A stretch of DNA of 64,000 bases, from NCBI RefSeq assembly GCF_963675165.1, contig NC_087381.1:2914001-2978000 (forward strand). Reading direction: 5' to 3'. Positions 1 to 64,000 of the stretch are shown one piece after another (position 1 is the stretch's first letter; the number at the start of each line of letters is the position of its first letter). This DNA is from Halichondria panicea. Its lineage: Eukaryota; Porifera; Demospongiae; Suberitida; Halichondriidae. The notes below the pieces were generated by a model. It made no database searches. It saw only the letters and a list, made by a program, of their open reading frames with translations, and was not told where the DNA came from. The position numbers and the translations under genes are program-made.

Positions 1-127
1 AGTATGAAGTCGGTACGCTATATACGCTACTAATATACAGCTGTACTGTATCACTGTGCGTACGCTGTATGTCATTGGGTATACACTACTGGTAGCTGTA
101 CTCGTTTATTATGACTCACTCATGCAG

Positions 128-3100
128 GCTGGTGTGGAGTGCATTATGTGCGACTTTGTGATGAAAGAACTGGAGAAACTTCTTGGAGAAAACTCTACAG
201 AGGTAGATATTGTTCAATAGATATTATAGTGCTCGTCATGTTCAAGTGTGATGTGTATCGATCCACCTGCCCAGGCTGAAATCAAGGCTGCTCTGGATAA
301 AGTGTGCAGTTATCTACCAAAAACCGTTAACAGCACGGTCAGTTACAATTATGTGTACATTTACAAGTATTTTTCCGATTGTGCTGCTAACATACATGTA
401 CAATGTTGCTCTCGTGTACTTCATCTCAATTCTGTGTTCAGTGCGTATCCCTTGTGGACAATTATCTTGATGATATTGTTAAAGCAATCGTCAATGGTGC
501 TACTCCCGACGAAGTCTGTACAGTTATTAAACTGTGCACAACCTCCGCCAAATTCTCGTCTCTCAAAGTCTCATCTCCCAAGGTTTGTTAGTGTGGTGTG
601 TCATTTATGGTTGTGCATAGTGTACTCCTATAATTATATGCTTTCTAGTACAGCATTTTGATATAATATGCATTATACCTGTATACTGTGAGTATACTAT
701 AATTATGTCATTGGGTATACGCTACTGGCAGATGCACTCAGGTCATTTGTTACTCACTCTGCAGGCCAGTGTGGAGTGCGTTCTGTGTGAGTTTGTGATA
801 AAAGAAGTGGACAGTCTTATCGGAAACAACAACACTGAGGTATACATGTAGATACAATAATGAGCGAAGGGGAAACACTAATCCCCCCACTACCTCCCCT
901 GCAGGCTGCCATCACTTCTGCTCTGGAGAAAGTGTGCAGTATTCTACCAAAAACAATCCAGACTGAGGTAAGATATGCATGCGTATACTGCCGGTCTGGT
1001 GATAAAACTTCTTGTTTTACAAAGTTTATAATAGATAGAATATGTTCTTCAACCCGTTCCGTGTTTAGGCAATGCACCTGGTCTCATAATTTATTGTAGG
1101 TGATTTTCGTATGGTGAAAATTAAAGTTTGTACTTAGAGCATTCATACAAGAATTTAAATTTTCACAATTTAAATGCGCATGAATGTTGTACATGTACAT
1201 CAGTTTTGAGCTGTACAAAATTGAGTGGTTTACATGTACATGTATATAAAAAGTTGCACCAATTGAAAGCACTCTGTGATATATCATGCCCATGAGTGCA
1301 CATACGCACACCGAGGCATAATTACTCACTATACAGAATAATGTACCTAATACTTGCCTGTAGTGTGTGTACGTGTACATATTGCAAGCCTTTCATGTGG
1401 CTTAATTTGAAATTCGAAGAATATGTCAAATTCTTCAATACAATAGTAATTAACGTCGTGTCGTGTATGTATTCTATTTCCCAGTGTGTCTCCCTTGTGG
1501 ACCAGTATGCTGATGAGATCATTCAAGCACTCGTTAGTGGACTCTCACCTGACCAAGTGTGTACTACTATTAAGCTGTGCACATCAGTCAGCAAAGTATC
1601 GTCTCCCAAGGTTGGTTAGTGTGATTTCTCTATTATGGTTACTGTGAATGAGAGATTATCGCATCAACATTTTTGGCATTTAAATTAAAAGCATTTCGTT
1701 AGCGTTATTTGGTCAAATGACGTTGTGTCTTCTGTTAGCTACTTAAGCATTTTGTAGACCCTAATTTTTGTGGAGGATTGCTAACCCAGCGAAAATTTCA
1801 CGCTATACGGTACATACATGACTGTAGTACATGTACGTGTTTGCATGTGTACACATGTTCTAGCCTAGCAACGTAATGTAGAAGCTAGTACATGTATCTT
1901 CAGTAGCCAGAGAAGGTATAGAACACGCATCACGTGCACTGCAGTAATTCACATTAACCACTCAGATTTAGACAAGGATTAGTGCATGAAAAGTGTAGAT
2001 TTTCAATTCACTGTACATAGGCCAGTGCAGTCAGGTTAGTTGCAGTCTTCTATAATAACAGTTTACAATATTGGACGTGAGCTTGCTAGATAGCGCAACA
2101 GTAGATCTACCACAAGCACCAATAACTACTCTGAAATCTAAAGATCAAGGCATCAGAGTAAACATTGTATTAATTCTATTGCCATGTGACTGATGACCCA
2201 ATACAGTGGGTACGGCACGCTATATACAGATGCACTCAGATCATTTGTTACTCACTCTGCAGGCTGGTGTGGGGTGCATTCTGTGTGAGTTTGTGATAAA
2301 AGAAGTGGACAGTCTTATCGGAAACAACAACACTGAGGTATACATGTAGATGCAATAATGAGGGAAGGGGAAACACTAATCCCCCCCACTACCTCCCCTG
2401 CAGGCTGCCATCACTTCTGCTCTGGAGAAAGTGTGCAGTATTCTACCAAAAACAATCCAGACTGAGGTAAAGATGCATGCGTATACTGCCGGTCTGGTGA
2501 TAAAACTTCTTGTTTTACAAAGTTTATAATAGATAGAATATGTTCTTCAACCCGTTCCGTGTTTAGGCAATGCACCTGGTCTCATAATTTATTGTAGGTG
2601 ATTTTTGTATGGTGAAAATTAAAGTTCGTACTTAGAGCATTCATACAAGAATTTAAATTTCACAATTTAAATGCGCATGAATGTTGTACATGTACATCAG
2701 TTTTGAGCTGTACAAAATTGAGTGGTTTACATGTACATGTATATAAAAAGTTGCACCAATTGAAAGCACTCTGTGATATATCATGCCCATGAGTGCACAT
2801 ATGCACACCGAGGCATAATTACTCACTATACAGAATAATGTACCTAATACTTGCCTGTAGTGTGTGTACGTGTACATAATGCAAACCTTTCATGTGGCTT
2901 AATTTAAAATTCGAAGAATATTCAAATTCTTCAATTGATACATTGTACAATAGTACTTAACTTCGTGTTGTGTATGTATTCTATTTCCCAGTGTGTCTCC
3001 CTTGTGGATCAGTATGCTGATGAGATTATTCAAGCACTCGTTAATGGACTCTCACCTGACCAAGTGTGTACTACTATTAAGCTGTGCACATCAGTCAGCA

Positions 3101-6100
3101 AAGTATCGTCTCCCAAGGTTGGTTAGTGTGATTTCTCTATTATGGTTACTGTGAATGAGAGATTATCGCATCAATATTTTTGGCATTTAAATTAAAAGCA
3201 TTTCGTTAGCGTTATTTGGTCAAATGACGTTGTGTCTTCTGTTAGCTACTTAAGCATTTTGTAGACCTAATTTTTGTGGAGGATTGCTAACCCAGCGAAA
3301 ATTTCACGCTATACGGTACATACATGACTGTAGTACATGTACGTGTTTGCATGTGTACACATGTTCTAGCCTAGCAACGTGATGTAGAAGCTAGTACATG
3401 TATCTTCAGTAGCCAGAGAAGGTATAGAACACGCATCACGTGCACTGCAGTAATTCACATTAACCACACAGATTTAGACAAGGATTAGTGCATGAAAAGT
3501 GTAGATTTTCAATTCACTGTACATAGGCCAGTGCAGTCAGGTTAGTTGCAGTCTTCTATAATAATAGTTTACAATATTGGATGTGAGCTTGCTAGATAGC
3601 GCAACAGTAGATCTACCACAAGCACCAATAACTACTCTGAAATCTAAAGATCAAGGCATCAGAGTAAACATTGTATTAATTCTATTGCCATGTGACTGAT
3701 GACCCAATACAGTGGGTACGGCACGCTATATACAGATGCACTCAGATCATTTGTTACTCACTCTGCAGGCTGGTGTGGGGTGCATTCTGTGTGAGTTTGT
3801 GATAAAAGAAGTGGACAGTCTTATCGGAAACAACAACACTGAGGTATACATGTAGATGCAATAATGAGGGAAGGGGAAACACTATATTCCCCCCACCACC
3901 TCCCCTGCAGGCTGCCATCACTTCTGCTCTGGAGAAAGTGTGCAGTATTCTACCAAAAACAATCCAGACTGAGGTAAGATATGCATGCGTATACTGCCGG
4001 TCAGGTGATAAAACTTCTTGTTTTACAAAGTTTATAATAGATAGAATATGTTCTTCAACCCGTTCCGTGTTTAGGCAATGCACCTGGTCTCATAATTTAT
4101 TGTAGGTGATTTTCGTATGGTGAAAATTAAAGTTCGTACTTAGAGCATTCATACAAGAATTTAAATTTTCACAATTTAAATGCGCATGAATGTTGTACAT
4201 GTACATCAGTTTTGAGCTTTACAAAATTGAGTGGTTTACATGTACATGTATATAAAAAGTTGCACCAATTGAAAGCACTCTGTGATATATCATGCCCATG
4301 AGTGCACATATGCACACCGAGGCATAATTACTCACTATACAGAATAATGTACCTAATACTTGCCTGTAGTGTGTGTACGTGTACATAATGCAAACCTTTC
4401 ATGTGGCTTAATTTAAAATTCGAAGAATACTTCAAATTCTTCAATTGATACATTGTACAATAGTACTTAACTTCGTGTTGTGTATGTATTCTATTTCCCA
4501 GTGTGTCTCCCTTGTGGATCAGTATGCTGATGAGATTATTCAAGCACTCGTTAATGGACTCTCACCTGACCAAGTGTGTACTACTATTAAGCTGTGCACA
4601 TCAGTCAGCAAAGTATCGTCTCCCAAGGTTGGTTAGTGTGATTTCTCTATTATGGTTACTGTGAATGAGAGATTACCGCATCAATATTTTTGGCATTTAA
4701 ATTAAAAGCATTTCGTTAGCGTTATTTGGTCAAATGACGTTGTGTCTTCTGTTAGCTACTTAAGCATTTTGTAGACCTAATTTTTGTGGAGGATTGCTAA
4801 CCCAGCGAAAATTTCACGCTATACGGTACATACATGACTGTAGTACATGTACGTGTTTGCATGTGTACACATGTTCTAGCCTAGCAACGTGATGTAGAAG
4901 CTAGTACATGTATCTTCAGTAGCCAGAGAAGGTATAGAACACGCATCACGTGCACTGCAGTAATCCACATTAACCACACAGATTTAGACAAGGATTAGTG
5001 CATGAAAAGTGTAGATTTTCAATTCACTGTACATAGGCCAGTGCAGTCAGGTTAGTTGCAGTCTTCTATAACAGTTTACAATATTGGATGTGAGCTTGCT
5101 AGATAGCGCAACAGTAGATCTACCACAAGCACCAATAACTACTCTGAAATTTAAAGGTCAAGGCATCAGAGTAAACATTGTATTAATTCTATTGCCATGT
5201 GACTGATGACCCAATACAGTGGGTACGGCACGCTATATACAGATGCACTCAGATCATTTGTTACTCACTCTGCAGGCTGGTGTGGGGTGCATTCTGTGTG
5301 AGTTTGTGATAAAAGAAGTGGACAGTCTTATCGGAAACAACAACACTGAGGTATACATATAGATACAATAATGAGGGAAGGGGAAACACTAATCCCCCCC
5401 CCCACTACCTCCCCTGTAGGCTGCCATCACTTCTGCTCTGGAGAAAGTGTGCAGTATTCTACCCAAAACAATCCAGACTGAGGTAAGATGGTGCATGTGT
5501 GAACTACGTACATGGTGTTACCTATAATTATTATAATTATACATGACTGTAGTCTCTGCACAAATAAACTTACATGTACCTTTTGACCAGTTAGGTGGCA
5601 AACTGCCTGTCTTATTAGGTACACGTTTTTCAACCGACTTCATGCTTAGACACTTGGTTTTGTACCATATACATGTATAGTGGATAATTTTCTTATTTAA
5701 ACCATTCACTCGCCACTCGCCTTGTAAAGTTCAAATGCGTACACAGGTTACATGTACATCACCATTATTTTTTGAGCCGCACAAATTTGTCTCAAGTACA
5801 AAATTTACGTGTACATGTACAGGTATGTATTTGAAAATGTATGCCAAATACGGAAGTCTAGTATCAATTCCAGACAATAGTAATTAACGTCGTGTCGTGT
5901 ATGTATTCTATTTCCCAGTGTGTCTCCCTTGTGGACCAGTATGCTGATGAGATCATTCAAGCACTCGTTGATGGACTCTCACCTGACCAAGTGTGTACTA
6001 CTATTAAGCTGTGCACATCAGTCAGCAAAGTATCGTCTCCCAAGGTACATGTACATGTAATACTGCAATACTTCAAGCGTCACTATCCTGACCTGTACGA

Positions 6101-9100
6101 ATATTTGATACGAAAATTTGCACCAACGAAAATTATACCCTGTATAAGATTAGACATGGAGGTGCTTAGAGAAAGTCAAACTGCTATAATTATTATTATA
6201 CATGTATGTAACGAACGGTGAACCTGGGTTTATGAATGTACATGTTTTACTGAAGTGTTGTTGGTGATCCCTGATTGTAGGCTAGTGCCACGTGTGTGTT
6301 ATGTGAGTTTGCTATGAAAGAACTGGACAGTCTTCTTGAGAAAAACTCTACCGAGGTACACCTTTAGTTTCAGTATGGTGCATATGACTTCTCACTCACT
6401 TGTAAATGACATCTTTTTCTTCAGACTGAAATTGAGCAGGCTCTTGAAAAAGTGTGCAGTATTCTACCAGCCACCATACAGTCTGAGGTACGTACACTGT
6501 ACATGTATTGACATTAGTACAACAGCCATGAACTTGTGACTCTCTGCACAGTGCAAGACATTTATGACGCTCTATACTCCGGATATTATTGCTGCCCTTG
6601 AGCAAGAACTTGATCCGAAAACAGTCTGCACTGCTATTAAATTATGTACTAACTCTGCTGTCAGAGTAACGTCTCCCAAGGTGGGTTCAAGTTGGGTTCA
6701 AGTTGCTGTACTTATAAGCAGGTGCAAGAGTACATGATACTCATAAAATAATTGTTGTACATTTATAATGTACATGTATGTTTTCACGGTACAACCATGC
6801 GTACATGTATTTGTATTTGTTTAAGGCTACCATATAGCGGGTAATTTTCGGGGGACAAAATATTCGTGGTTGAGCAGTATTTAGTCATTTATTTTCGTGG
6901 TTGCTGCTTGCACTGCAGGTACAAGGTTAGCCTCCTTCACCGGCCTTCATAGAAAAGAAGGCCTGCTATCGACTGAGAATTATTGGATATTTTTCCCCGT
7001 AAAATTTCCTATAATACTGCAGAGAAAATATCCTAAAAGTCATGCAGAGCTATATAGCTAGTTAGCTAGAGACAGAGCTGTGTAGGTTTGTTGTACAGCT
7101 ATTTTCTTCCGGTAGCAGTAGTTAGTAGACTTTCACCAAAGTTAGTGTTAAATGGGCGTGGCCTGTCTATATAGGCTCTTGTCAGCTTTCACTCCGTTCA
7201 GACGATCGTTATCCACATTGTAGCAGGCTGTGAGTCCTTTGTTAACATAGCAGGCTAAGGGTAGCTATCAGAGAATGCTATCCGATGGGCTAGAAACCTT
7301 CAATCAAAGTTTCTATCTACTTCCTTCAATCCACTACTTCCGTTTGTTGTGATGTCATTATTTTACTGAGCATATACGATATTATCCAAATCCATTAGCG
7401 CATGCGCAAGCAGTCGATACCAGGCCCACTTCTCTAAGTGAAGTGCGGCCTGGGATCGAGGCTAGTACAAGGTAGGCAAGGTCGCTTCATTCATGGGTAA
7501 AATATTCGTGGTCATAGCTCCAACCATGAAAACCATGAATATGTTGTCCCCGAAAATTACCAACTACATGTACATGTAGTACAATGGACATGTATGTAGC
7601 TGATTTGCCAAATCAAAGCAATGTGTTTGTGTAATTATGTAGTTACACTGTACATGTTACGTACACGTATAACCAGTTTAACGTTGTATTGGAGTAACTG
7701 CTGTGTTGTCTTTAGGCTGGACCGTTGTGTGTTATCTGTGAGTATGTCATTGAAAAACTGGTCTCCTTGATAAATGGAAACATAACTGAGGTAAATGTAC
7801 ATGTAGATATACACACTTTTAGGGACATGTTACTGGAATGTTTGTCGAGGTTTCATTTGGGTGGAGCCTCGCTGCCATTCAACACATCACATACAGTTTT
7901 GTCACTTTTTATGTGTGCCTGTTATACTTTTTGCTGTGCGTGTAGGCTGCCATTGAGAAGGCTCTGGATGAAGTGTGTTCTGTGTTGCCTTCCAGTATTA
8001 AGGATGAAGTGAGTGAGGGACTCTAGTATATGAACTGTGTTATATGTACATGTACATGTATAAGCCCCTTGGTCTATTTAGTAAATCTTTTATTCGAGGC
8101 CTTTCTGATTATTGGACGTGTCCACACAACTCCCACCCACAACACACCCTCCCTCCATACCCCTCACATGCCCACCCACACACACAGTGCGTCACGTTTG
8201 TTGACAAGTACGCTCCCGAGATAGTGACTCTGCTACTGGATGGTGCAGCAACCAAGGCAATCTGTACCCTCCTCCACCTGTGCCTCTTTGAACAGCAACC
8301 ACTCGTCAAGAATCCTAAAGCAGGTACCCACCCACTGAAGTTTACTGGCCGTGATCACATACCACCTCATTTTTAACATTGCTACGCACATTGTATATAT
8401 ACAGTAGCGGTCAAAATGCAAGTACCCGTTCCGTTTACGTAGTACGTCCATAGTACGTTCAAAGCAGTATCAAAAGCGTTGAATTTACCGTACCGCTGCT
8501 AATTACCGTTGCACGTTGCAAGTACGTTTGCAGAAAAGTTTTAGAAAACGAACAAGAGGCAATCCTAGTCATCTCGAGTAGTCTAGCTACTTAGCTATGC
8601 TATGGCTATGTCTAGCTGTAAGTCTAGCTCTAGATCTACAACAAAGACATAAAACGCACCATTCACAAGTTCTTTAACCTTCTCATCAAAAAGGATGTCT
8701 GCAGTCTCTATAGAGTCCTATCTCTGTTCTACAAGGTTAGAAAACGCTAGCTAGCTAGCTATAATATCCAACAGCTAACTGCTGCAAAAGTTCTAGCTAG
8801 CTAGCTGCGTGCAGAGCTGCATGGGTGTGGCCGAACGAAAATTTAACAACAGTTGATTAGAAAAAAAATGCAACGGTACATAGCGTATTTTTAGCGTTTA
8901 TTTTACAACGTACCAGCGTACTACGGACGTACTACGTAAACAGAACGGGTACTTTTTTTGACCGCTACTGTACATTGTAGTTTACCGTGTAGCGGGTAAT
9001 TTTCGTGGGCAAGCTGACCTCAACGAATAATTTACCCACAAACACCTAGGCGTAGTTTACCGGAACACATCCAATGACTGAAAATGTACCTTATAATTAT

Positions 9101-10616
9101 AATACAAACATGTACATTGTACATGCATGCGCACACCTTGATATACTGCACTTGTTAGGCCCCACTTCAAATTTTTCCCTGAGCAATTGAATGATCTTTG
9201 ATTGTGTACTTAGTAGTAACCTACTGTACATGTACATGTATGTTCTGTGTGAGTAATTATATTTATAGCAACTGTATTATCATGTGACATCTTCGTTATT
9301 TGTATTGCAGCCACGGAGTGTGATGTTTGCAAGTTCACCATTAACTCCGTTAAGTCTCTGATCGACTCCAATTCTTCTGAGGTAAGCGTGATTGGCAATT
9401 TCCATACTGGTGGGTGGTCGTTTTCCATGCTACAACATGTACATGTATGTATAATAACGTACCAAGAAATTCACATTTTCTAATCGCTTTATGTTATACA
9501 TGTACATGTACATGTTGCAGACATGTTGTTTTGCCAAAATTGGGTTTAGGAAACAGAACTCTTTAGTCTGTATTTGTCATGTTATTGCATGGGAATGTGG
9601 GAATGGCTTATGCATACCAACAGGTGCACTATACCTTCAGTTTGTATTCACCCCCCCCCCCTCACACACACACACACAGAAAACAGTGGAGGGGGCACTA
9701 GAGAAGGCTTGCTCGCTGCTTCCCAAAGAGATCTCTGGAGAGGTGAGATAATTATGTGCATGTACATGTACATAGCATAGCATCGCTTTATCATTAAAAT
9801 AATTTTTTAGACTTAATTGATGTGGTTATAATTATTGCCTAGAAAACATTTATTTTAGCTACTTGTACATGTACAGCATAATTATAGTGCAAGTGTACAT
9901 GTACATGCACCTACCCACCACGTAATGAAAACACATTATCAGTATAATTATTCATGGTTTAATTTAATGACTGGATTGTCTGTCTGTGCAGTGTGAAGGC
10001 ATAGTGCAGGAGTATGGAGCTCCCATCATCCAACTGTTGGACAATGAGATCGACGCAACAAAGCTGTGTGAAGTGAGTTAGTACAGAGTTGAGTTACATG
10101 TACATGTAGCTTACTCTACTTCCATTTATACAAATGAAAGCACCCCAGGTGCTGATGCCTCGGTGAAGATGCCAAAGCTACATAACATATAGCTTAATTT
10201 TATACACACAATGAACATTTTCTGCATGCAAACTCAAAGAGTGGGTAATGATCGACCATGATTGTTGTTAAAAAGGATTGATGCCAAAGTTCAAATCTAA
10301 AATTAATGGCTGCCATCAGCAGAGCCTTGCAGCTCTTTTCTCACTCCTACAGCTACCAATAGCTAGCGTTCTAGTGCAGAGCTAACTACTAAGTAGAGTA
10401 GCAACACTCGGTAAACAAGTTTGGCTACGTGCTCTTCTGAAAAGGCTGCAATGGTATTCCAAGTAAGCAAAACTAGGCATAACTCGAGAACGAAGCATTA
10501 TTTTGCAAATCCATGAATTAAAATCCAAGAAAACATGACTAGAAGCCTATAGAAACTCTTACTTACACTTCATTGATCCTTGAGCAGCTGTAGCAGTCTA
10601 CACACACAGGCAGACA

Positions 10617-10657
<41 letters not shown>

Positions 10658-11372
10658 CCGTATACCTCGCTTGCGCATGCGCACCAAGGCATAATAAGAC
10701 TTTGCTTGTATTGTACTGCATGGGAACATGTACATGTACATCTACATATGCATACCGTATAGCGCGAAATTTTCGCTGATTTCGTGGGTTAGCAATCCTA
10801 CACAAAAATTAAGTCCATGAAAATTGTTCTTTAATTAGAATTATCTGCTATAACGTGACAAAGATTAAAGGCGTGGCTTCCGGTAAGCAGTCATTCCACG
10901 AACATTATGCTTAAATTAGAGGCCATTCCACGAAATATAAGTGCCTCGAAAATTTTGCGCTATACGGTAGTTGCCACGAAAATGTTTCTTCGATTCACCA
11001 AGGAATGCAATCTGATAGTGGCTGTTGCATGGATACTACTGCATAAATATACTATAGAGTCTTTTATTTTTTGTTGTTACGCTACATTTACTTCATGAAA
11101 AAATCTCACACAATTTGCTGACTCAGCATATTCGACATAATTTTAGAGGCACTGTAGAAGGTGTGTAATGTAGTATAATAATTATATTATATCATAGTTG
11201 GCCTTTCTTCATTGGTGGCCGGTGGCCGTTAAGAGGGGTTCCACTTCAACGTGTGTACTTAATGTGTTTGTACCCTCTGCAGGACGTTAAGCTGTGCAAG
11301 AAGAGCAACAAGAAAGCTGTCAACTTGCTCATGAAGCCGTGGCTCAAAATGGCTCGAGCCAGACAGCTCTAA
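128..11372 (+). CDS. PSAP-like: Prosaposin-like precursor, 3' part with eight saposin B domains
   Basis: Lysosomal saposin precursor; saposins are small disulfide-bonded lipid-binding proteins that present sphingolipids to hydrolases. Each domain has three exons: (a) C-x2-C, (b) a central helix ending VCSxLP, (c) C-V-S-L-V-D ... V-C-x5-C, giving the six saposin cysteines. Exons: 128-202, 275-337, 442-582; 765-839, 905-967, 1485-1610; 2263-2337, 2404-2466, 2992-3117; 3769-3843, 3911-3973, 4502-4627; 5276-5350, 5420-5482, 5919-6044; 6281-6355, 6425-6487, 6552-6680; 7716-7790, 7946-8008, 8188-8323; 9311-9381, 9680-9742, 9992-10072, 11283-11372 (TAA). Introns are phase 0 except the one after 8323 (phase 1). 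Every exon a ends with an N-glycosylation sequon (NST, NNT, NIT or NSS). The 5' end, including any signal peptide, lies left of the window. Vertebrate prosaposin has four such domains, so this gene is expanded. Domain family is certain; orthology is likely. Confidence 0.93.
765..5482 (+). repeat. Tandem ~1.5-kb duplication of a whole saposin domain plus introns
   Basis: Exon a of domains 2, 3, 4 and 5 starts at 765, 2263, 3769 and 5276, a period of 1498, 1506 and 1507 bases. Exons and introns are almost identical between copies, including intron landmarks such as the block before each exon a (ttgttactcactctgcag) and the truncated inverted-repeat remnant cgctatacggtacatacatg near 1807, 3308 and 4818. 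The last unit diverges after 5482, where intron b-c of domain 5 is a different sequence. The copies are recent or homogenised by gene conversion. Copy number in the assembly may be under-counted because the units are nearly identical. Confidence 0.95.
6829..7560. repeat. Interrupted inverted-repeat element in a prosaposin intron
   Basis: The left end reads atagcgggtaattttcgggg and the right end, near 7541-7560, reads ccccgaaaattaccaacta, so the ends are inverted and match the ACCGTATAGCG family seen elsewhere in the window. A second repeat sits inside (about 6925-7470) with ends related to gaggctagtacaaggt. This explains most of the 1-kb intron between domains 6 and 7. Boundaries are approximate. 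Confidence 0.6.
8402..8970. mobile_element. TA-flanked inverted-repeat element (CAGTAGCGGTCAAAA ends)
   Basis: The 5' end cagtagcggtcaaaa is matched in inverse by ttttgaccgctactg at the 3' end, and the match continues inward through a cgttccgtttacgtagtacg block. A TA dinucleotide flanks both sides (8400-8401 and 8971-8972). The TA target and CAGT start are usual for Tc1/mariner-type non-autonomous elements. No transposase frame is seen. It lies in the prosaposin intron between domains 7 and 8. Confidence 0.8.
10137..10695. repeat. Dispersed repeat, with an (AC)n microsatellite
   Basis: The stretch from gcaccccaggtgctgatgcc to the gcataat block near 10695 recurs in part at 40931-41330, 48418-48720 and 52450-52815 (shared words include aactcgagaa-gaagc and tttgcaaatccatgaat). 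It has no coding frame. A pure (AC)n tract runs about 10619-10654. It lies within the last prosaposin intron. Confidence 0.7.
10754..10968. mobile_element. MITE of the ACCGTATAGCG family
   Basis: The left end accgtatagcgcgaaatttt is inverted at the right end as aaaattttgcgctatacggt. The interior is non-coding. The copy at 47055-47271 is nearly the same sequence in the opposite orientation, sharing words such as ttccggtaagcagtcattc (seen there as its complement). Confidence 0.8.
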
Positions 11373-11545
11373 CTCTAGCAATTTAAAAAGAACTTTAATT
11401 ACATGAACCCCATTGCTGCAGTTACATGTATAGTATTATTAACGTATGTGCGTGAACTTTTTTATAGTAAGTTATTGTCTCCAATTAACATGATAAGAAG
11501 TGTTGTTAATTAGTTCACACAGATCTAGATGTACACAATTTAAAT

Positions 11546-11551
11546 AATAAA
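11546..11551 (+). terminator. Candidate poly(A) signal of the prosaposin gene
   Basis: AATAAA lies about 175 bases after the TAA stop at 11370-11372 and just before the stop of the convergent gene on the other strand (11579). The two genes would end almost tail to tail. No other canonical signal is closer. Confidence 0.5.
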
Positions 11552-11578
11552 CTCTCTTGTGGTATAATAATAAGAAAT

Positions 11579-13488
11579 TTAAGAATTAATTTCCACAAGT
11601 CTAGAGGTCTCTTCAACCCCCGACTTCCTGTGACGGTTCACCTTATCCTCTGCATTGTTGTCTAGACTGAATGGGACGGACATGCCATGCCCCTTTACCC
11701 TCCCCCTCCCCCTCCCCACGGCACGTTCAGCCTCAGACAGTTGATACTCGGCAATTTTTGTCACATTTCCAGTCGCTGGACTCACAGCAATCTCTTCATC
11801 TTCTCTTGACTTATCAGTTTCTTTCTTTCGTAGGAACTTTTTCTGTACGATAAGTCCAATCATAAAGAACGTAAATGGTGGCAATAGAGAGAGTAGAAAA
11901 CCTCCCACCCCATTGCTATGTAGACCGTTGTCTAGAAATGCGAGATAAACCAGGGAAAATGAGACAACCACGGCGGCAGCTAACGCCCCGGTAACCACTG
12001 CACAAAACACTCGACAAACTGTTTTAACACTTAATTTTTTTCGAGGTGCGTTACAAGTGAGGAGCACGTATGAAGTGAGGAGTATGGATATTATGATGAC
12101 ACTGAATATTAGTGTAACGGTTGTGAAAGTTTCCGCTGGGGATACCACAATATGGAACAAGATAATAATTAAAGCAGTTATCACTCGATGAGTAAACCAT
12201 AAAATATTCAGCACCGCTATTGTATGAGCAAATCTACTTCCGTACACATTCGAGAAACAACAGCACAGTGCATGTACAACTTTGTCTGGCACATTGAGAA
12301 TAATGCTGAAATGTCTGGTTGTGTAGTACACAATAAAAGGTTCTGAGAGCAACACAAAAACAATAAGAAAAAGCTTTGCATAAAGAATATTATGCTCGAG
12401 ACTATCACCGAGTGTATATTGAAAGGCGTATAAATCAGCCATAAAACAGCCAATATTTGTGGCAGTCAATACTAAAGCCGTAGCCCAGTAGAGGCTTAAC
12501 ATGCGTGTACTCTCCTTGAGAATAGCAGTCGCTTTCTTGACGAGAAATGATGAGAAAGATTTGAGGAACACTCCGGCCATTAAAGTGAGGAAAACGTTAA
12601 TGGACACAAACAAGATGAGGATGCAAAGCTCGAGGTAAGAATCGTACTTTCTGCTAGAGAGGAACACATCACCTTTGTCTTGGTCTGACCGCTCGACCGA
12701 ATGATCGGAGCCTGCTCTCGCATAAGCCTTCACCTAAAAATTCAATAAACACTGTAAATACAATTATCATGCTGTCTGAATTAAGCATGCATGTGTAACA
12801 TTCTATGAAATTAAAAAAACCCAATGCAAAGTTAGATGGAATTCAGCACATATTTAGAAAGTACCGAGTACGTTTAATATCAGCTCACCCAGGCCATAAC
12901 AGACAACAGAGCCTGTGAAGCATCTGCCCTGCTAGGAAGAGCCTTCATTGTAGGCACGATGAGTGTGAAGCTCACTAAAGGATGGTGGTCTTCTTTCTCA
13001 CCAAACGCAGCTAGCAACTGCAACACACTCCAACTAACATAATCCAACTCCTTCAGCTTCTCGTGTATCGAAAGTACATACTGCCTCAGGTCATCACTGT
13101 ATAGATCGGCTGAAAGCTCTGGATACCAGTCCACCGGTACATTGGACCACCGGCACACAGTGCTACAGTTAAATGGTGTATTGGACTCGGTCTGGTTGTT
13201 TGGGCTCAAAACTGAGTCCACTAAAATACTTACACTGAAGGGTAGTCGAGCTACATTGAGGTGGTCTTTGGTTGGGAAGAATATTTGTTGGAGCTGATAT
13301 AAAACATTTGAGTCGTTAAGTAGAGCTCTTTCAAGTGTGCTGTGAAAGTAAGCAGCCTGACCGTGGTAGTTGAATGAGAGAGATGGGTCTGACAGACTTG
13401 AGGGGTTAGAGCTCTCGATAGGGGAACTTAGGGCTGATTGAATCCACAGGATTGTGAGCACACAGTACGGAAACAATGTTGACCTCAT
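11579..13488 (-). CDS. Orphan secreted-ectodomain, seven-helix membrane protein
   Basis: Two exons, 13488-12889 and 12733-11579, joined in phase 0 (donor GTGAGC, acceptor TTTTTAG), encode about 584 residues. I do not recognise the family. Residues 1-22 look like a signal peptide (MRST-LFPYCVLTILWIQSALSS). The rest of exon 1 is an extracellular domain of about 180 residues with N-glycosylation sequons (NDS, NQT, NCS). Exon 2 has about seven hydrophobic segments, at roughly residues 236-258, 281-303, 318-339, 366-398, 405-427, 440-467 and 477-497, followed by a hydrophilic tail of about 85 residues with a Lys/Arg/Glu-rich start. The layout suggests a receptor or membrane sensor, but no GPCR motif is clear. 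The split of ectodomain and membrane part at one phase-0 intron is notable. Confidence 0.8.
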
Positions 13489-13935
13489 TATGCACTGTCA
13501 AATTCACTTGCAATGGTATAGCATACTCAGCAGACACTGGTACGTACTGTACGGCTAATCTACTTATGACGGTATAATAATTATGCCTAAGCTAGTGAAT
13601 GTTACTGTTAGTATAATTATACGGTGAATAGTGAATTGTACATCTTATTAGGAGGCATGCATAATAGGGTGACTATCATATGAACACAAGGGCTTGGAGT
13701 ATACTCCAGGGAAAGCTATTGTACATGCATGCAATCATGTGCTTGCTTGCATGGTTGCAAAAACAATGAGAATACTTCACGTTATTGTGCACAAAATACT
13801 AAGCCATTGGTTTGTGCAATATAACAGTTGATGAACGCCAGAGAAGAACATACATATACATGTATAGGAGGACACGTCCATCAAATGGATTGAGTGCTGG
13901 TAAGAAAAAGAGAGTCAAAAAGAACGTACTGAGAG
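13489..13935. other. Spacer between the orphan membrane gene and THOC3
   Basis: No exon, RNA gene or clear repeat was seen in these 447 bases. It should hold the promoter of the membrane-protein gene (its ATG is at 13488 on the - strand) and the 3' UTR of THOC3. Confidence 0.5.
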
Positions 13936-16900
13936 TTAGCTAGAGTTGGGCAGTCCAAAGAGCCAGATACCTCCAGTGTCTCGAGAATGCTTGTCCTGTT
14001 GTGTGGTGTGGGGGGGGGGTATTTAACACAATTATAATTATTAATTTTATGATAATATACAGTGTAAATTTAGATGGGCCAGTACACGTACTGCATGACC
14101 CCTTTGCAGTGCCGAAAGTGACCAACAGAAATTAAGCGACTCCCAGAAACAATTATTGATGCCCTCCACAAGGAACTATACCCTTACCCATGCACGCACA
14201 AAGGGGAACTATATACCCTCCTCCACACATGACCACGTATACCACATAGGGTATGCATACCAACATTACATGTATGTCAGCTAGTGGAATCACTTTTATT
14301 GGCCAACTAACACATTCTACGATTAGTGAAAGTTTATGGGAGTAATTTCTATCAAACTTATATGAAACTACAACATGCTGCATCATCTAAGCTGGTGATG
14401 CTGACCTTATCGTCACAGGCATAAGCCAGGAGGTTCTTCTTGGGATGCCAGGCCACGGTGAAGGTGGGGGCTTGAGTGGTGATCTGGTGTACCAGCTCTC
14501 CAGACTTTACGAAACCCTGTAAGGTGCGTGGGGGAACGGGGTTAATGAGTGGGTGTATAAGTACATGGGTATGTGGGGGAACGGGGTTAATGAGTGGGTG
14601 TATAAGTACATGAGTGCATATGGGCATGTGGGGGAACAGGGTTAATGAGTGGGTGTATAAGTACATGAGTGCGTGGGCATGTGGGGGAACGGGGTTAATG
14701 ATCGAGTGGGTGTATAAGTACATGAGTGCATATGGGCATGTGGGGTAACGGGGTTAATGAGTGGGTGTATAAGTACATGAGTGCATGGGCATGTGGGGCC
14801 GGTTGGAGACACAAAATGGTGTGGCAGTAACATGCACTAGATGACACGTACAGTACATGTATGACTGGCGGGGGTTTTAAGAGAAAAATAATCATAAGTA
14901 GAAGAGTGTCTGCCATAAATGAACAAAGTGAGTGGGACATTCGTGTATGGTGTGTGTACATGCATGTATATGTATATGTGTGCGTATGCTCACAATGTCA
15001 ATGAGGAGGTCTTCACTGGCCGAAGCTATCAGCTGACTGTCGTGGTTGAAGCTCAGCGTACGAACTGGCCAACTGTACACAGGGAGAGAAGACACATTTT
15101 CGATCAATACACAGGCTCTACTGAAGAACACGTTACATTAATTATACGTACGTGCACTTTGCTCTGTAATTATAATGACAAGACAAAGATACGATTATTG
15201 ATAAACTCACTCTAATCTTGAGAACGTTCTCACACACACCAGTTCCGAGGCGTCCCACAGACTGCAGATAGCATCAGCACTGCCAGTGGCAAAATACCTG
15301 CAATAGTGGAACACACTTACTAACTACATGCAGTACATGCAGGTATAATTACTGTGATTTAATTGCATGACTCTGAGCTAACTTTTGAGTTAACTTTTGA
15401 CAACAAAATGTGTTCAACTTACTTCCCTGTCTTGTCAAATTCCAGACAGATGCAGTTGGCAGGGTGGGCATTAATGGTGTGCAGAGGCTTCAGCTCTGGC
15501 CAGCTGTGTGTGTGTGTGTGTGTGGGGGGGGGGGGGCAATATTAGTCACATGTATAATAATAATACTTGAATTACATACACAACCCTAACCCTCAAAGTA
15601 CTGCACACACACACCGTAGCTAGAGGCACCCACAGCTAGGCCGATGAATATACAAACCGTAGAAACTGGATTACTAGCGCTTACTCAATTGTAAGCGTAT
15701 CGTTATTTTAAGCGCATGCTCAACTGCAGATGTTTGTACTTGAATTGAAGCAATTATGCGAAGGATATTAGTGAAAATTTAGCAGCTAATTTAGTGAGCT
15801 AACTTGCTTGTTCAGTGCATTGTAGCTGTATAGCTGGTGATATCTATCTAGAAGGACTCTTTGGGCACACTGCATATTACCTTGTCTGATCATGCTGAGA
15901 GAATGTGAGATTTGGACTTGGACCATTTTTACCCGAGGCGTGCGTGGGCGGCCACGGGTATAGATCTAGTTAGTGCTGCCTGCTTGCCTAGTTGCCATGC
16001 AGGCCTCATTCTCAAGCTATTTACAAACTGTAAAGTGGCCTCTCGGTTGTCAAAAATTCTTCTCACAAGACTCTACTCTCTCAGAATATCGTTCGAAATA
16101 TTGAAATGGCATGCGCTAATAATCCGGTTTCTACGATAGACTAGTAGTAGTACCTGTATATAACCACACAGCCGTTGCCATTGGTGAGGAAGAACTGATC
16201 ATTATCCTTGTTCCACGAGATCTCATTCACCTGCATGTAGATAGTTGTTATAATTAAAAGCATAACATACGTATGTTCAGTTATGATATAGATTGTTCAT
16301 GGGTTTCCTGTAACACTGCTTGGAAAGAAAGCAAAACGCTTTCAGGGAACCTTCTTTTTAAACACACCTCATACTTGAACTGTTCTTCTTGCTTGACCTT
16401 CATCGTCCGAAAGTCAATGAAACTGATTAAATCCTCCTGTAAAATAAACCAATACATATAGAGTCATTGCCTTTTGTCAAGCTACATGGCAATATTGATT
16501 TCTGTATTTTATCAGAGTGCTCCTTTTTAGAGAATAGAAATTCAACATGATCACTTGGTATTACGTTTATAATTACGTATAGCATTGTCAGAAGAAATAC
16601 ACTAATTTTGTTAGTGCTAGTTAATACTGACCTTGTTCCCCACTGCTATGGTGTGGCCATTAGGACTCCAGCAGATGTTGATGTTCTCACCCTTTGTGTT
16701 AATGGGCTGAGACGGCTTACCGGCTGCAACGGGGAGAGGGGGAGAAACTAAGATATAGAAGACAAAGAGAGAGTGGAATATTAAGGTCATTTGACTATAT
16801 ACATTTACGACTAAGGTACATGCGCATGTTTAGGCGAAGTTACTAATTAGTACAACATTTATTATAATAACATGTACAGTGGGACCTCCATTATCCGGAC

Positions 16901-17742
16901 ACCTAGGCAGGCCGGATAATCGAATAGATAAACCACGCCTTGATCCACCAACTTCATTGATAAACAGCAGTGCCACATGAAAATGGTTGTCTACGCATGC
17001 GCAAAAGATAAGCAGGCCTGTATCCATAGTAACAGCTACAATACGCATGCACATTTAAGGGGCACTACTCCCATTTTCTGAATTATCAACAACAAAAAAA
17101 TGCCAAGCTGGATAATCGAGGTTCCGAGAGTTCCAAAGAATTTATTAAATGAGTTAGAATGTCACTAAATTGTGGGCTTACTCCTGGCGTCCCAGATGCG
17201 GACGGTCTTGTCCCCTGAGGCAGTGACGAGGACCTCTGGCTTGGAGGGATGCCAACACAGCTGGTCCACACTACCAGAGTGCACCTTATAGTTGCCCTCC
17301 TTGCTCTAAAGGAACAGAGTAGAGTGCTTTAATCTGCAGCTACACTAGTGTGCTATGAAATTTAGCTAAACTGAGTGGATATACTTTATCTGGGCAGCGG
17401 AATAATTGAAACTGACATCATGTGATGACCACCCACTCACCAGTCTGTCTGACTCTAGTGTCCAAATTGTGACTGTCTTATCAAACGATCCACTCGCTAG
17501 ACGTGACCCATCCGAGCTCCAAGAGACAGAATGAACCTACAGCCAGCAAACAGTATTAATACCACTTAACATAATCTGAGACTCCATATCAAGGCTAAAA
17601 TCAGCTATGCGCAACATTAATTTCAGGTTTATTACACTCGTCGTACCTTTGACTGATGAGACACATATTCCTTGCTTCTCTTATTGCTCTCAAAGTGTGT
17701 CTTTAGCTCGCTATACTCTTTCTTAGCTTTGCTTTGCTGCAT
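13936..17742 (-). CDS. THOC3: THO complex subunit 3 (WD40 protein)
   Basis: Beta-propeller subunit of the THO/TREX complex, which couples transcription to nuclear mRNA export. Eleven exons join without a frame break: 17742-17647, 17536-17441, 17305-17182, 16723-16632, 16436-16368, 16230-16154, 15503-15423, 15297-15211, 15072-14994, 14516-14406, 13995-13936. They total 972 bases, 323 residues plus stop, a little short of the human protein (351). WD-type repeats are plain: ASGSFDKTVTIW, TASGDKTVRIWD, ATGSADAICSLWD, ASASEDLLIDI, then AWHPKKNLLAYACDDK and the C-terminal LFGLPNSS. The block LEWP/LDWPVRTLSF is typical of THOC3 rather than other WD40 proteins. The start ATG (17742-17740) is followed by a Lys/Glu-rich N-terminus. 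It shares a 288-base upstream region with UBE2D. Confidence 0.95.
14526..14798. repeat. Minisatellite in THOC3 intron 10
   Basis: About five units of 45-60 bases, each built on gggggaacggggttaatgag, then tgggtgtataagtacatgag and a variable gcatatgggcat tail. Unit length varies by loss or gain of the tail. It lies wholly in the intron between the last two WD exons. Confidence 0.9.
16877..17128. mobile_element. Degenerate pogo/Tigger-like MITE in THOC3 intron 3
   Basis: The left end cagtgggacctccattatcc follows TA; the right end near 17102-17128 reads ctggataatcgaggttccg, an imperfect inverse. CAGTGG-acctc-attatccg ends with a TA target are usual for pogo/Tigger-type Tc1/mariner relatives. No open transposase frame is present. 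Confidence 0.6.
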
Positions 17743-18030
17743 CTTCACTGCCACGAGGTTTGACAACGCCCATTCAGCTAGTACCACACCCATCTTCAGT
17801 CACGCCCATTTTTATAACCTCCTATGACACACCCACATATTATTGCCACACCCACGCTTGGTTACGTAATTGTCTCTATTTGGTCTGTCACGTGCACGCC
17901 CTTCTCCACATAGAAAAAAAGAACAGCTTGTCGCTGCTACTTTTATTTATTGGACATCTGGGTCTCTCTCACTATTGACTGACCCTTGAGAAATACTCAA
18001 GAAGGGCTACTCCTCACAAATTACAGAAAT
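17743..18030. promoter_or_regulatory. Divergent promoter region of THOC3 and UBE2D
   Basis: The start codons of THOC3 (-, 17742) and UBE2D (+, 18031) are 288 bases apart, so both promoters must overlap here. The stretch holds a cluster of C-rich boxes, cgccc or cacaccc, at about 17768, 17786, 17802, 17829, 17847 and 17894, in the style of Sp/KLF-type sites. No TATA box stands out. Shared regulation is inferred from spacing. Confidence 0.55.
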
Positions 18031-20356
<2,326 letters not shown>

Positions 20357-20586
20357 CATCAAGTGTCTCTCACACAAGCATAATTACATGGACAAACTAA
20401 AAATTTGAAAAAAAAACTATGTTCATTGTTGTCGATAGCGTGTAGAGTGTATTATTATGTTGTGCACCTTGCTGTGTATGCAAATTGATAGGAGCTGTGT
20501 AATAATTTTATCAAGCTGTACAGTATTATTATATAGTTTTGGTTACCTACCTTTAATGCTGGGATTTGGGTGCATGGGGGAAGGCC

Positions 20587-20592
20587 AATAAA
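20587..20592 (+). terminator. Candidate poly(A) signal of UBE2D
   Basis: AATAAA about 230 bases after the UBE2D stop. It is the first canonical hexamer downstream. The rest of the spacer up to the tRNA (20593-21159) shows no gene I can support; the short frames at 20760-21010 match nothing I know. Confidence 0.4.
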
Positions 20593-21159
20593 CGTATTAT
20601 TTTTCAGACAGTAAGCCTACATGTACATGCATGTATATATAAAATTTATTTTTTTATTTTTATTATGATAAATTATAATGTGGAAGGACAGTTAGAAAAA
20701 ATAAACATGTACATATTTAGAGTTCTAAAGTTTTGTGAGACTTTGGGTATATATACATGTATAGTCTATTTGCACTCGAACCGTGTCTCCGCTTGGATCA
20801 GGTCCATTGGAGACTGGCAAATGTCTCTTCTGCGGGTGGAAGGAGAACCACGAACACAACGTATGGCTGATCTTGCCAATGAAAAGGCCAGACTGCATCT
20901 CATCCAGCCTACCACCTGACTCGACTGTAGCTTTCGTTTCTTTTTGTGGCTAGGTCTCCAGCCAGTCTCTTCACTACAAAACTGAGGCCTCCTTGCCCAT
21001 GCCTCCACATGCCGAGAAAACTAGAGGTGTGAAAGAGCCATGCTCAATTTCTTTCTCCGTATTCTCTTTTTTTTTCTCTCCATCTTCTGAAACACGGGTT
21101 TGGACCTAGCTTCTCGTGTGACTGTATAATTGGGTGGTTTTGCACAGCTTGGCCAGCGT

Positions 21160-21251
21160 TCCCTAGTGGCCCAGTCGGTTAGAGCGTCGTACTTATAAGC
21201 AGTATTGGCTGAGTAATGCGAAGGTCGAGAGTTCGATCCTCTCCTAGGGAA
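21160..21251 (+). tRNA. trnI(uau): tRNA-Ile (anticodon UAU) with an 18-nt intron
   Basis: The acceptor stem pairs tccctag (21160-21166) with ctaggga (21244-21250), with A as discriminator. The T arm is GAGAG-TTCGATC-CTCTC. The anticodon stem TCGTA/TGCGA closes the loop CTTATAA, giving anticodon UAU, interrupted after position 37 by an intron of about 18 bases (gcagtattggctgagtaa, exact phase ambiguous by one A). The spliced length is 74. An intron at this site is usual for animal tRNA-Ile(UAU). The D stem has one mismatch (C-A). Confidence 0.93.
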
Positions 21252-21750
21252 TTGTTTTTTTTTGTTTTCAACTTTTTTAAAGATTATTTTTTTGGAGCAT
21301 GTTAGTGTGCTTTTCTGCAATAAAGCTAAGAAAATACACACACAATACAATTAATGGTCATTCTGAAAGTTGATGTTGATCCCCCGGCCCCTTGCATGAA
21401 ATGACCTGTTGTGATGGCAATGCCACGTGGCTCCTTGGCGCATGCGCTTCTCGTGATCTAGTGCACATTCACGATCATTTATATCAAGGTCATTCGAGGG
21501 TTGTAACCAGCAGCTATATACCAAGCCTCTCTCTGTCTGTTCTAGCCGGTAAGGGTTGTGTAAAACTATCCATACGTGTAACGTATGTTTCATATACGAA
21601 GATATCTGTGTTGAAAGCTTTTATGTGGCCAAAACACCACTTCCCCATTGACCAATCTTTGAGCTTAGATTGCATCATTATTGTGTACCACTCATTTTAT
21701 TTTGACACTGACGAAAGTTTGTATTTCTGCCTCAGATTATATTTTTCAAC

Positions 21751-24700
21751 ATGTCTCAAATTCCACCATCCTTCGGAGATCTCGGGAAGTCTGCCCGCGA
21801 TCTGTTCGACAAGGAATATGGTGGGTTTTATTAGTGATGTTCCCTCACCTATACTGTACGTACACTCATGCTGTGTACCTGTACTGTGCTTATCAAAATA
21901 AGCCCCCTTTCTAATTATGCGCCACATGGACATTTCTACCATAAATTTTAAAATAATTTTGCTATTCTTGTTTTCATACACTTGCCTCGAAAACATAGCT
22001 TTATTAAAAAGCAGTGTTTTATTTAACGTATTCACAGACCAATGTAATCTACCTGAAGGGCTGACTCTTCTAATTAATGCAACCCTCATTAAAGTGTCTG
22101 TTTTAGCCTAATGTTAAAAAGCAAGGCGTGTTCTTCATGTCAAGCTGTTGTACTGGTACATGTGTTTCTATTGTTACCTTCATTGTCTGATTACATGATC
22201 TCTCTCTCTCTCTCTTTCTCTCGTATGTGTGCTCAGAGTTTGGCAAGGTGAAGCTGGGACTCAAGACCAAGACAGAGTCTGGAGTAGTAAGTACTCGTAA
22301 TGGTCGTATTGGTGAATTTTATCCATGAAATACATTAATTGCCTATAGCTGACTCAGTCGTATGTCCTCATCATACCAGTGGTTATCTGCTTTTTTTTAA
22401 TGCCCACTCTTTCGCTCACAGGAGTTTGAGACCAACGGCTCTCATGATCTCGAGAAGAACAGAACAAGTGGAAACCTCAAGACCAAGATCAAGTTTCCCG
22501 ACTATGGTGAGTGTTAATTAGAATATATCACCAAGAAATTATCTGTCTTGATTGCATGTTAATTTAATGACTGTGCATGTTTACTCAGTGGTTGCATTCC
22601 ATAGGTATTTGATTCGATTGTTGTGTTGTACAAAAATTAGTTGCTTGATCGTGAGTTTGAGTAATTGTGAATAATTTCAGATGCAATGCACAAGCAACCT
22701 TATGCCGTTATTATATTGTTGTAGCACTGGTAGTATAGGAATATACAATTCTTGTGCATGACACACGGTGGAATAATGTCATGGTTTTTGACCCCTCTCC
22801 CTTTTCCCTTCTGTGTAGGAGTGACGTTCTCTGAGAGCTGGAACACCAACTCAGAGCTGAACACAGAGCTGGCCTACGAACCTTGCTCCATTGATGGACT
22901 CAAGCTCACTCTCAACTCCTCCTTCCTGCCCTCCAGCGGGTGAGACACTAACCTCTCTCAGCTTTTGTGTTCAATATAATTATTACCCTTAATTCAATTC
23001 AGCCTTTGTGTTCTATAATTATACTACATTGTACGTAGCCTCACTTTAAGAGTTCATACGTACCAGAAGTATAGTCTTTGTGTACATGTACTAGCCTCGC
23101 TTATAATTATTAAGCTTGTACGTACCCCAAAGTGTAACCTATTTGTACTATGCAACACTGTAGCTTGTAATCACTACTAAACTCGATCTTCGTGTAACGG
23201 TAAAACTTTCAATAGCCTCGCTTACTAAGCTTGTACATACTTCGTATTATAGGACCTTCTCTGTATTGTAGACATGCTTAACCTGTTTGTTACTTGTGCG
23301 TAGTAATAACCCTAAAGTTTAGCATTTGTACCGTCGCTTATTAATGACTACTGTACAAATTGTTACTATGGGTTGCTGATACCTTTTTTATAGCACTTCT
23401 CAGCTGTCCGTATATCCTTTGTTTGTGACCTTTAAACTGTTCTTAGAGCTGCTGCCCTAATGTATCAAATAACAGGACGTTATTTCATTTGTTTAAGTTC
23501 CTGCTGTAGAGTAACTTCTATTCACCTACTATTATAGAGTCTGTTCTGTATTGTAGACATGTATGGCTTCAATAATGTCATGTGACTTGTTTAGTGTCGT
23601 GTTACTACTGTTTTCTCCGCTCCAGAAACAAGTCTGCCCAGTTCAAGACCAACTACAAACGTGACTATGTCAATGTGGATACTGATGTTGACCTCCAAAT
23701 GACTGGCCCCATCTTCAGGGGAGCAACTGTCTTCCAGTAAGTCTGTGAGAATTATATACTGTGTAGCACAAACTTTTCGAGGCACTTAACTTTAGTAGAA
23801 CTTCGTTTAAAAACATCTCGTTTAATACGCAATACATGCTGCGTCCGCTGTTAGCTAGATTGCTAACCCTCGAAAGCAGCAAAAAATGTAACGCTTCGAA
23901 AATTAAGCGCTATATACATAATATGTGTAGCATATAGAAGAAATGCCTTTGGTTGTGAATTGTATTCATGGCTGTAACACACACACACACACACCATTAA
24001 CTACTACATTTTGTATGCATAGTTACCAGTTGCGATAGGTAGCCACATTACAGTTTCACTTTCGTGTGTGTGTGTGTGTGTGTGCACCTAGCAACTATGA
24101 ATATTCTCATCTCATGTGGTGTTCTTCCACCCGCCCACTATCTGTGACCATTATGCACGTGTTGTGTGTCCTCCCCTTTAGGTACAACGGCTGGTATGGT
24201 GGTTACCAGGTGGGCTACAACACCTCCAACGCCAAGCTAACAGCCAACAATGTCGCCGTGGGTTACCAGGGCGCTGACTTCACTGTCAACACCAAACTGT
24301 GAGTGTTACTTTGTGTTCTACACGTAGCCATTTGTGAGAGACATTTTCGTGTACGTCAACTTCATCGGTTCATTTTTTGGTTCTATGCATCTACCATAAT
24401 TAGTATCCCATTGACTATTTCTGACTGTGTATGTTGGCTTCATGAAGTACATGTACACACATGTACAAGTGTATAGTTATTTGTACTTAGATCTCCTTCA
24501 AGGTGGTCTTTTTGGATTTTCTAAAATCTATTGTAATGCTTGATGAAGCAACCACATGCTTGACTTTAGTTTAGGTGTGTACAAGTGTATCCTTACACTG
24601 TCCCTTCTTTCTCTGTACAGGGCTGACATTGCCGACTGCCAGACAAGTGTGTTCCACAAGGCCAGTGACAAGACCGAGGTGGGACTCTCCACCAGGTACA

Positions 24701-25133
24701 ACCTGCAGACTAGCAATGTGTCTTTGGGACTGGCCACCAAGTACACCCTGAATGATGGAGCCATCTTGAAGGTGAGTGCTGGAGAGTAACTCGTGCATTC
24801 GTACTAGCTTATGCGTAAATGTATCTTGTGTGTTTTTGGCTTTATAATTATTGTTCTCGTGTAAGGATCCTTGACCCCCTTAAAATTAGAAAAGCTCTTC
24901 CCCAGTTTTTTCCTCTAATATGTACATACAATTTCTGCCCCCCTCAACCACACCCTATTTGACCCCTCCCCTCACATTCACAGGCCAAAGTAAACAACCA
25001 GGGACAGATTGGGATGGCCTACACCCAGAGCCTCCGTACTGGAGTCAAGCTCAACCTCTCCTGCCTTGTGGAGGGACGTAACATCAACGCTGGGGGCCAC
25101 AAGCTGGGAATGGCCATTGACTTTGAGTCATGA
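21751..25133 (+). CDS. VDAC: Voltage-dependent anion channel (mitochondrial porin)
   Basis: Outer mitochondrial membrane beta-barrel that passes ATP, ADP and other metabolites. Exons 21751-21820, 22237-22286, 22422-22506, 22819-22939, 23626-23736, 24182-24298, 24621-24771 and 24984-25133 join in frame to 284 residues plus TGA, the normal VDAC size (about 283). The N-terminal helix is recognisable (FGDLGKSARDLFDKEY), followed by alternating beta strands. TFSESWN holds Glu74, equivalent to the membrane-facing Glu73 of human VDAC1. NDGAILKAKVNNQGQIGMAY matches the eukaryotic porin signature region, and the C-terminus ends GGHKLGMAIDFES. Only one VDAC is present here; which vertebrate paralogue it resembles cannot be told by eye. 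Intron 5 carries (AC)n and (GT)n tracts near 23980 and 24065. Confidence 0.97.
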
Positions 25134-25355
25134 TTGCTAGACAGGACTTCATGTACTGTATAGTGACTGTTAGCTTGAGCTCTAATGCTCCTATAGACCA
25201 TTATTGTTAACTTATTGTCAAGTAATTATAGTGATTATTGAGTTTTGTGAAAATAGTGATGGCTATGATTTTGTGGGAACACCTATATAGTTTAATTTGC
25301 ATGGTTTACAATTCCAATTGGTAATAACTATAATATAATTTATACCTCATTTATG

Positions 25356-26221
25356 CATAGATACACGAAAGAAAAGGATAGGCAAGGCCCCAAGTGATGC
25401 TAGGTAAATGCAGTGTGTGACGTCACACCCTCCGGTTGGAGGCAAGTTGTGCTCAAGAAAGTACACAATGATCCCTATATCTGCTTATTTTTCTCGTAGG
25501 GGGCCTAAAAGAGAAATTCAAAGCAATCAGGCATCATGCACACATACACCCAGCACTACTGATAGCTACAACTGCTATGTTAGTGCCGAGCTTTCTTTTA
25601 TTCAGCTTGATTTGTGTGAAAAAACACCAATTTGTCAGTTTATGTACCTCTATCTCCAATATGAAATAATTTTATAACATGTACGTTTCACAGAATTAAA
25701 GTGTGTTTATAACTGCATGGAACAAAGCATATTTTCCAGCTCTCAATGCAGTAAAGTAGTAGCAGCACCATGAAACGTTTGTCCAAAGTCCATAAAGTTT
25801 GCGTACCTCTCCTGCTCTTACTGTACATGGTACTCTAGTTTGAAGTGCTCTAAGATACAGTTTAGGTATTAGAAAGTGGAACACAAGTATCTTTATCTGT
25901 ATTGTGTGATCGAAGAGATGGCATTTGAAGGACTTGGGAACAGACCTGTTATGGTTTGTAGAGTGTACTGACACCCCCTTTGGAGCTCACTTTCTCATCA
26001 CTTTGCATATAGTAGCTCTAAAAGATTAATAGCCTATGTCTAAGTGTATCTGGTGTCTCCTCAAGAGCACAGTTTGCTATAATACTACAAACTAGTAATA
26101 TCTTTACTGACATTTTGAGTGCACACACCCCTTTTTGCTCATTACACGCCCCTTTTTAGCAACTCGCCTCATCCAACGGAAGTGCTGGGCGTTGCCTATC
26201 CCTTTCTTTTGTGTATCTATG
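25356..26221. mobile_element. Inverted-repeat element filling the VDAC to gene A spacer
   Basis: The left end catagatacacgaaagaaaa plus ggataggcaa is inverted at the right end as ttgcctatccctttctttt plus gtgtatctatg. The interior of about 800 bases has no convincing coding frame. A related end (agcatagataaagaagagag) occurs near 55556. The rest of the spacer (25134-26295) shows nothing else. Confidence 0.65.
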
Positions 26222-26295
26222 ATTTATGGCACACACAAAATTAAAATAAAGGCTGAGTGCATGGCATTATGTGACAAATATGCATGTGTAATTCA

Positions 26296-29200
26296 TTAGT
26301 TCCTGTTGAACAGCACACTAGCTACATGGTATACCAATAGCATCTGGTATATAAGAAAGTGACCACACATTTTTGCTGTGTCCATTGCTGTTTCTCCCAT
26401 CTGCAAAACATGTTAAAAGATATGTTTTAACGTTGATTTGCAGCAAATTTACCTTATCCATAACTTTTGGATCGGCTCCATTTTTGAGGAGAACACTGAC
26501 AATCTCTCTTTGTCCCTTGATAACTGCTAGCTGTAGAGCTGTCGTTCCTCTGCAATTCTGTGCATTAATGTGAGCTTTTGCAGCAATCAGTAGTTCTACT
26601 ATAGCGAGATGATCTTCTTGGGCAGCTATCATTAAAGGAGAGAATCCACTCTGTAAAATAGAAGTTTAGAAAAGCATAATTATAGAGGAGATTGGTCACG
26701 ATTGTTAATTAATCTTCTAATTTTCTTTGTAACCGGCCTCCAAACTTGCAGAGAAAGTAGCTATCCTAGCTAAGCCAAAGGCTGCAAACGATCATAGCCT
26801 TTTATACTAGTAGAAAATGATGCTAATAATATACTCAGTGACACTAGAAAGTGACTAGCATAGTCACATATACTCGAAGCAATGAGCCAGAAACTAAGAT
26901 TAGTCACAACTTCCAGTTGTTGCTGCACTTTCCTCCTGTCTCAATGAGGCAGGTGTAGCAACGATAGTTTTAAATTACTACGATTCATAGACTAACAGGA
27001 GACGTAATACAACAGATAAACGATGCAAAATAAAATAAAAGTGCTGACTCAGTGGGGTTCCTTCCATGGCTTCTGTGCTGTGCATTTACTGTAGGAATTG
27101 GAGGTTACAGAAGATTAATTAACAATCGTGACCAACCTCCTCTGGTCCTTATAATAGCACAACATGCAGTCAGGACAAATAAAATTAGTTTACATGATAT
27201 GCATGAACTGATCACCTTGTCTGGCGTGCATACACTAGCTCCAGCAGTGATTAGCTGTTGAACAATATCTCTGTGCCCATGGAAACAGGCTAACCATAGG
27301 GCAGTACGTTTCTCCTGCAAAATTTCAACAGTAATGTTCGATGACACTAAAATTATTTTCGAGGATAAACACTAAACATAATTATGGGCTATTAAATGGT
27401 TAAAGCACTAAGTGACTCACTACGCCCTGAGTGTTTGGATCAGCTTTATTCTGTAGAAGAACCTTCACACACTTTAACATTCCTCGTCTAGCTGCTAGAT
27501 GAAGTGCCGTTACATTGTCCTATATGATTACAGTTTACAAATAGTTTATACAGACGTGGAAAATAATAATTACACCTTCATTTTTTCATCCACGTGCACA
27601 CCAGGCTCATTTAGTAAGAGCTGTAAAGCTTCACTCTGTCCAGACCTTGACGCAAGATGAAGTGGTGTTCTTTCAATCTATTATCAAAATTATTGTGTCG
27701 TCATTATAATATACATGCATCATGACATTGTGCATACGCACCTTGTCCCTGCAGTTAACATTGCATTTTACTTCTTTTAATAAGAATGTGACCATTTTTA
27801 AAACCCCTGATTCAGCAGCAATGTGGAGAGGGGAAGAACCATTGAGTTGATTTTCCTCATTGACATCAAGCAGATCATGTTGTGAAATCTCATCCATAAT
27901 GTACTTCACAACATCCACGCTGTCACTTGCACAACCATAATGTAGAGCAGAACATCCACGATTATCTCTACTAGACGGATCAACTTGCCAAATACCGATA
28001 AGGTACTTCAAAATATGTATATATAGGTGTCCATTGAGAGCAGCATGATGAAGTGGTGCTGCACCAGTGATGCATTGAGTTGCCGCATTGAATTCCATGT
28101 GTTCAGTGAAGTACCTAACAATGTTGAGATGTCCACAACTTGCTGCAATGTGAAGTAGAAAATGAACTTCCCCATTACAAGACTTAGAATCGTAGTTTAG
28201 AACTTCAATCAGGAACCGTACTTGGGTTATTACTCCATTGAACACGGCTAAATGAAGCTTATGAAACGGTATGCAAATGTGTACCGGGAAGGAGATAATG
28301 CCTGTTGGCGAAGCTGTGTCGTTAACCGGCAAGGTGTGAGTTGTTGATGATGTTTGGCTAGATGGCCCTGTGCTGTATCCAGAGTCTGAATGAAAACAGC
28401 TTGATTTCACTGCTATTGACTCATCGTCGAGTTCCAGATGTGGCTGAGTGCTTTGATTGTCATAGTTGTTGTCCAAGTCAGCATCTAAATTTACAAAAGA
28501 AACCGTGTAGCGTGATTGTGGTCAATGCATGCACAAGAAAACTTACCACTATCTGAACTGCATGAAATGGCATCCTAAAAAAAAGAGAGTATAAATAATG
28601 TCGTGCATATACAATCATCGCTAAAGATTTTATGTGCACAGTGAAATTTTAGTACCGTAAGACCTCGATTTAAAGCGACACTTTTTAACAATTACAAAGC
28701 CAGAGGTCGCTTCATTAGGAGGTTGAAAAATTTACATTGAAGTCCTGGTGTCCCATATTTAGAGGGTCGCATCTAATTAGAGGTAACTTTACAGAGTCTA
28801 ACTTGCCTCGATTTCAGGCCGCTTAAAAACAATGATTTTCCCAGAGGGCTACAGTCGAGGCTAGAGAGTGGCTACATTTACCTCTATTTCGAACGCGACA
28901 TTAAAAAATAATTGTCAACGCAGCTGTCGCTATTTTTAGAGGTCAGAAAATTGCTGAAGCTCCTGGGTGTCGCATATTTGGAGGGTCGCCTTAAATCGAG
29001 GTCTTACGATACTATAAAATTAATACTGATCAGCAGTTATTTTCGAGGCACTAAATTTTGCAGATTGCCCAAACAAAACATTTTCGAGGATAGCGGTTCA
29101 AATGACCACACCCCTACAGTAACACCAATTTTTGAGGCACTAAATTTTCGTATTCTGGGTCAATCCTCGAAAACCTCCTAAATTTAGTGCCTTGAAAATA

Positions 29201-32200
29201 ACCAGCTATACAGTAGTCAGTTAAAGTGGCCTTTCTTTCCCATTTTTCCCACGGCACTTATTCTTCCCTGATCTCAGATATAGAATATAAAGCCGAAAAT
29301 GTTACCTCATCTGTTTTCTTGGGCATAATATCATCGCATGATATACCAAGAGATGGGGACAAATGCTTAGGTAGAGGGGATTGTTGTCTCTCTCCATCCT
29401 TCTGTTTGGATGGTGGTTCAAGTAGCTTTTTCTCCTGAGATGTGGTTGTTTGTTGAGGATCCAGGTCTTCAGTTATGAGCGGCCCTCTTTCTTTAGATAT
29501 GGGATATAGCTGTGGTTTCTTTTCCTCGGTCGTAATATGTTGTTGCTCTTGTGTGTGGGATGACTGGGGCAGATTTTCATGAGGGGTGGGGGTTGGCTGA
29601 GCATCGATGTTTTCGTCTTCGTCTTGCCTGAGAAACATAAGCAGAACAAAATTTAATTACACTACCACATCATGAAGCTGACTTATGTACCTTTTGTTTT
29701 CCTTTTTGTCAAATGGGAGAAGCCTCGCTCCAATCGCATTGAGTGCCGACTGTTGAGAAGGGGACAGAGGGAAGATATGCTCAGCAACAGCTGCGGAAAC
29801 CAAGAAGTGTAACTCAACACAGCCTTTTCTGACGGAGCAAAGTTGTAAAGCATTGAATTCCAGACCTAAGATTTCAGCAAATTTGTCTTGTAGAACTATA
29901 ACCCCGTTTAGTGTTAATGTCGACTCTGTGCATTTGAGTTTAAACACTTTGGCTGTCTTACGAGACTTGCATGATGAAAAAGCAGATGGAGGAACTTCGA
30001 AAACACTTCTCTGGCAGAAGGTTTTTAAATCATCCAGGTATCGTTCAAGCATTTTGTGATCAATAGCAGAACCTGAGTGTTGAATAAGCAGCTCAATGAT
30101 TTGGTAGTTCAAAAATGAGATATAGTTGTAAGTTTGAAGTGTGGAGAATATTCTGGCAAGGCTTTTTGCCGCAAGGACTATCTCTTTGTGCTCAGTATCA
30201 AGTGCACTCACACCTTCATCGTTTGGAAGAACAGCACTCAATACACAATCTCGAAGATTATCTAAGGTATCTTGTCCTTCAATTGATTTCCGAATACATA
30301 CGGAGAATTCAGAAAACTTGATAATAATCTTTCGTGTATCAAGTATCAATTTTTCTTCCAAATACTTGACATCTTCATCATCAAGACCAGTAACGTCAAG
30401 ATAAGGAAAGAGGGAGGTAGTTTCGAGAGATTTTGTCTTCCTGGGGCAACCTTCTTTAGAGAAGAATTGTTGTGGAGAACACTCTTTGCAGTAAGGACAT
30501 ACAAAAATGTCACGATTATCAGTGGCAGAATGAAACGACTCATCTCCAGAAAAGACGTCTCCATCATCTGCTAGCTCAACTGGGTGGTCAGGTTGGAGTA
30601 TGTCACTCTTTTTTAGTGAGTCTTGCAACCACTTGGCAGAGGAGAGTGTTTCCTGGGTACAGCCTCCTGGTATACTGAATTCTGAGAATGGAGAATAATT
30701 TATATATAGTGACCAATATCATAGACCAACCACGTGGAATACTCACCTTCAAGTTCCTTGTGTGTGTCAGATGATTCTTGCATACTAGACGACTGAGCTG
30801 GAAGTGAATTGAATAAATCCTCAGTCCAGTTCTCTGATTTCAAAGATTGGGTCGTGGTTGTGTCATTCGGTATTGTACGTTCCTGCATGGAGATAATCAG
30901 GTAAGAGTATAGGTGTGGCTAATTATTCCAGGATAAAAATCATCACTGAAACATATAATTATAATAGTCTAGAGATACGAAGTGTACACACAAACTCACT
31001 TTTAAGTACTGACAGATTTGATCGGCAATCTCTTCCTTCCTTAACTTTACCAACATCTCCAGAAGCGTCTTGAATGTCGCTTGTTCAGGATTCTTTCCTT
31101 TCCAGATTTTCAAGCACTTAATCACGGCTAATTGATTAGTTTTTGCACCTTCGACATCGGTTTGTTTACCAGTGGTTAATTCCATCAAATCGACATAAAA
31201 ATCAACATTATCAAAATAGGCAGTGAAACAGGGTATGTCTACTTGTTGAATTTGACAGTCGACTTGAGAAGGACTGAGTTGATATTTGTCCAATAGCCCT
31301 TGAAGAACTGTACTCACTGCAGTTCATTGTAAACATAATAATTACTGTATAATTACAACAGGTTGTTAAACAGAAAACAGCGTAGGGCATGATTAATAAC
31401 ATTTTACGCACTGGTGACAAACATCGAAAGTGGTAAAAGGAAGTGAAATTAACTTGCATACCATACTGAGTTAAACCTGAATTAAGTAACTCCTTCCAGG
31501 TTAGAGGAGGTCCTGATTTCAACGGTGATCAAGTATTTCACGAAGACAGTTGCTGTCATCATTAGTCGACTGCTTTCTGATGCTATCTAGTGTGACAATA
31601 TGAGCTTGCCCAATATCTGCTCTGAGAGTAGCACAGCATGAGCTTCATTTAAATCATCCGGTGTGAGCACTATAATGTATATACCGTAGTTAAACGTTAA
31701 CGGGCGTCACCGTCCTCATCATTGCACGGAAAGAGAATGGGAACCAAGCCTATAGCTACAGTTTTGTTCTGGCCTGTTACACAATAGCAATATGAATCTC
31801 ATTATTTAAGTGGGTGTTAGCCAATAGTAATGCACCTATCAATGCAAATCCCCCCTACCCCCCTCCTAGTTGGGCGGAGTCCAACCACGCTTCGCTAGTG
31901 GTTGGGTCTCACGACAATATACGTTTTTGTTCCACTGGTACTTGAGGCAGAGTATGAATATTGTTTAATCTCAAGTGGCTGACAACCGCATGGCTCAGGG
32001 TGCGATACAATAATTATTTGTACGCTGTGTCTAGCTTGACTAGATCTATAGCTATAACTGTTTTAGGGTGCAAGAAAGACCCCAGAGTTTTTAGAGAAAG
32101 TGGAAGGATACTTCAGCCTGTAAAACAAGATTTAGTAGAGCCTAGAGGCATGCAGAAATAACCTTTTTTCATAATAGAGCTAGATCTAGCACAAAGAGAG

Positions 32201-34236
32201 CTATATAAGACTACCCTATAGGCTTCTGGAAAAGATGTTCGATTACCAGAGAAGGCACAGGTTTTGTCCAAATTAATCTTATTACACCAAAACTCAAAAC
32301 AACAAAAACAAGTCCTTTTAATACAAAGAATCTACAACTTCAAACTGTTCAAGCTTCATTTATAGATAGTAAGATAGACCATGGTTCTTTTCTAGTAGCC
32401 TAGATATCTGGCAGGAGCTGTTCATGCTGTTGCTGCATCTCTGGAGAAATACAGTGAGCCATCTTGCCTTGTCAGCTAAATTGAGCTGTAAGGTTTCTCT
32501 CTTGAACGCTGCAATCTGATTGGGCTGCAAGTTTTCTGCAGTTGGAACAAAAACGTATATTGTCGTGAGACCCAACCACTGCAAGTGGTTGGACTCCGCC
32601 CAACTACCCCCTCCCGGGACAAGGGGGGCTTTGTCAATTATATATATGAGGTGCAAAAGACTCTCCCCCGGGGCTATTTTATTTGACAAACCCCTGGCAA
32701 ATACCCGGGGCATGGCAGTTGAACACAATAATAATTGCAATATTTTAGTATACAGACGACTTTACAAGTTCCCACCCCTATAGGGCTAAGTTTTACTAAC
32801 AAAGCTCCCCCCTTGTCCTGGGAGGGGGGTAGTGGGGCTTTGCATTGATAGGTGCATAAGTGACTGTGTGCCTCTCAGTCAATAGCATGTACAAAATTCA
32901 CACGTGGTAAAGTTAAGTGGGTGTGTCCATTTGAAATACTGCAATCTGATTGGAGCCGGTGGAATTCCACGGGCAGAACAAAACTGTATTGGGTCCCGTT
33001 CTCCTTTCGTACAACAGTAGAGGGCGGCGCCGGATCTAGTTAAGTACCAAACCACCCATATCAAATAACCGCCCATCCCATACTTTTGCCTGAAATAGTG
33101 CCATCGCAGAAGCGCGCATGCGTATAATTAGGTCAAATGTCAACATGATGCAAGATTTTTCATTGATAAATAGCTATATACATCAGAAATATTGCTAGAG
33201 ACTTATGCGAATTTGACAGTCGACTTGAGAAGGACTGAGCTGATATTTGTCCAATAGCACTTGAAGAACTGTACTCACTGGTTGAGCAGATGATCCTAAT
33301 GACAGATATGCTATAACAATTGAATAGAAATTAATATCATTACACCAAATAGCACCATGCAATAAATAATTTACAAAACGTCGATAGAGATCCTCCTGTC
33401 TAATAATTGCTTTCCCAAAATTGTGTGATATTGAAGCAGTTTTTGGATAATTATAACAGCATGAGTGTAGGGCAATACATAAAATTGTACGCACTGACAA
33501 CAAATGTAAATGCAATTAGGAATCTTACGTATTAAATTAACAAGTATCTTGCATACCATACTGAGTATTAAGTAACTCCTTCCAGGTTAGAGGAGGCCCT
33601 GATTTCAAACGGTGATCAAGCATTTCACGAAGACAGGTGCTGTCATCATTAGCATACCGCTTTCTGATGCTATCTAGTATGACATCCTCAACATGTAGAG
33701 CTTGTCCAATCTCGAACCATTTGTTCTGAGAGTCGTACAGTTTAGTGTGAGCTTCGTTTAAATCATCCATTGTTAGTGCGTCATCTGTATATATAATACA
33801 AAAAACTGGCCAGCACTATTATTATATGTACATACCGCGGTACATGTAGCTACTGTATAAGAGTACCCCATGCATGTAGTTAATTGGTGCCAACATTAAA
33901 GCTATAATTACCCATTTGAGGCCCAGGATTGCTCTCAACGTCTCCAGCTAACAGCAAGAGGTGGGCAAGAGAGTGGAGCAACACAGCAATCAGTATCACC
34001 AGAAGACCAACGTTCCTTGTACGTTTTAGGAATTTGCTTTTATCTTGATAGCTCAGAAATGTGAGAATATACAATAAAAGCAATCCTCCTTGAACCACTT
34101 TCGCAGTAGTACCCACTGTGTCACTAAAGTGTAGAGGCTGGTGTTTTATCGAGGGAGCTTTACTGTGTGGTCGCGATCCCCTCCCACCACTGGACAGCCC
34201 AATGCGAGCTCTCCACAACTCTACAGAGATCCCCAT
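26296..34236 (-). CDS. Gene A: 2A-leader, two death-like domains, helical/beta domain, ankyrin repeats
   Basis: Phase-consistent model: 34236-33912 (leader and 2A), 33784-33557 (death-like 1), 31316-31000 (death-like 2), 30882-30747, 30681-29691 (helical/beta domain), 29627-29306 (Pro/Gln/Glu-rich linker), 28574-28547, 28484-27742 (ankyrins), 27677-27576, 27519-27421, 27314-27216, 26650-26453, 26400-26296 (TAA). It sums to 3693 bases, 1230 residues. The ATG at 34236 is the first after an in-frame TGA and is conserved in gene C. Joining 33557 to 31316 skips two decayed exons; the phases match (G|TG). Death domain evidence: W-x5-A-L, ILDSIRK, CLREMLDHRL, LTWKELL. The last ankyrin half-repeat is ETAMDTAKMCGH. 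The role is inferred as an intracellular signalling or immune-type adaptor. If the 5' part belongs elsewhere, the gene would begin at the second death-like domain. Confidence 0.75.
26684..27143. mobile_element. Fold-back MITE in a gene A ankyrin intron
   Basis: The left end agaggagattggtcacgatt followed by gttaattaatctt is inverted at the right end as aattaacaatcgtgaccaac plus ctcct. About 460 bases, non-coding. A related end (cagaggaggttgg) occurs near 49864, 50341 and 61064, so this is a family. Confidence 0.8.
28653..29012. mobile_element. MITE with CCGTAAGACCTCGATTTAA ends
   Basis: The left end ccgtaagacctcgatttaaa is inverted at the right end as ttaaatcgaggtcttacg, with TA next to the left end. 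The inner half-repeats of the right arm recur (agaggtcg and gagggtcgc blocks). It lies in gene A, between the linker exon and the short exon 28574-28547. A further inverted element (cgaggcactaaatttt type) follows at about 29040-29215. Confidence 0.75.
31458..31690 (-). pseudogene. Decayed copy of the death-like domain 1 exon
   Basis: This matches the intact exon at 33557-33784 over most of its length (gatgatttaaatgaagctca; ctagatagcatcagaaagca; cacctcctctaacctgg-type blocks). It has lost bases around the conserved Trp region and carries a one-base deletion in the cttgatcaccgtt block, so no single frame is open. A degraded piece of the next exon's 5' part follows at about 31320-31425. Together these are a relic of an older N-terminal copy inside gene A. 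Confidence 0.8.
31831..32856. mobile_element. TAA-flanked inverted-repeat element (PIF/Harbinger-like) in gene A
   Basis: Ends of about 36 bases are inverted: tgcacctatcaatgcaaatc at the left and gctttgcattgataggtgca at the right, continuing into C-rich (ccccctaccccc) blocks. TAA flanks both sides (31828-31830 and 32857-32859). A 3-base TWA target is typical of PIF/Harbinger elements. A second inverted pair lies inside (gttgggcggagtccaaccac near 31872 and its inverse near 32570), so it may be nested. No intact transposase was seen. Confidence 0.7.
33223..33493 (-). pseudogene. Truncated copy of the death-like domain 2 exon
   Basis: This starts at the normal acceptor (33493) and follows the gene C exon 54737-54214 closely, but homology stops at about 33211, after SQVDCQI, before the death-fold core. 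No donor follows and the frame ends four codons later. Compared with gene C it has nine extra bases (three codons, His-Asn-Phe region), an in-frame indel. In the gene A model this exon is skipped. Confidence 0.75.
33919..33960 (-). other. 2A-type ribosome-skipping motif in gene A
   Basis: Codons for LLLLAGDVESNPGP; the final Pro is residue 106. It matches the D-V/I-E-x-N-P-G-P 2A consensus in full, including the upstream Leu-rich stretch and Ala-Gly. Known 2A peptides stop peptide-bond formation between the last Gly and Pro while translation continues. Here that would free a 105-residue leader with two hydrophobic segments (about residues 50-62 and 76-96) from a product beginning Pro-Gln-Met. 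The exon ends two codons later, so leader plus 2A form a separate exon module. Activity is inferred, not shown. Confidence 0.88.
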
Positions 34237-34344
34237 GTAGTCTAGCTGAATATTAGATTGTATATAGATCAAGCTAGCTCAATGAAAAATTATTGTGAGT
34301 ACTCACATACCTATATTTATGTGTCCTAGTGCACTACTCTGGAT

Positions 34345-34756
34345 CTCACTGTACTGTGTGTTAATTTGGTAAAGATGGTTAATTCTCCTTATGCTTTAAT
34401 AGGAAATTTTATGGCTTCTGTAGTTTGGTAAAGAAGTTCTACTATGTAATTAATGGCACATTATACTGTTAAGGCGCCCCCAGCCTTCTAATAATAAGGT
34501 GCCATACACCTACAGATTTCCCCCGTAAGGCACCGTATATAAGGCTATTCCTTGTTTTGCATAGTAGCCTCGAAAACGTAATTACAGCAGCGCCTTATTT
34601 AGAGGAAGTATATACAGTAATACACTGTAGACAAAATAATAATAATAAGTATCGACAAACTAGCTAGCTATTATAGAGTGTATAATTATAGAGTCTATAC
34701 ATGTCACAACTAAAGCCGGCCGAGTGTGCATATAGTTAGCAATAATAATCCATACA
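34345..34756. repeat. Duplicated 3' flank shared by genes B and D
   Basis: The block starting cactgtactgtgtgttaattt and running to the stop of gene B is nearly the same as 61078-61489, which runs to the stop of gene D. Both contain gcagcgccttattt/gcagtaccttatct and aagccggccgag. The shared 3' flank shows that the array grew by duplication of units that included flanking DNA. Confidence 0.85.
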
Positions 34757-37700
34757 CTAGTTCCTGTTGAACAGCACACTAGCTACTTGGTATACCAATA
34801 GCATCTGGTATATAAGAAAGTGACCACACCTTTTTGCTGTGTCCATTGCTGTTATTCCCATCTGCATAAAATTATGATAAAAGAGATGGTCTATAATTGT
34901 TGAAGTGAAGCATTTACCTTATCCGTAACTTTTGGATCCGCTCCATTTTTGAGGAGAACACTGACAATCTCTGTTTGCCCTGTGGCAACTGCTAAGTGTA
35001 AAGCTGTTACTCCTTGTGGTCTATTTTGGGCATTGACGTCAGCTTGGGCAGCAACCAGTAGTTTCACTATAGCGAGATGACCAAGTTGTGACGCTATCAT
35101 TAGAGGGCTCGCTCTCTCCTGTACATGCACATGACATTGCACCATTGAACCATCAATCGATTGAATAATTATACGTGCATGTATGTATACACCAATGACC
35201 AAACTTTCTACCAGTTTTTGTGTCAACATTAAAAATCTACACGTACACATTGCACGTTGTATATAAATTCAGTGAAAGCTAACTTTGATGTAAAAATTTA
35301 AACCGTTACTTTTATACCTTGTCAGCTATATTGGCGTCAGCTCCACTCTTGAGGAGTACACGGACACACTCCGTACGACCTCCAGTTGTGGCATGATATA
35401 GAGCCGTAGATCCAAATAGTGTTTGAGCATCAAGTGGAGCTTTTGCATCAATGAATAAAGCAACCACAGTGGGGTGACCAAAGTGAGCCGCTGCCATGAG
35501 AGCAGTGCCTCCAGTCTGCACAACACAAGCACAAGCAGACAATCAGTATATGTAATTATAATTAAGTGTCTTACTTCATCCTTTAGTTTGGGATTGGCTC
35601 CATTGTTTAGGAGAACACTGACACACTCTGTCTGACCGCCAATGGCAGCCAAATGGAGAGCTGTTCCAATTTGGACACCTCGTGCATTGACATGAACCTT
35701 TGCAGCAATTAACAGTTCCATAATCTTGACATGACCATCTCGAGCAGACATCATAAGAGTAGTGAACCCAATCTATATAATTACACAGCAAAAACACTTG
35801 TTATAGGAGATGCATCATCGTATTTTAGTGTTAAAATACAGAAATGTATGTCATTAAATTTCAAAAGATGCGTTTTATTTAACATGTTTTATGTTACTAT
35901 AACGAATATGTTTTACTGTGTATAATTATACAGTGCCAGAATAGTTAAACAATCATGATTCATCACTTAATTGTAACATGTTCACAGTCTTACAACCTTG
36001 TCTGTTGAATTTGGGGATGCTCCATTCTTGAGGAGAACACTAACACACTCTGATTGTCCTTTGAAAGCAGCCGTGTGGAGAGCTGTATGGCCAGACTGAG
36101 TGCGAGCTTCGATCTGAGCCTTGGCAGAGATAAGTTGTATCATAACTTCAGGATGACCTTCTTGAGCAGCGATTATTAGAGCTGTGAATCCACGCTGTAC
36201 AAAAATGATAAATTAATACAACTTACAAATGTAACAGGAGAGTTTTAATATGTAAAAAAGACTTACAATAGTATTTGCATTGACCCGAGCCCCATTCCTT
36301 ATGAGAACATCGACACATTTTGATCGTCCTTTACTAGCAGCCAGCATAAGAGGCGTTGAATCTTCTTTTAGAGAATGGCCTTCAATGTCAGCTTTAGCAG
36401 CAATCAGTAGCTCTACAACTCCAGCATGGCCCATAAGACAAGCAACCATAAGAGGAGTTAACTGCACACAAACAATTATGTTGATAGATAATTATTGTAC
36501 TCTACTTGGACCTTTGCATCATGCATGGCACACTCTCTATGCAGAGTGAGGCCCATGGTTTTTCAGCTGTTTATACTCAATGTGAAGGGAAGTACAGGAC
36601 ACGTATTATGATAGGCTTTCAATTATATGCACATGGTAAAAAAGATGGGTCAAGTCGACACCCCTTATAGTTAATTTTAAGAGATGTTGAACTTTTATTT
36701 GGCGATCATTATTGCTAAGCTCACCGTATTTGACAGATGAACACTTGCTCCAGCAGAGATCAACAGATTAACAATGTCTTCGGCCCCGTTTCTACTAGCC
36801 AACCAGAGAGGAGTCAATTTCTTCTACATAATTAGACAACTATATATACATTTTGACTTGCTTTCAAGTGATGACAAATCCTAAGACTTACAGAATCTAC
36901 AAAGCAGTAGACACTAAAATATAATCAAGGGCGTATAAAAAGAGAGAGGGCAAGCAACTGACTATCAACCCTATACGTGCGAGCAAAAACCAAAGCCACC
37001 GACTGGATATATTATACTATGACATTGTGCTGTACACAAAAATCTAGATATTACTGTTACAGTAGCTTTACACTGCCCCCTTCGGTTTTTGCTCGCAAGC
37101 TGTTGCATGCACGCCCTCTCTGATTTTATACGCTCTTTATATAATTACTCACAAAGCTTTGAACATCTGGATTGGCCCCTTTTTGAAGAAGAATTTGCAC
37201 ACACTCCAAGTTTCCTAGTCCGGCTGCAACGTGTAGTGCTGTGAAATCGTCCTGGTGTGGTATAAAATGTGATTGTTATGATCTACAAAAACTGCTCATG
37301 CATGTACATGTATATAATGTACCTTCATCAACGAGTCAACTTGTATGCCAGGTTCTTTCAATAACAGCTTTAGCGCTTCAGTGTGGCCATATATTGCAGC
37401 ATTCTGAAAAGGCAACCTCCCTTTCTGCACAAAGTAGCAGACAACGTTGTACATGTACATAACAATTATTATAGCAAAAAGGCCGCATGTAGCTAGCTGT
37501 AAGTTCAAGCTTCTTAGCACTTTTATTTGACAATTAACCCGCATAATTTTTAAGGTACTAAATTCTCGCGAATTTCTCAAACAAATTTTACAATACCCCT
37601 GAAGTAAACCAATTTTCGAGGTCAATCCTCGAAAACCTCGAAAATAACTTGTGCTGTAAACGCAGCGCTATGGCATCCAGGTGACAAACAAACAAACCAA

Positions 37701-40700
37701 CGAATACTCGTGCCAGGCCACGTGCCTTGGGTAATGATGACTAACCTTGTCTTTGCTTTGCAGGTCACATTCAGCTATCATTTGAAAGGAAAGTTTAAGC
37801 TCCTTCAGCAGAAATTGAATCAAATCCAGGTTACCAGATTCAGCAGCAAAATGGATAGGTGCATTTCCATCGATGGCCTTCTCATTCACATCGAGTAGTT
37901 CGTGTTGTTGAATCTCAGACATCAAGTACTTTACTACATCGATGTTCCCACTTCTGCAGGCATTGTGTAGTGGAGAGCAATGATTGTTGTCCACACTCGT
38001 GGGATCGACCAGTTGACTGCCGACAAGGTACGTAACAATATGTAGATGTCCATTGAGCGCGGCAAAATGAAGTGGCGTTTTTTTGTTCGTGGATTCAGTT
38101 GCCGGATTGAATTTTCTGTCTTCAATAAAGTACCTAACAATATTGAGATGTCCATAAGCTGCTGCAGTGTGAAGTAGAAATTGACCTTGCTCAACAGAAT
38201 TGTTGCAGTATAGAACTTCAATCAGGAACCGAACTTGGGTTATTTCTCCATTAAATACGGCTGAATGAAGCTTGATTGGTGGTGGTACTTCATTCCATTT
38301 GGCATGAAGGTGTATGTATGCTGGGAAGGAGTTAATGACTGACAGCAAACTTGTCGCACGTAAAGCTATGTCGTTCAACTGCAGGAGAAAAATAATTATG
38401 ATCGACAAACATGGTGGCTGGCTGTAGGGTAAAATACCTGTGGATCTGCGTCGAGGTCAATTTCAAATTCGGTATGTACTGTCGATGAGGTTTGGCTAGG
38501 TAGACAATTGGATAACACAGTATTATATCCAGAATCAGAATGAGAACTCTTTGATTTCACAGCTATTGACTCATTGTCAAGTTCCACAGATGGCTGAGCA
38601 CTTTGATTGTCATCGTTGTCCGAGTCAGCATCTGAGAGTACGAGAACAGAACCCGTGCAGCTAGATTATAGTGCATGCATGTACACTCCATCAAGCACCT
38701 AGTATATATGTATATCTGTCAATGCTTCAAAAAAGTGTACGTAAAACTTACCACTATCTGTACTGTGAGAATTGTCATCCTAATTAAAAAAGAAAGACAG
38801 TAAGTACACCATACGATTGCACACACATGCATGCATCAATGATAACATTACATCACTGATCATATCCAGCTTTACATCTTAATGGTAAAATAGAGAAACT
38901 TATAATTATATACCTGTAGTTGGAAATGATAGTCCCCGCAGTCCAATTGGATTACCCCAAGATCTCTTATTTCTGCTTCTTGATTGGGTGTGAGTGGGAA
39001 GATGTCGGGAGGAATAAAAGAGGGTACCTCAAACACAAGTTGAACGCAGCCTTCATTAATTCCACGAAGTAATAACGCATTTGCTTCGACTTTGAGTATT
39101 TTTGCTAGATTTTCTTCAAATTGTTTCAAGTAGAGAAGCTCACATTTGTCGTAAGTAGAGTCGAGCTTCACGATCATCTTAGTGCTATCTTCTCTGTAGC
39201 CCGAACCAAACTTTTTCGGGTACTGAATCCTTCGTTTAGCATATTTTTCAAATTCTTTCACATAAGCTATTAAGTTATCCTGGTCCTCCTTACTTCCAAG
39301 ATGGTCAGTGAGATATTTAATCAAGCCATACGAAAAATATGAAACGTAGTCTCGGATAATATCCCATACATCGTAGAAATCGCTAGCTGCACGTAATTCT
39401 TCTCGCTTGTCTCGAAACAAACACTGGTTAGGGCCTTTAAATACTTTCTGGTAGCAGCTCACATCCATTAAACAAGACGTCAGCTTCTTCAAAACAATTC
39501 GAGTTTCCAAAGACTGCTGAAGTTGGAGCACAAACGTTGAGAAAGCTTTATCCATTTCTAGCGAGTCTAGTTCCCACTTGGCAGAGGAGGGTGTTTCTTG
39601 GGTATAACGTCTTGAAACACTGGAATCTGAGAATAGGGTACAAGAGTGAGACATCTAAATGTTTCTGACCCCCCAGTCTTGCAGTAATCTTGAGGGAGCT
39701 ACGTAAATGCCTGTTCACTAACTACTATGGTCAATAGGTTTTGCATGCAAGCAAAAAAAAGTTGTGACAGCGCTTTGTTTGCAGCTAATGCTAGCATTTA
39801 GTGTTCAAGAGACAGGGGGTATTATGAGACAGGGGGGGGACAGGGGGATATTATGAGACAGGGGGTATTATGAGACAGGGGGATATTATGAGACAGGGGG
39901 GTATTATGAGACAGGGGGGGCATTATGAGACAGGGGGATATTATGAGACAGGGGGGCATTATGAGACGGGGGTATTATGAGACACCATTGCAATTAACGC
40001 TAATTGGCTACTCTAACATATCTGATACTAAAATAATTATAGTGATTATTCTGTCCTATAAAAACTGTTACTCCTGTTTTAACAGGTAGTTAATTTTACT
40101 ACAAAACATAATTGATTCCGTCTCATAATACCTTCTTATACCCTACATGTATATATACAATAATTACGGTGATTGATAGTGTATAATGTGTAACTCTATA
40201 TTAAAAGAACTTCAACTCAGCGGCATGTGAGAAACAAAATCTCGATCTCAATACTAGACTGACCGTCAGGTGAGTTAGATGCTCCTTGAATACTAGACTG
40301 TGTTGGAAGTGAGGTGATGATATCCTCCTGTCAAAGAAGGAGTGGTGGTGTCATTAGGCAACGTAAACCATGAGGTAAGGCTAAGCATCACTGAAGCACC
40401 GGTATAATTGTTATAGAGTGTACACACAAGGTCACCTTCAAGTACTGACAGATTTGATCGGCAATCTCTTCCTTCCTTAACTTTACCAACATCTCCAGAA
40501 GGGTCATGAATGTCACTTGTTCAGGATTCTTTCCTTTCCAGAGTTTCAAGCACTTAATCATGGATAATTGATTAGCTTCTGCACCTTTGACATCGGTTTG
40601 TTCACCAGGGGTTAATTCCATCACATCGACATAGAAACCAACATTATCAAAAAAGGCAGCCAAATATGGTATGTGCGTTTGTTGAATTTGACAGTCGACT

Positions 40701-40730
40701 TGAGAAGGACTGAGTTGATATTTGTCCAAT
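34757..40730 (-). CDS. Gene B: death-like/helical/ankyrin paralogue, 5' end lost in assembly gap
   Basis: Exons: 40730 (gap edge)-40436 (death-like 2), 40327-40264, 39626-38914 (helical/beta domain), 38779-38752, 38631-38438, 38378-37746 (ankyrins), 37424-37323, 37251-37153, 36823-36725, 36461-36267, 36194-35997, 35772-35575, 35515-35318, 35118-34918, 34861-34757 (TAG). All joins keep frame. The helical/beta domain has FYDVWDIIRDYVSYFSYGLI, LTDHLGSKEDQDNL, GCVQLVFEVP and IFPLTPNQEAEIRDLG. Ankyrin exons are 99, 102, 195, 198 or 201 bases, all phase 0, so each is one or two whole repeats. The C-terminus MGITAMDTAKRCGHF matches genes A and D. Leader, 2A and death-like domain 1 are expected upstream but fall in or beyond the gap. 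It is the most complete ankyrin array in the window. Confidence 0.85.
36926..37138. mobile_element. Fold-back repeat with CAAGGGCGTAT ends, in gene B
   Basis: The left end caagggcgtataaaaagaga is inverted at the right end (tctctgattttatacgctct). Related copies lie at 52903-53297 (cleaner, with caagggcgtatgaagagaag at both ends) and about 63755-63920 in the homologous intron of gene D. It sits in the ankyrin intron before exon 36823-36725. Confidence 0.65.
39808..39990. repeat. G-rich minisatellite upstream of the gene B helical exon
   Basis: About ten units of roughly 18-20 bases of the form tattatgagacaggggg, with a variable G run. It lies in the intron between 40264 and 39626. The related phrase gtctcataataccttcttat occurs nearby at 40118 and again at 53888, both upstream of homologous exons. 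Confidence 0.9.
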
Positions 40731-40930
40731 NNNNNNNNNNNNNNNNNNNNNNNNNNNNNNNNNNNNNNNNNNNNNNNNNNNNNNNNNNNNNNNNNNNNNN
40801 NNNNNNNNNNNNNNNNNNNNNNNNNNNNNNNNNNNNNNNNNNNNNNNNNNNNNNNNNNNNNNNNNNNNNNNNNNNNNNNNNNNNNNNNNNNNNNNNNNNN
40901 NNNNNNNNNNNNNNNNNNNNNNNNNNNNNN
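40731..40930. other. Assembly gap (200 Ns)
   Basis: A run of exactly 200 Ns cuts the second death-like exon of gene B; true size is unknown. By comparison with gene C, about 1 kb (the rest of this exon, death-like domain 1 and the leader/2A exon) should lie here. The sequence right of the gap is unrelated repeat DNA. Confidence 0.98.
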
Positions 40931-42245
40931 GAATCTGCAGTAAACAAGTGGGAACTAATCGGCTACAGCTAAAAATGATGCCAAAAGTTCAAAGTCCATA
41001 ATTAATGGCTGCTACAGGTGTAACTTTTTCAGCCTTATTTCTCATTTTTGCAGCTATACTAATAGCTATATATATAATTATAGTGCAGAGCTACCTATAC
41101 TGGGTAGAATAGCCAATAGATTTTGCTACACACGAGTCTGAAGAGACCTTTAAAGTAAGCAAAACTAGCTATAATGCAAACAAAGCTTTATTTTGCAAAT
41201 CCACAAATAGAAAACGTTACTTGCAGTTCATTCATTAATGAGAGCAGCTGTATATATATATATAGCAGCCTAGACATGCAGGCAGACAGACACACAAACC
41301 GTATATACCTCGCTTACGCATGCGTAATGCATATAAATATGTATGCTAGTATATGTGAACGCATCAAGTAAAAATTAGGAATTAGACACAATCTACTTTT
41401 ACTGTTTTTTTTTTTATAGAACCATTTTTTAACATCTAAAGAAGGTGTATACCCATTTTGGAACAAATCAATTGAGTACTTGTCATACAGAATTCAGTTA
41501 GAAGCATACAAGTAAAATAATAGACAATTGCACTAACACTCTATTTAACCCCTAATTGATATGACCTTTGACCTTATCAATTTAATTATAATTAACATGT
41601 AACAATTATGTAGGAAGTGGTAAAAATGGTTTCCCAAAAAATTCCAAGAAGCCATCCTGCTTACAAACCATGTACTGCAATGTGTTGAACTTTTAAAGCT
41701 TCATATTTCAAAACCGGAAATGTGTCTAATTCCTAATTTTTACTTGATGCATTCACATATACCTATAAATTGGGTGAATTGAAGTGTACAAACAAAATTA
41801 ATGCAAAAACAATGTAAAAAAATGGGGCCAAGTATAGGGTAGGCTATAAGCCGCGCTCACAACACAAAAAAGGACACAAATATACATAGGAGTGTTTATT
41901 TTATAGCTGATATTGGCATGGTTTGAGTGAGGTCCAGCCGCATTACTCTTCTCTTCTAATCAAGTGTTCATGCAGGCTTATTGCAGGCATTTCATTGGAG
42001 AGAGTAAAAAGCCAATTAATCTCACAATAGACGATAAAATTTAGCACCAAACAATAGGCCGGTACGCCCTCAACTGATCCTTCATTTACAGTATTTTATA
42101 CATAATACAATGCCGGAGTACATTAAGGGGAGTAAGCAACTATATTATTATACTATTATACAACCTATAAGTAAGTTGAAGGAGAAGAGTAGTACTATAT
42201 AGCTGGACCTTACTCGAACCATGCCATGCAATAAATAACCACTAA
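40931..42245. other. Repeat-filled interval between genes C and B
   Basis: 40931-41330 belongs to the dispersed repeat also seen at 10137-10695. 41349-41762 is a fold-back element. 41763-42245 shows no gene or clear repeat. The last three ankyrin exons expected for gene C (homologous to 35515-35318, 35118-34918 and 34861-34757) are absent. Confidence 0.6.
41349..41762. mobile_element. Fold-back MITE with 40-base terminal inverted repeats
   Basis: The left end gtatatgtgaacgcatcaag followed by taaaaattaggaattagacaca is inverted at the right end (tgtgtctaattcctaatttt, then tacttgatgcattcacatatac). One mismatch in about 42 bases. Total 414 bases, non-coding. Confidence 0.85.
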
Positions 42246-45200
42246 TTAACCTATTATATGCAACTCTTGTTTGCATTCTTTTTCAATTGGTGTTTGAGCG
42301 GCCAACCTAATTATTCTTGCCCCCATTAATGTTTTTACACTTATTATAGTAATACAGTGTCTCACTTCATCTTTTAATTTGAGATCGGCTCCATTCTTTA
42401 GGAGAACACTGACACAGTCCGTCTGACCACCAATGGCAGCCAAATGCAGGGCTGTTCCATTTTTACCTTGTGCGTTGACATGAACATTTGCAGCAATCAA
42501 AAGTTCAACAATTTTGACGTGACCATCTCGAGCAGACATCATGAGAGTAGTGTATCCCATCTATATAGTGACGTTACAGTGTTAAAAAAAAAAAAACGTT
42601 AAAAACTATGTATAACAATGTATGTATTGAGTATCTGACTACCGTATAGCGGGTAATCTTTGTGGGATAAAAATTTCGTTTAGTCTCGTTGCCTGCACTA
42701 CATTCCTACATTCCGGTAAGCCACGCCTACGTTAAAATTTCGTGGAGGTCAGCTTGCCCACGAAAATAACGAGTATTTAACCCCACGAAAATGACCCGCT
42801 ATATGGTATAGTAACTATAATTATGTTCGTATATACAGTGATGCAACAACAAATTATGTTTTTACTATGATTGTAGTCTTACATTGTCCGTTGAATTTGG
42901 GGATGCTCCATTCTTGAGGAGAGTACTAACACACTCCAATTGTCCTTTGAGAGCAGCCTTGTAGAGAGCTGTATGGCCATACTGATTGCGAGCTTTGATC
43001 TGAGCCCTGGCAGAGATAAGTTGCATCACAACTTCAGGATGACCTTTTTGAGCAGCAGACATTAGAGCAGTGAATCCAAGCTATACAAAAATAATGCATG
43101 CGTCACAGAAAAATGTATTGCCGTACTCTATTACAGAGATTGCAGCTACCCTATGTAAGTGCATGTTACGCAGCAGCTCTATAGGTACATGGTGGGAATA
43201 GGGTGTTCGATTTACCAGTATCAAATTCACGCCTGCATCTAGGGGAAATTATACTCCACATTAATTGAGAAGTACGTAAGTCTACTCAGGGCTTAGCAAT
43301 TAATGAATCCAATTGTCAGTATACAACAATGGTAAAAGCTATAGGTATAAAAATTCTAGTCAATCAAGCTGAGTGCATGTGATTCATGTACACATAATTA
43401 TACAGACATCAAAACTTCATACCGTATAGCGGGTTATTTTTATGGGGTAAAAATTCGTTATTTTCGTGGTCAAGCTGACCTCCACGAAATTTTAACGTAG
43501 GCATGGCTTACTGTAACGTATGAATGCAGTGCAGGCAACGAGACTAAACGAAATTTATATATATATACTCACGGAAATCACCGTTTTAGAATTTTTTACC
43601 CCACGACAATTACTCGCTATACGGTATAATTATATACAGTGGAAACAAAAAAGCTACACAACATTTTGCGCAGATGGTACAGAGAATGAGTTCTACATGT
43701 AGCTCAGGAGTGCGCGTGGCCGATTACCGTATAGCGGGTATATTTCGAGGGTATTAATGTTCGCGGTTTTCGCCTGTACCGCGAAAATTTATACCCACGA
43801 AAATTTATGAATAGTAGGCGTGTTCAGTATTATAGATTCGAGGCTAATGGTGTGGAGGTACAGCTGCATGTTGATGTGCGCATGCGCCAAAAGGCTGGAA
43901 CTCAGACCACGAAAATAAAATCCGCGAAAATTTATACCCTCGAAATATACCCGCTATACGGTATTCGTTTGGATCAACCCTTCGTGCCTATTTTAACGCT
44001 TTCCATCAAGTTTTTTTAAAATATAAAACCCCATACACCGCTATAATAATGCAAGGCTGTATCAAGCGGTCAGGTTTGGCCTGACCACTTTTTGTAGCCG
44101 AGTAGGTAATGGTTGTCATTCTTGAAAATTGCATGATCGTTTCCTGGTATAATGGTCGTCAATAATTGTTACTGATAATGCCGCATGCTGATTAATGAGG
44201 AAAGTGATGACCTTTTTTTTAGGTAAAATTCACTGCTGTATCCAAAAGTTTCAATAGCAGAAAAAAAAGACCTTTAATTGTAAGTTGGCCTGACCACTTT
44301 AAACTTGCTTGCTACACCCCTGTAATGTATGTAAGTAATCAATAATGACCGGCACCTTTTCAATGAAGTGCATGGTTGTAGAATAACTTCTTTTTTTTGA
44401 GTGCAAATGACATGCACTACATTATAATTATGCAAATCTGTAATCGGAGAATTTTGTCAAGACTTACTTTGGTCGTTGCATTGACCCGAGCCCCATTCCT
44501 TATGAGAGCATCGACACACTTTGTTTGTCCTATTCCAGCAGCCAGCATAAGAGGGGTTGAATCTTTTAGAGAACGACCTTCAATGTCAGCTTTAGCAGCA
44601 ATCAGTAGCTCCACAACTCTAGCATGGCCCTCAAGACAAGCAACCATAAGAGGAGTGAATCCAGAATACTGCACACACAAAAATGGATATCATGTGATAA
44701 CGTAAGTTATAGAATAGCTACTGGCCTTTGAATGGATACAAATTGCTCTATATATCGTATAGAGCGCGATATTTTCATGGCACTTAAGTTTCGTGGAATG
44801 ACCTCTAAAAGCATTTACGTAGTTGAATAAATTGTGTGAGTTGACTGCTTACAGAAATACTAAGAATCTTCTGATCCTATGAAGATCCCATCACAAAACT
44901 TATACAAGGTGACTGGGAAATAGTACCTAAAGACTTAGTTTGGTAAAAAAAGGGTACCATTTTTGAGTAATGCTTAACAATAATGACTTTTGACCCTTTA
45001 ACGAGTACCCACCCCCTTTAAGCACGTCACCTGAAAGGCCATATATCATAAGGAGTACGGTGTACAGTTTTTATCTGTCATGGCAGAAGTTATGCTCTAA
45101 GAAGCGTAGGTGCATGCATGGGTCACCTAATTTTGGTGAATTTTCAAGGGCTCAGAACTAAAAAGCCATACGACATATGTTGTTAAAATTGGGTGTGGTT

Positions 45201-48200
45201 ATATGGTAAGGTATGTATATGCCAAGTTTCGTTAAAATCGGAGGGGGTGCTCAATTTTTTTGTGTTGAGTTGACATGGAATGTCCTAAGTAGAAGCTAAT
45301 AGAAGCTATACAGCTGCAAAGACACGCACACACAGAGCTTTATACTGTATTCTTCGTGTGACTATATATACGCCTCGATGCATAATAATACTCACATGAA
45401 CATTTGGATTCGCCCCTTTCTGAAGAAAAAGTTGTACACACTCCAAGTGCCCTTGTACGACTGCCAAGTATAGAGATGTGAGATTGTCCTGTATATAATT
45501 ATAATAGTCGTGTACAATACACGTACGTGTGGAGTGATTGAATTACCCTACATGTATGTACGATATCTCACTATGTACCTTCATCAACGAGTCCACTTGT
45601 ACGCCAGGTTCCTTCAATAACAGTTTTAGAGCTTCAGTGTGGCCATATATTGCAGCATTCTGAAAAGGCAACCTTCCTTTCTGCAAAGTAAATAAATATA
45701 TTATTATTAGGAGCAATAAGCCACCAATAAAACAAAATGTTAGTTGCACTTTCCACGGTGCGATGATGACTAACCTCGTCTTTGCTTTGCAGGTCACACT
45801 CAGCTCTCACTTGAAAGGAATGTTTAAGCTCCTTCAGCAGAAATCGTATCAAACTCGGGTTACCACTTCCAGCAGCAAAATGGATAGGTGTAATTCCATC
45901 GATGGATTTCTCATTCACATCGAGTAATTGGTGCTGTTGAATCTCAGATATCAAGTACTTTACTACATCAATGTTCCCACTTCTGCAGGCATTGTGTAGT
46001 GGAGAGCAATCATTGTTATCCAGACAACTACTTGTAGGATCCACTTGCTGAGTACCGACAAGGTACTTAACGATGTGTAGATGTCCATTAAGAGCAGCTA
46101 GATGAAGTGGTGTTTCTTTGTTCATGGATTCAGTTGCTGCATTGATTTTCTTATCTTCGATGAAGTACCTAACAAAGTTAAGATCTCCACAAGCTGCTGC
46201 AGTGTGAAGTAGAGAATGACCTTGCTGATTACAAGAATCAGAGTCGCAGTGTAGAACTTCAATCAGGAACCGTACTTGGGTCATTTCTCCATTGAACACG
46301 GCTGAATGAATCTTGAGAGGTAGTACTTCATTCCATTTGGCATAAAACTGTATGGACAAGTTTACTGGGAACGAGTTAATTCCAGACAGCAAACTTGTCA
46401 GACGCGTAGCTATGTCGTTAACCTGCAAAAAAGGCATAACTTATGATCAACTGACATGCATGGTGACTGTATAAAGTAAAATACCTCTGGGTCTGTGTCG
46501 AAGTCAATTTCAAGTCCGGTATGTACTGCTGATGAGGTTTGATTAGATGGCACAGTATTGTATCCAGAGTCAGAATTCGAACTGCTTGATTTCACGGCTA
46601 TTGACTCATTGTCGAATATCACAGATGGCTGATTGCTTTGATTGTCATCATTGTCCGAGTCAGCATCTGAGAGTATGCATGAGAACAGAAATCGCATGAG
46701 TTATATAGTGTTCTTATCATGCAAGCAGCTATATAATTTAGGGTTACTATTATAGACGGGTAGTAATTTTAGCGTTTCAGATTAATTTTTCTCAGTTTTT
46801 AAAGGATTTGAAACAAATTCGTTAGCTGCATGCACAATATTTTGTCAATAAGTATGACTGGTTTAAGGTTGAATGGAAACTTTGGAGGGCTAGCTTGCTT
46901 AGTTAGCATACTCTCAAAAGTAAATTTTCATGAAAAAGAAAAGAAAAAAGTTTTAATGAGATTCATAATAAATTAATGAGTTATTAGCATGGACACAATT
47001 TAGCGTAAATTACAAATTCGCTAAAATACGCTAAAATTAGTACCCATTTGTAATACCGTAAAGTCCGAAATTTTCATGGCACTTATATTTCGTGGAATGG
47101 CACAATGTTCGTAGAATGACTGCTTACCGGAAGCCACGCCTTTAATCTTTGCACGTTATAGCAGATAATTCTAATTAAAGAGCAATTTTCGTGGACTTAA
47201 GTTTCGTGTAGCATTGCTAACCCAAGAAATCAGCGAAAATTAAGTCCATCGAAAATTTCGCGCTATACGGTAGTAACACTATATGGTAATAGTTTTATAT
47301 GTAAAATTAATGCTTTAGAAAACTTACGTACCACTATCTGAACCTTGAGAATTGGCATCCTACATGTTAGAAAGATAATAATTATGCATTAAATGTCAGT
47401 GATCGTCAAAATTATCTTTATGGGTACACCCATGCATTACCGTACATTCGTAAAATACGCCCATGTTGAATATACGTCTGCCCCCTCTTTTGCTACAAAG
47501 TTCTTTTGCACGAGGATATTTTGACTATCCTTGTGCCTAAAATTCTTACAGAAAATGGTGGGTGTATTTTCACGAGGGTACAGTAAGGATAACTTTACAG
47601 TACTCATCATTCAGATACGTATCTCAATAGTACATCGGACAGATATATTTACCTGTACTTCGAAATGATAGTCCCCGCAGTCCAATTGGATTACCCCAAG
47701 ATCTCTTATTTCTGCTTCTTGATTGGGTGTGAGTGGGAAGATGTCGGGAGGAATGAAAGAGGGTACCTCGAACACAAGTTGAACGCAGCCTTCATTAATT
47801 CCACAAAGTATTAATATTTTTACATCAACTTCAAGTATTTTTGCTAGATTTTCTTCAAATTGTTTCAAGTAGAGAAGCTCACATTTGTCATAAGTAGAGT
47901 CAAGCTTCACAATCATCTTAGTACTATCATCTCTGGAACCACAATCAAACTTCGTCGGGTACTGAACCCTTCGTTTCGCATACTCTTTAAACTCTTTAAC
48001 ATAGACTAAAAAGTTGTCCTTGTCTTCATCACTTCCAAGATGGTCAGTGAGATGCTCAATCAATCCATACGAAAAATATGAAAAATAGCCACGGATAACA
48101 TCCCATACATCATAGATATCGCTCGCCTTTTGTAGATCCTCTCGTTTCTCCCAAAACAAACACTGGTTAGGGCTTTTGAACACTTGCTTGTAGCAGCTCA

Positions 48201-51200
48201 CATCCATTAAACAAGTGGTCAACTGCTTTAAAACAATTCGACTTTCCAAAGACTTCCGAAGTTTCATTACCAAATTTGAGAACTTTTTATCCATTTCTAG
48301 TGAGTCCAGCTCCCACTTGGCCCATTTGGCAGAGGTGAGTTTTTCCTTCGTACATTTTCCTGATACCACATTAGATTCTGAGAATAGAGAAATGATTGAC
48401 GGTGAATAAAAGCACCACAGGTACTGATGCCTCGGTGGAGGTGTCAAAGCTACGTAACATAAAGCTACCAAGAGTTCATAAAGAGCACTGTATAGTATGG
48501 CAGCTGTAGTACAAACCACAGTACGTTACATACTATGTCACTCTCAAACCACATTTTAAGTGGGTGTATAGGTGTAGTGGTTAATTATGACATATCAGCA
48601 TACACATGCATACGTGGCAGCTGCATGTAGCAGTCTACACACACACAAACACACTACTGTATACCTCGCTTACGCGGACGTACCGAGGCATAATGAAGAC
48701 GTGTCAAAGCTACGTAACATAAAGCTACTAGCTAATAACGAGCTGCGCTGTGCTAATGCCTCTGCCTTTCGCTCAAAAGTATTGGAGTGTTATAGCATAT
48801 AGATAAACGAATAGAAAGGAATTGGAAACGCCTCACGTGATCGATTGCAATCTCAACATGTAACGTCACACCCTCAAAATATAGGCTAGTTACACTCCAG
48901 AATCTATGCACTGGTGAGCTCTGCCGCTTTTCTCTTCAGCCGATTTCTACAGGGGAAATCCAGATATGCACTGGGTTTCTAGCATCCACATGGTTTCCCA
49001 GATAGCTCCAGCTGATGTTCTAATGCTCACTGGCTGGGTTTGTGCTCAAAACAGCTACATTCAGTTTAAGGTTTTGTTCCTATAGCTCACTTTCGCAAGT
49101 CTATTACTTACTGAATGCTGCATTATATGAAAGCCTATATTCAGGGAATAACCATCAATGCTGCATTCTATTATAATTGGTAACTACTTGTAGTAAATTT
49201 TCTCTATCATGTTTCCGTTCCTTCACAGTGACTTCTAAGTTAGGGTGAGTATAGCGTTTAACGTGTGTTTATAGTAGAACAGGAATATGACATTTATTTT
49301 TTGTATTGCTTTAACACCTGGATATGAGCCATGAATACGTTTCGTTACATACATTTTTGACGCTGTGTGTGTATATATCCTCCGTAATAATTGTAAGTAT
49401 GTCATGTTTGTACGTACGTATTGTGTTAATTTTGTGATTCATAATTAATAATTATTACAGAGGAGTTATCAATGACAAGCCTCTCCCAGAGACCCAGGAA
49501 AAAATGTTTATACAATCTTACAACAATGTATTAGACAATAATAATCGATCTAATTAATTTTTCAAAACAATTAAAAATTATGTCCAATGTTGTAGTGTCT
49601 CTCTACCTTTAATACACTTTGCTTCTTGCTTCGAGCAAAATTGTACTAGTGTAACTACATCTATTATTTTAACAAGTTGGACACAACAACATATCCTCCT
49701 CTCATTATCAGTTACACACAATTATCATTATCAATTATAAGTTCAGCAGATGCATCTTCTTCTTCAGGGATGTAAACAGTAGCATGCTCCACTAGAGTTG
49801 AACCTCCATTACAGTCTATTGACATTCTAGTCCCACATAATTTTACAGATTCTATAGGGTCGTTGTCAGAGGAGGTTGGACACGCATCATCATGGCGCCT
49901 TCAGTCATGTGATAATTATAAACCTTTATAGAATTCTTTTGAGGTCAAAGGTGAGAATGTAAAAGCTTGTCAGTGCAAGTAAGAGCTAGAGAACGCTAAA
50001 GAGAAATAGATTAATGGTGCTCTGACCTCCTCTGCTCATATAGATCATAATCCTGTTAGATAAAAATTGGAAAAGTGCCAAAAAAATCTAAATACTAGTC
50101 TAGATCCATCTTGGACTATATTTTCAGCAGGGTGAGAGGGCGGTGGGAATGCTACTGATATCACTACACTAACAAATGACGTGTACGGAATTTTTGGACT
50201 AGACCACTTCTGGCTACTTGCAGTGTCTCTGTACAGCCTGCAGAACAGTGGAGAATCGAGGTGCCTAATGGTGCCTAATCGGTCATTTTAATTAGATTCT
50301 TATGAGCGCACGTGATAAAACCTGACGATGGATGACGCGCGTCCAACCTCCTCTGGGTCGTTGTTATGGGCTTGCAGCGGAAAAAGAGTTAATTTCTCAA
50401 CATTTAACCCTTTCCCCGTTGAAGCCGTCATATGACGGCCACTCTAGTGGTCATTTTCAAAAATTCTTTGTGCACGCTGTGTTCGAGCTATGTGCACGCT
50501 GTAGGTACCAGCACATGCGCATTGAGCTGCTCTTTCACATGGTATCTTTAATATGCTCCCTTGTGGTACGCTTTGTACAGTAATGTCAAAAGAAAAGTGA
50601 CCGTTTGATAATGTTTCAAGATCTTTGTAAGTACAACCTCAGTGGGGTTCTAGAGTAGCTAGACAGTGAGAATATCGATGCTTACGGCCTTGTTGAGTGA
50701 GAGGACAGTGACTGGGATCATAGCTAGATAAGAAGCTACCTTAAGCTAGAGCCTGAAGGCCTGAGGAAGAAGCTCTTGTGATGTACCAACTTCTTGGATC
50801 TGGTATAAGTCTAGAGTAGCATCTGTAGTCTTGATAGCTTCAGTATAACTGTATTTAGGCTAGTTAGTACAGCATTGGACATCATGAGCCACCATTGAAC
50901 TTGTAAACTGTGTGTAGGTGCATGGAGAAAACATTTCCCGGGAAAAGGGTGTCTGCTGATACGACCTCGCAGAGAACGTTTTGCAGATCCTGATTGAACC
51001 ATGTCACCGTGAGAACATTGAGAACACTTATTTAGCATAATTATTTAGCCACTCTGTGCCCTCATACAATAAAATTATTACATAATTGTGAATGTTTGTA
51101 AACAATTGCTAATTAGTGGGGGTGGTCAGTTGCTAGGTAACGAAGATGGTGTCAAGATACCTCTGGGGTCTGCGCTACCTGTAGGAAATAGTTACAAGTC

Positions 51201-54200
51201 ATTTCAATGTATGGTTCATGATATATGAATTTTAAAACAAATTGTGATTTATTCTGTATTTTCTTGTTTTAAAAAACGGGGAAAGGGTTAACCTCCCCCG
51301 CACGGAATTTCACACATCTAATAGAGCTTCCTGTCATGTGACCGTAATAATACATTGGCCAGATAGGTGTTTCCAATCCATTCCTATTCGTTTTTCTATG
51401 GTTATAGTAGGGGGAATAAGTTTTTCTATAATGAATCTTAAATTAAAATATTTGCATTTTAAAAGAAAGTGATTATCTATTACGAGTGATGCAAGCTGCC
51501 CTGTGCTAATGCCTCTCTCCTTTGTTTTGCTTTTGCTCAAAAACTATTAGAAGAGGTGAAGAGGTATAATGTTACGTTATTATTGTTGATTGCAATTGTT
51601 GACAGAATTGAATTCCCCACAAGAGAGGGAAACAGAAGCCTATCTGATGGCTTGATAAATAATCTTCAACAATACTGATCGAAGCAACGAGTGTTGCAAG
51701 CGTGCGCTTGCTAATGCCTCTCGCCATGTTATACTTTCGCTCAAAGAGTATTAGTGTTATAGTAGTTTCTATAATATTAAAAGTTAGCTTATCTATATAA
51801 AGTCACTGAGAAGAAAAGACTTACCTATTTACATGCATCTATTGTTGTATTATGTGGCTTACCAGGACCTCAAGAAAGAAGAAAATTGATTCTTCTAGGA
51901 TCTGTAGTTCAGTGTATAAAATATCTAAGAAGAAAAGACTTGTGTACGTGCATATTGTTATCTATATAATAGTTAGACACTGTTTTGGAGGTGTCTATGG
52001 GATTTAGAAGCCCAAAGGCACTGATTTAGTATCCCGAGCGTAGCGAGGGTACTAAAGTGGCTGAGGGCTTCTAAATCACATGGACACCGACAAAACAGTG
52101 TCTAACTCATTTAGATACTAGTGCGCATGCGCAAACGCTTGACTACAATACAATTACTTGACAACGGAATACTATAGGTATACTAAGTAAATTTGCAGGT
52201 ATACTAAGCCCCATAGTATACCTGCTCTGAGGCACTTTTCCCATGTACTTCCCATGTACTTCCCATGTAGATCTTATCAACTAGTGTCTAAATTGTTATA
52301 TGGTAGTGTTTTGTGGCTTACCAGGCCTTCAAGAAAAAGATGATTCTGCCAGGATGATAGATCTGGATATCACACATGAGGAATGAGCGCGCATGCGCAT
52401 TACATCCACAGGAATAACTAAAGGGTGTGTCCAAAGAGATCAATTTCACAAATGGCTACTGCTAGCTAGCTGTTTTAACAGATACTTTCTGAGTCTTGTA
52501 GCTAACAAAAAGCTAGCGCTTTAGTGCAAGGTTAACTCATATGTTGAATAGAAAGTTTGTGCGGACAGATGATGCTATGAAAGATTCTGAAGAGACTGCA
52601 ACAGCCTTCAATGTGAGTCAAACTAGCCATAACTCGAGAAAGAAGCTTTAGTTTGCTAATCCACGAATCAAAATCCAAGAGAACGTGGCTAGAAGCGTAT
52701 AGAAGCTGTTAGTTTTCGTCGCATTGCAACCGTTGAGCAGTTACAGCTGGAACAGACACACACACAGTCCGCTTTATCGTATCCCTCGTGCGGCTACGCC
52801 TCGAGGCATAATTATATAAGTATAATTATAACTGAGAAGAAAAGACTTACGTACTAATTGTATATGTCACCGTTTATGGAATGTTATCAGTGACAATAAT
52901 ACCAAGGGCGTATGAAGAGAAGAGGGCATGCAACTACAATCTATCAAATTACAAATGGGAGGGGCGTGTGCACTAAAAATAGATTGCACGTGCACTTACT
53001 CCATAATAGTCACCAAGCAAGCTAGCTAGCTAGCACTGTACTGTTAGGTAGAGTTAGCCACAAAAGTGAAGAGAAGGACCAATGCTATAGACTAGAAGTA
53101 GCCATTGATCAATTCTAAGCTCTTCTAAATTAATTTTGCGGTACATTTCTAGTATAACAGTGTTCACGCCCACTATCACGCCTATTTACGTGTGGGCGGT
53201 TGGCTAAATATAGTATATCCTGCTGACTCATCAGTTTTTTGACGACTACGCAGTATACATTGCGAGTTGCATGCCGTCTTCTCTTCATACGCCCTTGATA
53301 ATACCCACCAGAAAATACTAACCCTGACACTGCAAAAAGGACACTGAAGTTGCAGAATCAGACCCCCCACAAAAACTTACCCTCCAGAAAATCATACCCA
53401 AAGTTAAACAGGTAAAATACACCCGTGCACAAAAATTATTACCCTCGAGGAAATCATATCGTGTTGGTGCCTGGATATAGCAGGGCCGTAGACAGCGGGG
53501 AGCCAGGGGGGGCCAACTGCCCCCCTGGCATTCTAGACGTGTCAAATTTATTGATTTGCACATCCAATGCTTTAGTGATTAGAATCATGAAATGTATATG
53601 TGGGCAGGGCTATCTGATGCGCATTTGACTGCGGAAAATAAGTTACGACCTTTTTTTAAGGAAAAATTCTGAGCTCCACAGGAAGCAGGAGCACCTTCCT
53701 AGTTCAAGCTACCTTGTTTTAGCTGCTCTAAGTTGGTGCCATACTCAGAGAACATGAAATAACAGTTGACGTGCTTTAATTTTGGAAAAAATATACTAGA
53801 GAGGTATAGTGCTATTACTATAAATAAATGCAGACAGAATAGCTGAAGCACTCCTGTTTTAATCAGCTGTCTCATATAATTGGTTCCGTCTCATAATACC
53901 TTCTTATACAATAATGATATATATACAATAATGATAGCTAGTGTATAATTATGTGTAACTCTATATTAAAAGAACTTCAACTCAGCGGCATGTGAGAAAC
54001 AAAATCTCGTTCTTAATACTAAACTTACCTTCAGGTGAGTTAGATGCTCCTTGAATACTAGACTGTGTTGGAAGTGAGGTGATGATATCCTCCTGTGTCA
54101 AAGAAGGAGTGGTGGTGTCATTAGGCAACGTAAACCATGAGTTATGGTTAAGCATCACTGAAGCACCGGTATATAATTATAATTATTGTTATAGAGTGTA

Positions 54201-55485
54201 CACACAAACTCACTTTTAAGTACTGACAGATTTGATCGGCAATCTCTTCCTTCCTTAACTTTACCAACATCTCCAGAAGGGTCAAGAATGTCGCTCGTGC
54301 AGGATTCTTTCCTTTCCAGAGTTTCAAGCACTTGATCACGGCTAATTGATTAGCTTCTGCACCTTTGACATCGGTTTGTTCACCAGGGGTTAATTCCATC
54401 ACATCGACATAGAAACCAACATTATCAAAAAAGGCAGCCAAATATGGTATGTGCGTTTGTTGAATTTGACAGTCGACTTGAGAAGGACTGAGTTGATATT
54501 TGTCCAATAGCACTTGAAGAACTGTACTCACTGGTTGAGCAGATGATCCTAATGACAGATATGCTATAACAATTGAATAGTAATTAATATCATTACACCA
54601 AATAGCACCATGCAATAAATAATGTACAAAACGTCGATAGAGATCCTCCTGTCTAATAATTGCTTTCCCAGATATTGAAGCAGTTTTTGGATAATTATAA
54701 CAGCATGAGTGTAGGGCAATACATAAAATTGTACGCACTGACAACAAACGCAAATGCAATTAGGAATCTTACGTATTAAATTAACAAGTATCTTGCATAC
54801 CATACTGAGTATTAAGTAACTCCTTCCAGGTTAGAGGAGGCCATGATTTCAAACGGTGATCAAGCATTTCACGAAGACAGGTGCTGTCATCCTTAGCATA
54901 CTGCTTTCTGATGCTATCTAGTACGACATCCTCAACATGTAGAGCTTGTCCAATCTCAAACCATCTGTTCCGAGAGTCGTACAGTTTAGTGTGAGCTTCG
55001 TTTAAATCATCCATTGTTAGTGTGTCATCTGTATATATAATACAAAAAACTGACCGGCACTATAATTATATGTACATACCGCGGTACATGTAGCTACTGT
55101 ATAAGAGTACCCCCATGCATGCATGTAGTTAATTGGCGCCAACATTAAAGCTATAATTACCCATTTGAGGCCCAGGATTGCTCTCAACGTCTCCAGCTAA
55201 CAGCAAGAGGTGGGCAAGAGAGTGGAGCAACACAGCAATCGATATCACCAGAAGACCAACGTTCCTTGTACGTTTTAGGAATTCAGTTTTATCTTGAGAG
55301 CTCAGAAATGTGAGAATATACAATAAAAGCAATCCTCCTTGAACCACTTTCGCAGTAGTACCCACTGTATCACTGAAGTGTAGAGGCTGGTGTTTTGTCG
55401 AGGGAGCTTTACTGTGTGGTCGCGATCCCCTCCCACCACTAAACAGCCCAATGCGAGCTCTCCACAACTCTACAGTGATCCCCAT
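42246..55485 (-). CDS. Gene C: 2A-leader, two death-like domains, helical/beta domain, ankyrins; 3' truncated
   Basis: Exons: 55485-55161 (leader, 2A), 55028-54801 (death-like 1), 54737-54214 (death-like 2), 54092-54029, 48377-47653 (helical/beta domain), 47359-47332, 46666-46485, 46422-45775 (ankyrins), 45680-45579, 45488-45396, 44668-44468, 43080-42883, 42560-42366. All joins keep phase (1171 codons). Death-like 2 carries VIKCLKLWKGKNP and TFLTLLEMLVKL; death-like 1 has KWFEIGQAL or RWFEIGQAL and LTWKELL. The 5.6-kb intron 54028-48378 is full of repeats. Compared with B and D, one 99-base ankyrin exon and the final three exons are missing. If exon 42560 is last, the frame runs through the donor GTGAGA for 39 more residues to a stop at about 42246. 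An alternative upstream ATG at 55509 gives eight more residues. Confidence 0.75.
42641..43962. mobile_element. Three ACCGTATAGCG-family MITEs in gene C introns
   Basis: Three elements with accgtatagcgggt at one end and its inverse at the other: 42641-42807, 43421-43625 and 43726-43962. Their interiors differ, although the first two share the gtaggc-tggctta and cacgaaattttaacg blocks. Exon 43080-42883 sits between the first and second. Fragments of the same family occur at 8978-9060 and in the duplicated prosaposin introns. Confidence 0.8.
47055..47271. mobile_element. ACCGTA-family MITE in gene C
   Basis: The inverted ends accgtaaagtccgaaatttt and aaaatttcgcgctatacggt bound an interior close to the copy at 10754-10968 in reverse orientation. 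It lies in the intron between 47332 and 46666. The two similar copies 36 kb apart suggest recent activity of this family. Confidence 0.8.
50404..51291. mobile_element. TTAA-flanked piggyBac-like non-autonomous element
   Basis: The ends TTAACCCTTTCCCCGTT and AACGGGGAAAGGGTTAA are perfect 17-base inverted repeats including the TTAA. A TTAA target with CCC-starting ends is typical of piggyBac elements. The left interior has cgtcatatgacggc. A - strand frame at 51038-50811 is open but too short and unlike enough that I do not call it a transposase. Confidence 0.75.
51973..52290. repeat. Dispersed repeat copy 1 (shared with 62510-62790)
   Basis: It starts ttttggaggtgtctatggga and contains gatttagaagcccaaaggca; the inverse cttctaaatcacatggacac lies about 90 bases on. 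The copy at 62510-62790 in gene D starts the same way. Gene B lacks it in the homologous intron, so insertion followed the duplication. Confidence 0.75.
55168..55209 (-). other. 2A-type ribosome-skipping motif in gene C
   Basis: The same LLLLAGDVESNPGP codons as in gene A; the final Pro is residue 106 counted from the ATG at 55485. The nucleotide sequence across the motif is identical to gene A, while the leader upstream differs at several residues (Ser/Thr, Ser/Phe, Tyr/Ser, Leu/Ser changes). Exon length (325 bases) and exit phase are the same. The predicted split is again leader-Gly / Pro-death domain protein. Confidence 0.88.
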
Positions 55486-55636
55486 GTAGCTGAATATAAG
55501 ATTGTACATAGATCAAGTTAGCTCAATGAAAAATTATTATGAGTACTCACCTAGAGCATAGATAAAGAAGAGAGGGATTGGCAACGAAAGTCAAAACGTA
55601 GACTTTTGTGCAGGGGGTGTGGTTAAATCTCTCTCT

Positions 55637-55716
55637 GCGCCTAAAGTTATAAGCGCTATTATATTAGCGCTTATAGCTAGATAAGCTAATATAATAGCGC
55701 TTATAACTTTAGGCGC
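55637..55716. repeat. Perfect 32-base inverted repeat, 16-base loop
   Basis: The left arm (55637-55668), gcgcctaaagttataagcgc then tattatattagc, is exactly inverted in 55685-55716. The arms contain agcgct words that recur just outside (gcgctatatactagcgct). It lies about 150 bases upstream of the gene C start codon (55485, - strand), so it may fall in its promoter or 5' UTR. It could equally be an element end. Confidence 0.9.
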
Positions 55717-56128
55717 TATATACTAGCGCTTTTAGCCAGAATATTGCTGACTCAGCACTTTACAACCTCACAAAGAAACAAGTGTAGCTCCGCTTTGCAG
55801 GGTCGCCTGATTCTGGGAATTGCTCCACTCTGTACTGCACTCTATCTAGATTGTACTCAGCTTGTGTCAGTTAGCTCTAGTTGTGTAGTTTGGCAAAAAC
55901 GGCGATCGGTACGTTCTGACTAAAATCGAAAAATTCGGTGGTTTTTTTCAAGTTATCACTGCTCGGACTGGAAGCGACTTGGCCTATCTAAGTTTTCGCT
56001 GGATAATAGGCCCATGGCCATCTGTTAGTGTGTGTAATTAGTTTGAATCAGTCTTGTTTTGTTTGTGCGTTACACGCCCTTTTACCTGACGCAATTTGAT
56101 GTCTGACGGAGTTTGGCGACTTACTCTA

Positions 56129-57369
56129 CAGTGCAACAACCAAAGAGAGTAGATTTTTTTTTATATTATTTTTTTTCACATTTTGTGGCATATCTTCTGA
56201 AGTAAAAGTGATATGATCTATTTGAGTGCAGGTACTGAAAGTTCAATTATTGGCGCTTCCATTGGACCACCACCTGTTACATCATATGACATCATCACTA
56301 TGAAATGGCTGTCTGAAGATGTGTACCTCCGAAAATATGTTAGGAATAGAAGTAGCTTATTTGTTTGAGTTAAGATCTGAAATTTATTGTGTATGTACCT
56401 GACTATATTGCTCATCTTTTGAGCTTCAACGGAAGTCTGGGCTGCTAGTAAGTTCTGAGAAATACTGAATTTTGTTGTTTTTTGGTGGCAAATATGTTAG
56501 GAATACAACTTTCGATTTTATGCTAGTTAAGGTCTGATTTTTGAGGAGCATGTACTACAATAGCATAGAATTCATCTGTACTAACTTACAGGAGCTAGAC
56601 AAGTTTCATCTTTGCTAGAGCGGCCCTTCTTGTCAAAAATGGTGATTTTGCTCCGTTTTGCTACTTTTGCTGACGTATGCAATGATATTCATTGATTTGT
56701 GACATCACAAATCATCTTGTTGTTATTTGCTACATCCAAAGGTCATGTGATGTCTACCTGCAAATACACAGTTGGTGTTGGTCATTCTGTGTCACAGGGG
56801 CGTGGTAATTGAGCTTACTACGTAGCCAAATCGCCCCAAAAGTCATAAAAAGCACTGTTTTTGACAAGATGGGCTGCTCTAGCAAAGAAGAGGCTAGCCT
56901 AACTCCTGTAAGTTAGTACAGATGAAAAGTACACTATTGTAGTACATGCTGCTCAAAAATCAGACCTTAACTAATATAAAATCGAAAGTTGTATTCCTAA
57001 CATATTTGCCACCAAAAAACAACAAAATGCAGTATTTCTCAGAACTTACTAGTAGCCCAGACTTCTGTTGAAGCTCAAAAGATGAGCAATATACTCAGGT
57101 ACATACACAACAAATTTCAGATCTTAACTCAAACAAATAAGCTACTTCTATTCCTAACATATTTTCGGAAGTACACATCTTCAGACAGCCATTTTATACT
57201 AATGATGTCATGTGATGTAACAGGTGGTGGTCCAATGGAAGCGCCAATAGTTGAACTTTCAGTACCTGCACTCAAATAGATCATATCACTTTTACTTTAG
57301 AAGATATGCCACAAAATGTAAAAAATGTGTACCAAAAAAAAAAATCTACTCTCTTTGGTTGTTGCACTG
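56129..57369. mobile_element. 1.24-kb near-palindromic fold-back element
   Basis: The ends cagtgcaacaaccaaagaga and its inverse are flanked by TA on both sides. The arms are about 500-550 bases each and stay highly similar to near 56650 and 56870, leaving a loop of about 200 bases. Each arm carries the same 65-codon open frame (inverse copies at 56415-56218 and 57082-57279), explained by the palindrome and not by a gene. CAGT ends with a TA target suggest a Tc1/mariner-type non-autonomous element. Confidence 0.88.
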
Positions 57370-59997
57370 TATATGAATTTTAATATGGTGTCCTATCTCA
57401 CTGCACTAGCACTGCACTACTCAGTCGATCGGATGGCCAGCGACCGTTTTATATTTTTTAGCCGGAAGTACTTCCTGTTTCTTTTATTTTGCGGTTATAG
57501 GTCCCGTTTTTCTGAGCTATCTTCTAGCTTGTTTATCTTTCTTACTGCGAAAGGTATGATCTTCTAAACAGCTCCAAAGTGCTTTTCAGTCTTCCAGGAG
57601 TCGAATGATACTAATAAAGTATCTAGTTTTGCTAGCTGCTTGCCTCTAGCCCCGTTTTTGTACATACTGCACAATTTTGTACCTCAGCAGGTGTTTGCAC
57701 TGTTCAAAATCGCGTTTCCCAATACGGGCATGCCACAAAATTTGCACAGGGCAGAGACAAAAGTCAAAGATATTATTGCAAAAAAAATCTGGTTGTTCCA
57801 GCAAAAAAACAAAAAGTTAGAGCATGCTAAATTTACCACTTAAAATTCATGTGGTCATAGTGTGGTAACAAGTGGCAAACAATTTAACAACACAAAGGTT
57901 TGTTCAGAATAGTATGACAAGTTACAAAAGTTATCAGCTAACTAAATAGAGCAATGTAGAACATTCAGAGCAAAATAAACCAATCTAGCAACACAAAAAT
58001 GGACGCTACGGAAGTCAACTGATTATATTACACTACGTGAGGCCAGTTCAATCCAGTGTGCATCCAGGACAATCATGTCGCACTCTCCCATGTCAGCCAT
58101 GTATCCTCTGTGAGAACGCAAAAAATTATGTCCGTAAGTATTTTCACCCCAAAAGCCTTCTTTGGATATCAAGTCTGACAGTTGTGTTATGTAGGAGCTG
58201 CCGGATTCCGTCGCAGTAATAGTAGATTCATACCTAAACCGAAAAAAGAAAGTGATGTTATTATAAGGTCAGCACAGTGCAATGTGAGTGACTGCAGTGA
58301 GATCAGTTCGCTAAAATAATTGATGATTGTTCAACAGCAATGTGTTAGAACTAGAGTTGATTCTAGCAACAGAGACCACTTAACCAATTTGTTATGATCT
58401 TATTATGCTGATTCATTCCTGAAGCTTTCTTTAGAGAGAGTGTGCTTTACCTGTTACAAAGTCACATCTAATTGTACTTAAAACACACTCGGGGCTCACT
58501 TCAAAGTATTGATGAAGACCTCATTAACCCGAGGCCTCGCGAGCGACTTGTCCTAGAGGGAACGGCGCGCTGCGGTGCCATGGGTTATACTAGTCTGTCT
58601 GTATGTCGTTCTGTGTATTCTGAGTCTACTCACTCGGATGCTATGGTACCGTGTTTGTACCATGGATAGCCTCAACACAACAAGATACAGTAGTAATTTT
58701 AAATTTAATGTTAATTAAGCTTTGTTGTCGAATAAAAGCTAAAAAGCTCGAACTTTAACATTAGCCTAGATGTGCACACGGCTTTAACTCGAGGTTGTAG
58801 ACTCACTAAACCTCAAATAACGCTGATGGTTTGCACTTGGATGCTCTATATAGTTTTTACATCGCTATCCACAAATGAAATAACGGTTCAGCTGTAGTTG
58901 CGATTCATAGGAGAACTAAAAAACAGACTGCTCTATTGTTATATCTGTAGTGCACGAAATGTTTAAAGGTCTCAGTTCTTACAGTACACTATTCACTAAG
59001 TTATACTTACTTCAAGAAGCACACGTTTGCCAACCCAAATTAACCCTTAATAAGAGCTCAACACAGTGTATGGCTTGATCTTATGAACAGACATTAGAAA
59101 CGTTCATGTTGGGGTTTATTGTGTATGGGGCCAAGCAACCTCATTATAATTATACCCACCACTTCAGCTTCATGGATGGTAACAACCTCAAGATAGACTG
59201 GGATAGCGACAACAACGTCACTCTAGCTAGGTGTAAAAAAAGAACAGTACTGTACTGTGCACCTGGATACAAATGCCAAGACTGTGCTAACTTACCTTTA
59301 CAGTTAAGTACGTAGCACCAGCACCTTGCATGGAGCAGCCGAGTAGCTCAGAATCAGAAACAGATTCTAGAGAAGATAATTATAGTTAAGCAAGTATTTT
59401 TCCATATAGTTTAGCCAATACAATATATAAGAACCAGACAGCCCCTAGTATGATCTTATGACAATATTCAAGCACCAGACAGTCCCGATTATGACCGAGA
59501 TGACATGGATGAACAATTTGTTGTATAAAGTTATGTTTTATATTGACTAACTTCGTACTTTCATAAAACGATAACTACAACTGGGAACAAAACAGAGATT
59601 ACAGTATAGCAAAGGGCAGCTCTTCTTCTATCTCCTAACAAAATGTTATAGTAAAATTTTATTGGGAAACGCATTTTTGAACACTGAGTAAACAGCCGCT
59701 ATTGTGGGACAACCTTGAGTGAGTATTGCTATGCTAGTGTATCTCTCAACTTACTTGGAAATAATAGGTGAACTTGGTACCATCCTGTTCCTTGAAGGTT
59801 AGTTCACAATACTAGCGCTAAGAGATATTGAATAGTGAGCCCATTTCTTAAATATAATAGCTCAAACAACACTGATAAAATTCTGACATTTTGTTGCTTG
59901 CAAACAAATGATGTAATGCGAAATGCATATTAAATTAACTGCTAGGCAATAACGTGGACTTCCGGTGCCTTGGACTAGACTGTACTCTGGATCTTAC
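57370..59997. other. Interval with no recognised gene
   Basis: I could not identify any gene here. A - strand frame without a start at 58237-58035 is bounded by splice-like signals (see separate entry), and a short piece near 59808-59755 (- strand, LTFKEQDGTKFTYYFQ) is followed by GTAAGT. These may be exons of an unknown gene or remains of a transposon. Confidence 0.4.
58035..58237 (-). CDS. Possible orphan internal exon
   Basis: On the - strand, TTTCGGTTTAG is followed by an open stretch of about 65 codons reading YESTITATESGSSYITQLSD and onward through GFWGENTYGHNF and ECDMIVLDAHWIELAS, ending near a GTAGTG donor. The composition looks protein-like and lacks low-complexity sequence. I recognise no family. 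No partner exons are certain, so this may be a gene fragment or transposon remnant. Confidence 0.3.
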
Positions 59998-60299
59998 CAG
60001 AGGAGGGTGGACAGGGTCAAAAGGTCACTAATGAATCATCACGTGAGCTTAGAGTTATGTTTTGTGCAGTAAATTTGCAAGTTTGACTGCACATCGCGCC
60101 CTGATTCTTGTGATAAAGTAGCCCCTTCATGTTACTGCTGCTGCAAATTAGTTAACTTTTAGCTACTGCGCCCCTCCAGAGAAATCGTGCAATGCCTAAA
60201 AGGGGTACGGTGACCTCTCACAAAGGTCGTAGTTCTGTCATGTCAAACTGACCTCTGACCTTTATAAAGTAGGAGCTACCCGTGTAGAGTGAATGTATA

Positions 60300-60849
60300 C
60301 AGCGGTTTTCAGAGTTAATGTCTAGAGCGGAAGTCACTTGTCACGTGATATTCCCAAACATGGACAACATCACGGGAGCACAAATATTGCTGAGTCAGGC
60401 AAGTTTTTGTACATTCAGTTTTCAATATAAATTTTATAGACAAAATTACTCGTTACTAGTTAATCAGAGAAGTCTGAAATAGGAGTGTAGCTTTCCAGTA
60501 TTATAAGGAACTATTATAAGGAACTGGTTGAAGTGGCTTGCCCCGGCCTGACTACTCATTTTGTGTTGCTGCAAGCTGATGAGTCATACAGACAGTAGCA
60601 TCTCTCTTAGCTCCAGACATCCAGTCTTGTGTTGCTAATATTAGCTCACAAAACTATTTGAACTGCTTACAATTTCAAAGATAGCTTCAGCGGGCAAAGG
60701 CTATTTCCAAAGGTTAATTTTCTCCTAAATCATGTATTGGAAAAAAATCGGTTTGGAATGAGGTAGAATTCAATCTTGTTACGTAATGGTTCACGTGACA
60801 AGTACTTCCGCTCTAGACATTGCAAATGCAAGAACTCTGAAAACCGCTG
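60300..60849. mobile_element. TA-flanked MITE with CAGCGGTTTTCAGAGTT ends
   Basis: The left end cagcggttttcagagttaat plus gtctagagcggaagt is inverted at the right end, with a small insertion (acttccgctctagacattgc, then aactctgaaaaccgctg). TA flanks both sides (60298-60299 and 60850-60851). It may lie inside a larger pair of cagaggagg ends (59998 and 61078). An ATG-starting stretch at 60361-60398 (MDNITGAQILLSQ) lies within it. Confidence 0.8.
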
Positions 60850-61077
60850 TAGCTCAGCTATAATCATCATCTAAGTATACTCTTGTTTCCAGAATGAAAA
60901 GGTGGCCTGCTGGCTAGAAGAGCTTGATAAAAGTAGGTTCAAGGTTCAAGTATTTAATAAAGACTACGTCATTATTAACTTTTTGGCTTGCATTGGTGAC
61001 CAACTAGCCTCGATTCCAGGCCGATTAAAAGTATTTTAATCGGCCTTGAATTGAGGCTAGTGACCAACCTCCTCTGC

Positions 61078-61489
61078 GATATCACTGTACTGTGTGTTAA
61101 TTTGGTAAAGATGGTTAATTCTGCTTTAATAGTAAATTTTATGGCTTCTGTGGTTTGGTAAAGAAGTTCTGCTATATATGTAATTTTAATGGCACATAAA
61201 GTCATTATACCGTTAAGACACCCTCGGCCTTCTAGTGCCATACACCTACAGATTTCCCCCCACAAGGCACTGACCATAATTATATATAAGGCTATTCCTT
61301 GTTTTGCATAGTAGCCTCGAAAACGTAATTACAGCAGTACCTTATCTAGAAGAAGTATATACAGTAATACACTGTAGACAAAATAATAATAATAAGTATC
61401 GACAAACTAGCTAGCTATTATAGAGTCTATACATGTCACAACTAAAGCCGGCCGAGGTGTGCATATAGTTAGCAATAATAATCCATACA
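61078..61489. repeat. Duplicated 3' flank of gene D
   Basis: Nearly the same as 34345-34756 downstream of gene B. In B the leader exon of the next gene (A) begins only about 520 bases past the stop; here the next gene (C) begins about 6 kb away, the gap being filled by elements at 60300-60849, 56129-57369 and others. Confidence 0.85.
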
Positions 61490-63663
61490 CTAGTTCCTGT
61501 TGAACAGTACACTAGCTACTTGGTATACCAATAGCATCTGGTATATAAGAAAGTGACCACACCTTTTTGCTGTGTCCATTGCTGTTATGCATAAAATCTG
61601 CATAAAATTATGATAAAAGAGATGCTGCTATAATTGTTGAAGTGAAGCATTTACCTTATCCGTAACTTTTGGATCGGCTCCATTTTTAAGGAGAATACTG
61701 ACAATCTCTATTTTCCCTGTGACAACTGCTATGTGTAAAGCTGTTGTTCCTCTGACATTCTGGGCATTGACGTGAGCTTTGGCAGCAACCAATAGTTCCA
61801 CTATAGCGAGATGACCATTTTGTGACGCTATCATTAGAGGGCTCCCTCTCTCCTGTACATGCACATGACATTCCATTGAACCATCAATCGATTCAATGAT
61901 TATACGTGCATGCACGTTAAATGAATACAATGACCAAATTTTCTACCAGTTCTTATGTCAACATTAAAAATCTGCACGTATACATTGCACGTTGTATAAA
62001 TTCAGTGAAAGCTAACTTCGATGTAAAAATTTAAACCGTTTACTTTTTATACCTTGTCAGCTATATTGGCGTCAGCTCCACTCTTGAGGAGTACACGGAC
62101 ACACTCTGTATGACCTTTATTAGTGGCTTGATATAGAGCCGTACATCCATTCAGTGTTTGAGCATCAAGTGGAGCTTTTGCATCAAGGAATAAAGCAACC
62201 ACAGTGGGGTGACCAAAGTAAGCCGCTGCCATGAGAGCAGTGCCTCCATTCTGCACAACACAAGCAGACAATCAGTATGTAATTATAATGAAGTGTCTTA
62301 CTTCATCTTTTAGTTTGGGATTGGCTCCATTGTTTAGGAGAACACTGACGCACTCCGTCTGACCGCCAATGGCAGCCAAATGGAGAGCTGTTCTATTTTG
62401 GACACCTCGTGCATTGACATGAACCTTTGCAGCAATTAACAGTTCCACAATCTTGACATGACCATCTCGAGCAGACATCATAAGAGTAGTGAACCTCATC
62501 TATATAATATTTTGGAGGTGTCTATGGGATTTAGAAGCCCAAAGGCACTGATTTAGTATCACGAGCATATGCTTCTAAATCACATGGACACCAAAAAAAC
62601 AGTGTCTAACTCGTTTATATACTAGTGCAAATGCGCAAACCTTGCCCTCGAGGCTTAACTACAATACAATTACTTGACTACTGCATGGTTAATATATAAT
62701 TATGCTAAGTAAGTTGCAGGTCCCATGCATAGTATACCTCCTCTGCCATGTACATGCATGCCCATTTAGATCTTATAAACTATAAGTGTCTAAATATATA
62801 CAGTGCTAGAACAGTTAAACGATGTACTATCATACATTGTCTGTTGAATTTGGGGATGCTCCATTCTTGAGGAGAACACTAACACACTCCGATTGTCCTT
62901 TGAAGGCAGCCATGTAGAGAGCTGTATGGCCAAGCAGATTGCGAGCTTTGATCTGAGCCTTGGCAGAGATAAGTTGTATCACAACTTCAGGATGACCTTC
63001 TTGAGCAGCAGCCATTAGAGCTGTGAATCCACCCTATACAAAAATGATACATAATAGTACAACTTACAAGTGTAACAGGAGAGTTTTAATATGTAAAAAA
63101 GACTTACGTTAGTCTTTGCATTGACCCGAGCTCCATTCCTTATGAGAACATCGACACACTTTGTTCGTCCTCTACCAGCAGCTAGCATAAGAGGCGTTGA
63201 ATCTTTTAGAGAACGACCTTCAATTTGAGCTTTGGCAGCGATTAGTAGCTCCACAACTCTAGCATGGCCTTCAAGACACGCAACCATAAGAGGAGTGAAC
63301 CCGGCATACTGCACACAAAAATTGAATTATTTTAGTTGTACCCATATATAATTATTTGACATTTGCATCATTCATGGTACACTCTCTATATGCAGAGTGA
63401 GGCCCACGGTTTTTCAGCTGTTGTGAGGGAAAGTACGGGACACGTATTATGATAGGCTCTTCAATTATATGCACACGGTATAGAAGGTGGGCCGGGTCGA
63501 CGCTCCCTATAGTTAATATTGATGTTGAACCTTTATTTCGTGATATTTATATTGCTAGGCTCACCGTATTTGACAGATGAACACTTGCTCCAGCAGAGAT
63601 CAACAGATTAACAATATCTTTGGCCCCGTTTCTACTAGCCAACCAGAGAGGAGTGAATTTCTT
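61490..63663 (-). CDS. Gene D: ankyrin-repeat 3' part of a fourth paralogue
   Basis: Exons 63663-63565, 63308-63108, 63033-62836, 62499-62302, 62250-62053, 61852-61655 and 61597-61490 (TAG), all phase 0. They are one-to-one with the last seven exons of gene B and encode about eleven ankyrin repeats of the form G-x-TPLM-A-x-x-GH-x-x-VVELLI-AKA. The last exon has a small change at its 5' end: ILCITAMDTAK instead of MGITAMDTAK, from a short in-frame replacement that duplicates a tgcataaaat word. The 5' exons (leader, death-like and helical domains) would lie right of the window. The 3' flank is shared with gene B. Confidence 0.88.
62510..62790. repeat. Dispersed repeat copy 2, inside a gene D ankyrin intron
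   Basis: Shares ttttggaggtgtctatggga, gatttagaagcccaaaggca and ctaaatcacatggacacc with 51973-52290. It is absent from the matching intron of gene B (35773-35996). Confidence 0.75.
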
Positions 63664-64000
63664 CTACATAATTATTGAGACAACTATACATTTTGACTTG
63701 CTTACAAGTTACAGAATCTACACATAACTTATAGACACTAAAATATACAATCAAGGGCTTACAAAAAAGAGAGGGCATGAAACTGACTATCCACCTACGT
63801 GCGAGCAAAAACTAACCACAGACCGGATACTGTACACAAAAATCTAGATATTACTACTGCCCCTTTGGTTTTTGCTCGCAAGCTGTCGCATGCCCTTTCT
63901 CGCTCTTGATATATCGCATACATGCTCTTGATATATACCGTACTCTACTGAGATTACGCCCACCCTATTGCATGCTACAAAGCAGCTACAGGTGGGATGG

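Follow-up and report, generated by a model that had tools for sequence, protein, structure and literature searches.

Results

Two paralogous genes open with a 2A leader exon

The window, that is, the whole stretch of 64,000 nucleotides of Halichondria panicea DNA analysed here, carries two paralogous genes on its reverse strand, A and B, which share 95% identity across 1.1 kb and have the same first exons. The features of the two genes, and of a neighbouring run of N, are as follows.

33912..34236, minus: gene A leader exon; ATG at 34236; 108 codons, from MGISVELWRARIGL... to ...NPGPQM, plus one base
33919..33960 (core 33919-33942), minus: gene A 2A block, LLLLAG-DVESNPGP
33785..33911, minus: gene A intron 1, 127 nt, GT...AG, phase 1
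33557..33784, minus: gene A Death-domain exon 1, the first coding exon after the 2A, with a six-helix death fold
30946..31323, minus: open frame with an intact second Death domain, probably part of gene A; Pfam Death E 5.2e-5, above the curated cut-off
27673..28521, minus: ankyrin-like open frame downstream of gene A, assigned by likeness; part of it has 72.5% DNA identity to 37834-38273
55161..55485, minus: gene B leader exon; ATG at 55485
55168..55209 (core 55168-55191), minus: gene B 2A block, LLLLAG-DVESNPGP, the same 14-mer as in gene A
54801..55028, minus: gene B Death-domain exon 1; protein 91% identical to that of gene A
54214..54521, minus: gene B Death-domain exon 2, joined in phase 1 from exon 1; Pfam Death E 0.0015, below the curated cut-off
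54029..54092, minus: gene B short exon after the second Death domain, assigned from splice sites and open frame only
47614..48525, minus: long open frame, probably gene B, with a weak TRADD-N-like match (E 0.0055, below cut-off)
40731..40930, no strand: 200 consecutive N, immediately upstream of the Death2 exon of a third gene (40388-40730)

The gene A leader exon, read from 34236 down to 33912, terminates in LLLLAGDVESNPGPQM, and the 14-mer LLLLAGDVESNPGP at 33919-33960 of the minus strand is its 2A sequence. The first-pass annotation had placed a full 2A consensus at the end of this leader and had joined it in phase to a death-like domain. Both statements hold: the DVESNPGP cores of genes A and B conform to (D/G/C/N)(V/I)ExNPGP, a GT lies at 33911 directly after the gene A leader exon, an AG precedes the next exon, which starts at 33784, and the two exons join in phase. 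The 2A is N-terminal on a gene that, judged by its domains, would be of immune type, and a Death-fold exon follows in frame. The six residues upstream of the core, LLLLAG, match by sequence likeness an L-rich class of 2A sequences (Li et al. 2026, PMC12846837; here and below, as given in the part of that text available to us).

Further downstream in gene A, the Death2 exon nearer to the leader is truncated (approximately 33268 down to 33209), and homology to gene B ends at 33209. A partial second copy of the Death1 exon lies at 31447-31667, ahead of the intact Death2 exon, with 77.9% identity to 33542-33776; the truncated exon and the partial copy look like signs of exon duplication. The segment at 37834-38273 that the ankyrin-like frame resembles is itself inside an ORF with an Ank_2 match (E 2e-29). 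For the third gene, the leader and the Death1 exon would lie in the N run at 40731-40930 or in an assembly gap.

No NACHT domain was found in the nine window ORFs scanned, and the window is absent among the 102 NACHT places listed genome-wide. The same nine ORFs yielded no endonuclease or reverse transcriptase. The leader frame stops soon after the 2A and Death exons come next, which is not the layout of a non-LTR retrotransposon 2A ORF. Elsewhere in the window, a unit of approximately 1.5 kb is repeated in tandem in about three copies with 97% identity (729-5500), and an inverted repeat with 489-nt arms, 92% complementary and separated by a 176-nt spacer, occupies 56172-57325.

The 2A block is conserved among window-family paralogs

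The window leader, used as a query, found 35 places in the genome, 18 of them near full-length leaders. The motif core is kept in 18 of these 18, a count to be read with the fact that family loci were found with motif-containing queries, so that motif retention is partly built in. One of the 18 (L017) has an in-frame TAG stop, and a frameshifted copy (L019/L022) also keeps the core; three decayed leaders (L020, L021 and L028/L029) read SNHGP, SNLEP and SNPEP in place of the motif.

Substitution rates were computed over 17 copies, L017 being left out. The 14-codon block consisting of LLLLAG and the core gave a pS of 0.152 and a pN of 0.023 (pN/pS 0.154), versus a pN/pS of 0.414 for the 92 leader codons before it; the pS value indicates that synonymous change did occur in the block. 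None of the 79 other 14-codon windows matches it on both low pN and high pS, and one N-terminal leader window has a pN/pS slightly below that of the block (0.147). The sole amino-acid change in the core among the 17 copies is V/I at p13, which the consensus permits. The substitution pattern indicates that the block is strongly constrained by purifying selection.

Of the 18 loci, 16 were tested for the leader-Death join, which is in phase 1, GT-AG and in frame at every one; the intron ranges from 46 to 856 nt, and the Death exons fall into two subtypes. The exon and splice structure, together with purifying selection in the paralogs, bears out the earlier placing of the motif in a host multi-exon gene.

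2A motifs across the genome precede death-fold domains

We searched the assembly (131,455,214 bases in 39 contigs) with a 23-base DNA pattern for D(V/I)ExNPGP, in which RTN also admits Met. This gave 116 matches, 53 forward and 63 reverse, versus 0.0975 expected by chance from the base composition of the window; a reversed-pattern control gave none on either strand. A total of 108 matches were placed (100 listed, plus eight more on contig C14), leaving eight unplaced, and 84 sites were read; the unread remainder consists of those eight and of 24 more sites on C14.

A Death- or CARD-like stretch stands behind the motif in 68 of the 84 sites read, several of these stretches being named from sequence likeness only. 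The 68 comprise 19 sites of the window family, 7 C11-type, 19 C14-type, 10 C2 and 2 C1 sites, 9 in which the exon with the motif also contains the Death-like stretch, L112, and L084, whose CARD-like stretch is assigned at only 20% identity. The domains behind the 2A are thus death folds, Death or CARD, in part accompanied by NACHT. Six sites are retrotransposon-like (L034, L036, L037, L038, L050 and L094), with Pfam confirming two. The letters at hand for the other ten (L045, L052, L053/L098, L073, L085, L091, L092, L095, L099 and L100) hold neither a death-fold stretch nor a retrotransposon. Gene A is no isolated oddity: there are two such genes in the window alone, among 116 genomic matches, and at most of the sites read a death-fold stretch follows the motif.

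The retrotransposon-like sites belong to CR1-like non-LTR elements in which the 2A lies just before a PHD finger and an endonuclease; L034 and L050 are those confirmed by Pfam, and L036, L037, L038 and L094 were recognized by eye.

Several gene families carry a phase-1 2A leader

Contig C14 holds 41 motif sites among the 108 placed. A NACHT match follows within 5 kb downstream on the same strand in 29 of them and is absent from that interval in 12; of the 31 NACHT matches taken from the C14-family NACHT search, 29 have the motif upstream. Since one large array thus sits on NACHT (NLR) genes, the lack of a visible NACHT domain that had been remarked on for gene A, which stands for the nine window ORFs scanned, is one variant among several. 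Contigs C7 and C13 carry long NACHT gene arrays with three 2A pattern matches each among the matches listed, which indicates that the leader is confined to a subset of the NACHT genes.

The C14-type loci read number 20 (17 on contig C14, the others singly on C6, C7 and C13), and each carries LLLQSG-D(V/I)E(A/V)NPGP; a Death-like exon lies behind the motif in all of them except L073, and 14 of the 15 loci reached have an in-frame splice in phase 1. The hexamer LLLQSG, which is outside the search pattern, has a pN of 0.000 at a pS of 0.128 (20 loci), and the Death exon a pN/pS of 0.744 (19 loci). In the 12 codons before the hexamer (pS 0.025, pN 0.055) synonymous changes are too few to compare. 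A fast-changing Death exon beside an unchanging hexamer could reflect an arms race.

Upstream of the leader at L074, L080 and L105, a fragment is open in frame with the C14-type 2A leader. By resemblance it may be EHD-GTPase-like; it is possibly a fusion that supplied an alternative leader start.

On C2, a CARD-like exon follows LLLQCGDVESNPGP (LLLQRG at one locus) in 10 of 11 loci, the exception being L045, and all five joins tested are in phase 1 and in frame. Both C1 copies have a CARD-like exon; NACHT was confirmed in one, L064, which joins in frame; in the other copy, neither of the two acceptors tried gives an in-frame join. The C11-type leader, MGIGVELWRARIGLFNGG...DVELNPGP, joins a Death exon in phase 1 in two of two loci tested. 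At nine loci on C6, C10 and C12, the open frame that contains DVETNPGP or DIETNPGP runs on into a Death-like stretch, and no splice is needed. L112, on C13, combines a WRARIGLY leader, DIELNPGP, Death-like stretches (no Pfam match in the one scanned) and a NACHT ORF. In several families of immune-type genes, the exon after a phase-1 leader exon is thus a Death or a CARD exon.

Leader length, hydropathy and database relatives

Up to the end of the 2A, the leaders measure 106 aa in the window family, 139 aa in the C11-type and 143 aa in C1; the C14 value is 121 aa, with the start codon not located. By hydropathy, a hydrophobic segment lies close to the release point, 5 to 9 residues from it. A separate segment, 44 to 83 residues upstream, is present in the window, C14 and C1 leaders, and the only segment of the C11-type leader ends 9 residues before the release point. 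The leader of gene A is hydrophobic, as had been noted; it has two segments, however, not one, the first of which scores weakly in the window leaders (1.51). Given the length of the ribosomal exit tunnel, the near segment is inside the tunnel at the moment of skipping and the segment 44 to 83 residues upstream is outside. On these hydropathy scores, the leader may target a membrane.

The core is intact in 46 of the 50 database proteins with homology to the window leader (those without it are P0002, which reads NPGA, P0017, P0018 and P0019) and in 25 of 30 relatives of the C14 leader; the search profiles contain the motif, so both counts lean towards it. In the 41 relatives of the window leader that were read, the middle of the leader is strongly divergent, while most retain both the 2A end and a VELWRARIG-like start. 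A spliced leader-Death query of 308 aa, in a search limited to proteins between 0.55 and 1.75 query lengths, returned 11 matches; the spliced join is absent from all ten read, which are unspliced.

Discussion

One message, three candidate products

We propose that the leader exon encodes an N-terminal, membrane-seeking leader with an active 2A (StopGo) end. With the ribosome at NPG|P, formation of the Gly-Pro bond would be blocked by the nascent leader inside the exit tunnel; the leader would be released, and translation would continue to give a Pro-starting Death-domain receptor in the cytosol. In a minority of passes the bond would form, and the entire receptor would be tethered to the secretory pathway by the hydrophobic segments. 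A single mRNA could thus yield the leader peptide along with cytosolic and membrane-bound forms of the receptor, in a ratio set by the 2A context. A hydrophobic segment near the release point and another outside the tunnel, together with the viral and sea urchin 2A precedents, make such a dual-product leader the best-supported reading, and we give an active 2A leader with three products (the released peptide, the Pro-starting receptor in the cytosol and, in smaller amount, a membrane-bound fusion) a probability of approximately 0.75. In many immune-type genes of this animal, the ribosome probably releases the leader and starts a second immune protein from the same message. Skipping, transcripts, dual location and immune role are all features that we infer from sequence.

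An alternative accepts an active, near complete 2A and holds that only the cytosolic Pro-starting receptor matters, the leader being a by-product whose leucines serve the exit tunnel and not targeting. Leucine-rich hexamers do belong to the 2A class itself (PMC12846837), and in the C11-type leader the only hydrophobic segment, ending 9 residues before the release point, is inside the tunnel. However, the separate segment of the window, C14 and C1 leaders lies beyond the 14 residues of the motif, and an MGxxVELWRARIG-like start is kept where leader middles differ strongly. We regard a pure by-product as possible, at clearly less than even odds; it shares the skipping step with our preferred explanation, and the odds of the two overlap.

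The leaders could also be retrotransposon pieces, CR1-like elements with a 2A start having inserted upstream of immune genes, where they would be passengers. The genome does hold ORFs with PHD and endonuclease domains and a 2A just before the PHD finger (L034, L050), but window-family leader exons are followed by Death exons and not by PHD or endonuclease, and the paralogs have kept the motif, the splice sites and the exon phase under purifying selection, which argues against passenger status. We consider this origin improbable as an account of the present genes; an old origin of the leaders from CR1-like 2A elements is possible. Least probable of all is an ordinary signal anchor whose DxExNPGP end is kept for some other reason, without skipping, as the constrained residues are the hexamer and octamer whose role in skipping is established, and the same octamer recurs with different codons and different leaders in several families.

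Beyond the dual-product leader itself, we advance more speculatively, and rather doubt, that the phase-1 2A leader exon is a portable regulatory module shared across death-fold receptors (Death-ankyrin, Death-NACHT, CARD-NACHT and CARD). The skip-or-fuse ratio, tuned by leader sequence and perhaps by ribosome state under infection or stress, would set cytosolic versus membrane-bound receptor, and translation would act as an immune switch.

Significance

2A recoding has been described as mainly a viral mechanism that few cellular genes use (PMC12846837). If our reading is true, it would be a regular means of gene expression in the immune-type genes of one animal, considering that there are 116 matches, that a Death- or CARD-like stretch follows in at least 68 of the 84 read, and that the two families tested show purifying selection. 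Transmembrane segments have been reported on sponge NLRs (PMC12909245, from the part of the text available), and 2A leaders offer a testable explanation for them. The genes also provide material for asking how skipping ratios are set, what roles fused and split receptors have, and where cellular 2As come from.

Comparison with known systems

2A sequences of APE-type non-LTR retrotransposons were reportedly described by Odon et al. in 2013. They likewise lie near the N-terminus, and PHD/endonuclease elements with a 2A exist in the present genome; unlike in those elements, the window 2A is followed by Death and ankyrin frames, the join needs splicing, and no endonuclease is present in the ORFs scanned.

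Viral 2As are grouped by the six residues upstream of the core, the L-rich classes ending in (A/S/C)G and going with D at p12 and S at p15 (Li et al. 2026, PMC12846837); one L-rich motif, motif 6, is active in vitro in reticulocyte lysate (PMC12846837). The present genes share with viral L-rich motifs 2 and 6 the core octamer, a hexamer ending in (A/S)G and D at p12; at p15 the window family has S as in the viral L-rich 2As (PMC12846837), whereas the C14-type family has A or V. Viral 2As split the parts of a polyprotein (PMC12846837); in the present case the gene is a cellular one, and the product upstream of the 2A is a short leader. A profile-based 2A survey of viral and cellular proteomes has also been published (Rao et al. 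2025, Cell Rep. 44, 115822, as cited in PMC12846837).

SpNLR2A of the sea urchin Strongylocentrotus purpuratus (Roulston et al. 2016, PMC4981915, from the part of the text available) is likewise an N-terminal 2A on Death/NACHT immune genes. It skips at approximately 80%, a qualitative estimate from a cell-free system, and targets the secretory pathway when skipping fails; the dual cytosolic and secretory outcome was shown for the urchin sequence (PMC4981915) and is predicted for the present genes. In both animals the leader is hydrophobic and only part of the NLRs carry a 2A (PMC4981915 for the urchin). The urchin leaders are 26 aa long and consist of the 2A itself (PMC4981915), whereas the present ones extend over 106 to 143 aa. 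Of the four leader types scored here, three have a separate hydrophobic segment, unlike SpNLR2A; several families share a VELWRARIG-like start, and in four families a phase-1 intron follows the 2A. The present leaders are also found on Death/ankyrin and CARD genes. Within the literature searched, the nearest precedent is the 2A signals of sea urchin NLRs, and the present leaders are a different form.
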